From Coprinopsis marcescibilis (lineage: Eukaryota > Basidiomycota > Agaricomycetes > Agaricales > Psathyrellaceae): a DNA stretch of 54,463 nt. The translations under genes and the position numbers were made by a program. A model generated the notes under the pieces. It saw only the letters and a list, made by a program, of their open reading frames with translations, had not been told where the DNA came from and did not search any database. Every line of letters starts with the position of its first letter. The first letter of the stretch is position 1. The stretch covers positions 1 to 54,463 of the forward strand of contig ML210347.1 of NCBI GenBank assembly GCA_004369085.1, written 5' to 3'. Positions 1-54,463 of this stretch are shown here, one piece after another.

Positions 1-1
1 G

Positions 2-136
2 CAACTTTATGTTGCAGTTTCCCGAGTTACTTCTGTTCATAACATAAAAGCTATTACTGATCCACGTGATGATTTTACTTTACCACTTAGAACTAAAAAT
101 ATTGTATATCCTGAAGTATTACAAATTCTGAATTGA
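2..136 (+). CDS. Helitron PIF1-like helicase, C-terminal 44 residues (partial)
   Basis: The frame is open from the window edge to a TGA at 134-136 and reads QLYVAVSRVTSVHNIKAI at its start. This is the last conserved motif (LYVALSRVTS, motif VI of the SF1 Pif1 family) in Helitron Rep/helicase proteins, where the arginine finger sits. The protein would unwind the donor strand during rolling-circle transposition. Only the tail is visible, so whether the copy is autonomous cannot be judged; the visible part has no stop or frameshift. Its base composition is AT-rich, unlike the GC-rich repeats just downstream. Confidence 0.8.
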   Translation, partial: QLYVAVSRVTSVHNIKAITDPRDDFTLPLRTKNIVYPEVLQILN

Positions 137-171
137 TATTTTTTCTAACACTTACAACTTCCTTCTACTAA

Positions 172-255
172 GGCGGGCCGCAGGCCAAGCCTCTGTGTTG
201 GCGGGCCGCAGGGCAAGCCTGTGAGTCGGCGGCCCGCAGGGCAAGCCTGTGTTTT
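172..255 (+). repeat. Three 28-bp GC-rich tandem repeats inside the Helitron 3' region
   Basis: Units start at 172, 200 and 228. Each carries a GGCGGGCCGCAGGGCAAGCC-like core (the third unit has GGCGGCCCGC) and ends in a more variable CTGTG tail. They lie between the helicase stop codon and the terminal hairpins, so they are subterminal repeats of the element rather than host sequence. Confidence 0.8.
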
Positions 256-601
256 TCCCCCGTGGCGAAGCCACGGGCAAGCCGAAGGCTTGTTTACACT
301 AATATTACTCGACTTTCTGACGATTTGCAACCACCATGCCTGGCTTTCTGTCTCTGGCTCGCATCTACTCGTCCCTTTTGCATCGAGAATTCATAGCGGA
401 GTCATCCCGTCGATGATTCCCGAACACATTTACGACACGAGGCAGTCCTAATTTGGGAACAAAAGGATTCCGAGTATTTGGCGCTGTTTGAAGCTTATTT
501 ATTTGGCCGGGCCGGGTAATATATTGCAGCGTGAGAACAGGAAACTGGAATTTTCCCCGACTTTTTCCTGTTTCCCAACTGTGCTCCGCTCGAAGATTTG
601 A

Positions 602-3600
602 ATGAGCGTCTCCTCTGCGTCGTCGACATCGTCCATTCTCGCCGACACTGTTCGTTCTTCTCGTCGTTCCTCGTCCTCAAAGCATTCTTCAGGTTCCTCA
701 CTGTTTCATGCTCGCTCAGGTTATCTGAATACAGGTTCAGGCATGGAGAGCATCTACGCCATCGTTGGCGGCCTTGGCCTTCGATTTCTGCTATCAACAA
801 TAGTCCGCTATCACAGCACATTTCCACAAGACTCGTTTTTATACAAGGATGACCTCGCCTCGACGCTCTCAAATATCGACAGGGCGTCTTCAGCAAGTTT
901 CAAGCTCACCGGTGCTCTCATTGGCATCTGGGAGGGTATCATCACGCTCCACTTCCTCAAAAAGATGCCCGACTCCTTCGACCCGTATTTTGCATACGGT
1001 GTTCGTTTATTCGTGGACCTAATTGTGACGGAGAGTCTGGAGAGGCTGGTGCTGGTGGTGATCTTCACGGGGCTGGGTATCGTCCTGGCGGATGTGACGC
1101 CCGGCATTTGGAGGGAGATGGGGATGCATAGGCTTTGGAGGAGGACGAGGAGGGATCTGTACACCATTGCCAGGGTCGTGCAAAGGACTGTCCCCAGAAT
1201 GGCGCTGAGCGTGCCCAGGATGCGCGTTGTCCGCTTCTCATCCACCAGCGAGCGCGAACAAGCTCCAGCCGACCGTTCTAGTGACCGCGAGCGTGAGAGG
1301 GAACGCCGCAGGAGAGAGCGAGAACGTCAGCTCGAGGATGCTGCTGCAGCAGACGCGACACCTTCCCTACTCCAAGCTCCCTCTTCCACCATCCGCAGCA
1401 CGACAGTGGCAAGCACCAGCCGACGACGTGTTGTGGCCACACCTACAAATTCGGACCTGGCCTCTATTCTCGACCTCGACAACTCTGCGGCTTCCTCCGC
1501 TGCATCCAGCCCCAGACAACGCGAAAGGACACGGGTCAAGGAACGCGAACCGGAGAGAGTCCCCATTGGCCTTCCCACCCCCGACACGACTATCGCGAAC
1601 GCTCGTCCACCTCGCTCGTATCGCTCATATCAACCATCCGTCTACGTTGAAGATGACGAAGAAGAAACACCCCAAAGCACGCCTTCCACCGTTTCCACCG
1701 ACCACCTCGATCTTGACGTTTACGAGGAAGACCTGGACGACGACAACCTTTCCTCTTCGGATGCCTCCTTTACTGCTGCATCCTCCCCCAATTTCACCTC
1801 AGCCTCCAACTTGACCCCACGGATTGACTTGCTGAGCCCGCCTTCATCTGGGTTTTTGGAAACTGTTGGGTTGCCTAGTACCCCTGGGTACCAGAGGCTT
1901 CAGTTCCTTGACACGGCCATAGAGAGTGCACCGGAGATTGACGCGGAGGACGAGTTGATGAGTGCGTCTGCTGCTGCTGAAGAAGATATGGCTGCTATCG
2001 CTGGTGGAAAATACGAAGACTACGACGAAGGACAAGCCACACCTCGACCGCTCCACCACCGCTACCTCCCACCGACACCTTCCGATTCTGCTGCTCCGGT
2101 TCCATTGGGCGGAAGAAGAGGAAGAAGGGAGTTCGAACCCGACGTCGATGCCTCGTACGATGTTGGGCAGTCGTCTCAGGATCCCGATCCTGTCATCCCA
2201 CCCGCTGCAACGCTCGAACAAATTCCCGATGAGCCGAAGAAGGAGGAGGAAGAATCCTTGGAAGACAGACCACCCACACCTCCTCCCAAGGATCCCGACT
2301 ATCGATCGCCCCAGCATACTCCAGCGACTGTACCAGCAAAGCTAAGGCATACGTCAGCACGTAAGGCTGAAACTACGATTGGGAGCCGGTCGAGCCCTGC
2401 CTCGGGCGAGAAGAAGCTCAAGAAGTCGTCCAAGAGCAAGAGTGTTGTTAGCGAAACGACGGCGTCGCGGGCTCTTCAGTTTGGCTCCATCCAGCCTCTT
2501 CCTTCCGCTGCACCCGCACCCGCACCCGCTGCTCCAATCTCGCTTGCCACCACGGGTCTTCAGCCTCCTCAGCTCAACAATGCTGCTACATCGATGATCA
2601 CGCCGATTTCAGCGACTGATCTGCCACATGTTATGCAGACCACTGTCACGGGTGTGCCCGTCCCTCCACCGCCTTCAGCAGGCCTCCTAAACACCGTCCA
2701 ACACGTACCTGCACCGTTGAACGTTCAGCTAGCGAACAACGATGTTCCACCCGCGTACGATGATTGGGGAAACCAGGATGACGAAGATGACATGTATTTA
2801 GATGAAGAGACCTCGAGATCGTATATGCTCGCTGAGAAAGAAGCAGTTTTGGCTCGTCAGGTACGTCACGCCTAACTCTGCGTTTATAGTCCGTTACTGA
2901 TCCATTCTTTACAGTCGCAACGTCAAGCACAACCTCAACCCGAACCGCAGCCCCAATTCGTGCAAGAACCGGAACCTATCCTCACAACCCAACCGAAAAC
3001 CCAGCCCTCACCCACCTCCCACCTGCACTCTCCTGCCCAGTCACCCGTATATGAGACCTACCTCAACAAGGCCACGCAAGATAAACCCAAGGACCGAAAC
3101 GGCAGACGGGGAAGAGGAAGTGTGGAGAGCGTGCAAATCCAGCCGGTTAGCAACCTCATCAAGCACTGGGATTCTAAAGGCGATTCGGCGGGAACGACAG
3201 GTGTCGGTTCAGGACGCATTAGCCGGCGGGGTACCCTTAGTGCTGTTGGCGTTGCCGGACATCCGAGTGGTGGTTCCGGCGGGAGGGCGCGGGCTCCTAG
3301 TGTCAGTGGACCCATGTCTGCCTCCGTTGTAGGTGCGGGAACGAGTGCGTCGGCTGTTGGGTATGCACATGGAAATGCCAATGCTGGTGGGCGGAGGGTT
3401 AGTGGAGGGTTGAGCGCGGTGAATGCCCGTCCGGAAAAGACGATCTCGCAGATTGAGCAGGAGGAGGGGATTGAGAATGTTGCCAATGCGGCGCTGGCAT
3501 CTGCGGAGGCATTGCTTGCGCAGACTGAGTTGGAGGAGGAAGAGGAGAGGAAGAGGAGAGAGGAGAGTAGGAGGAGGAGAGCGCTTGATGAGGAGGAGAG

Positions 3601-5546
3601 GGAGAGGAAGAGGAAGGAAGAGGAGCAGCAGGAGGAGCTGAGGCAGGCTGCTGCTGAGCTTGCCGCTGATCAGGAGAGGTCGCTGCAGGAGGAGAACAGT
3701 AGGCTCGCTGCTGAACAGTTTGCTAGGGAAGAAGCGAAACGTTGGAAGAAGGAGGAGAAGAAAAAGAAAAAGGAGGAGAAGGCTAGGAAGGAAGCAGAAG
3801 AGCAAGCCCAACGAGAGGCAGATGCTGAGCAAGCGAGATTAGAGGCTGAAGAGAAAGCACGATTAGAAGCCGAGGTGAAAGTCAAGCAAGCAGCGGAAGA
3901 AGTGGCCCGGAGAGAGGAAAAGGGGCGTAAACGCAAGGAGGAGGAGGCAGAATCGGCGCGACTGGCAGCTGCTCAGGAGGAACGCAAACGTCAGGAAGAG
4001 GAAGAGGAAGAGGAAGAGGAAGAGGAAGAGGAAGAGGAAGAAGCACGTATTGCTAAGGAAGCCCGCATTGCTGAAGAGAAAGAGGCAGAAGCTCGTCGGT
4101 TGGCGCAGGAAGAGCAAGAGAAGATGTGGAGGTTAGAGAAAGAGGAGAGAGAGAGATTGCTCGTTGAGCAGAAAGTGGCCGAGGAGGAAAGAAAGGAGGA
4201 GGCAGAGAAGGCCGAAGAGGAAGCCGCTGAAGCTGTAAAGAAAGCTGTTGAGGAGGCTGCTGAGGCTGCAAAGAAGAAGGCTGAGGAGGAGGCTGCTGAG
4301 GCTGTAAAGAAAGTTGAGGAAGAGGAAGCCTCTCGATTGCTTGCGGAGAAACAGGCTCAGGAAGACGCAGCAAGTAGAGCGGCAGAGGAGAGCACTTTGC
4401 AAACAAAACAAGCTACAGTGCCTAATTCAGTGTTTGGCGGTGCCGAGCCAGATTCATTTGCGGACGACCTATGGAATCTAAGCGCAGGGGAGGCGGGCAG
4501 TATCTTTGGCAATGCCAAACCCATAGGCGAGGACGATCCATGGAATCTAAGCGCAGGGGAGGCGGGCGGAATCTTTGGCAATGCCAAACCCATAGGCGGG
4601 GATGAATTTGGGATCAACAAACCATTACCCGCGATCTTTGACGACCCGCTTGGCGTCACAGTTGACACAAGCAAACAGGGAGATGGACCATCAACTCCAA
4701 GACAGGAACCAATAAACCTGGCTGGAATTGGTGCTGGCCGTGGCAAGAGTGAGATTGGTGGACAGAGCCGAGTTGGCGCAGCCAAATCTACCATCGCAGA
4801 TGTGAACGATGATGTCGATCCTGTGCCTTCAGTCAACATTGAAGCTGCTAGCGGGGACGGGGACGCCGCTGGAGACGAGCATAACGCAGAGGGCGAAGCC
4901 GAAGGAGACGAGCAAGACGAATTGCACGCTGGAATACCCGATGATATGATGTCCGTTTCGGCAGCCACCGAAGCGACTGAAGTTTCCGCGGATATCGAAA
5001 AGCGATTCAACAAGCTGATGTCATTGCGTGCTCAAAAGGCCGAACTCGAAAACCGCTTGCAAGGAATGAAGGCCAAAAACGATTCGGCTGAAGAGGTCAA
5101 AGACAGCGAGCGTGTCCTGCGCAAGTACGACAGAAAGATTCGACGATTCTACGAAGATTCCACACATGAGTCGTTCCATTACCAATACCCGCCAAGTAAC
5201 CTATTATTGGTTAATGTCGGGCTCGAACACGCAAGGGATCACATCAAAGAGGCGATTCTGTGGCATCTCAACGCTGAAGCTAAATCGTTCAAATTTTCTG
5301 CTAAACTTCCCTCAACCGCCAAACCTGTGGGCAAAAAGATGAAAGCAGCCATCATGAAGTTCCTTGAGGAGTATGTCGTTTACGTTGCCTTCAGTTGCGG
5401 TCGCTAACTGCTGTTTCAGGAATTTGAATATCAAGCCTACGCCTGACCCTTCGAATGGCACAGTGGTGACCATTGAAATTGGCGAGAACGAATTCAACGA
5501 CTGGGCGACTGAATACCGCCGTTCTTTGACCACCAATACGGACTAG
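602..5546 (+). CDS. Large coiled-coil protein with N-terminal membrane helices and a degenerate Smr-like C-terminus
   Basis: Exons 602-2860, 2915-5370 and 5420-5546 join in frame to 1613 aa. I do not recognise a named family. From the N-terminus: a Ser-rich leader; three hydrophobic helices at about residues 49-68, 102-120 and 147-166; long disordered Ser/Pro/Asp-rich tracts; a highly charged Glu/Lys/Arg/Ala coiled coil at about 960-1255; two near-identical 23-residue units at about 1270-1316; and a folded end at about 1490-1613. That end reads LLLVNVGLEHARDHIKEAI, then a KKMKAAIMKFLEE helix and a DPSNGTVVTIEI strand. This layout matches the helix-strand order of Smr domains, but the DLHG and GKG motifs are lost. 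Translation could also begin at Met 743, which removes the Ser-rich leader. The Smr link is inference; the gene model is firm. Confidence 0.8.
4464..4601 (+). repeat. In-frame 69-bp tandem duplication
   Basis: Two copies of a 69-bp unit, beginning near 4464 and 4533, differ by only a few bases and encode 23-residue units containing WNLSAGEAG and IFGNAKPIG. The near identity at the DNA level points to a recent duplication inside the large coiled-coil gene. Confidence 0.9.
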
Positions 5547-5961
5547 CATCACCCTTCAATCGATACCTCTTCAGACTTGCTGAGAAGCCATTATTGCTTT
5601 TACTTTATGACCTTATGCCCCTGCGTCTTTTCTTGTTTTGGTTCATCTGACTATCTGCACGACTACCCTGTTTCACGATACTGCCCCATGATTACATACT
5701 ACGTTTCTGTCTATTTTACGTTACCTTTGCATATTTGGGCTGTTGCTATTTCTTGCTGCCGCTTTGTGCCCTGTTGTACTTGTATACCTTCAGAGTCTCT
5801 GTTCTCTCCCCATTCTATCTTGTAGTTATACCACCGTACGTAGATATCTCACGAATGAATGATTGTTACGATTTTTCTTGTCATAATAGCGGCCTGGCTC
5901 CGCCATAGCGATACATGTTGTACAAAGAATGAAGAATAAGATATCCTAACCTTGGCGCAGT
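5547..5961. other. Convergent 3' intergenic region
   Basis: This stretch lies between the stop codons of two convergent genes. It is T-rich near the left gene and holds no credible open frame; it most likely carries both 3' untranslated regions. Confidence 0.6.
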
Positions 5962-8900
5962 TCATTTCCTTGCTTTATTCCAACCCCCTGTCGATATACT
6001 GTCAGGTAAGGATCCACCACAGCTATCGACATGGTGGGTATCAGGCGTCAGCGTAATCACAATTTCCCCTCCCAACCTGAAGGTATCGTAGAAATCGAAA
6101 TGGCAGCGCGAGCCACGCGATGGTGTGGCGGTACCGTTCGTAGCAGGATCCTCCACGGTGCTCCAGCGGACGGTTCCGTCACTTGCAAGAACAGTGATAT
6201 CCTTGACATACGCCGAGGCTCCAGGTGGAATCTTTTCTGCTACAGATTTGGCGTCATAGTTCACCACTCGCACAGTAGTGCTCACGCCAAGGAACGGGTT
6301 GTGGATGGTATATCTGGGAACCATGGGTGAAAGTACCAGATATTGTGTAGTCGAAGGAACTGAGTGGGTCGTATTTAGGTCGCCTATCGCATATCGCAAA
6401 GTAAATGCGTAGACCTCTTACCTGGATATAGCCCTAAGATGTGGAAAGCCAGTAGAGTTGCCATTGCGGCCTGGTCATCGTTACCGGGAAGACCACCCGG
6501 GCCTACAGGGGTCAGAACATGTTCGGATTGAGATTGGTTAAACTTCGCTCACCGATTCCAAAGTTCTGGAAGACGACCTCTCGGACACGTTGAACAGATT
6601 TAGTAGGTCTATCTGCGTAGTGGTATTCGACTGGAGTCTAGGCAAAGGTTGTTAAACAGTGAGTATTGGCGCCAGAGACCATGTACCTGGAAAGAAGGTT
6701 CATTTCCAGCGAGATAGTACCCTTTCTGCAGACGGAAGTCAACTGGAGAGTAAAAATCGTAGTGAAGAAAGACTAACGTCGAAGAAATGGTCTACTCGCT
6801 TCACGAATGTTTCCTAAAGATCGGTGCATTAGCCTAAGCCAATGTCTCGCGGTCCCACTGCCACAGAGAACATACTCTTCCTCCTATCAACTCGATTAGA
6901 TACGCAGTGTCATGAGGTACAAACCTAAATCAAATCCGATCAGTTTCATTACGCCAGTGGAAAAGAACATCGTAAGCTTACAAGCTGTATTCCCATGAAC
7001 TTGATTCATAGAACCCGTTGGTATTCGTTCCTTGCAACGAGCACGCCCTGGTCTCGTTCTTGTCGTTCGGAGAGCAGTCGATCGGGTTGTTGTAGAAGAA
7101 GGTTCCGTTAGAGTATCGTTTTTGGAAGAAACCTGACATTCTTTCAGCTATAGAAACTCATCCAAGTTGGGTAGACCTACCTTTGAACCCGTCGCTCTCG
7201 ACAGAGGTATCCCAGATGTTCCGATAGAACTTTTCCCCAGTCATGTCAACGAGATACAGAGTTGACGAACTTGTTGACCTACCAATGACATATTGGTATA
7301 CCTCTCCACATCCTCGGGCTTGTCCAGTAATTGTGCCACCTGACGAATGGCGAAATCTTCAAAGGCATACTAACGCAAGTGTCAACTTTTTCTGATTTCT
7401 TTTCAAACACACTATCAAACTCACCTCAAGAGTCCGACTGCCCTCTCGTGTCTGTCTTCCAGTGCTCGACGTGTCAAGGACAGCAAACGGGACATAACCA
7501 TACTGCCTGAGTTAGCCACAATTACACGTTAGTAGCCTCATTATAAGATCAAGGCCGTTTCGCTCACTTGTACACATTAACTTGTCGACCTTGAATGTTC
7601 CACTCAGGCGGGTTGACCTCCGCGTCGGTGACCATCGCCTGATACAGTTCTTGGAGATCAATACCCAGTCTTTGGGCCTCATTATAATAATGAACCGCAA
7701 AGTGTCCAACAATGTTGTCGGCACTTGTACCTTTGCACGTTGTTTTGAACATGCAGGACAGACTCGGAAATTCGGTTGGCGTGTACTCACCTCCCTGTGT
7801 CCACCCTTGTAGATTGTTCGCCCGACATTCTGGCATCCAGCCGTGCTTCCTCCAGCCGTCGATGTAGGTATCCACAATTTGAGCATACTCAACTGGAGAA
7901 TGCAAGCTCAGTAAAGGGAAGAAAGTGCGGAACTGTACCGGTGGGGTCAGACTCATAGCTCACTGGACTGGCATCCTGAGAACATTAGAGACGTACCGTA
8001 TCCCAGCTACATCACACATGAAGTTTCAGTCATTTGTTCACACACAGAACGGGGAGCCTCTCACCTGCAGTACAGCGAATCAAAGTAAAATGCGTTCGTG
8101 TCCGCAAACACCCCTTGACTTTCTCCTGTCGCGTTATTCTATACGAGTCACTGCGTCAACGACATAATAGCATCTGCAGCATTTCACAATGAAACTCACT
8201 GGGGTTAAAAAGCTGCGATACAGTGACGAATAAAGCATCTCCGTCACGTTCGGTGGAGAACCGGCAACGTCAATTTCGATCCTCGACAACTTTTCCAACC
8301 ATAAGAGCCTGGCACGCTCCCTAATCTCGTCAAAGGTCGCAGACCCAATCTCACTCTCCGCATTGGCACAGGCCTGCTCCGTAGATCTAAACGATATCCC
8401 TACCCGCACATTGAGTTCGTTCGCTTCTGGGTTTTCAGGAAGCAACGAAAATAGGGCGCCGGATTGGTATACACCGCCGATAAGATTCAGGGAGAGGTTC
8501 AGATGTGTGAGACCCAGGCCTTTGGCGTTCAACCCGTAGCTATTATAGGCAAGTCAGCAACGGCGTTGGGGTATCAAATGGGACCATGAGAGTCTTACTT
8601 GTCAGCTGTCCAAACACCAAACTCCTCCAGCTTCTGCTTGCCACCATCCAAAAGATCGTAGCACGCAAAGGCTTGGTAATTAAACCTCCCAGGTCCGAAG
8701 CTAGTGACCAGTTGAGTGACGTTAGCGCATTATCAAAGTACTGGCATCACGAAGAGGGAAGAAAACGAATTTACCTGGAACCGTATCTCCCACCAATCGT
8801 AATCCTTCCAAGCTCCGGGTCTATGTTAAGTTCGCCACCGGCAAAGGACACAGGTAAGTCGTTTGCTAAATCAAGCACGAAATAGGGCTTAGTATTAGGC

Positions 8901-9755
8901 GGAAATGTAAACCTTTCGAGACCGGAACGCCGGGTAGGTGTAGCCTCCATCTTGATATTATTATCCAGGGTGAGCGAGAAATAACCAGGTGCACCATCTA
9001 GATGACATCAGAAGACGACATAGAAGGGGGGACCTGTGAATATACCGTCGGAGTCAGGCTTCCTGAAACGTTGACGGCCATTGAGAGAAGTTGTACACGT
9101 CTCAAAGCCTCCTGGACAGAGTACAGGCATGATTTCGAAGTTTCCGTATGTTCCTGAAAATGGGAGAACCGACCCGGTAAACTTGTAGCTCGTCAAAGCG
9201 TGAGGATGCGATTATATTGCTTACCCAACGAGGATCCCGTTCCGCTGTCATGCAGCGGACTCAGTCCGCGAATGTATTCGGACACATTGGATACATATCC
9301 TGTATAGGCATGAAAACGGGAGAACCAAACTTCATGTGGCATTTACGGACCAGCTGGGGCATAGCCAGTCATGTCAGTCGAGAATTTCACCTAGGTATGT
9401 CATTGGTCTATGGCTGAGCAATAACATAGTGTATATACAAACCATTCCGAATGGGATTGATGCTCCAGGACTGACATTCCATGAGATAGGGGAAGGGGGG
9501 GACAAGCCCGTACTTACCAGACGTTTCCATCTTTGGCTGGATAGCAAAAGATCAATTGAGTGGTCAGATGGAAGAGGCAAGGAACATACCGGTGCCAATG
9601 AAGGGATTGACGAAAGCAGTATAATCCGGGTTAGTCTGGTTAGCAGCATCCTTGATGGCATCCGATATACGCTGCTGCAGCGCAGGGGACGGTTGCGCAA
9701 GGGCGAGAAGTGTAAACAACCAGAGAATTTCGAAGAAAATGAGACGAAAATCCAT
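5962..9755 (-). CDS. Secreted GH92 alpha-mannosidase
   Basis: GH92 enzymes are calcium-dependent exo-alpha-mannosidases that trim N-glycans and fungal or plant mannans. Twenty-three exons close to 848 aa: 9590-9755, 9518-9536, 9443-9470, 9351-9390, 9225-9299, 9046-9153, 8775-8997, 8599-8700, 8200-8539, 8065-8138, 7997-8006, 7791-7932, 7568-7730, 7425-7506, 7283-7369, 7181-7229, 6982-7132, 6876-6924, 6778-6813, 6687-6725, 6553-6637, 6422-6502, 5962-6359. A signal peptide ends near residue 25. Family motifs appear in order: VNPFIGTG, GNVCPGASIPFGM, LHDSGTGSS, GNFEIMP, GVFADTNAFYFDSLYCSWDT, GWMPECR, NPPEWNIQGRQVNVY, and GLPGNDDQAAMA with Asp698/Asp699 in the expected catalytic-base motif. The usual Trp of the YSWF stretch is Leu-Phe here. 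Exon 11 is only 10 nt. Confidence 0.93.
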
Positions 9756-12673
9756 GTTAAAGCTGCGAGGATAAAACTGAATCCGTGTGAGCGCAGAATT
9801 GGGGGACTTGGGATAAAGTCATCCTTCTTTTAAGCTGCGAGCGAGAAAGGAAGCATTTGGAGGAAGCTGACCCAGAAAACGCTTCAAACAATAACGACTG
9901 AGATGAAGTAAATACGAACGGGAGAGAAGTTGGAATGAAAGGTATCACAAGGTGAGGTAAAAGAATGTCAACCATTCAGAATTACTTGGCCAGACGCTGG
10001 TATACTTCTTCCTTTTTGTAGTCCTCACTGGTGGAAGCTAGAATGCCGTTCTGAGCGCAATTCTCTGTTTATTATCCCAGCAGAACGGTGAAGAGGAAGC
10101 TAGGAAGGACGTCAGATGGAACCAAAAGTCGAGGGAAATGTCTCACACAATTAACTGGTAGGCTTCCTCTGAGTGGCCTCGAGCACACGAACGGTGCATC
10201 ATGACTGACAACACCGCTGAACTTAAGTCTGGGACTGTTGGTCACGGTTGATGCCAGATCGAGGAGTTTAACCCTACTGATTGTGAGTGCACACAAGAGC
10301 GGGTCAGCGACGAACGAAACCTAGCCGAAAGGTCCACATGGAGGGAAACCGAGAGAAGAAACTTCCAGACCTGGTAGCTGGGAGAAGCAATCCATTGCTA
10401 GCGGTAAGTTCGCGAGTCGGGGAAATCTAATTATAGGCGCACTCTGCCTCGTGCTATGGAAGCCCAATGGAGCAATTCTCGGAAACGCCCTATCCTGAAG
10501 TGGGTTTCGACGCCAACGACACATCTGCACGACAATGGCGGTGGGGCGTTCCCTAGTATTCCTGCGAGCTTCCTGGCCGAGCATTTTCCGCCGGAAATAT
10601 AAACTTCAGATACGAGTAGGAGAGAGTATGATCACTTTACGGTGCGTTGCAGGGTCTCGTATGACATCACGAGAACAATGCAGGCGTTGGAACGTGTATA
10701 TTTCGATTGGACTCCGAAATCCATTGGCCATTAGGTCGATTCATGAGAGCCACGCGTGAAACCTGTTTGAGACCGTAGGGGAAACATCATATAAGCTTCA
10801 TGTTGTTGTCCGAATGGCCCAGTGATACAGTTTAGGCGTTTCCAGACAAAATAGGGTGCAGGGATAGCACGAGGCAGAAATTAAAAGTCAACCTTGACCA
10901 ATTCCAAAGTCCGGCTCAGCGGGCCAATTGCACTCGTGAGAAACACCTTCCGATATGGGATCCCTTCAGCCCCGCCAAGCCATGCTCCTTTGCCTTCGTT
11001 CCAGCCATCAACCCACCGGCTGCAACGAAAATCTCGGTTCTTCCAGACTCGAATCGCGACTTGCCTCGTATTCCTGGAGTGACAGGCTGGGAAATTGCTC
11101 TCATCCCCCCGGCAATCAATAGAACAAGTCGGGAATGCCTCAGGCAATCAGAACAGGCTACTATCACTGGTGAGGTCGTGTTCATATAAGGAACGAGGAA
11201 CTCATCGCGACTATAATCGAAGTGGAAAATGAAACCACGTACACTCCAAACGCGAACATCCAGACACAATCGAGACTATGATTCAAACTCAACTCAGAGT
11301 CCATGAACGTTCATGGCCGTGTCGACGATCTCTCAGCCGATGGATATCTGTTGCATAGTTGTTCACCAGACCAAACCCAGAGTGATAGCACCGCGCTTTT
11401 CTCCACGCAGAAGTGGGCACGCCGGTATCTGCAGGCCTTTTTTTCAAGTCCTCCAGTTTGGACCACACTATTGATTCCACAGAGCTTTGGCAATCCCAGG
11501 ATATCAGTCTCCCACAACTCACTACCCTTTCCTATCATCAGGTGACAACCTATGGGAGCTTTGCCGCCAAAGTCTTCGACCATTAGCAGTTCATTATATG
11601 TGCCGTAAACCTTCTATAAGCCATCCACCACTTCAGCATCCGCTGGACCGAAGTTGCCTTCTCAAGCAGGTCTTCGTCCTATTGGATTGTTGGACCGAAT
11701 GATGTTACTCCAAGTCCTTTACGTCTTTCGATGAACGGCTGACACTGACGAGGGGTGCAAAGGCTAATATTAGGGATCCGAAACGCTATGGTGGTATACT
11801 TGGAACATGTTTATAATGCTTCTGGCCGTCAAAGAGAAACCCATGACTAGCGGTACCCTCGTTGCTTGTTGAAGCGCAGGGCTGTCTTGTCGGAATGGCT
11901 TCCCGAGTAAGCCACATTTTATCTCCGCGAAACATCTCTAGTGCCCCCTTTGAGAATTCAATTGGAGATGCGCAATATGTAACCACCTGTAAACATGTGC
12001 ATCTCTTGATTCAGAAGGGGCTTAAACTCAATTCTCCCGCTGACATGAACCGACTGTCAAGAGGCTCGTGCCCCATACCGACGGAGCTTTTGCTCAATGG
12101 CTGTTCAGCGTTGGGATCAAGCCCAGGAATTGTTCGCGGGGCATGTTTTTCCTAACTCTGACCCTAAGGTCAATTCCCCCCCTCACATGTCATTTTCAGG
12201 AGGTCCAAAAGGCGGTAGCCTTGTCATTCTACGCCGAACATCATTTATGGATGTGGAAATGCTCGGCTGCACACACTGCGCGGTTTGTGCCTGGGTGCAA
12301 GGCATTCCCTGTATCCTCACAAACCTAGAGCAGATAGCTTCTGTATCTACCCAGCTCTTATCTAGGACGCGAATATACCGGGCTTACTAGATCTGTTCGC
12401 GTTCTCCCGGGTTATTATTTGCGTTTAAAGAACCTTTGGACCTCAGAAATAAAATGACCCCAAAATTCGTCTGAGTTGCCTTTTGGGGTTGGAGTATTGC
12501 GAAAAGGGGTGTGCCCGTCCATCACCTTCACAGCTGCAAACTTTATTCTCCTTGCCCACCCTTCTTGCTTAAACCATCACCATCTCCCTGCTGGTGCACT
12601 CTTCGAGCCAGTATATATACCCTTGTCCACCCAGGGTTAGTTACGGTCATCGCTCCTTGGTCCTCACCACGCA
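9756..12673. other. 2.9-kb gene-poor stretch
   Basis: Both strands hold only short open frames (at most about 117 codons), none with a recognised motif or a convincing chain of splice sites. Minus-strand frames at 10881-11269 and 11289-11583 are the longest but do not join to each other. The segment may include the GH92 promoter at its left end and decayed sequence; I see no repeat or transposon signature in it. Confidence 0.5.
12612..12619 (+). promoter_or_regulatory. TATA-box-like element upstream of the F-box gene
   Basis: TATATATA lies about 55 bases before the ATG at 12674, in a pyrimidine-rich leader. The position suits a core promoter, but no transcription start is known. Confidence 0.4.
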
Positions 12674-14680
12674 ATGAAGGAGCTCGCGGTCTATGGCGCA
12701 CATCAACCCGTCCTCAACGACCTCGAGCACGCCAACGTCGTTCAGGCTACTTTCTGCGACGAACAGCGGGCAATGCCAATGTCCCCCGTCCATAAACTCC
12801 CCTTGGACATTGTGCACATCATATTCCTCTTCTGCCTACCCTCGGAGCATAATCCGTACATCTGCACTTCGGAAGCACCAATGCTATTGACCCACGTCTG
12901 TCGGCGATGGCGGGAAGTAGCATTCGAGATGCCGCTGCTGTGGGCCAACATTCATGTGCACGTACCCAAGGCACCCGTCATGAACGAACCCCAACTCGAC
13001 GTCTTCCAGGCTCGGCATATCCCCGCAGAGCAGGAAGACAACGACTACGGACGGACACAGTACCTTCGGAACCTTGACTACTGGGAGTCCAAAATAAAGG
13101 ACCTGAAGGAGATGGTCACCACCTGGTTCAGTCGCGCAAAAGGCTGCAAAATTTCCCTTTCACTTTCCCAGTTCGCCAACATCCTCGATCAGACCAAAGG
13201 ACTCAGCCAGGTCAACGAGGTCGTCGCCGTCCTGCTCGCCCATCGGGCTCAGTGGAGGTCCGTGGAACTTTTCGCTTCGTCCCCAATAATCGCCCAATTT
13301 TTGGAAGTGCCAACGCACGAGGCACCACATCTCGAACGGATCTCAATAAAGTGGCAAACCCCGACAGACCGGACCCATAACGGCAGTGCCAATAAACTGG
13401 CTATCGCCTCTCAAGAGGGGCTAATGACTGTTCCCGAGCTTAAGTCACTCAGCCTGCAAACACTGCCGCGTAATATTATGGGGCTGCCAGTTCGCTGGGA
13501 GGGGCTGACAGAGCTGATTTTTGACGAATATTTCGTAGGGTTGGACGCTGGGAGACGTTTCCTCCCTTCGGATGCGCTTGACTTGCTCGCGCTATGCCCT
13601 CGCCTCGTCCGGTGCCGTCTCGCAATCAGTTACGCGGGGCTTCTTTCAGACCATGTCGCCGACTTTCACAATTTGGCTTCGCAATCCGGTCGGGACCCGG
13701 TGCGCAAGTTGGTCTCCCTACCCGATCTCAAACATTTTGCCGTCGACGAAGGAACGCCACTCGGAGACTTTTTCCTCTGCCTCGACCTCCCATCCCTCAA
13801 AGAGGTCGTCTTCTCCACCGCAATCGTTCCTGTCAGCGATGAAATCGTCTCCTTTCCGCCCCACGGTGTATTTCTATCGGCGCCACCTATCCACTTTCCC
13901 GCCACCACCTCTCCCCTCATCGACCTTCTAACCCAATGCGGCAAGCACATTGAGAAGTTGACATTCGACGAGAAGGGGCTCTCACTGCGCGACATCGAGC
14001 GAGCACTGGAACTTGTACCCAGCCTCACCGATTTAATCGTGAACAAGCAACGCTCGTTCCGTCCGAGCGTGGCAGCCGGTTACTCTCCGACAATGAACAG
14101 GCGCAAGCCCTCTCACGGTTATCTCACCAAAGGGTTGCTCGAGCGTCTGACGCCCAGTCCCCGTCTCAAGCGCACGGAAGAGTACCTCTGTCCCCAGCTC
14201 ATCTCCTTCTCTTGCAAGCTTACAGCACCGGTCTCCATGCAAGACCCGCTCATCGAGTTCATCAGGTGGCGGCGCCAGCCTTGGGGAGAGCCAATCGGAA
14301 ATACCCAGCACCCAGCCCTCCAACATTGTACGATTCACTTCGGCTCGGCCTCAATGCCCATTGACCTCGTCGGCGACATCGGACAGCTCAAAGACGTCGC
14401 TGCGGAGCTAGCCAATCTGAAGGTGGACATGGACAACTTTGATCTCAATGTTATCTATCCCGCCCTTGATGAACCATTCAATGTGGGAGAGGAAGGCGAA
14501 GGGGACTCGGCGGATGATGGCGCTGCTTCGAGTCATTCAGGATCTTCAACAGCAGCGTCGTTGATGACGCATTTCGTTCCTCGGGGACGGGACATGTGCG
14601 CGGGAATGTACGGCTATGGGAGCTGGTATGCTTCGGGTGGCGGTGGCGAGTTACGAGATTCGTGGTTCGAGGCGTGGTGA
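12674..14680 (+). CDS. F-box domain protein (single exon)
   Basis: A single exon of 668 codons. Residues about 37-93 form an F-box-like domain of the type greatly expanded in agarics: SPVHKLPLDIVHIIFLFCLP, a variable loop, then LLTHVCRRWREVAFEMPLLW. Proteins of this family use the F-box to dock on Skp1 in SCF ubiquitin ligases and the C-terminal part to bind substrate. The remainder (about 100-600) contains irregular leucine-rich stretches such as LKSLSLQTLPRNIMGLPVRW and LTELIF, suggesting divergent LRRs. The tail is acidic, then Gly-rich. A second Met at residue 34 would still include the F-box, so the start is not certain. The substrate cannot be inferred. Confidence 0.85.
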   Translation: MKELAVYGAHQPVLNDLEHANVVQATFCDEQRAMPMSPVHKLPLDIVHIIFLFCLPSEHNPYICTSEAPMLLTHVCRRWREVAFEMPLLWANIHVHVPKAPVMNEPQLDVFQARHIPAEQEDNDYGRTQYLRNLDYWESKIKDLKEMVTTWFSRAKGCKISLSLSQFANILDQTKGLSQVNEVVAVLLAHRAQWRSVELFASSPIIAQFLEVPTHEAPHLERISIKWQTPTDRTHNGSANKLAIASQEGLMTVPELKSLSLQTLPRNIMGLPVRWEGLTELIFDEYFVGLDAGRRFLPSDALDLLALCPRLVRCRLAISYAGLLSDHVADFHNLASQSGRDPVRKLVSLPDLKHFAVDEGTPLGDFFLCLDLPSLKEVVFSTAIVPVSDEIVSFPPHGVFLSAPPIHFPATTSPLIDLLTQCGKHIEKLTFDEKGLSLRDIERALELVPSLTDLIVNKQRSFRPSVAAGYSPTMNRRKPSHGYLTKGLLERLTPSPRLKRTEEYLCPQLISFSCKLTAPVSMQDPLIEFIRWRRQPWGEPIGNTQHPALQHCTIHFGSASMPIDLVGDIGQLKDVAAELANLKVDMDNFDLNVIYPALDEPFNVGEEGEGDSADDGAASSHSGSSTAASLMTHFVPRGRDMCAGMYGYGSWYASGGGGELRDSWFEAW

Positions 14681-16630
14681 CTGATGCGGTGGTGTGGTGT
14701 GACGGGGTGTGGCGGACGGGATGGGGATAGGGAAGACGAGAACGGACTGCGGAGGTGCCAGCCAACATGATAGATCTCATCATGAACACTCGATGAAAAC
14801 AGCCTCTAACACGAACACATTCAAGATACTCTTTACGACTCAGGTATCAATTTCATCTACGACAACAAAAGTCGTTATCTCGGCGCCGAAAACCGACAAA
14901 CGACATCTATCGGACGGCAATACTTGCATTGTGACGACGACACACATATCTCATGCCCCATTCAACTTCACCTTACACACATCAAGATACTTATGACGAA
15001 CGCGTTACGATTTCTAATATCCCATCCTTTCTTTCCTTTGGGTCATTTCGATTTGGGACGAGTGTACATTTGCTGGTGGTGGTTCCGATTCTACGGTGCA
15101 CACATTTTTGGGCTTTTTTCATTTGGTGCCAGTGCTATCATTTATTAATGTACCCCTTCTGGACGAGATACGTACAAGCATAGCTGTCCCTGCTGTCTTC
15201 TCCCTCTCTTTTTCCCTCTCTTTCTTAGTCTTTGTCCCCTGGTGTTATGTTCTCCCCGTTCTAGGTCGCATTCACTTTCATCTCTCTGGTCACCAAGCTC
15301 TACTCTATCTACCCCGGTTTATACCCCCTAAAGTTCCTGTGCTTCTGTCATCTCATTTCATCATACCTTCTACTTTTCCCGTACCTCTCTGGCTATCACT
15401 GATCAATGTACTCATATAGACGTCCTGCTTGACTACTTATCTTCCCTTCTCTACGAATTGGACATAGCCCTCTTGTTGTCTCCCGCCCTGGCTGCCAATT
15501 CACGGTTGAAAATATACCAGGTCCTTTGATTGATGGCAAATTATCGTTTATGAACGTGAAGACAGAGAAGTAGAAATACTGTCGGCCCCAAATCAGAATC
15601 TAGAATTCCGATATACAACCCAAAGTAGAAATAGACTACATAAGAATACGAGTAGAAATCCAATAGAACCGCTACAAGACAAGCATACCTGCCAAATGAA
15701 GACAAGAAATCAATATTAACTTCTGAAACAAGGAGAAAGAAAAAGTACAGTCCGCGATTTGCATAGCTTTCATACAATAGATTTTGTCAAGAACATAGAA
15801 AGCAGATCGGACATAGACCGTTGCGTCCGAGCAGAGACCGTCCCACCAAATCAAACACCCAAATTCCTAACACCACGAACACCTCCTTTCAACTTTCAAC
15901 CCGTTCTCGGAAAGACGGGCGAGACGGAAAGAAAACATCCTGGGTAGGATCACAAAGCAACCCTCCCGGGTTAAATGCAAGATGTCCTTCCTTCCTTCGC
16001 GGATTGCGGGCGAACCCGACGAACAAGAAGAAAGCCCAACACATCCAAAACGAGGTTTTTCTCTCAAAGAAGGGTAGAGCTGTGCATCAAGTCGACAATA
16101 AACGGAAATGAGGAAGCAAGGAAGCGTGATGCCGATGAAGAATGAACGAAAAACTTCGAGGGTTGCAAGATCTGCTGAATGGAAGCGAGGTTGTGTGGTA
16201 GAACTGGAATATTGTGGAATGTGTGGGATGCGGCGTTCCGCGTGGCGAAATTGTCGCATTAAAAGTTAGTTTGTCCGTGAATAAGGGCCGGGTCGGGGAT
16301 CCATCCAATTGCGCAAGGTTGCGGTACAAAGGTGATTATGGTGATGATGCGTGCGGTTGCGCAATACGGAGGCGGGCGATGATATATATAGGAGCTAGTT
16401 CCGTCGTCATAGCTGGTCGTTCCTGATTTTGTCGTCGTCGTTCGTGAGGGCCCCATCCGGGTGTCGGTGTGGTTTTCATGATTATGTCCTAGGTTCGCCG
16501 ACCGCTTTGTGTTGATATCAATGGGCCGATCGATTCTGGGCGGATCGGTCAAAGGCGGAGTGGGGGTTTAGAGCCCAAGGCATTGATTCGTTGAATGAGG
16601 GTGTGAAGTAAGGGAAGTATCCATAGCGGC
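14681..16630. other. Intergenic region between F-box and kinase genes
   Basis: About 1.95 kb between two convergent genes. The first 700 bases are T-rich and pyrimidine-rich, like an agaric 3' untranslated region. No open frame with a recognisable motif, splice pattern or repeat was found. Confidence 0.5.
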
Positions 16631-17746
16631 CTACGACACCATAGGGTGTTCCTCCGGGAACATATCCTGCTTGGTGAGGACCCGTCTACCCTCGTTCCAC
16701 CTTCGCAGATACTGCCGCGCTCGCTCCTCAAAGACGACACATCCATTGAAAAGATCAGCCGGTAGTTTGTCCTTCCTTTGCTCCCAAGGCTTCACATCCA
16801 CAGATTCACATCTGTCCAGACACACCAAGATCATCCCAAAGGAGTACGCATCGGCTAGTAGAGGATCCTGACACTCGCCTCGCAGAATCTCTGGCGCGGA
16901 GAACGGACGAGTGCCAGGGTGGATCTGCTCCACCCTGACAGCAGGTAGCTTTGGCTTGTTGTCGTAGTTGTGGCGTTGAAGGTATGGGAATGGATCGACC
17001 GGCTCGTCATGGGGTGACTTGAAGTCAGAGTCGGCAGACACTGATCGGCCAAAGTCGAGGAGCTTGACGGTGTTTGACTCGTTCGTCACCTGGACATTGA
17101 GCAGCGAGAGGTCACCGTGGCTGAGGCGGTATGAATGGAGATGAGTGAGACCATCGAGGAGTTGGTTATGGTAGTCGATCTTTTGGGCGTGCGTCAACAG
17201 TGGCCTGGCAATGATCACGTCGTACAGCGTCCGGCAATCGAGGTGCTCCAACACCACCCCTACATTCTCCAAGCATCCAAAGAAGGCGCAGATGTTCCGG
17301 TGCCGTGCGAGGGTTGTGTATACCCGAAGTTCAGCCAGGAACTGCACAGTCACATCCGACGCATTTGACTGCATCTCGCCGTTTATCTCGAGCTGGATAA
17401 CGTCCGGCTTCTTCACCACACACTTGAATAGCTCAGAGGCCGATCCATGTGCAAAAGGGGTTAGACTTGCCGTCGCGTTCGGTGGGGCCGCGTATGCAGT
17501 CGGTGTTGGGAATGAGAATATGGAATTGGGATGGCGCGATGGGTGGTATACAGGTGATGGCGGCGGCGATTCTTGCACTTGGTGGGATCGATGGTGGTGG
17601 TGGTGGTGAGTCTGCTCGTCCAGACCGTGGTTATACTCCTGATATACGACAGTTTCATGGTCCACCGCTGTATCTTCAGACGACGAAAAAGAGTTGACTG
17701 AATTGTTAATTGGTGGTGGCCCACTATCCTCTTCATCCATCTCCAC
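16631..17746 (-). CDS. Divergent protein kinase-like protein
   Basis: A single exon of 371 aa. Residues about 100-355 read as a protein kinase fold: a candidate ATP-binding lysine in the VVKK stretch (112-113), helix-C Glu139 in FLAELRVY, catalytic loop HGDLSLLN at 210-217 (HGD in place of HRD, Asp212 and Asn217 kept), LLDFGRS with the DFG at 231-233, GTRPFSAPEILRG with APE at 284-286, and DAYSFGMIL in helix F. No glycine-rich loop can be seen, and the first 100 residues are disordered with a run of seven His. Core catalytic residues are present, so activity is possible, but ATP binding may be atypical. The substrate and pathway are unknown; HGD kinases of this type are common in agarics. Confidence 0.8.
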   Translation of the reverse strand: MEMDEEDSGPPPINNSVNSFSSSEDTAVDHETVVYQEYNHGLDEQTHHHHHHRSHQVQESPPPSPVYHPSRHPNSIFSFPTPTAYAAPPNATASLTPFAHGSASELFKCVVKKPDVIQLEINGEMQSNASDVTVQFLAELRVYTTLARHRNICAFFGCLENVGVVLEHLDCRTLYDVIIARPLLTHAQKIDYHNQLLDGLTHLHSYRLSHGDLSLLNVQVTNESNTVKLLDFGRSVSADSDFKSPHDEPVDPFPYLQRHNYDNKPKLPAVRVEQIHPGTRPFSAPEILRGECQDPLLADAYSFGMILVCLDRCESVDVKPWEQRKDKLPADLFNGCVVFEERARQYLRRWNEGRRVLTKQDMFPEEHPMVS

Positions 17747-18818
17747 TGGATATTAGGTACGTCAATTAGGAACTTTATGGCACAATAGAGTAGCTAGGAC
17801 TCGCCCATCCACCAGTTCTTCTTAGAAGTCAATGTAACACGCTTTACATGCATTGGTTTTGCCAGACTTGCTGATCCTAATGTTGAGTGACTGTCCTGTG
17901 TTGGAGCCACTTGGACGGTAATGTTCCTCGCAAATCCTGGCCGATGTGCGTTCTGCGTCATATTGAATAACTTTGGTGCGATATCAGAGCAGTTTGAGAG
18001 AGAGACAAGGCAGAACCTGCAGGAGGACTGTCAAAGTTGGAGACAAGAGTAATCTCGTCGAAAACGGATTGGAACATCTTGGCATGATTGGCTCTCGGAC
18101 CGTCGTTCAACAAACGTGCGACCTGCTGTATCGGCGGTCTTCCTCAACGGTCAACACCATGCAGCTCGAAAGTATCACTGTTAGTATTGGAATTAAATGC
18201 CATTTATATTAGCCAGGTCGTATCTTGCATTGTCTTCCATAAAGACTGCTACTCCTGGGGTATTCGTTCTCCCGATGGAGATTTTCAGAAACCTATATCG
18301 AGGACGATGTCATGTGGGCACCATAAAGGTTGCGCACAGGAAACAGTATTAAGTAAAGCAAATTCGAATTGCTGAATGGACCGTTCAATTCAAGAAATAT
18401 TCAATGACAAGTCGCATTGCCAAGTCCGAGGGCGCTTATTCGACAACCGCTAGGCATTCGATTTGAGTTTCTTTGCGCCAGAAAAGTTCAAGACATTCCG
18501 TTCGTAAACAAATATACCAAATCAAAGGCTAAGAAAGCTCGACAGGCAACAACTAGAAGGTATATACAAGTAATGTCGAGTCCCAATAAGGTCATAACGA
18601 ATAGTCCGATGTTTGAAGGGGTCGTCAAGGGTCATTCAATGAAGCCAAGGTTTTACGGTTCGCTTGAACCATCTAGAAATGTGTCCGGTATCCTATCGCA
18701 AGGTCCATGTGCGTAAAGTCAAGAAAATGTCAATGTGAAAGTCAAGATACTCAGAATCCAAACTGTCCTCGAACCGAGCGAGCGGTTCTACTTGTCCAAG
18801 AAAAGATGGGATGTCACC
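17747..18818. other. Intergenic region
   Basis: It lies between the 5' end of the kinase gene and the 3' end of the copper radical oxidase gene. Only short frames occur and none shows a motif. The part next to 17746 presumably holds the kinase promoter. Confidence 0.5.
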
Positions 18819-21493
18819 CTAGGAGAGAAGAGATGCAACCGAGACAGCAGCGGCAACGAAGAACGCAGGAGCCTTCACCGCAGTCACACCACTAGTTGAG
18901 CCATTACCACCCTGCTCACCAATACCCCCACCAGTAGTCGGCGGTACCACAACGCTCTCACTCAACGCAGCGGCAGCTTGCACTGGCTGTTCCCCAATTT
19001 GTCCATTACCAACCATAATCATCTTCCCCACCGATGGAACTCCATTCACAACGACAAAGATCAAAGCAGGTCCAGGAGGGAATATAGCCGCATTGGGCGG
19101 CATCTGCCTCACGTGAAGAACCGCAGTCGTATTATCAGCATAGGCCGTGTACGTGTTTTCCAGTTGCAAGAACCGTTGGCCCATGTTCTGCAACGAGGTA
19201 GATGAGTTGGAAAAAAGGCGTTAGTTTCGGAAGATCGATCGATGGATGATAGATGGATAACATCGAGATTAAGATTAAAAGCAAGAAGGGAAAATAATTG
19301 GTCAGTTGTGACTCGGTGAAACAAAGAAAGCATATTGCATTGTCACATACCATATTGTGCGTGGAGAATCCAGGGCGGACGATAGTGACCTTGGTCTTCT
19401 TCACATTTTCGACATCTCCAAACAGATCTTCAGAATGGAGGAAGATGTCGAAGGAGGGGCCGCCATAAGAGTATGCGGAAAGAAGTCCTTCAGGTGTGGG
19501 CCGGCGTTCCTTGTACCAAGCGGGATACCAAAGCTCCGTGCGGTACTCAGTCGGATATGTGATGCCAGGTCCAGGAGCCAGGAAATCGGGATTAGGATTC
19601 GATCCTGAAACCATAACAGAGCCTATCCCATACAAACTCCGTTAAGCAATTGGCGTGCGGAATTAAACCATAGCGCTAGTTGTCATTACTCACCGTCAGG
19701 AAGGAGCACAGCAGAAGAATGATACATCCGGGGAATAGTGCTAGCGGCGAGGTTCTCCCTAGACCACTTGCTACCAGCTGGTGCATCGGGGTCGAAGATA
19801 GCAGGGGTCAGCAGCGGGATGTCGGCATACGAATTTCCAATAGCCCATGTTGCATTACCGTACCCAGCGGTCCCTAAATGTCCGATCAGAAACAAGGCAT
19901 CCCAAGAGGCAAGATATGAAACACAGCATTAGCGCCCAATGACTCACCCATTGCCGCTCCATTGATCGTTAGGATCTTGCCATCAGGAAGTATGACGAAG
20001 TTGACCATGACTCGGGCTTCAGGGAGAGGATCCTCTTGCACATATGAACCCGAATTATCTGGTGTAATCTTGACGCACGAGTCTGAGGCGGGGTATGTGG
20101 TGATGATAAAGTCTGGGGCAGTCCATCTAAACCCGAAATCAGCCATGCGTCTTGACAACTCCAAACGAGGATAAATTACCGCTCGGTTTGGATGTTAGAC
20201 CCGCCGCAGAAGAGAATGGTAGCTGTATAGTTGTTCTCTGGGGTGAGTGGCAGCATGATCGTGGCGGCGCTAGCAGGGTATACTCGAACAGCGTCAGGAA
20301 TGTTGTCAAGCTGCTCCTCAGTGTTGGTGTTGTGATCAAGTAGGACGGTTGCCCAGTTTGACTGAATGAGAATCTTTCCAGACGGGAGCAACCATGTCAA
20401 CGGATACAGATTAGCAGGTAGTGTCGCAGCAAGGACGGGGGATGGAATGTTCTCGTTGTTGCCACGCGGAGGGAAGAACTGGTATGTGGGGTTGTCTTGG
20501 CCTGCATCGTTCACGTAACCTCCGTTTCGACATCCGCCGAGCTAACGGATGATCAAAGAGTAGTGAGCTGAACGTCCTGGGTTAAGTTAAGTTAGAGGCT
20601 CACAATGATGATTGATCCATCCGCGAGTGTTTCCCTGCAGACACAATACAACATCAAGTCGCGTCCATTTACTCACCTGTGGACAGTACTTACAGTGTGG
20701 GATACCACCGTTGATCAGTAGGAACTGGCGAGAGCACCCATTCACAGTCTCCAGTGTCGCAAGGCGTGTACATCCTGTCAATAGAGTTAAAATGACACTC
20801 TTCGAATTCATTCAAAAACCACGCCACGAACCGAATTCTAATGATCAACCGTCAGTTAAGCTCAGCGAGAAATGTATGGAACACGGCACATACGAGGTCC
20901 TTCCATCGGCATTAAAGTATGGAGCAGAGGTTCCGTCTTGAGTGGCTGCAGGCTCTCCGTTGAAAGTGACAGCTTGGTTTCCTCCAACGTTCAGCCAAGT
21001 TCCGTTGCCCAAAACATTACCGCCCTTCCAAAAATGTTAATTAGTTCCACGCATAGGCCACGGGTCGGCTTACAGCACAGAATGAGTTTGTCAGGGCGTC
21101 CAGAGCGCGCTGTTGATTGTTCCCAACAGCCCATTCTGCACGGACCCCATAATAAGTAAACAGAAACAAGAGATCGGAGCACCAGATTGTACTTACCAGA
21201 CGCCCATGCTGGATGACCGTTGATCTGTGTTGGATTTCCTTCCACTTTGTCCACGAACAGAACCTTGTCTTCTGTTCCAAGGAACAACTACGGCGAGAAT
21301 GTTCGAGCGAGTCACGGAAACATATAAGGATGAACAGACATACCTGTTGTGCGCTAACCATGCTCTCGCCAATAATCTCAAAGCCGCCAGGGATACCTGT
21401 CCTTTGGGGCTGGCCTGGCGCAGCTAAAGTGGTCGCCGACTGCCCATAGCCGACCGTAAAGAACGAGGCGGCAGACAGGAGTAGGGGAAACAT
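18819..21493 (-). CDS. Copper radical oxidase (glyoxal oxidase type, AA5_1), GPI-anchored
   Basis: These extracellular enzymes oxidise aldehydes such as glyoxal and methylglyoxal and make hydrogen peroxide for lignin-modifying peroxidases. Twelve exons give 637 aa: 21344-21493, 21197-21287, 21074-21135, 20894-21024, 20832-20837, 20694-20774, 20604-20634, 20180-20541, 19948-20126, 19694-19873, 19351-19622, 18819-19187. The chosen Met is followed by a signal peptide. Active-site residues of the family are all visible: Cys100 in TNSFCAGG and Tyr171 in QRWYPTLETL (the Cys-Tyr cofactor), Tyr415-His416 in RMYHSSAVLLPDG, and His513 in FSTHNMNMGQR; spacings match glyoxal oxidase. The C-terminus has a Gly/Ser-rich spacer and a hydrophobic tail, typical of GPI anchoring. 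Exon 5 is only 6 nt, needed to read SIRMYTPC. The exact substrate cannot be told. Confidence 0.93.
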
Positions 21494-22986
21494 AGAGGCG
21501 GAAAGGGGAGTGGATCGAACGAAAAGAACTGGCGTTTGTAACAAAAGACCAGGAGGTGGCACCCTTATGTACCCCTAGTCCACGGGGATTCCTCCCAAGC
21601 CTTTTGGGAGCGAAATGAGGTGTCGAGCGGGGAGAATGTAGGTGCATCGCAACGGTATAATAGGAAATGCGAGTTTTACGGTGATAAACCCGGATCTAAG
21701 ATTGCTTTCCCGTTCGTGTTAGGACAAGTTTAGGACCATCAGCTGATCATTGTCGCTAACTTGAATCCGCTTCGCTAAAATAGCAACAGGTCCACATTGT
21801 GTCCACGCAGTCTATTCCTGAGTCGACAGAGGGAACCTGTGCCAGCCTGGTTGCGAGAGAGCGTATTCAAGTGTCGACAGTCCACAAGGCCTCTAGGAGC
21901 AGCAGTCAGTAGCTTAAGGTTATGCAAAGTCATTTCCAAGTTCCATGTCAGTTGACACAGTGCCGACTCCGGCCGCACAACATGCACGGACCGTGCCCAC
22001 AGCCCAAAACGGTCCTACATAGTCACATACATTTCTCCCGAGATAACCGGGATGTCGGAGGCAACGCCTTGCACTCATTGTAACATAAAAATAACTTCAG
22101 GTACCCCTCATCGAGCGAGTCTGTACCCAGAGTTAGCCAAACTTTCAAAATTTAGCTCATATCAGAATTTGTCCAGAGTCAGATCACTTCACTTTCCAGC
22201 TCTGCCGACTATGTAGTTCTCTCTCCAAATCTCGCCATCCTTCTGGATCAAAAGCCTTCCCACCCGAATGCTGAACGTTGAACTTTCGGATCGAACCTTG
22301 ATACACTGAGATCTATGGGTGCCGACCAATGCTGCCAGAGAGGCCCGGGAGCGAGGTCAATAAAGCACGAGGCCGCACTGGATAACATCGCCACAGAACT
22401 AAACCAAGTCATCAGCGATACCCACTGATACCCACTGCCATGATCCATGAACATTCCCTACCACGACTGTGAAGGAGCTGTTGTGAACTAGGCTCGGACT
22501 CGACACCAGAACAACATGCAGGAGACTCGGAAGGATGTCTGCGTTCATAACCTTTGAAGCCTCTCTACCCGATGCTTCCGAACGAAACGTCAAAAGCAGT
22601 GCCTCGGTGACCTCCAATGTACTTGGCTGTTGGTGGCGACATGCGAAATTGACAGGGCCCTGCAGGGTTCGAATCATACGCCTGGCAGAACTATGTAGCG
22701 AGAACCGCAGAAGGCCGAACATCCACGATAATCGTTTCCCAATCTCCTCCTAGTACTACTCCATGTAAAGTCCCAAATCTAGATAAAGATGTATTATTGT
22801 CCCAGGGCTCGGATGATAAGGTATGTTTGATGTGAGTAATAAAAACGTGTTGTCGTATGTGTGCATGCGTATAGTATGGTACAATTGCTTGAAAGAAAGA
22901 GTTACAGAAAGAAATGACAAAACCGAAAATGATGCAGTTGAAAACAACGGGAACGAAAAGGAAAGCAACCAATAAATAAGCAATAT
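21494..22986. other. Intergenic region between the copper oxidase and ada2
   Basis: About 1.5 kb. A minus-strand frame of 107 codons at 22399-22722 has no motif and no partner exons I could join. The rest shows only short frames; the copper oxidase promoter should lie just above 21493. Confidence 0.5.
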
Positions 22987-25447
22987 TCAACTCCCTGTCT
23001 GCCAACTTCCGGAGCTGGAAGAAGCAGCAACAGGTGGGGGTGGTGGTGGGAGGTTGAGCGTCGACGGGTTGAACATAAAACTTTGCACAGTCGGAGCTGA
23101 TGGTATCGATGACGGTATACTAGGAGGTAACGGCGATGGTCTGACGCCAGTTCCATCCTTCTGAGGTGAAGCGTTTACACTCGACTGCCGGCTACAACAA
23201 TCACCGGAAATCAGCGTCAGCATTCAATGAACAATTCAAAGGTCGTACTTTAAATCTCCCAGCAAATTCCCGGCCCCAGAAGTCGTTGCAGATGTTGTGA
23301 CGGGATTGATTTCCGTGGCAATCTTTAGATATCCTGCCTGGACAAGGAAGTCCCAGACACGACTTGTCTTATTAACATCAATCTTGACCAAGTCGCGAGC
23401 CTCCCTTCGTCGCAGTTTTCCGCCTCTGCGAGCATATTCTCTGACCAGGGTTTCTTTGATAATGAGGTAGGGTTTAGGCAGGATCCTGAGCGACGAGCAA
23501 AGAGCTTGTTCAGCAGGAGTAAGAAGGTGGACTGATGGACTGTTGGAAAGGTTGAGGGGTGCAGCTGGAGAACTGTTAGAAAGGCATAGAAAGGGCCCAA
23601 CAATATAAGCTCACGAGGTCTTCGTGCGGGTTGGCCATTTGCACTGACAACACCGCCTGGGCGTGGAGTTGGCTCTCGAGAACCTTAAGAGACGTAAGTG
23701 AATTGAGGCCGGAGACAGGTGTAAACGTATTTTCATACCTGCTTGTCGCCTATCTGCGCCATAATCCCGTGCAACCTTAGCAGTTTGTTTCTGAAAAATG
23801 ATTCAGAAACGGATTCAAGCCGATAAGAAGAACAAAACTGACCCGCTTCTCTAAATCACGGTCGTACTTTTCGATATCTGCAGCACTGCAAAGGCCTAAG
23901 CGACGGTATTGCTGTAGCTCTTGAATGCGTTTCCGTAGAATAGTTTCATCTGGAAAACGTCTGAGTCAGAGGTTACAGGCGGCATTATGAGATTACACAC
24001 AAAGCATATCAGTTGTGAATGCCTCGTAGTCCGATGAAGTCTGTAGTCTCGCAAAAGGTCGAAGCCGATTTATGAACTCTCGTTCCTCCTTTGGCCGCTT
24101 CCTTTCTGCAGCCTGCATCTACAAAACAGGAATTCCAGCGTTGAACACACACGAGTATGATTGTTCAGACATACCTTCTTATATTCGAGCAAACCTCTGT
24201 CGTACATGAATCCTTTTGCTTCCAACCGTTTGGCAACCTTCTGAAAGTACATATCCAACAATGTAAGTTTGAAATCCAAGGATTCTTGCGTTTCAATTGG
24301 TGGTGGGTATATTGGTTCTTCAGCGTTCTCGTCCTCTGCTGTGCCGTTTACCATAACGACATCTTCTGTGCTGACTTCCTTCTTGACGACAACCCCATTG
24401 GTGTGGTGCCCGTTGAGGCTGCCGTTGGAGCCAAACCCAGGAACAGGCGTGGCAGACGATTCATGCTGAAAGTCGTGAAGCCCAGCCCTCTTCTCCTCCT
24501 CCCACTTTTTCCTCGCTCGTACATCTGGATCGAGCTCGTCTTCTGGCATGGCATCTCCACCATACTGGTACACAACGCCAAATTCGAGGTCCTTGACCAA
24601 GTCTTCTGCATCGTTGTCGATCTCGTGTTCAAATTCTAGGCGTCCTGGCAAGAATGTGGCGACCTCGTGAATGCCTGGCAATGAGGTGGGGGCAGGCCCT
24701 GGAGGTGGCGGGTCCAGTTTATTTATTTCAGTGATGCGCCGGCGTTTCCGTCGCTGAAATTCTTCGGGTTCTACGTCAAAATGACGGTCCATTTTCTGAA
24801 TGATATGAGATTAAACTGGGTAAATAATGATAGGGCGGGGTACTAACGGGTTTCGGCCAATCTGGCGAATCCACATAGACCTCCTTGTAATGCGAAGCCA
24901 CCTCATCCTTCGTTCGAGTACCAATGTGTTCGGCGATTCTTTTCCAGTTTCCAATACCAAATATCTTGATTCCGGTAATGAGAAGGAGTTCCCTGTTTGT
25001 GACCTCTGAGCACATGGGAATTAGGAATGCGGTGCATAGGAAAACGTACTCGTCTGCACCCCAGTCCTCGGTAAATATAGGACGCGCATTCATTCCCTAT
25101 CATTGAAATAAATATCGTCCTTGGGAGATAGAGAATAGGACTGACTATGACGCGGTATGCATGCCACCGCTTGTGATCTTTGAACTCCTTTCCGGCGCAA
25201 AAGCATCCCGGACACACGTCGACGCCCTCTTCCGACTGACAGGCGCGGTCGGCACATTTTATGCGGACAGTATGAGTAAGGTCGCGGTTGCACGAGTCGC
25301 AGTTGTAATTCGTGTCCGGGTCGTTGAAAACTAATGGGTGGTTATACAATTGTCAGGATAAATAACCCAATCAGGAGGACTAAATTATGACGCACTTTGC
25401 ACTTCTTCCGGAATCCGCTGAGGTTTTTTGTTGCCGTCGATAGTCAT
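22987..25447 (-). CDS. ada2: Transcriptional adaptor Ada2 (SAGA complex)
   Basis: Ada2 binds and stimulates the Gcn5 acetyltransferase in the SAGA and ADA complexes. Eleven exons give 638 aa: 25396-25447, 25146-25330, 25050-25096, 24848-24992, 24175-24795, 24001-24118, 23843-23949, 23739-23790, 23615-23683, 23249-23564, 22987-23191. Domain order is diagnostic: a ZZ zinc finger at about 25-70 with paired Cys (YNCDSCNRDL, KCADRAC, CPGCFC) ending HAYRVI; a SANT/Myb domain at about 88-140 (FTEDWGADE, GIGNWKRIAEHIGTRTKDEV); a central conserved region (FMYDRGLLEYKK, ERKRPKEEREFINRLRPF); and a C-terminal SWIRM domain at about 478-550 (LTPAEQALCSSLRILPKPYL). The last exon is a choice: if the 57-nt intron 23192-23248 is kept, the protein stops at 23236 with a YDL end; the spliced form adds a Pro-rich tail and is in frame. 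Confidence 0.95.
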
Positions 25448-25646
25448 TTCACCCCTCATTTACAGGCAACGCTCAGCGAGATTTGGGTCCTCGTCCCTCC
25501 TCGTCACGTCAGTGAGCTAAAATTGCGGTGTTGTCGTCGTGTCAGTGTCGTTGAACGCTCTGCGCACTAGTTGAGAGCCTCTGGGCGGGTTTGTGGGTGC
25601 GTACCCCGTCAAGCCTCACAGAGGCCACAGCTTGGGATTGATAATT
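25448..25646. promoter_or_regulatory. Likely divergent promoter between ada2 and the unresolved gene
   Basis: Only 199 bases separate the ada2 ATG from the candidate ATG at 25647 on the other strand, so the two transcription units probably share this GC-rich region. No clear TATA box is visible. Confidence 0.35.
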
Positions 25647-26610
25647 ATGTCCTCGTCGTCGCCAGTCGCTCCCGTTGTCGGCGTCGTCGAGCACAGCGAC
25701 GATGGGAAGAACGATGAGTAAATGTTTGTTGTTGTTTGACGCAGAATCGGCCGGCGGCCTAGCCCTTTGTGGTCGTCGGGATCACTCAGTCCTGCTGTGG
25801 CACAGCCTTTGTCCTTTGGAACAAGGTCGTCGTCGCTCTACCAACTCGACAGCGAAATTTAACCGATAAATACAAGGTCATTATGCTTTGCACACTCAAC
25901 AAAGAGCTTATATGTTGCAGAAAACAAAATTCGACTCCCCATGCCGCTTATTGGACTTGCTCTCTTCGTCCGAGTTCTTTGCTAGCCTCGCAACGTTGTA
26001 TTCTCGTACCTATGGACTCAGACTGTGGTACTCTGCCTCTGGACGATGCTTAGCCGACAATACTGCTCTTTCGACCCCACCAAGTGCCCAAGGACGAGCG
26101 AATTAACCCCTGGAAAGATGACCATCGCTCTCTTGATGATTCTGTTCAACGCGCTTTCTCAAACACTTCTAATCGCCATTTCCTTGCCGATTTTCATATG
26201 GATCCTGGTTGTGGCTGCGGAGCCCCTGTTTCTCCGCCTCCTATTTGTGCTTAACATTGCCCAGCAAAACCTGGCTGGCCAAATGGATGTCAGGATGGAA
26301 CGATTGGTACCCCGTGGTCGCCGTTTGAGGCACGACTGATAGCGAGCGGTAGGCCAATAAGGTACAGTGCGTTCCGTCGTTCCAGACCTTCCCACCCGCT
26401 GATACCTTTGCGCAGCTCCAAGTTCCGATCATGGCTACCAGCCTTCTACCGTCTATCGCATCATCATCTCATGCTTTCGCTCTGTTCCTGCTTTCAAAGT
26501 TGTGTTGTTGTCCTTAAATGTTCTCGCTGTCAACTCGCTCTGTTTTTTACTTGCTCTGTTGCTTTCTATTGTTATCTCATGGACTGCCGCTCTCTCCATT
26601 TGTATTTATA
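25647..26610 (+). other. Unresolved candidate multi-exon gene
   Basis: This stretch looks transcribed but I could not settle an exon chain. An ATG at 25647 opens 23 codons that meet a good donor (GTAAAT at 25718), and a 45-nt intron to the AG at 25761-25762 leads to an open, Ser-rich reading. Further on, frames reading FDSPCRLLDLLSSSEFF (about 25930-25980) and INPWKDDHRSLDDSVQRAF (about 26100-26160) look coding-like but lie in different phases and need introns I cannot place. From about 26450 the sequence turns T-rich, like a 3' untranslated region. I recognise no domain. It could also be a non-coding transcript or a decayed gene. Confidence 0.25.
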
Positions 26611-27458
26611 AGTATGTGTCGCGTCTTGCCTCTGTTACGGTACGACGAACTCTGGAATTCAGACGATAGCTATTTATGAAAACTTCTTTGTGACCTTTCT
26701 CACTCTCAAGTTCTTTCGATGTTCTCGTCAGAACTCAAGTTTCGCCGAAAGGATCAATGTTCTCAAGCGTGAGAAGAGGCAGGCCCAAATCCGAAACCCC
26801 GTTTCTTCATCCCAACTCTCATCTTCCGAAATACTGCTGACCATTCAGAAGAGTGGTACCATACTCAGGCCATTCGAAGGGCTATTCTCTCAGGTGTCCT
26901 CGCTGAGTTGTCATTTGACGCTTAGACGGCGCAAGTTAGTTGGCACGGCTCCCTTCGGCGTCTTAGCGAAACCTTGGAAGCACATGGAGTCACGGTTGCT
27001 TCCCCGCAGACTCATTGGTCCGGCGCCTCTCTAATAGTCCCTTTTCAAGGCACTTTCTGGTACTCTGTCTACTTTCTGACAACACTTTTACCATTCTAGG
27101 CCCATGCCATGCTTTTTGTCGCGGGGTTACCCCAGGTGCCCACATGCGCCGACCTCGCCTGATCAACTTTTTCGCGTCTTCCCCGCGTGGCTCGCGTGAC
27201 GACAGCGATTTGCGCTCTCTCCGTTCCTCTGGCTCTATACGGCTTTTGTCTGATTTTGTCCAGTTGACCAGATGAGCCCGCCTCTTTCGACTAATTCCCA
27301 ACACGACCATCTGGCGCACTCGAGATCATCTCTCTCTTGGCAAGCGCTTAAAAGGAATGGAGAAATGTTAACACTATCCTCAAGATCAGTCTCCGTGCTT
27401 TTCTCTCTGCTGCCCCTCCTCCAGCATCTCTCCCTTACGATTTACGACTCTCTTCACG
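26611..27458. other. Intergenic region upstream of the lipase
   Basis: Two open patches occur on the plus strand (26690-27034 and 27015-27275), neither with a motif. The pyrimidine-rich stretch at about 27370-27455 looks like the lipase 5' leader. Confidence 0.45.
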
Positions 27459-28908
27459 ATGCGCAACATTCTCCTCTCCCTCTTCTGTGCTTTGGCTACC
27501 CAGAGTTGGCTGGCTCTCGCAATCCCTGTGTTGGAAACACGGCAGTCAAATGGAATTGACCAGACGACCTATAACAACCTGGAGCGTTTCGCGAAATTCT
27601 CTTCGGCCTCCTACCAGCTCCTTGGTTGTCCTCGACCAGTGGGTACGACCCTCATCAAGAATGTAGGTCACTTGTACGGTATCTTCGGCCAGCGGGAGAC
27701 TAAAGATGTTGTCTCGTACAGTTTGACAGGTCTGGAACGCAGGGATATTTATCGCGAGATGACTCCACAAAGGAAATCATTCTCGCTTTCCGCGGAAGTC
27801 TCTCGGTCACAGACGCTTTTGTTGGTGAGTTACGTAGTTTCACAGGCACCTACTCAGTCCCTAACAGCAGTCCTTATCCAGATCTTCAACTCATTCTCCA
27901 ACCTCTGAATACGCCTGGTGTCACCAACAATGTCAAGGCATCCGTTCACACTGGCTTCCAGTTCGCCTACAACGCCGTCGCCAGCGATGTAGTTTCTGCG
28001 GTTAAATCGCAAGTTTCGGCCAATTCCGCCTACACCGTCGTTGTCACTGGTTCGTTCGATTAAGATGCTACACATGGGTTCCTGGATCTCAGTCACTCCT
28101 AGGTCACTCATTGGGCGGTGCTGTTGCATCAATGGCCGCGTTGTCGCTCAAGGCCGCTATCCCCAACATCAAGATGAAGCTCTACACATATGGTACGTCG
28201 CACTGGGGTGCAATTTTTCTTCGTCCCCAAAGTTTCTCTCCGTTGAACTATTCCGCCAGGTCAACCCCGAGTCGGAAACGCCGCGTTCGTGTCCCTCGTG
28301 GAGCAGCAAGTCGGTGTGAACAACATCTTCCGCGGTGAGTCTTCTCTAGTTCATGGGTGGAACGTTTGATTAACTTGTCTTTCTTCTAACAGCTGTCAAT
28401 ACATTCGGTATGATTTGGCGTCTTTCTCAGCACATCTTAGATGTCTGATGTGCAAAACAGATGGTGTCCCTACGATTCTGTTCAAAGAACTTGGCTACCG
28501 TCACTTGTAAGCCATCACGAATTTATTATCGCTGCGATCAATGATGCTAAGAGCGATTTTCAGTGCGACGGAATATTGGCAATTCAAGAATGGCGGTACG
28601 TTTGATCTACTTATAACGCGCAGAATTCGTGCTAACTTCCTTCGCAGAGAGCCGCTCCAACGTCAGGAAATGCACTGGCGGCGACGACCCATCTTGCAGC
28701 GACTCCATCCGTAAGCTGCATCCTCGGTCCGAGTCTTCGTTGAGCCCTAACCTCGCTTGGTTGCAGCCTCGACCTTCATCAATCCTGCGCATCTCTTCTA
28801 CTTTGGACAAGGTAAGGCAGTTCTTGATCTACATTTGATAGGCGTTGGCTGATGGAAACATGATTCTGTGCTCTAGCAATGGCCTTGAACCCTCTCCTCT
28901 GCTTTTAA
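27459..28908 (+). CDS. Secreted class 3 (fungal) lipase
   Basis: A triacylglycerol lipase or feruloyl-esterase-like member of the alpha/beta-hydrolase class 3 family. Eleven exons give 290 aa: 27459-27662, 27722-27824, 27882-28049, 28103-28192, 28260-28334, 28393-28407, 28461-28506, 28564-28595, 28648-28710, 28767-28811, 28877-28908. A signal peptide ends at about residue 22. The nucleophile elbow GHSLGGA carries Ser161; Asp219 lies in VNTFDGVP after YTYGQPRVGNAAF; His274 lies in INPAHLFYFGQ. Spacings of 58 and 55 residues agree with the Ser-Asp-His triad of Thermomyces lipase. Oxyanion-side motif IILAFRGSLS is present. Cysteines in the KCTGGDDPSC stretch suggest a disulfide. Length is normal for the family. 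Exon 6 is a 15-nt microexon. Confidence 0.93.
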
Positions 28909-29340
28909 TCGTTGGGCTTTTGGGTAAATTATTTTTTCACGAAAAGTATCACGAACTGTATTTTATTTGTCACGAGGTTACGAACTCTGCACGCAACAAT
29001 GTACAATACACCTATTTTATTTCACTCTGTGTCTGTGGATTCACGAGTACGCGTTCGCGGGGTGTCCTGGATGTTCTTAATCTCGCTACTTTTTGGCCGC
29101 CGGGGAACCCAGGATTTGCCATTTGGAACCGGGCCGATCCTTCTTTTCGGTGTTGAAGTCCAAAAAGGCTACAGTCTCAGTTAGGGCCTGCAAGAGCCTG
29201 CGCATGCAGTAAATAAGGATTGTGTCGATAAATAAAGTAAAGTATACTCGAGTATACGCCACAGACGTAGCAATGGAGAAATCAGTATGAATTTGACGGG
29301 CGAACAGCCCATAAAGTATTTGCCTCCGAGTCTGCCGCGT
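28909..29340. other. Convergent 3' intergenic region
   Basis: It lies between the lipase stop and the end of the P450 pseudogene. No credible coding frame; probably untranslated and spacer sequence. Confidence 0.5.
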
Positions 29341-31740
29341 TCAATCGCGTCTCGTAAATTTGAGCGGGAGTCTAACAGGGCTAACGAACGTCGTTCTACT
29401 GTCAGGCATTACATGTATACAGGGAGGCAGGCCACTTACGTCAATGTTGCAAACCCATGCATGGTTTTGAGAACCCTATTCTTCTTTTCCTCACAGGTCT
29501 CCCCAACAAACATCGCCTCATCCCTGACAATCTTGTCCTTGAGGATCATCGTTGTTAAGATCGCAACTGATGCAGTTTCTGCGAATCTACATGGGCTCAA
29601 GAGTGAGTAGCTGCGTGCCGCACAAAATGCCTGCAAGGAGACACGAACCTCCCCCCAACATAGCCCCTTGGCCCTCCACTAAATGGCATAAATGCGTCCT
29701 TTGGCCAATCGTTCGCTAGGAACCTCTCAGGCTTAAACTCGTGGGGTCTTTTCAGTACCGTGCTACAGAGAGCGACTTGGTCATGGTGCATATGTGATAA
29801 TGGTGCACACTCACGATTATAGTGCAGTCCGGGAACACGAAAGATTCCCCTAGCCCTTTGGGCATTAGGACGGTCTTAGTCCCCCCATGTTGGTTCCCAA
29901 ACGCAAGAGATGTGTCCTCGGCAGCGCACCTAACGACTTCTGTTATTTTTATGAAAAGTTAGTGGATGTGGCTCGTGAGAGATAAGCAGGAAGCTGGTAC
30001 GTACGGTGGGGTACATTCGTAGATTTTCATATAACACACTGAATCGGTAGTTCAATTAGCACTAGAGTATTTGAAAGTCTTTACAAGTTATAAAGCGAGA
30101 GCGTACGCGAGTGACCTCGTAAAGAGAGGCATATCATCTAATTCCTAGACGTGTTTCAATTTCTTGAACAACGGCAGTACGTGTCACACAAACCATGACT
30201 CAGCGGTAAGCGCCCGTCCTCCAAACTCTCGTAATCTGCTCGTACATTTTGCCCTGCCCCTCAGGTTATAGGGCCACAAGTTCGACAGCAAAGCCAAGCG
30301 AATGTGCAATGTGCTTGAGTGACATCTTTGTCAATGCCTGCACGCGAGATCAGTGGGTAGCAGATACGCACCTCGTGCCCAACGACGAGGAGAAGCTCAT
30401 ATCCCTGAGGATCTTCTCCCGATCCTCCTTATTAAGCCAGTGTGTATAATTATCGCTCTTGGAGGCACGTCGTCTTTACGGGCATCTGGGGAGCGAATGC
30501 GTTCTTCAATCGCCTCAATAATGTAGGCCTGCCGGAGAACACCGTCAAGGGATTGATCATGAGTACCTCCGAGTCTATGCGAGTGTAAATTCGATCACTC
30601 ACTCGGACTTCATCCGCCGCCCATTGTAGCTCGGATCTCCGGGGGTCAGCGCCCAATCTCGAGGCCGGGAGATTGTAAGAAGAGCCTCGGTGAACGAAAA
30701 TCGGTGCCCTGGTGGTAAGTAGGGCTTGATCATATCCCCCTTCCAGGTGCCTTTGTGCCCATATGCGGCTGACGATATAACAATGAATGCTATCTGCATC
30801 CATAAACATAAGTGCGAGGACTGAATTCCCTGGCCTTGCAAATTCCGGGCCACGTACCCCCTTGGTCAAGCGAACAGCATCGTCAAATTCGAGCATTTCT
30901 TTCTCCGCAGTCCATACATCTTTAAATAGTTCTGCGACTATTCTAACCGCCTCTGTCCAGACAAATCGATTATTGCGCTGTCGTAAGAGATAAGAGATAT
31001 GATTTGAGGATGTTGGACATCTGTGAAAGCAGGGAGCAAAATCAGTTCTTCAGTCCCCCAAACTTTAGGGAACCGGGTGGGATTGCACAAAATGACTTGG
31101 TAGGTTGGTTATAACCCAGACTAGTCTGAGAGTAAGTGAGAAGGAAGCCACCTTTATAGTGCTCGCGTCAGCGATAATGAACTCAATAAATGGCCTTCCC
31201 CAATTAAAAACTAGAGGGTTGGTAAGCCATTGCATGTAGTATCCAACATCAGCAACCAGAATAACCGATCACGCTTGCACGTACCTCCCCCAGCCGTACT
31301 TCTGGAAAACTGAATGAAAATGAAAGACAGATGCCAGTAGCACAATCATCTAACAGGAGAAATTTTGAATTCAACATACGTGTCAACTTGTGTCTGAAGA
31401 GCCCATTCAAGCCACACCATACCCCGGGAATATCGGGAAATTGCAAGTCGTAAGCTTGGAACAGTGAGATGGAGGAAATTGCTCTTAGTGGACCGACATG
31501 ATTCCTAGATTAGGACCCTTATCAGTATTGCCAGAGGCAGAAACGCGTTAACGCGTCACGCGCGTCGTACTATGACAGGGCGGCTGGCCTGGACCCGAAC
31601 ATAGACTCGGCGTATGAGGACAATGATGCCCACCCAATCGAGTTCTTGGCTTTGCGGTACGCAAACATCAGGTCGATTATTTTACCGGCAAATAAAGCCG
31701 GCAGGACTCTGTAAAATACAGTTAGTAGCATACTTCACCC
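29341..31740 (-). pseudogene. Decayed cytochrome P450 (tandem copy of the intact P450)
   Basis: Most exons of the neighbouring P450 can be matched here in the same order. Recognisable pieces are the N-terminal block ending FPDIPGVWCGLNGLFRHKLT (31383-31504), ISSAAYGHKGTWKGD with LPPGHRFSFTEALL (about 30690-30790), VVGHE of the I-helix (about 30385), LYENLRMYPT (about 30020-30050), [18 protein letters not shown] (about 29700) and the C-terminal VRLPLKFTRRD before a TGA at 29341-29343. The heme loop reads FSGGPRGYVGGRF: the cysteine that binds the heme iron is a TAT tyrosine codon at 29660-29662. A one-base loss near 29855 breaks the frame before the LHYN stretch, and the segment after TEALL also shifts frame. 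A functional enzyme is therefore very unlikely. Upstream exon 1 (about 31650-31740) is weakly matched. Confidence 0.8.
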
Positions 31741-32392
31741 CCACCCCACCCTTCAATTCAGTACAGGAGGCAGTTGCCAATAAGTTGTGGTAGCCTTGGC
31801 ACCCAATACTCCGATGTGCTCACCTCTAATAATGCCTATCATATGTACAGGTCAATGGCTACAGAACTACCCTTGTCAGTCGAATATGTCGAGGGACAAG
31901 AAGACGAAAAAGAATGAAATTGCTGTAATTACTAATTTGGTTGTGGCCCCTTTATTTGAGGTTGCCCCCGCAAGCGACTTAAATGGGCTGGCAAGGAGGT
32001 ATATAATACGTCTAGGCACAGTCCATTAGTAAAAAATAGTCCACGAAATGACAGAAGCTGGGAGCATAATGATAATGGACGCTCAGATCTCAGAGTCGAG
32101 GTTATGTACCTAACAGTACGCATCACGTTAACCTGGGCGCCGGGAAATACAATAGTTGGTGTTTATTCACTTGATAACATATATATCAGCGACAAAACTG
32201 CTCACTCAAGCCGGTGGGCCTTGAGTTCGCTTCTGACTGTTGTGTCAGTAACTAGAAATCTTGAACATGGGGGGAGGGGGTTCAGTAATGCTGAAGAGTA
32301 TATAGTATGTGTGTCATAGCGATGTGCACAGAACTTAGAATTCGGGGGGGCCACGCGCGTTGGTGAGGAGGCGTTCCAAAAGTCCTCCGAGT
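31741..32392. other. Spacer between the two P450 copies
   Basis: It holds the former promoter side of the pseudogene and the 3' flank of the intact gene. No open frame with a motif was seen. Confidence 0.5.
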
Positions 32393-34927
32393 TTAATCCC
32401 GTTTGGTGAACGTGATAGGAATCCTAACCGGCCTAGGGAGGTGAAAAACACAAGATCAAATACTGAATACAAGGAAGAAAGATTCACATACGTTAAACTA
32501 ATCTCCTGTACAGTTTTCAAAACCCTATTCTTCTTCTCCTCGAAGGTCTCCCTAGCAAATCGTGCTTCTTCCTTAATCGATACCCTGTACTTTGATATGA
32601 TCATGGTCAAGGCTGCAACTCCTTCGGTTTCTGAGAATCTGTGAACGAAGATTGAGAGTGAGCATATGAGAAGTTGAACAGAAGAAAGCCACAAACCTTC
32701 GCCCGATGCATGCTCTCGGACCTCCACTGAACGGTAAAAACGCGTCCTTCGGCCAATCACTTGCCAGGAATCTCTCTGGCTTGAACTCGTACGGGTCTTT
32801 CCAGTATAGTGCTACAACAGGCTCGTTCAAGGTGCAAACATGAAATATTGTACACTCACGATTGTAATGCAACCCTGCGATGTGCAGGATAGCTCTAGTG
32901 CCCCTGGGCATTGGAACCGTCTTTGTCTCTCCGTCCTGGTTCCCAAAGACAAGTGTGGTGTCTTCCGCAGCATGTTTTGGAACGCCTGACACCTGATGAA
33001 ATAGCTGGGAGTTAGGCTGGATGTGAGAAGTAGGTGTGAACTTCGGACATACGACGGGGTACATGCGGAGGGTTTCGTAGAATACGCTAAATGGGATTTG
33101 TCAGTTTTTCAACCTTTGATAGAATCTCAAGGCAAGCACACACCCTAGAGACCTTGTTAACAGAGGCATGTCCTCGTAGCTCTACATCCATATCGACATG
33201 AGTATGGCACCTTACGTATCCTAAGTCCTCACTACTCACCGGTAGGCGCCCGTCACCCAAAACACTCTTGATCTGCTCATACAATTTATCCTGCTCCTCA
33301 GGATACAGCGACAAAAGGGCGAACGCAAAGGAAAGGGTGTGTGCCGTCGTCTAAACCACAGTAGTGAGAAGGCTATCAACTGTTGTGCTACATTATTAGA
33401 TACGCACCTCATGCCCAGCAACAAGGAAAACAAATAAATTCCCAGTGATCTCCTTAACATCCAGCTTACCCAGGCCATGTTTATCATCTCCTGAGTTAGA
33501 GACAATAAGATTACTAAACAAATCGTCTCTGCTAACGTCCGGCGATCGAATGCGTTCTTCAATCATTTCCGTCATGTAAGCCTACCAGAAGATATCGTGA
33601 CGCGTTGAGTACAACTGGTCCTCTGAGCAAGCTTGAGAAAAGAGGCGACTCACCCCAAGTTCCTTGAATGCCAGCTTGGTTTTTCTTAGACGTGGCGTCC
33701 AGGACATTGCAAAATTCGGAATAGCAGCTTTGAGAACGAGCTCGCTAGAGGCCCTGTATAGCGCCTGGGTAAACGTCATTTGGTGTCCTGGTGGCAAGTG
33801 TGTGTCCTCGTCTCTCCACGAGCCTTTATTACCGAAGACAGCTGAACCGATGATCATGATGGCTATCTGAAATGGCAGACGTAATCGTCAGAAACCAGTA
33901 CATAAGACGCCGAAGAGCATTTGCCTTACTTGAGTGGTCAAGTCATTCACATGGTCGGCATCAATCTGTTTCTTCTCGGCCCACACATCCTCAAACAGTT
34001 CTGACACAATCCGAACCGTCTCCGTCCAGACAAACCTGTTGTTTCGCTATCAAGAAATTCAGGTCGTCGTGTAAGAACGCGTAGTTAGGCACTTACATCG
34101 GTGAAAGCGGGTGACACTAATTTTTTGTATTTCCTCCATTGATCGCCTTCAGTTGTTACGACGTTGTCGCCATAGATAGCCAGTACACCATAATCTTCTG
34201 TAGGTTTGGGAAACCTGGCGCGGTTAGACACAATTTCCTGGGAGGTTCCTTGAGTGATGGACCAATTGGAGTGACAAGTCCACAGTCGGGCTTACTTTGA
34301 TCGTATTGGGATCAGCGACATAGAACGTAGTTAACGGTTTCCCAAGCCATGAAATCTGTCGTGACCATTACAAGTCATGATCAGCGAGATACGGTGGTAG
34401 ACTGCATGGCTTACTTCTACATATGCGTCCCAGCCATACTTTTGAAACACTGAGCGATTACGGTTGGCATCAGTCAGAACTATTGTATGGGCCCGGGCTC
34501 AACGTACCTGTAAACTTCTGCCTGAACATCGCGTTCGAGCCAGCCGAAACCCCGGGAATCTCAGGTAGGAGATATGCTCCGAGCATCGTCGTGGACGAAA
34601 CCGCCCTTCGTGGGCCGCTATGATGGCTAGGGGGAAAGACTTGCGTCAGTATCACGAAATACCCAATTACAGTACCTGAGGCCCAGTGCGGTGTAAGGTG
34701 CGACCTGAACGCGCACATGTGTCAAACAGGTTCCTGGTACGACACCGTGGTCACTGTGACTGAGGCCCAGATTGTGCTGCACAACACAGTGGTGATTTCT
34801 GCGCTGTCCAGCAACGTTCAACAACTCCAACTCACTCGACTGATTTGGATGCTTTCCAGAGAGCCACGATTGCCTGGCAGACCACCGCCAGTGTGAGAGA
34901 GAACAGCACCGCATATAAAGGCTCCAT
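32393..34927 (-). CDS. Cytochrome P450 monooxygenase, microsomal
   Basis: Fifteen exons give 522 aa: 34836-34927, 34508-34626, 34415-34449, 34296-34355, 34097-34237, 33930-34046, 33654-33866, 33408-33581, 33240-33350, 33144-33181, 33053-33086, 32860-32992, 32697-32811, 32492-32638, 32393-32432. The N-terminus is a membrane anchor ([20 protein letters not shown]) for the ER. P450 landmarks: I-helix VAGHETTAHT (314-321), K-helix ExxR as ETLR (Glu371, Arg374), FKPERF (432-437), and the heme loop [13 protein letters not shown] with Cys457. The VFQKYGW start of the fold and the VPMPRGT linker match the large agaric group of P450s that includes many expanded, uncharacterised families, so the substrate is unknown. 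Intron 1 is unusually long (209 nt). A decayed copy lies immediately downstream. Confidence 0.92.
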
Positions 34928-36475
34928 ATCTGCCCCACAGACTGTTGACCAGCTATATTCCTGAGGCAGAGAAAAGAATGGTCTACTATGAGCTGCAAGC
35001 GGAGGCAGGCAACTGTGGGTGGGCTATTAACTAGTATCCCAAGACTTGAAATAACGCTCACATATTCTGCGCGTAATATACGTTGAACGTTCAGCTTGGA
35101 ACTATTAGTGTCCCTGGTGGTAGGTGAGAAAGTGGGCCGGTGAGACAGTGAGGTGAGAAGGTGAAAGGGATGCAAGGAGCGCCCATCCGCCTTGAAGTAC
35201 TCCCATTCCGTGATCGCCAGTACCCAGGCACCGCCTCTTGAATTGACAGAAGTCAGGAGAGTGCGACGAAAAACTGAACGGAGGAGGGCAATTGGCTCAC
35301 TGGGCAAAGTTCTTGTGGAGGGTTACGTTACCCCGGGCGCCGGGATATCTCACTGACAAATGGGTATTACTGCAAGGCAAAGTGCCTGGATAGTGACAAG
35401 ATATTCGAGTATGGTGCAGAGCACTTAGTCGCCGCTACTTTGGAACAAGAAGATTGGAGGCGTGGAAAATGAGTCAATTTCTTATCCCTCTAACAGAAAT
35501 GAAGGAATTAGCTAAGGGAACATTTCTGTAAGAGGGTTTTCGATAACTTCAAAATTGAAGAAGTAAAGAATTTGACCTCCGCCGATTTAGCCATCAGACG
35601 AAAATAGCCTTATCTAATCTATAGATAAGCCATATATGATAATGTACAGCCCCTATCTGCTACTCAGAAAGCTTCGCAAACCAAACTCAGAGACTTTTAC
35701 TGCATAGCAATAACCTCTTAGACCTTCTCGGATGTTGATTAAAGCTCAGAAACCATTTCCGCCTTCACAATTTAGCTGTAGGCCACCCCTGTTCTCGGAA
35801 GCGACTCTTCACCAGACCACAGAACAAACAAATGACGTTGATTTCGCATCGGAATATGAAGAAATGCACATAAAATCCGTTCTGGGATATGCAAAAAATG
35901 CCAATCCAAAATTCATTTTTTTTTCGCCAGCCGATTTGGCCACTGTGGTTAGACTCTTTGTGGATCTAGGGTGCTCTGCCATTTCTTTTTTTTTTTTTTT
36001 TGGTGGAGCGTTGGGTTGCTTCGCGTGACACCATGTGTCCCCGCTCCGCACGCTGGCTGCGAGTCGAGCTCGCTTTGCTGGTTTCCACCGCAGAGGGAAT
36101 GCCGTTACGCACTGCCGCTATTTGCAGGCTGTGTGGGGCTCTCGCGGCGTGTGAGGTGCCTGGCCGGTTGGGACGGATGGGTGTAGGTGGGCTGGTGCCG
36201 AGCTACTCTCATCTGTTCCTCCCCGGTGGTCTTCGCTCGCCGGACCTACCCACTAAACCCTCCGCTCTATTCATATGTGTGCCAAATGTGTCCTTGTTAG
36301 GCTTTTTAAGGCTTTTCATGGGAGTCGCTGGTAGGGCTTGGCACAATGGTCACATTTATGCCAGGCTTTTTCAAACAGCAGACAATGCTCCATTGGACAT
36401 ATTATGAAGCATATCGAGCACACAAGGTACGCGAATAGTTGTTTACAGCTCTCAAAATAATTGTCATACGTAAAA
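34928..36475. other. Intergenic region with hairpin and poly-T tract
   Basis: No gene is supported. A perfect 8-bp inverted repeat with a 5-base loop lies at 35609-35629. A poly-T run and a GC-rich block follow near 36 kb (see the SINE-like candidate). The P450 promoter should be just above 34927. A minus-strand frame of 226 codons at 34627-35307 runs through P450 intron 1 and shows no motif. Confidence 0.5.
35986..36125 (-). mobile_element. Possible tRNA-derived SINE (weak)
   Basis: Read on the minus strand, a sequence near the A-box consensus (TAGCGGCAGTG, 36110-36120) is followed about 45 bases later by a B-box-like GCTCGACTC (36061-36069, one mismatch from GTTCGANNC) and, about 60 bases on, by a run of 16 A at 35986-36001. 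This order fits a polymerase III retroposon. I found no target-site duplication and no second copy in the window, so chance is possible. Confidence 0.25.
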
Positions 36476-37812
36476 TCAACCAGTCTTTAGTAAGAGGAAC
36501 CCAATAGCGCTCCCAGGGGGAGGAACAAACCACCGCCATTTAGCATCATCACTTTGAGCAGTGAACGGGATCGAATACCATGAATCTGTGATGCTGAGAT
36601 CGAACGGCTGGTCCCCTGTCCTAAATGTATTCCTTTGCTGAAGTCGCTGAGATGTAGGACCGCGAAAAACGTAGAAACAAGCGGTCCAATTATGAGGTAT
36701 CCTGTACGGCTGCTTGGAGGCTGGTGGCTTGTCCCGGCCTTCTCTTTTCAGCTGCCTCGTTTTCCACGCGGAATCCAAATTTATTATACGCTCCAGAGAA
36801 TTTATCGCTTCCTGTAAGTTTACGTGAGCTCCCCAGTCAATTCCTAATCGAAGAAACCGACCTGATAGCTTTCTGGGCGGTTGATCGAACTTGATTGTTT
36901 CAGGCACGTTCCGAATCCGTCTTCGTCGAATGTTGCATACGGGTTTATAGGGGTCCAGAGCATGCCGCTCGAGTCTTTGAGAAACTGTGCGCGCGTTATC
37001 CATAGCCTTCCATTCGCAAACGGCTTCTCAACACTGACTCCTACAGCTCGACACTGCGGAAACAGACTCTTCCAGTGATCAGGATTTTGAATATTTGCAC
37101 AGTCACTTATGTTTCCAGTTATCGTTGGTCGAAGTAGAATCTCTTCATAGTCTGTGATATCCGAAAGATAGTGACGAAACCCCCGGAGTGCCGCCCTTTG
37201 ACCATCCTGTTATACCGACATGTTAGCCTAGTCACTTATATGTATGAAAGTGGGCTGTTTATCCTACGGACCTTGTACGTTTCAGGAAGCGGAATCAAGA
37301 TCCTTTGCTGCTGCTGCCCGTCAAACGGATGTTCCAGTACGAATAACACAAACAGTGTCGGGCGCGCCTCAGAATCAATATAAGTTTCTTTAGGACCTAC
37401 AAAGACGGTGCTGACTGGTCTAGAAATGGACCTCCGAGGTGATCTTCCATTCGGCTCTGTAGATGTTCTTGTGAGAACATGAATAGATATCTCAGGTGGC
37501 TCTTGAGACAATGCGGCGCTCCAGTTGTCTTCGTCGATATCAGCCCATATTTTCTTTCCTTCTCTCGTATACGGCATGCGAAGGATGATGTTGCTCAACG
37601 AGGCCTTGTCCCCAATATATTTCCCAAAGACTTTGATCGCAGTCTTGGCGGCAGTCTTCCATGCGGACAATTGAGCACCGGGCACAATCTCAGGGAGCAG
37701 AGACTACTCTCACCTCGTAGCTCCCCGGGACTGCTGTAACAGTATATCTGTTTTCACCTCCTGACGCTTGCTCGCTAGCGGGAAGGACCAATGTCAACGT
37801 GGTTTGTGGCAT
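36476..37812 (-). CDS. Member 1 of an unrecognised four-exon protein family
   Basis: Exons 37714-37812, 37272-37655, 36862-37206 and 36476-36811 give 387 aa, all introns in phase 0. I do not recognise the family. It is clearly homologous to the genes at 38371-39615 and 51732-53102: each begins with a short segment ending TYE or SYE, then an FGKYI/LGRYM block with NIILRMP and a W.DI..DNW stretch, then a Pro-x-Pro-x-TYK end of exon 2, a third exon ending RPESYQ, and a last exon with FYVFRGPT, a WYSIP block and a C-terminal FVPPPGSAIGF. No signal peptide, membrane helix or known catalytic motif is visible, so a soluble intracellular protein is likely. The gene has no stop or frameshift and seems intact. 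Confidence 0.8.
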
Positions 37813-38370
37813 ACTCTCGAGCGCTGTGAGATTCGTGCAGATTGAGAGAACTGGGAATTAAGGAGAAAGATAAGGAAAGGGATACTAGAGAGGGTAATTG
37901 CAGGCTCTGCGTGACAGAAATGAACGTCGAAAGCAAGAGAGGCAATCGTCTGATCGGGCGCTTATTCTTATCGATAGTTGTTTTCACACGCTTTATCGAT
38001 GGAGGTTATTGTAGCTGGAGACTTGGCGCCTCTCTGGCTTTTCGCACTAGTACATGTCGACCTTCAAGCTACCACAGTACTTGCGATATCCTCCTCGACC
38101 GACGACGACGGGAGTGTCGCCTTTTTGGTGGGTTACCGTTATTTTCATTGCAAGGGTGGCTTTTGATCGTTCATACAGTTTTGGAATCAAGACGCAAGGT
38201 CGAAGCAGCCATCCGTCGCTTTGTGCCTGTGGGCACGATGGTAAAAAAGGGAAGGTATCACCACTTGGTAAATCATTAGCTACATCAGCTGCATTCCCTT
38301 TTCAAGTACTTGAACTGAATTCCCCGTCTCAATGCCAGATATTCTCTCAGCTCATTCATGTAGAGTTATC
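37813..38370. other. Spacer between family members 1 and 2
   Basis: It contains the promoter side of member 1 and the 3' flank of member 2. Only short frames without motifs are present. Confidence 0.5.
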
Positions 38371-39615
38371 TTAAAGCTCGAATGCATAACCAAAGATATG
38401 GCCTGCAGGGGGCACAAATCTCTGCCATTGAGATTTATTCTCCTGCGCGGAGCGTGGAATTTCTGTCCATGTGTCTGTGTGCATGACGTTAAACGTCTCA
38501 GAGCTACCCACGTCTCGTTTCAGAAATCGCGTTATCGTTGGGCCAGAGAAGACGTAAAAATCAACCTTACACCCGCGATGGCTGGATGCTTTGAATGGCT
38601 TTTTCATAAGTTCGGCTTGAGTGGTTTCGAGTTTCATTTCGTCCGCGATCAAAGCAAGCAGCGATGCCTTGAAAGACGTGTCAGCGTCAACTGTAGCTTC
38701 GATTGAGCACACGGCGGCCTGGGTCGTATGTACAATCAGATAAGATATAGGGCCGTTTGAAAGCAAAATAACTGACCTGGTAAGTCTCCGGACGCTCGAT
38801 ACACCAGCTGCGTTTCCCGCCTCCCACGTGGTCTGATAGTAAGACTGACGTCCAAGTCGTACCTTCAACTTTAGGAAATGTGGCACGAGTGAGCCAAACC
38901 TTTCCGGTTTGAAAGGTCTCAGGCACGACGAAGATGGTTTGACAGAGTGGAAACACACGGGCCCAATTCTTTGGCAAGACTCGTGCGCAATCATCGTATT
39001 TCTCGGTCTTCGATGGCCATAGTCGAAGCTGATCTGCGAATGTGTCTTCTGGGAGGTCCTCTTTGAAATGCTCAAAAGCCGCAAGCCGCGCTTCCTGCAG
39101 ATGTGTATGTACACGTATGAGCGCTTATGGTGTTTCGAGAGATCGACATGAAAGCGGACCTTCAAGGTATATGGAGTTGGGATCCAAGCTTTAATCTGAC
39201 GGGGTTCTTGACCCAGCACAAATTTCATAATCGGAAACACCGGTGCAGCTGACTCAGGAGGTCCAGGCTCTACTGAAGCTTGGAGGACAACCGGAGGTGG
39301 AGACTCAACCTGGAAGACTCCAAGTTGATCGTGCGCTCGAATAACGACTTCCCAATCTGCAGGGCGAATGTCGTTCCAGATCTTCTTCCCATTATTGATC
39401 GTCTTAGGAACCCGCAGGATGACGTTGTCTCTGGATGGATTGGCCATGTAACGGCCTAGGATCTCCAAAGCGATGCCTACCGCATCCTAGCAAGGTGTGA
39501 GTGTTGATCAACTGGTATGCTACAAGACCCGTACCTCATATGTGCTCGCAGCACTGGCGAGGGCGTATCTATCCTCAAGATTGGGCGCTGACGCGGGTAG
39601 AACCAGTTGGAGCAT
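38371..39615 (-). CDS. Member 2 of the unrecognised four-exon protein family
   Basis: Exons 39535-39615, 39160-39486, 38777-39094 and 38371-38718 give 357 aa, every intron again in phase 0. The N-terminus reads MLQLVLPASAPNLEDRYALA, close to the LTLVLPAS start of member 1. Exon 2 carries ILGRYMANPSRDNVILRVP and a KKIWNDIRPADWEV block; exon 3 has LPKNWARVFPLCQTIFVVP and ends RPETYQ; exon 4 has DFYVFSGPT, TWTEIP and the C-terminal WQRFVPPAGHIFGYAFEL. It is transcribed in the same direction as member 1, 558 bases upstream of it, which points to tandem duplication. No targeting signal or known domain can be seen. The function is unknown. Confidence 0.82.
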
Positions 39616-40101
39616 GATGGAAGGTGATTGTCAAGGCAGGAAGAGGTGATATTCACGGTTTATCAAAAGATAATTGCGGCTCCCGCGGTCATCTGAATTG
39701 ATGTTGTTCTGCTCACTGCTTCCACTGGTCAAGTGGTTTAGACAAAATCTCCAATTTATTGAGTCCGTGCAGTGTTTGACTCATATTTCAGTGACTTTCT
39801 TGGCTTTCTCGACTCGGTGAAAGTAGATGGGAGTTCAAGGAGAGTGACGATATGTTATATTTGATGAATTGATGCGGACGGGTTTTGGTTTGTTTGTGCA
39901 CTGTTCGAATCGGCAGGGGCGAATAGGAACCTTGACGTCTCCATCTCCACTTAACGCGATATCCCTTTTACCCATCTCTATATCCCCGCTTCCATTAACA
40001 CATATCTATACCTACTTTCTATTTCTTATCACGACACAAATCCTACAGCAACGCACATTTACCAACCAGTACCCCACGATTTTTCTAACTGCAGAGTCAC
40101 A
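39616..40101. promoter_or_regulatory. Divergent promoter region
   Basis: These 486 bases separate the start codons of family member 2 (minus) and the Ulp1-like gene (plus), so both promoters must lie here. A CT-rich tract with TATCTATACC-like sequence occurs at about 40000-40030, near the plus-strand gene. Confidence 0.4.
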
Positions 40102-43100
40102 ATGTCTGCACACGACTCTGCAAGTGTTTTGAAGCCAATTTTGCTTCGGTCTTCTACTCCAGGTACGTAAATACATTGATACTCGAACAAATTGCCTAAC
40201 TTGCGCGCGATTGTTAGCTCCAAATGAGAAAGGTGCGCAATGCGACGTTCTTCCACCCTCGAGAAAGGCTAACGCGGTCTTCAGTTATGCGATACCTTGA
40301 ATCCATGACATCAGAAAACCAGCCAGACGATAGGCCTCCCCGTTCGATTATAGACCACGACGAATACCGCTCAAATATGTCCCACCGAGACCCCAACGTT
40401 GCCTCTCCGCAATCCCGGGCCCGCACATTCTCCCCAGGCAAGAGCAACGGAACAGCCAAGTACAGCGACTACAACAAGCCATTGCCCAACGCAAGCAGTC
40501 AACTCCGGAGGCACGATGACGAAATCGACGGAGATGACGCGGATTCCAACCTGCAAGACGGCTTAAGATCGGAGCTGGGCGACATCCCTCTGGTGCGCAT
40601 CTAGCAGCTGTCGTACCTTCTCTGACATTCTAACCATTAATTATCCCAGCGCGAGCCCGGTCCGAATGACCCCCCAGGGCCAAAATACGAGTCGTATGAC
40701 TCGGGTCCCTCTTTTGGCAACTTTGGTCCATTTCCTCCTGAAGACCGCGCATCCTTGAACCCGTATGGTGGTGGTGGTGGCTGGAATGTATGTCCCTGAT
40801 CTATTCGCACCCCAGACCCTGCTCACACATGCCCCAACACAGCCTGATTGGTCCCATATTAGGGAAGGCGATGAATTGGCGGGCGTTCCAACTGAGGAGT
40901 TTGGTGTTAGGCACGAGGCAAGTTTACATCCCATGACTCCCGACTTGAGCGTGTCTAATCCATCTCTCTAGTCCTCTAAAGTGGCTTCTCGGGTAAAAAG
41001 TCAGGTGGCAGGCGGAGGAGACCGTCCATTCTCGCCAGGAATGCGATCCAAGGTAGCTGGAACGGAGAAGGGGACTACTTATCCTCCACTGCCAGAAAGT
41101 GCCTTGGACTATGGCGACCAATGGGATGCGCCCCTATCACCGAGGTCACGTGCATATTCTAAAGCGCCTTCCATTTCACCATCGGATTCAGCATCTGCTC
41201 TCCCCAAACCAAGAGCTGTGCAGAAGCTCTCGAACGGGCATGCCCAAAGTAAGTCGACTTCGAGACAAAGGACGGTCCCCATCTGTCGAGATTGGCGTTT
41301 AGCCTCTTCCTGATTGAGCTGTATCTGACGTTCTGGGTCTCCCAATACAGGTCGTTCGCCACCTCCAGGCTCGTCATCTCCTCTGTCACAAACAGGCCAT
41401 CAGAGTCGACCGTTCTCACCTTATCGACACGCTCCCACGACTGAAGATCTCATTCATGCCGCTGTGAGGGGCCGTGCGATGGCCATACCCGAAGTGGAAG
41501 AAGAGAAGACTGTGACATCCTCCATTGCTGCCCATAACAACAACAACAGCAGCAGCAAACAACCATCGCAGGTATCTCAACGCTCTCAGCAGCACCCGCC
41601 ACCTTCACCACAAAAGGCACCTCGATCAGCAACGCCATCGGAATCGCCTATGCCTGCACCGTCGACACCTACCAAAATGAGCAAAGTCGCGTCGCAGATC
41701 AGTGCAGCCAAGTCAAAAACTGTTTCACAGGTATCCAAGCAGTCTGTTACGCCATCGAAGCAGTCTGGGTCGAGGGTGCGGTCACACTCGCCTGATGGGC
41801 TGGATGCGGAGGAGACGAGGATTATCAATGACGCGTTGGGCCATGGTCATGGTCATCATCACCAACCGCAAACCCCGCGCACGTCGTATTATGCGGCTTC
41901 GATCGAGCCTGGACTCACGGGTCACTATCACGATGAGGAGCTATGCCAGTTGTTAAGACATGAGAACGATAACTCGCAGCCCGAGGTCGTGAGGAAGGCC
42001 TTGAGGAAGGCAATCAGGCAGAGGGTCAAGAAGCTTGGCATGAAGTACGACACCGAGGTCCGTTTTGTCCCGTTGTTATGTGATGATTTAGACGCTGATC
42101 ATTGAGATCCAGTCCATCAAGCAGTACAAACGGTCATACCACGATCACGAACATACCGTCAACCAGGACTATGACGACGAGCCACCGAGGTGGGCCACGG
42201 ACCTCAAGCGTGAACTGGTGGTTATGCAGCAGCGAATCGAGAGTCTCGGACCCAAGATCGAAAACTTGCGATATGAACAGTCTTACGACCAACCAGCAGG
42301 ATCGCGGTTCGAATACGATCCCAACGACGAATCGGTGCGCACACCGCGTACACAGACTGTCAATATCGAAACGCAACCTACGGGTACCCTCGCAGACTCG
42401 ATGTATCACCACGACGAGATGACTGTGGACGACGATGGTAATATGCGCGAGTTTGACGACATGACTGAGACACGGGGACCACCGCGGATAGAGGATGGGG
42501 AGACTGCCGACCGCACGCCGCAAAGGAATGTGATTGGCCTCCACCAGTACGACCTGACGGGTGTCATGGGCCGGGATGACTCGCCTGGGCAGCAGTTGCT
42601 TGAGGAGGAGTTGTACAAGCTGAGGCAGCGCCCGAGGAATGGCGGGAGCCAGAGTGCGGTGTCTCACAGGACGTGGGAGATTGCGAGGAACGACGAGGAT
42701 TTGGACTATGCGGACGAAGATGATGAGGAAAGGGGTGCGCCGAGTGGTTTGCCTACTATCCCTGATACGAATGGGGATGCATATCAGGATCGGGACCCTG
42801 GGAGTCCGCCTTTGCCTGCGTTGCCTACGCATGATGAAGATGAGGATGGGCACGGGGAGGAGGGTGTGGATCATAGCCGCCAGTTGGAAGTTCACGCCCA
42901 AGGGGGTAACTGGACCAACAATGACTATAGTGCGGATTTGCAGGGTGGGGGGATGCCGCCGTGGCAGCGTATTCATTCGAGGTTGCTGAGCTGGGCGATT
43001 ATCTGGCCTGTGGCCGAGTTTGAACAGGCACTGAACAGTACGACGCGGGGACACCAGGTTGACGAGGTTGCCTTGAGCATTTGGAGTACGCAGACGTATA

Positions 43101-43816
43101 AGCGGTATGTGAGGGCGCGGTTGACAGAGCAGCCAAAGGGAGAGGTCGATAGGTTGTTTGTGCCACCTAATATGGCGGATGCAATCAGCAATGCGGTCTT
43201 CAATGGTCGGCATGGGGAGGCGTGTGGGATGTTGAGAGATCTGTGGGTTCCGTTTGGCCTCGACGGGACACCGAGGTTGATTGTGGTCCTTGCAAAGCAT
43301 CGGTCGGATCCAAATCATTGGGTCGTTCATCGGTATGTTTCGTGGCTTGTTGAGTTTGATATTGGCTAATGATATGACAGATTCTCGTTACCCGATGGAA
43401 ATCTGACTACGTATGATTCATATCCTGAGAGGACCTTACCTGACGGTCGAGTGAGTAACCGATGCGATCCTTAACTTTTTATGCCTAAATCTGACATCAT
43501 GTCTTTTTAGCCGCTTGGTTGGTGGTTTGCCATTCGCATTGCCTGGCCCAGTGGAATGTACCCCAAGCCCGACAACCTCGTTCAGAAGATGGTGCGTCTC
43601 CATCGGCCTATGCAGTTGCCCATTGACAATTCTGTGGCTGCTGCTGGCATCTGGAGGAACATCCTGATGGGCTCGAGGGCGGAGAGAAGCCTGGATTTGG
43701 AGAGGTTGAGGGATTTGATCAACACGGAGGTGAAGAATTTGAAGCAGAGGAAGCATTTGGGCAAGTTAACTGTCAGCGCCCCGCGGGCTGTTTGGGATGA
43801 GAGCCACCAGAGGTAG
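40102..43816 (+). CDS. Large disordered protein with a C-terminal Ulp1/C48-like domain lacking the catalytic Cys
   Basis: Ten exons give 1058 aa: 40102-40162, 40218-40232, 40285-40592, 40650-40787, 40843-40917, 40972-41248, 41351-42057, 42113-43332, 43381-43450, 43511-43816. The first 500 residues are Ser/Pro/Gln-rich and disordered; a helical stretch (LKRELVVMQQRIESLGPKIE) follows, then acidic linkers. The last 240 residues resemble the Ulp1/SENP cysteine-protease fold: VDEVALSIWSTQTYKRYVRA, an LFVPPNMADAI strand, HWVVHRFSLPDG with His929, and TTYDSYP with Asp946. The His-Asp spacing of 17 equals that in yeast Ulp1. Where the Cys-Gly of the family is expected, the sequence reads NSVAAAGIW, with Ala1002 in the Cys position. 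It is thus probably a binding pseudo-protease rather than an active one. The intron 40918-40971 uses a GC donor. Confidence 0.75.
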
Positions 43817-44561
43817 TGCGGTGAGGGATTGTTTTGTGGGTTCTGTTTCTTGTTGTTGTTGTTTTCGTTTTGACATTGTCTATTCACCTTACGTTTTCCT
43901 TCTGAATTATTTTTGCGATATCTGTTTTCTTCCTCATCCGTTCTATACATCATCATAGAAGCACAAACCTATCTTCTTGTTTATATTTTTCTCCTCATTT
44001 CGCTCTTTCGCTCTCGCTCTCTCCTCTTATCCTCGTGGAATGCTCAGTGTACTCAAAAAATGTGTATGTACTAGGTCAATGTGTATAAGGTAGTGTAGTA
44101 GTATGTAAGTAAATAGGTTGGCTATTTTTACGCTGGGTTCCGCTACAGGATGTGTAGACGTCGTGTTGTAGAGGTCGATTTTTCATCTGCCCTTTGCTTC
44201 GCATCTCGTTTATTTCTCTTTTTTGGTTATGATACATCTTCTCGATAAAGAGAGTAACGATTTTTTACGAATGGATGACGACTGGTTTGACTGTCTGACT
44301 TGGTTGGGTTTGGTCCTTCCATTGGGGATTTCGGAACCGAGACATGGGAAAGTTAATCCATCCTTGGACCCTGCTTGATAGGACCGTCGTCGTCCAGCAT
44401 ACGGTGTTTGGTCGTTCCGTTTTGTGGTCTCTAGTAACCAACCCATTCGCTCAAAAAAAGAAAAAAGTAGACAAATCAACGAAACTCACGGAGAGAGCCC
44501 AAGGGTGTGATTCCAATGATACATCTTGACATCTCGGCGATTCTTTGGCATATTCAGATTC
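43817..44561. other. Convergent 3' intergenic region
   Basis: It lies between the stop codons of convergent genes. It is T-rich on the left and contains no coding frame with a motif; both 3' untranslated regions are probably here. Confidence 0.55.
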
Positions 44562-44892
44562 CTAAATTCCTTGCAAGATGGCTGCCAGATCGTTCATCGA
44601 ATTTTGTGGAATTTGATTGTTGTGCGATGCACTGAAATTGGGGGAGGTAGTTTTGGCGTTATTCTGGGACTTCAAAAGCTAGCAATTCCGTTAGACCTCG
44701 CACAGGTTGATAAAGATAGAAAGTGCCAGAGCTAACCGAAGATTCGTGAATCAACGTGGACTGCTTGTCCAGGATGTCGAGGAGTTGCTCATTGTTCGCC
44801 TTGGCCTTGATATTCTTCTTCTTGAACGCGGTTTTCGCAGAACTCTGGCGTTTCTGAGCGTTTTTCGAGGACTTTGCTTTTGACATGGACAT
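44562..44892 (-). CDS. Small basic protein of 85 residues, function unknown
   Basis: Two exons, 44737-44892 and 44562-44663, join in phase 0. The N-terminal third is Lys/Ser-rich (SKAKSSKNAQKRQSSAKTAF), the middle is a probable amphipathic helix (NEQLLDILDKQSTLIHESS), and the C-terminus ends NDLAAILQGI. The composition suggests a nuclear or ribosome-associated protein, which is inference only. It starts 225 bases from ysh1 in the opposite direction and may share its promoter. The short length and lack of a known domain keep confidence moderate, but the splice junction, the start and the coding character agree. Confidence 0.6.
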
Positions 44893-45117
44893 GTATCTTC
44901 CCCAAGTGGGCTCTGAATGCAGAAAGCAGAACAGGAGAAACCAGACCTTTATTGTGCTTATTACGTCAGCATTTAGTCCATGTTGACCGTAAACCGCGTC
45001 TGTTCAGGTATTCTCCGCTTCAGCCTTTGATCACGACCACCACGACTACGACCATTTTGCTCTATACCTTCGGTTTTACGACTTACGAGTGCATGAACTA
45101 AAAGAAGTCTCAAAGTA
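44893..45117. promoter_or_regulatory. Divergent promoter between the small basic protein gene and ysh1
   Basis: The start codons of the two genes face away from each other across 225 bases, so this interval must serve both. No clear TATA box is visible, as is usual for housekeeping genes. Confidence 0.4.
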
Positions 45118-48100
45118 ATGGCAGATTCGCAGAGCCTTAAGGTTACAATGTTGGGGGCGGGCCAGGAAGTAGGACGGTCATGTTGTCTGTTGCAATACCG
45201 AGGAAAGACCATTGTATGTGACACTGGAGTACATCCTGCATATAGTGGGATGGCATCCCTGCCCTTTATCGATGATCTGGACTGGAGTACGGTTGACTGT
45301 ATACTTGTTACCCAGTGAGTACCTCGTTTGTTCGTGGTTATACGCTCTGCTCTGACTCCGAGGTAGTTTTCATTTGGACCATGCTGCAGCTCTCACTTAT
45401 ATCACGGAAAAGGTGGAGCAAACTTGTCTTGCTCTGGTTTTGTTAGCTAAATGTGCTCTCTCAGACCAACTTTCGCGATGGAAAGGGCAAGGTGTACATG
45501 ACCCATCCAACAAAAGCCGTACACAAATTCATGATGCAGGACTTTTCTCGGATGAGGTATGTGTTTCTGCCTTTTGTTGGACTTGATTTGATAACATCTT
45601 CAGCTCCTCGACCTCCGACGCGCTCTTTTCGCCATTAGACATGCAAATGTCGCTTGCCTCCATCATCCCTGTATCCGCCCACCAACTTATTAACGTCTGC
45701 CCTGGTATAAGCTTCACTCCATATCACGCCGGCCACGTACTTGGCGCCTGCATGTTCCTTATCGACATTGCTGGTCTCAAAATTCTGTACACTGGCGATT
45801 ACTCTAGAGAAGAAGATCGCCACCTGGTCAAGGCCGAACTCCCGCCAATACGCCCCGACGTTCTCATTGTAGAGAGTACTTACGGTGTACATACTCTGGA
45901 AGGACGAGAAGAAAAAGAAGCTCGGTTTACTTCTCTGGTGCATTCCATCATTAGGCGAGGAGGCCATGTTCTGCTACCTGCGTTTGCTCTTGGTCGCGCT
46001 CAGGAATTGCTGCTCATTCTGGACGATTACTGGAAAAAGCACCCGGACCTGCATAACGTCCCGATTTACTATGCCTCAAGTCTTGCTCGAAAGTGTATGG
46101 CTGTCTACCAGACCTACATTCACACCATGAACGCCAACATTCGAACGAGATTCGCGAAACGCGACAACCCTTTCGTTTTCAAGTATGTATCTCGCCTCAT
46201 AATAAAGCATACCCTCTCAAGCTCTCTCATAGACATATTTCAAACGTACCGCACGCGCGAGGTTGGGAAAAGAAAATCGCAGAAGGACCGCCATGTATTG
46301 TTTTGGCCAGTCCTGGTTTCATGCAAGTCGGCCCTAGTCGAGAATTGTTCGAGCTATGGGCACCAGATGCGCGCAATGGCCTCATTATTACCGGGTACTC
46401 AATCGAAGGAACCCTCGCAAGGGTGAGTCATGGTTTGAATTTCGGGCAGGTTATCTACTCTTCATATCTGCTGTATCTACACTCTACTGCAATGGATATT
46501 TTGTTTCGCAAATTGCCGGTCTGATGAACATGAGCTCAACTGCTTTTCACTCCTCATAGGACATTATGACCGAACCAGAAGACTTCATTGGGCTGAAAGG
46601 AAACACCATCCCGAGGAAGATATCCGTTGATTATATCTCGTTCAGCGCTCATGTGGATTATGCGCAGAATTCTGAATTCATTCAGGCTGTAAGGGCGCAG
46701 CACGTCGTGAGTCTCCATTCCACGCAGCCTTGGAATGTACCCATTAACTTGCTTTACAGGTTTTGGTCCATGGAGAACAGAACACGATGGGCCGCCTACG
46801 CGCCGCCATGGCATCCAAATTCAAGGAGAAGGATGAAGATGTGAAGATTCATACTCCCCGTAACCTAGAGACTCTGGAGCTCTCCTTCCGAGGTGAACGA
46901 GTTGCCAAGGTGAAGTCTATCGCATTGTGGTTATTTTTTATATTGCTGCTGACTTGAGATATTTTTCACTGACAGGCTATCGGTACCCTGGCTGATAAGT
47001 CCCCGCAGTCGAATGACGTCCTTTCTGGACTTTTGGTAGCCAAGGACTACTCGTATACGTTGCTTGACCCAAGGGATTTAAGAGACTTTACGGGTCTGTC
47101 GACATGTATTGTGACGCAGAGGCAGAAGATTGTGCTGGGTGTGCGCTGGGATTTAGTTAGATGGCATTTGGAGGGGATGTATGGGAAGGTGGAGGAAGGT
47201 CTGGATAAGGATGGCGTCCCTACTATGAGGGTACGTTACGTTATTTGGCGCTCGGGTATGGAGGGTTGTTGCTGATCATATCCGTTTGCTTATAGGTTAT
47301 GGGGGTCCTTGATGTGAAGCATACTCAAGAACACGAGTTGACGCTAGAATGGGACTCTAGTGCTAGCAACGATATGATTGCAGACTCCACTTTGGCTTTG
47401 ATTAATGGGATTGATACGAGCCTTGCCTCGGTGAAATGTATGTTCTGTTCGGTTGTCTTTGAGTGGCTCAGTTGCCGCCGTTCTGATTCAAATTTTACGC
47501 TTTCATTCATTCGTCTAATCTCGGGGAAGCCTAATCTGACCTACGCTTCTTCTAGTGACATCTAACAACCATTCGCACTCGCACTCTCATGACCATGACC
47601 AAGAGCATAACCACAAGCACCCTCATGCCGACCTCGAAGGCGAGTCGTCATCTGTTTCGCGAATTCAGCGGCTTGCCATGTTCCTCGAAGCCCATTTCGG
47701 GGAGGTAGAGCTGCACATGCCGGACGAGGGAGAAGACGAGGAACCTGAAGAAGAGGAAGAACAGGAAGAACGCGAACCCGCGCTGCTTGTCCGACTAGAT
47801 GAGGCGTTTGCCCAGATTAACCTCCTATCTCTGGTGCGTTCCCACTTTGCAATAATCTTTTAATTGCTCGATGGCGTCGGAATTCGGCGAGCTCCGGTAT
47901 CCAAACCCATGCCCGTTCTCTGCCATGTTGTCATTCCACCATCTCTTTATGAACACCCGGAGAAACGGCTATTAACTTTGTTTCACTTCCTTTTTCAATT
48001 AGACTGTTACGAGCCCGAACGAGGTGTTGCGCAAGCGTGTCGAAGCCGTACTCGATATGGCGTTGACAACTGTCAGTTCGTTAACGGAATCGTTTACCTC

Positions 48101-48368
48101 TGGGATACCGGTTGGCAGTGAAGATGCCGTAGGGCAGTCGATCAAGGAGTCAAAGGGACTTTCATCTGCGGATTCGGGGGAGCCAACCTCGAAAAAGGGT
48201 GACGTCGGAAGCGGTTGGGATGGGGAACAGGATGGAGACGAGGCGGCGGTTGTTGCGGGAGACAAGGATGGAACATCTGATACGAAGATGCGGGATGGCG
48301 ATTCTGAAGCTGCCGGTGCGGATGAGAAGAGCGCTGATATTGAGGTTGAGCCCACGCCGTCCTCTTAA
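45118..48368 (+). CDS. ysh1: CPSF73-type mRNA 3'-end endonuclease Ysh1
   Basis: Ysh1/CPSF73 cuts pre-mRNA at the poly(A) site within the cleavage and polyadenylation factor. Eleven exons give 813 aa: 45118-45314, 45367-45412, 45465-45556, 45604-46182, 46233-46422, 46560-46706, 46760-46909, 46976-47230, 47296-47437, 47556-47833, 48003-48368. The metallo-beta-lactamase core starts with [14 protein letters not shown]; the zinc motif HFHLDHAA supplies His66, His68, Asp70 and His71. [24 protein letters not shown] and [17 protein letters not shown] follow. The beta-CASP part shows [48 protein letters not shown] and the [11 protein letters not shown] motif. The C-terminal part differs from yeast: a His-rich run at about 605-626, then a Glu-rich stretch and a disordered acidic tail. 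Confidence 0.95.
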
Positions 48369-48699
48369 ACTACTTTCCGAGATTGTTTGTAGTATTCGGG
48401 CTAGGGCTGCTTTGGTAGAATCTTTCCTGTGATACTGATACTGATCCATGTAATAGTGAAGTAGAGTAATGGTACATAAAAATGCAAGGAAGTGAATAAG
48501 ATAAGTGCAGATAAGGGTGAATGTGGCGTGAACGGTCTATGGAGCGAAGGGGCAAAGCTTGTAGTGATAGTACAGAATGATGGTGTCTTACATGTAGAAA
48601 GCGAGGGTGCGTATTCTGAGAAATGATAAAAGTCCGGAGAGAGACTGGGTCTCGAAAGCAGTGTGTCCTTTGCGGAGAGAATGTGGCGGTAGTAGTATG
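48369..48699. other. Convergent 3' intergenic region
   Basis: It lies between the stops of ysh1 and the membrane protein gene. No motif-bearing frame was seen. Confidence 0.5.
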
Positions 48700-49409
48700 T
48701 CATATCGGTTCTGCCTTGGTGATGCTGTAACAGGGTATATTAAACAAGGAAGATCTTGGGGGAAATTTGCACGTGGGACATACCTCCACTTTGAAGCGTT
48801 CAGTGTTATATTCCACCTCCACTTTGCTTGATATTTTGCGCGTCTTTGTTCCTTGTACAAGAGGATTGCAAACGCAACCTTGATGGCAGTTTGCAGCAAC
48901 GCTGTTGCGCATGCTGAAATGAGGATTGGCTTGTGGTAAGGGACGACTCCTTGTGGGACGTCGAAGCTTCTCATGGTTATGAGGGTTGTGAACGTGAGGG
49001 CGATAGCGAGGACGGCTGTCCATACGACGGTGAGAGCGAATGCGCCACCGACAGTGAATATCGAGTAGAATCGCGTCGTGCGTCCGGGATCCTGGGTGAT
49101 AAATGTAACGAGCGATAGGCAGACCGTGTTGGCCACGAATGCGCCTGGAATGATCCACATTGCAGGCGTTATAGGGAGGACCAAAGCCCCAAGAACGAGA
49201 ACGACTGTCGAAGTCAGAAAGGAAAGACTGGCGAGGACAGTGAGTGGACGGGTGAGCGTGTTCATGACATTCGTAGCAGTCTCCTGCTGGGTCAGGTAGA
49301 AAAGGGAAGGATGGGAGGCGCCGGAAGAATGCGATCTTACAGTGTTCATATAGGGATGGACATCAGGGCAACAAAAGAGACGTAAAGTGGCTTTAATATC
49401 ACAGATCAT
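48700..49409 (-). CDS. Four-helix membrane protein, function unknown
   Basis: The preferred model has three exons, with introns of 54 nt (near 49287-49340, donor GTAAGATC) and 59 nt (48725-48783), giving about 198 aa and ending SITKAEPI. Four hydrophobic helices are evident: LTVLASLSFLTSTVVLVLGA, MWIIPGAFVANTVCLSLVTF, YSIFTVGGAFALTVVWTAVL and ILISACATALLQTAIKVAFA, followed by a basic cytosolic tail (LYKEQRRAKYQAKW). This MARVEL-like four-pass layout is common among small agaric membrane proteins, but I cannot assign a family. The start is uncertain: Met at 49409, 49349 or 49265 all keep the helices. Without splicing the last intron, the frame runs on to 48588 with a tail that looks non-coding. 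Confidence 0.65.
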
Positions 49410-49953
49410 GGCAGCGCGGGCGGATGCACAGTATTGATCAGGCGATTCCGAAGTCTCCTCGATGGCTCCGATGGGAACATTGACCAGATTAGTCCATCTG
49501 TTGGTGTAGAAGCACTGTTGGTGTTGCCTTGTTACCTTGATGTTGAGGCGATTCCGTTGAGATCGCGGTTCTCCTATTCGATTATGTTGTGGGGAGAAGC
49601 GCTGACTATCAGATGAAGAAAGGTCAAAATGCAAACATGAGTCTTTCCAATGATCGATTGCCTTGTATCCAGCTGTGTATGTATATACTGTGTAGCACGC
49701 ACCCATCAGAAAGTATAACGACCTTTTGTTACCACAAAGCCAGCGAAGAAGACCATACTGTGAGAGAACTCATGTTCGTGTGTATGTGCCCGCTTGTCCA
49801 CTACTCGTCGTCGTCACTATCGAACTCGACTTTTTGATATTTGCGGGCTTTTTTATTAGGATTTGCTAGCGATGCGCCTTTATGTGGTCGGATAACGGGA
49901 ACTGGCTCTGCATGATAGCGTTAAGCGGCAGCATGGAGCGAAGAGGTGAGGGA
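49410..49953. other. Intergenic region
   Basis: It contains the promoter side of the membrane protein gene and the 3' flank of the next gene. No supported gene. Confidence 0.5.
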
Positions 49954-50905
49954 CTAACTTTCCGCGGGTGATGGACGCTTCTTCTGCTTCTCAGCTTCTG
50001 ATATAGACGACTGTTCCCTGGCTTTCGACGAAATACGAGAAGTCGATGCAACTTCGTTTCTTGCAGTCTGTTGCTGTACTGACTGCTCCGCTGTCCTTGT
50101 GGAAGATGAATTTTCTTTGCTCGATACAATACCCTTAGATACACCTGCCACAACCCTGGTCAAGAAAAGTACACGGTTAAACGAAACACACTCTACCCGT
50201 TTCTGTGGTCCGTGTCCTGGATGCAGACCCCGCGGGGGTGATAGAAGTAGAAAGAGCTGGATAGGCGACGGAGCTGCCATGCAGCCGGCATTTTCGAGAT
50301 TGCGCTTGGAGGGCGATCTGGATAGTATGTCGAAAATCAGGTAATGCTCATATACCATGCAGGGATAGAATATCAGAACTCACATCCAAGAAGATTGTTG
50401 TAGCAAAATCTGCGGCTTCTGCAGGCGCTAGTTCAGTCAGTTCGACGTGTGTTGGTCTTTGTGCTCCTGGTCCAATCGTGAACTGTTGGCAAAGAATCAA
50501 GATGAACACCTCGGCGCTGTTGTGGAGAACCCACCCTTAGCTTCTTTTCAGGTGTAGGATTGACGTTGCCAATATATAGCTCTCCTTCTATGAACAGCTC
50601 AGCAATGCTATCCGCGTATTTCTCCAAGAGGCTATCTTGTGCGCTTTTTCCCTTAAATCGAAGGTATCCCCGATTTGCTGCTATCCAACATGTCATAATT
50701 GACTCGGACGGACCAGGGTTTGGTGAACATTGGCTTCAGTCCAGATACCCTTCCACCAGCGCCCCTGCGAGCCAGATAAACCCAAATGAATTGTCCAGTT
50801 ATCGTCGGAAACGCTCGAAAGTACGACGAAACGATATGCACTCTGGTAAATCACTTGGATGAGTTCATCGAGGGCCCCAAAGTTTGAGAACACGTCGGTT
50901 GACAT
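49954..50905 (-). CDS. 237-residue protein, possibly of the XRCC4/XLF/PAXX group
   Basis: Five exons close in frame: 50749-50905, 50535-50680, 50384-50482, 50197-50317 and 49954-50144. The N-terminal 120 residues look like a compact beta-rich head: YRFVVLSSVSDDNWTIHLGL, then helix DSLLEKYADSIAELFIEGEL, strand KLRFTIGPG, and VELTELAPAEAADFATTIFL. A short helix (IALQAQSRKCRLH) follows, then a Ser/Thr/Gln-rich linker and a basic end (KQKKRPSPAES). This order of strand, helix, strand and C-terminal helix, followed by a disordered basic tail, recalls PAXX and its relatives in non-homologous end joining. That is a guess from shape, not from a signature motif, and the protein could belong to another family entirely. 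Confidence 0.6.
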
Positions 50906-51731
50906 CGGTTGACGATGACGGTTTCAGAACAAGAGAGTGGACGAAAAAATTAATCACCAATGGTGTGGTAGAAGTTGCTATTAACGGTGGCGCTGACATT
51001 GGGGGACCTTGTCCGTAATGTGGTCCGTGCGCATCAGATGACTATTGATCGATGCTGCAAAGCCAAAGAAACTCACATTCCTCAAATTGAACCTACACCC
51101 AGAGACTGGTATTTGGTCTGGTCACTTTTGTGCTCTACTACGGATGCAAAGGCACTGCCAGGCCAGCACAACCATTCTGGCAATCAACGCTATGGCAACG
51201 TCTGAGAGAGTTCTCACTGGCCCAGGCGCCAGGACTCACCTGGCAGTGCGCCCCAGACTTGAAGTCCTTGACTAGTAGAATCAAGTTTCTCGTACTACAA
51301 GCCGTCATGTTCAAAAATCGAGGGTTCAACATAGCAGCTGGTAAAAGCGGAACAAAGTGAGGCTTTCGAATAAATCAACCAAAGACAGAGGCTGGAGATG
51401 TGTTTTATGGTGTCTCGGGATTACGTGTATCTTGCGGGCTCGGACGCTCGTTCAGCATATATAGGCTCGCAGCTCTTGCTTGAGATATTTCGAACAAAGT
51501 GAGAATCGAGAATCTAAAAAACAAAAATTGGCGCCCAGTGTAAGTGTTTATTGGGTAAGGGTTGAACGTTGAACGTTGGGCAGGCAAGCTGCACCTTGTC
51601 GGTACTATGACTCGAAAATGTGTCCAGCCTGCGATCGCTGATCGATGCCCAACGTCAACGGTCGGAGTCAATCACGGTCAACTATATAATCACGACTCTT
51701 CAACAACTCTTGACAAGTAACCACATTGACA
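50906..51731. other. Intergenic region upstream of family member 3
   Basis: No gene is supported. Short frames at 50975-51360 (plus) and 51405-51671 (minus) lack motifs. The segment must hold promoters for the divergent genes on each side. Confidence 0.5.
51683..51689 (+). promoter_or_regulatory. TATA-box-like element upstream of family member 3
   Basis: TATATAA lies 43 bases before the ATG at 51732. The distance is short but plausible for a fungal gene with a brief leader. Confidence 0.35.
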
Positions 51732-53102
51732 ATGGTACCTCAGACACGCATGAAGCGCAAACAGTCACCAACGCTTCCGCCAACTGTATCTGTCTCCAAA
51801 AGGGCACGCCACGATATTTATTTTGTTCTCTGTGGGGACTCCTCAGTGAATGACAATAAATACGCGTTCGCGGGATGCCCTGAAACGTATGAGGTGTGAA
51901 TTCGATCACCTCAAATTTAGCTCACTCAATCTAAACAACCGCTCAGAACGCAATAGGCATTGCAGTGGAAACCTTAGGGCGGTATATGAGCAACCCAAGT
52001 CCCGAAACAATCGTTTTGCGCGTCTCTCATGAAACAAAAAGCGGACAAATGGTGTGGGCGGACATTCGACCTCAAGATTGGCAGACTGTATCCCAGCTAT
52101 GCCAGGAAATTGGAGTTTTTCGAGTGGAAAGGCTCCGGGATCTTCGACAAGTTGTTGGTTCAGCCTCGAAAAGGGAGATATCTGACGGCCTCGGCAACAC
52201 AGTTCCTGCCATTGATGTCGACACGACGGCGGACTCTCAACCAGAAGCACCAGTCGTTAGAATGTTCATGATGAATGGGCCTATTTCACGGAGGGCTCTC
52301 ATTCCTGTTCCAAAAACATACGAGGTACTTCTTGAGCTTCTCTCTTCTCGTGATATACTAACTCTCAGCAATTTCAGGCAGCGCAAGTCGCAGTTTTCAA
52401 TCAATTCAAACAGTATTTGCCTGCGGGCACTCCTCCCGCGCACCTCTCTTTGCGGCCAGCAACATCAGAAAATTCAGAGGACTGTGCGGAGGTGTCATCG
52501 GAGAATTGGAAAATCATATTCCCATTGTCAAAGCTCATTGTCATTCTCAACGAAGGTGGTCCTGAGGGCCTAGGGAGACTATTCGCCATCCAAGCACGGT
52601 ACCCTTCTTGTAATGGGATTCAATGGCGCCCCATCTGCCTTCACCCAATGCCATTGGCTGGTCTAGAAAAAACGGATCTTATCCAACAGCCCTCAACCTA
52701 TCAGGTGAGGGAAAGCTATTATTTACTAAACTCATTTAGTAAGACGTTAATATTGACCTACTATAGCATGCGGTCGCCTCAATCCTAACCATCATTGACA
52801 ACAATCCTATCAGGAAGCAAACTTTACTGAAAGAGTTATACAAAACAAAGGACCAAGACATGAAGCACGCCCTCGATAAGCCATTCCAGCTTGCAGAACC
52901 GCTCAAAATCAAGTTTTACACATTCTCTGGCCCGACAGTAAAGAACCTTGTGAATCGGGATCCCATGTGTGGAAACTGGTTTGATCTCAATGCAACAGAC
53001 GAAGCTTTCAAGATCCCTGAAAATGCGTATGACAATCAGTCAGAATGGAAGAAATATATGCCTCCCGCAGGGCATGTCATTGGGTACTCTTTTAGTGCAT
53101 AG
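51732..53102 (+). CDS. Member 3 of the unrecognised four-exon protein family
   Basis: Exons 51732-51893, 51947-52324, 52378-52704 and 52767-53102 give 400 aa with all introns in phase 0, at the same places as members 1 and 2. Exon 1 is longer (54 codons) and its first 27 residues are basic and unlike the others (MKRKQSPTLPPTVSVSKRAR), a possible nuclear signal; it still ends ETYE. Exon 2 reads IGIAVETLGRYMSNPSPETI, VWADIRPQDWQTV and ends PVPKTYE; exon 3 opens AAQVAVFNQFKQYLP and ends PSTYQ; exon 4 has KFYTFSGPT, AFKIP and the C-terminal WKKYMPPAGHVIGYSFSA. It lies about 12 kb from the other two members and on the opposite strand. No catalytic motif or known domain is visible. Confidence 0.82.
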
Positions 53103-53647
53103 CTATAGTATCAGGGCATGAGATCAGGAGCATATTCAACGGTTATCCCAGTTCAATCCCAAGTCTACATTTCCTTTGTTTCATCATGTACTATTATCAA
53201 TGCCAAATCTTGTCAGAGACCTCTTTTCGTCAGCATATATGCCCTCGGGACTTGGGTGTGGCGGGTCAGAGCCATACGACGCGACGCAGATCCCACCTAG
53301 TAAGGATACTCATAGTTCAAGTGTTCAGGCCCAGTGAAAACGCCGAATGCAGATATTTGCAAAGTAGACAATCTTAACGCATATCCACGCATTCATATGC
53401 TAATTGTATATTTACCTGATATAGCACTGTCAGTTGCGGCTTCCTTGAATTTCAACCAGCTGCATCTAAACGCAAACAAGGAATCCGAGTGTACCATCAA
53501 ACTAATCTTGGGTCAAGATTAGTTTCTCACAATCACCCACAGCCGCGCCGCATCGAGGAGGGCTGTTGGGCGTTGTAACCTTTCTCTAATGCTCTTTAAT
53601 GTCACATTGTCTAAGTTCTTGATTAACCTGGCTGTGAAATTCCTGAC
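53103..53647. other. Intergenic region before the right-edge gene
   Basis: No supported coding frame. If the right-edge gene belongs to a DNA transposon, the element's left terminus should be here; I could not identify a terminal inverted repeat without its partner. Confidence 0.45.
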
Positions 53648-54463
53648 ATGGGGCGACATCGCAAAGCTGGAAATCAGGCTCCTGAGCCGCAGGAGCGGTG
53701 CTACTGCTCTCGTTGTCACGGTACATTGAGGAGCAAGCGTACTGTCAGGAACCACCAGAAAGAGCAACAACGCCTGGCCAAAGGACCGGGTATTCACACA
53801 AACTCTGTTGCAAGCATGAAACGAAAGCCAGGAGAGAATGTCGAGGAGGATGGATTGCAGTGGGGGAACTCGAAACGGATACGCGGGTCCATGGTATGTG
53901 GAACCATATGTGCACATGTCTGTGTCCTCTTACATATTCATATCTTCAGATATCTACTTCTCCTATGGAGTCTGGACGCTCTAGTCCCTGCCCCCATGAA
54001 TCCGACGAGTCTGGGAGCTCCAGAGCATCCCTGCTGAGATCAGGATTTGGTGGCACTGTCAATTCAGGTGCTCATGGGTCTGAAACTGTAACAGCCTCAT
54101 CCAACGAATGTCAAGGAAGCCGGGAACACACACAATCTAGTGGATCCAGTGATGCTCAAGGACCGGAGAGTGGTACCCAGCGCACTGATAGAGCTACAGC
54201 TACACCAGGTACTAACGGTGCAGGTCAGGGTGGTCTGGACAGCGCAAACGAGGACAGTGAGGACAGTATTGATGCTAGAGGCCCCTGGGAGAGTGGTATG
54301 GATGGTCGGCAGGGAGAGGGTGAATATGACGCAACCAAGGAATGCAGTTCTACGGAACAGCAGGCGGCGACACCAGGGCAGGATACTAACCAAAGGGTTG
54401 ACAGTCCTGGTGATGGCCAAACCTTCCGTGGACCTGGCGAACAGGATGCATCGACAGATGATA
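53648..54463 (+). CDS. 5' part of a probable transposon-encoded protein (Tnp2-like), runs off the edge
   Basis: Exon 1 (53648-53893, 82 codons) joins through a 56-nt intron to exon 2 at 53950, which stays open to the window end in the same frame. Near the N-terminus, RCYCSRCHGTLRSKRTVRNH carries three Cys and two His spaced like the small zinc-binding segment that opens many Agaricomycete transposase proteins of the Tnp2/CACTA and related groups. It is followed by a long Ser/Gly/Asp/Glu-rich disordered stretch, also usual in those proteins before the transposase core. The core itself is outside the window, so the assignment rests on the N-terminal motif and layout. It could instead be another cysteine-rich nuclear protein. 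Confidence 0.5.

Follow-up and report, generated by a model that had tools for sequence, protein, structure and literature searches.

On balance, we think it probable that three genes of Coprinopsis marcescibilis (Psathyrellaceae), here called A, B, and C, code for tandem beta-grasp proteins that are intracellular and non-catalytic, most likely adaptors, and whose architecture goes back to the duplication of an exon unit. The genes lie in one window, the whole of a contig of 54,463 bases (C202) in an assembly of 36.3 Mb and 448 contigs. Each protein would consist of three tandem ubiquitin-like modules, R1-R2-R3, the third being longer and more divergent. The result as it stands is modest, since this is a new sequence family in an old, known fold. 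It makes the anatomy of the proteins testable, with three probable beta-grasp modules that each carry one intron at the same point, and provides a likely fungal case of module duplication by symmetric exons, in which one genome has both two- and three-module forms.

Three paralogous genes with a common structure

The initial annotation had proposed three intact four-exon genes in this window, and GT-AG splicing at the following coordinates indeed results in intact proteins of 387 (A), 357 (B), and 400 (C) amino acids, from four exons apiece.

37714..37812, minus strand: gene A exon 1, N-terminus and start of R1, ends ...PGSYE
37656..37713, minus strand: gene A intron 1, within R1; 58 nt, phase 0, GT-AG
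37272..37655, minus strand: gene A exon 2, remainder of R1, linker, start of R2, ends ...PETYK
37207..37271, minus strand: gene A intron 2, within R2; 65 nt, phase 0, GT-AG
36862..37206, minus strand: gene A exon 3, remainder of R2, start of R3, ends ...PESYQ
36812..36861, minus strand: gene A intron 3, within R3; 50 nt, phase 0, GT-AG
36476..36811, minus strand: gene A exon 4, remainder of R3, FYVFRGPT and WRWFVPPPGSAIGF signatures, stop
39535..39615, minus strand: gene B (FA15DRAFT_760122) exon 1, start of R1, ends ...STYE
39487..39534, minus strand: gene B intron 1; 48 nt, phase 0, GT-AG
39160..39486, minus strand: gene B exon 2, remainder of R1, linker, start of R2, ends ...PYTLK
39095..39159, minus strand: gene B intron 2; 65 nt, phase 0, GT-AG
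38777..39094, minus strand: gene B exon 3, remainder of R2, start of R3, ends ...PETYQ
38719..38776, minus strand: gene B intron 3; 58 nt, phase 0, GT-AG
38371..38718, minus strand: gene B exon 4, remainder of R3, stop
51732..51893, plus strand: gene C exon 1, basic N-terminal extension (bipartite-NLS-like from residue 8), start of R1, ends ...PETYE
51894..51946, plus strand: gene C intron 1; 53 nt, phase 0, GT-AG
51947..52324, plus strand: gene C exon 2, remainder of R1, linker, start of R2, ends ...PKTYE
52325..52377, plus strand: gene C intron 2; 53 nt, phase 0, GT-AG
52378..52704, plus strand: gene C exon 3, remainder of R2, start of R3, ends ...PSTYQ
52705..52766, plus strand: gene C intron 3; 62 nt, phase 0, GT-AG
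52767..53102, plus strand: gene C exon 4, remainder of R3, stop

A and B form a tandem pair on the minus strand, and C lies about 12 kb off on the plus strand. Exon lengths are 99/384/345/336 nt in A, 81/327/318/348 nt in B, and 162/378/327/336 nt in C, so that the last exons (336, 348, and 336 nt) have the lengths previously given to them. The nine introns span 48-65 nt and, as also claimed before, all are in phase 0 (9/9, likewise 9/9 GT-AG). The model of gene B is identical, letter for letter, to the public hypothetical protein FA15DRAFT_760122 of C. marcescibilis; the splicing of A and C is predicted from their sequence and their likeness to annotated members.

The three proteins are paralogs, with pairwise BLASTP identities over most of their length of 31.8% (A-B, E 2.5e-49), 29.3% (A-C, E 6.4e-45), and 33.2% (B-C, E 6.4e-72). 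E-values between 6.4e-45 and 6.4e-72 exclude a chance likeness, and the initial annotation was right to see in them a real family with a common gene structure. The motifs on which it relied are found in the alignment, both at the C-terminus (FY.F.GPT,.IP, and W..(F/Y)(V/M)PP.G...G(Y/F)) and at the N-terminus (LGRYM/FGKYI and W.DI..(D/N)W). Conserved positions in A, B, and C, as in a wider alignment of seven rows, are chiefly occupied by W, P, G, Y, A, D, and other hydrophobics, a composition more in keeping with a structural or binding role than with catalysis.

A larger family in one genome

The family had been thought to have three members. We find at least five further loci, which brings the genome to no fewer than seven intact genes plus a decayed copy, on four contigs (C202, C7, C110, and C170). 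These counts are lower bounds, obtained by searching the genome with B, A, C, P0003, D, the C170 protein, and a piece of R2 as queries; no matches outside these four contigs were found up to E 10.

Contig C7 carries three head-to-tail genes (a, b, and c) of three exons each, encoding 268, 307, and 275 amino acids. Two of them are letter-for-letter public proteins, C7b being P0002 (FA15DRAFT_753052) and C7c being P0003 (FA15DRAFT_456021). Relative to A, B, and C, these genes have one exon, one intron, and one module (R1) fewer. The initial annotation had claimed that its three genes diverged under selection; for these closer relatives on C7, the dN/dS values are 0.42, 0.38, and 0.39 for the three pairs (NG86, dS 0.82-0.96), which, at 0.38-0.42 and without a significance test, correspond to moderate constraint; the equivalent values for A, B, and C are unusable because synonymous sites are saturated. 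The single copy in C110, called D, is decayed, with GG instead of a GT donor at the third junction and a frame change in the last exon. The gene in C170 is a distant member, modelled at 360 amino acids versus 370 in the public FA15DRAFT_659414 (P0004), whose start is ten residues upstream. It was found with B, C, and itself as queries, not with A, P0003, D, or the R2 piece, and is linked to the family at E-values of 0.002 and 2e-4, with 3e-5 and 7e-5 in the reverse direction.

Word-seeded protein searches of a collection drawing on NCBI, nr, and UniRef returned no relatives outside C. marcescibilis. This fits a lineage-restricted family without proving it, because these searches depend on shared exact 5-residue words. 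A, C, C7a, and D were absent from the returns even though their sequences were in the query, from which we infer that the public annotation seems to have no models matching them. The split of C. cinerea and C. marcescibilis is dated to about 131 Mya in the abstract of PMC10182949 and to 181 Mya in its text; after a split of that age, a family with no close public relatives would not be strange. The locus-tag stem FA15DRAFT occurs in none of the papers searched, the literature searched gave no paper on tandem ubiquitin-like domains in basidiomycetes, and none of the matches listed describes the family, judging by titles and the starts of abstracts.

An internal repeat with one intron per module

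The conservation of the introns, correctly reported in the initial annotation, goes together with an internal repeat that it had missed. Each intron of A, B, and C follows directly after P-x-[ST]-Y-[EKQ] or a slight variant of it and is itself followed by x-A or x-G. As cut, R1 and R2 have 86-92 residues, and R3 has 137-162. R1 and R2 are homologous along their full length (hhalign local probability 97%, P 1.1e-11), with a score of 62.2; none of 300 column-shuffled controls scored above 19.9, and the reversed profile reached 10.9. Their introns share one alignment column, a coincidence with a uniform chance of about 1 in 264, and the R3 intron is found at the same motif. Among the seven intact genes, all 17 introns are in phase 0 and GT-AG, and 16 of the 17 are placed exactly at the motif position, the lone exception being the first intron of C170. 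The uniform phase 0 makes every internal exon symmetric, a unit that runs from the last part of one module into the first part of the following one.

The best explanation for the conserved introns is that this symmetric phase-0 exon unit was duplicated, since the three introns sit at the matching point of three modules. Such a duplication would have produced the present architecture, with an intron between strand 2 and helix 1 of each module, always in phase 0, and this phase would allow an internal exon to be duplicated or lost without a change of frame. One could argue instead that whole four-exon genes were duplicated and nothing else, the module repeat covering at most R1 and R2: gene duplication alone would account for the intron places common to A, B, and C, and R3 resembles the other modules over a few columns only. 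The local alignments of R3 with R1 (P 0.0025, 27 columns) and with R2 (P 1.7e-4, 20 columns) are confined to the surroundings of the intron point, and when hhalign was run with -glob the P-values of R3 against the others were 0.0095 and 0.054, which is next to nothing. The homology of R1 and R2 with an intron in the same column, the position of the R3 intron at the same motif, and the absence of one intron along with one module in the shorter genes nevertheless make this simpler account improbable. R3 is weakly tied to R1 and R2 in sequence: a joint R1 and R2 profile matches it locally with a probability of 68% (P 4.8e-5, 27 columns), and the separate R1-R3 and R2-R3 scores exceed those of all 300 shuffles, the former narrowly (23.1 vs 22.0). 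Under exon-unit duplication, R3 would be a third copy of the module.

In the module tree, a branch with full support (100/100) separates all four R1 from all seven R2, so R1 and R2 split before the three-module genes diverged from each other, if the root lies on this branch. The R2 modules of the C7 genes group with those of B and C (support 82/82). With the root so placed, the tree weakly favours a loss of R1 in the C7 genes over its late gain elsewhere. A tree of R2 and R3 was set aside on account of the very long C170 branch.

A predicted ubiquitin-like fold

The initial annotation stated that the genes matched no known domain. This holds for sequence profiles: Pfam gave nothing above cut-off for A, B, C, P0002-P0004, and C7a, and the profile search that it had set as a test of novelty gave no confident placement in a characterised Pfam family. 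In the same seven proteins, hmmscan returned no ubiquitin-like, RA, or RBD match up to E 10, a negative to be read with the fact that HMMER filters drop most weak matches. The profile of R1 and R2 had no match up to E 10 among PDB sequences, and no Rfam family reached the gathering score in the window. Two candidates were rejected. SMP-30/gluconolactonase (PF08450) matched P0003 only, with 16.3 bits against a curated cut-off of 26.3. The A/B/C profile matched three Copper-transporting ATPase 1 chains, i.e. copper-binding HMA domains, among PDB sequences at E 0.027-0.029, the best (0.027) covering profile positions 209-269; we regard these as chance matches, and there is no CxxC metal site anywhere in A, B, or C.

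The claim does not extend to the fold, which is probably recognisable. Foldseek on predicted structures, a check that the initial annotation itself had proposed, gave matches to ubiquitin-like beta-grasp structures. Two models predicted from different proteins converge on a beta-grasp for R2, in which the helix follows the first hairpin (pLDDT averaged over ten-residue blocks, 63-91 and 67-90). R2 thus probably adopts the ubiquitin-like beta-grasp fold, and so does R1 by its homology to R2, its own second strand being badly modelled. In the models, R3 resembles a beta-grasp in the order of its elements alone, with extra helices, and as a third copy it may share the fold.

All of the 50 VIA matches listed per model are ubiquitin-superfamily chains or complexes, judging by titles; these lists are filled by R2, so the scarcity of R3 in them is uninformative about R3. 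The best matches of R2 in both models are UFM1 and Ras-association domains, with tied Z. For the three-module model, ISG15, OASL, USP7 HUBL, and linear polyubiquitin are among the top Foldseek matches in the PDB; PI3K-gamma, talin, and low-probability Wza chains are also present among the 50 matches listed. The top match of the two-module model is the FERM / talin head 6mfs (E 7.1e-4, TM 0.26/0.21, rmsd 12.9). Among viral predicted structures, which we set aside, two Foldseek matches fall below E 0.001, one to a polyprotein fragment of bovine viral diarrhea virus 2 and one to an unnamed phage protein; giant-virus ubiquitin-like proteins are found lower in the match list.

It could be that the family is a fast-evolving or young orphan, its predicted fold a modelling artefact, and its role unreadable from structure. 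The protein searches returned only C. marcescibilis sequences, the alignments are shallow, and one of the eight loci is decayed. We consider this unlikely, given that models of two different proteins arrive at the same R2 fold with the pLDDT values above and that their listed VIA matches are so uniform.

Adaptors, modifiers, or GTPase-binding proteins

Among the nearest known systems are the tandem ubiquitin-like proteins (ISG15, OASL, USP7 HUBL, and linear polyubiquitin), with which the predicted structures have in common head-to-tail beta-grasp modules in one chain. The orientation of the modules is not comparable (rmsd 10-20), and the present family lacks shared sequence, a recognised protease or synthetase part, and a processing or conjugation motif. 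With respect to the ubiquitin-fold superfamily at large (UFM1, ubiquitin, and the ubiquilin UBL), R1 and R2 differ in that no solved structure detectably resembles them in sequence, and the family in having no conserved C-terminal Gly-Gly.

The tandem arrangement, which matches polyubiquitin and ISG15, would also be expected of ubiquitin-like modifiers or of a poly-modifier precursor, either cleaved into units or conjugated to targets. Yet no conserved Gly-Gly was found at module ends in the seven proteins (A, B, C, C7a, and P0002-P0004). GG pairs occur at non-corresponding positions (A 18, B 227, C 240, C7a 9, and P0004 327) and are missing from P0002 and P0003; none of the seven C-termini ends in GG, A alone ending in a single G (KTG). 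Hence, the proteins are probably not conjugated modifiers, and we regard a modifier role as very unlikely. C alone has a GG just after R2.

The modules might alternatively be of the Ras-association (RA/RBD) kind, the proteins being tandem adaptors for small GTPases. RA domains share the top rank among the structural matches, and K or R precedes the [AI][LW]IP strand in six of the seven R2 modules; in RA domains, K or R at that place contacts Ras. However, UFM1 ties with RA in both models and the fold therefore favours neither, all four R1 modules have Y at the matching place, and a Pfam match to RA or RBD is absent. The latter two features separate the family from the Ras-association domains of RalGDS, RGL1, and Rgl2, and the GEF or kinase part of Ras-association proteins was not recognised in it. 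On this evidence, a GTPase-binding role specifically seems rather unlikely.

We thus favour adaptors in a more general sense. Tandem ubiquitin-like domains elsewhere hold partners on module surfaces, and by analogy each module surface of A, B, and C may hold a partner, the proteins serving as protein-protein adaptors with no cleavage or conjugation of their own. To speak of an undescribed system, as the initial annotation did, goes too far, since nothing links the genes to partners or to a process. Should small GTPases or ubiquitin-pathway proteins turn out to bind the modules, the proteins of the family would be lineage-made signalling adaptors. A bolder version, to which we give little credence, is that one mushroom lineage has made its own tandem Ras-association/ubiquitin-like adaptors, in two- and three-module forms unseen in other species, which diversify by gain and loss of whole exons; the intron between strand 2 and helix 1 would then turn every module into a frame-neutral cassette.

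The preferred adaptor reading supposes an intracellular location. By a 19-residue Kyte-Doolittle scan, the single test applied, A, B, and C are free of strongly hydrophobic stretches (highest mean 1.10), in agreement with the earlier claim that they carry no secretion or membrane signal; over the seven proteins the highest mean is 1.81, in C7a. The N-terminal extension of C is basic, as had been noted, and fits a bipartite nuclear-localisation pattern, with a similar stretch in P0004 at residue 208. Because of these stretches, some members of the family may be nuclear.

Relatives elsewhere in the genome

Relatives of the three-module genes of the window are found on the following contigs of the C. 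marcescibilis assembly G000, where L056, L057 and L058 are the stretches cut from C7, C110 and C170.

L056:3198-7143 (C7): three two-module relatives, arranged head-to-tail
C110:89719-91135 (L057), minus strand: decayed three-module relative
L058:2856-4056 (C170): distant relative, public record FA15DRAFT_659414

The two-module proteins of C7 are 268, 307 and 275 aa long and share 54-59% identity, with pairwise dN/dS values of 0.38-0.42. The C110 copy lacks the GT donor of its third intron, and the reading frame shifts in its last exon. The C170 relative ends in a part resembling R3, the longer and divergent third module, and has what looks like a degenerate version of the second module, R2.

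Annotation and surroundings of the window genes

When genes A (36476-37812) and C (51732-53102) were included in the query of a protein database search, neither was recovered. Hence, they may be missing from the public annotation or mis-modelled in it. The neighbours of the family genes look ordinary in a survey of 10 of the window's frames, with these matches:

7564-7959: GH92 piece
12641-14680: F-box match, score below its cut-off
16817-17386: kinase piece
24903-25352: ADA2-type ZZ finger
32573-33100: P450 piece
45587-46426: beta-CASP/metallo-beta-lactamase piece

About 230 bases past gene C starts a stretch (53330-54463) with further genomic copies at 99% identity on contigs C153 (980 bases) and C118 (339 bases). 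A Pfam search of its reading frame at 53627-54037 gave no match; the cysteine-rich start of this frame is reminiscent of agaric DNA-transposon proteins.
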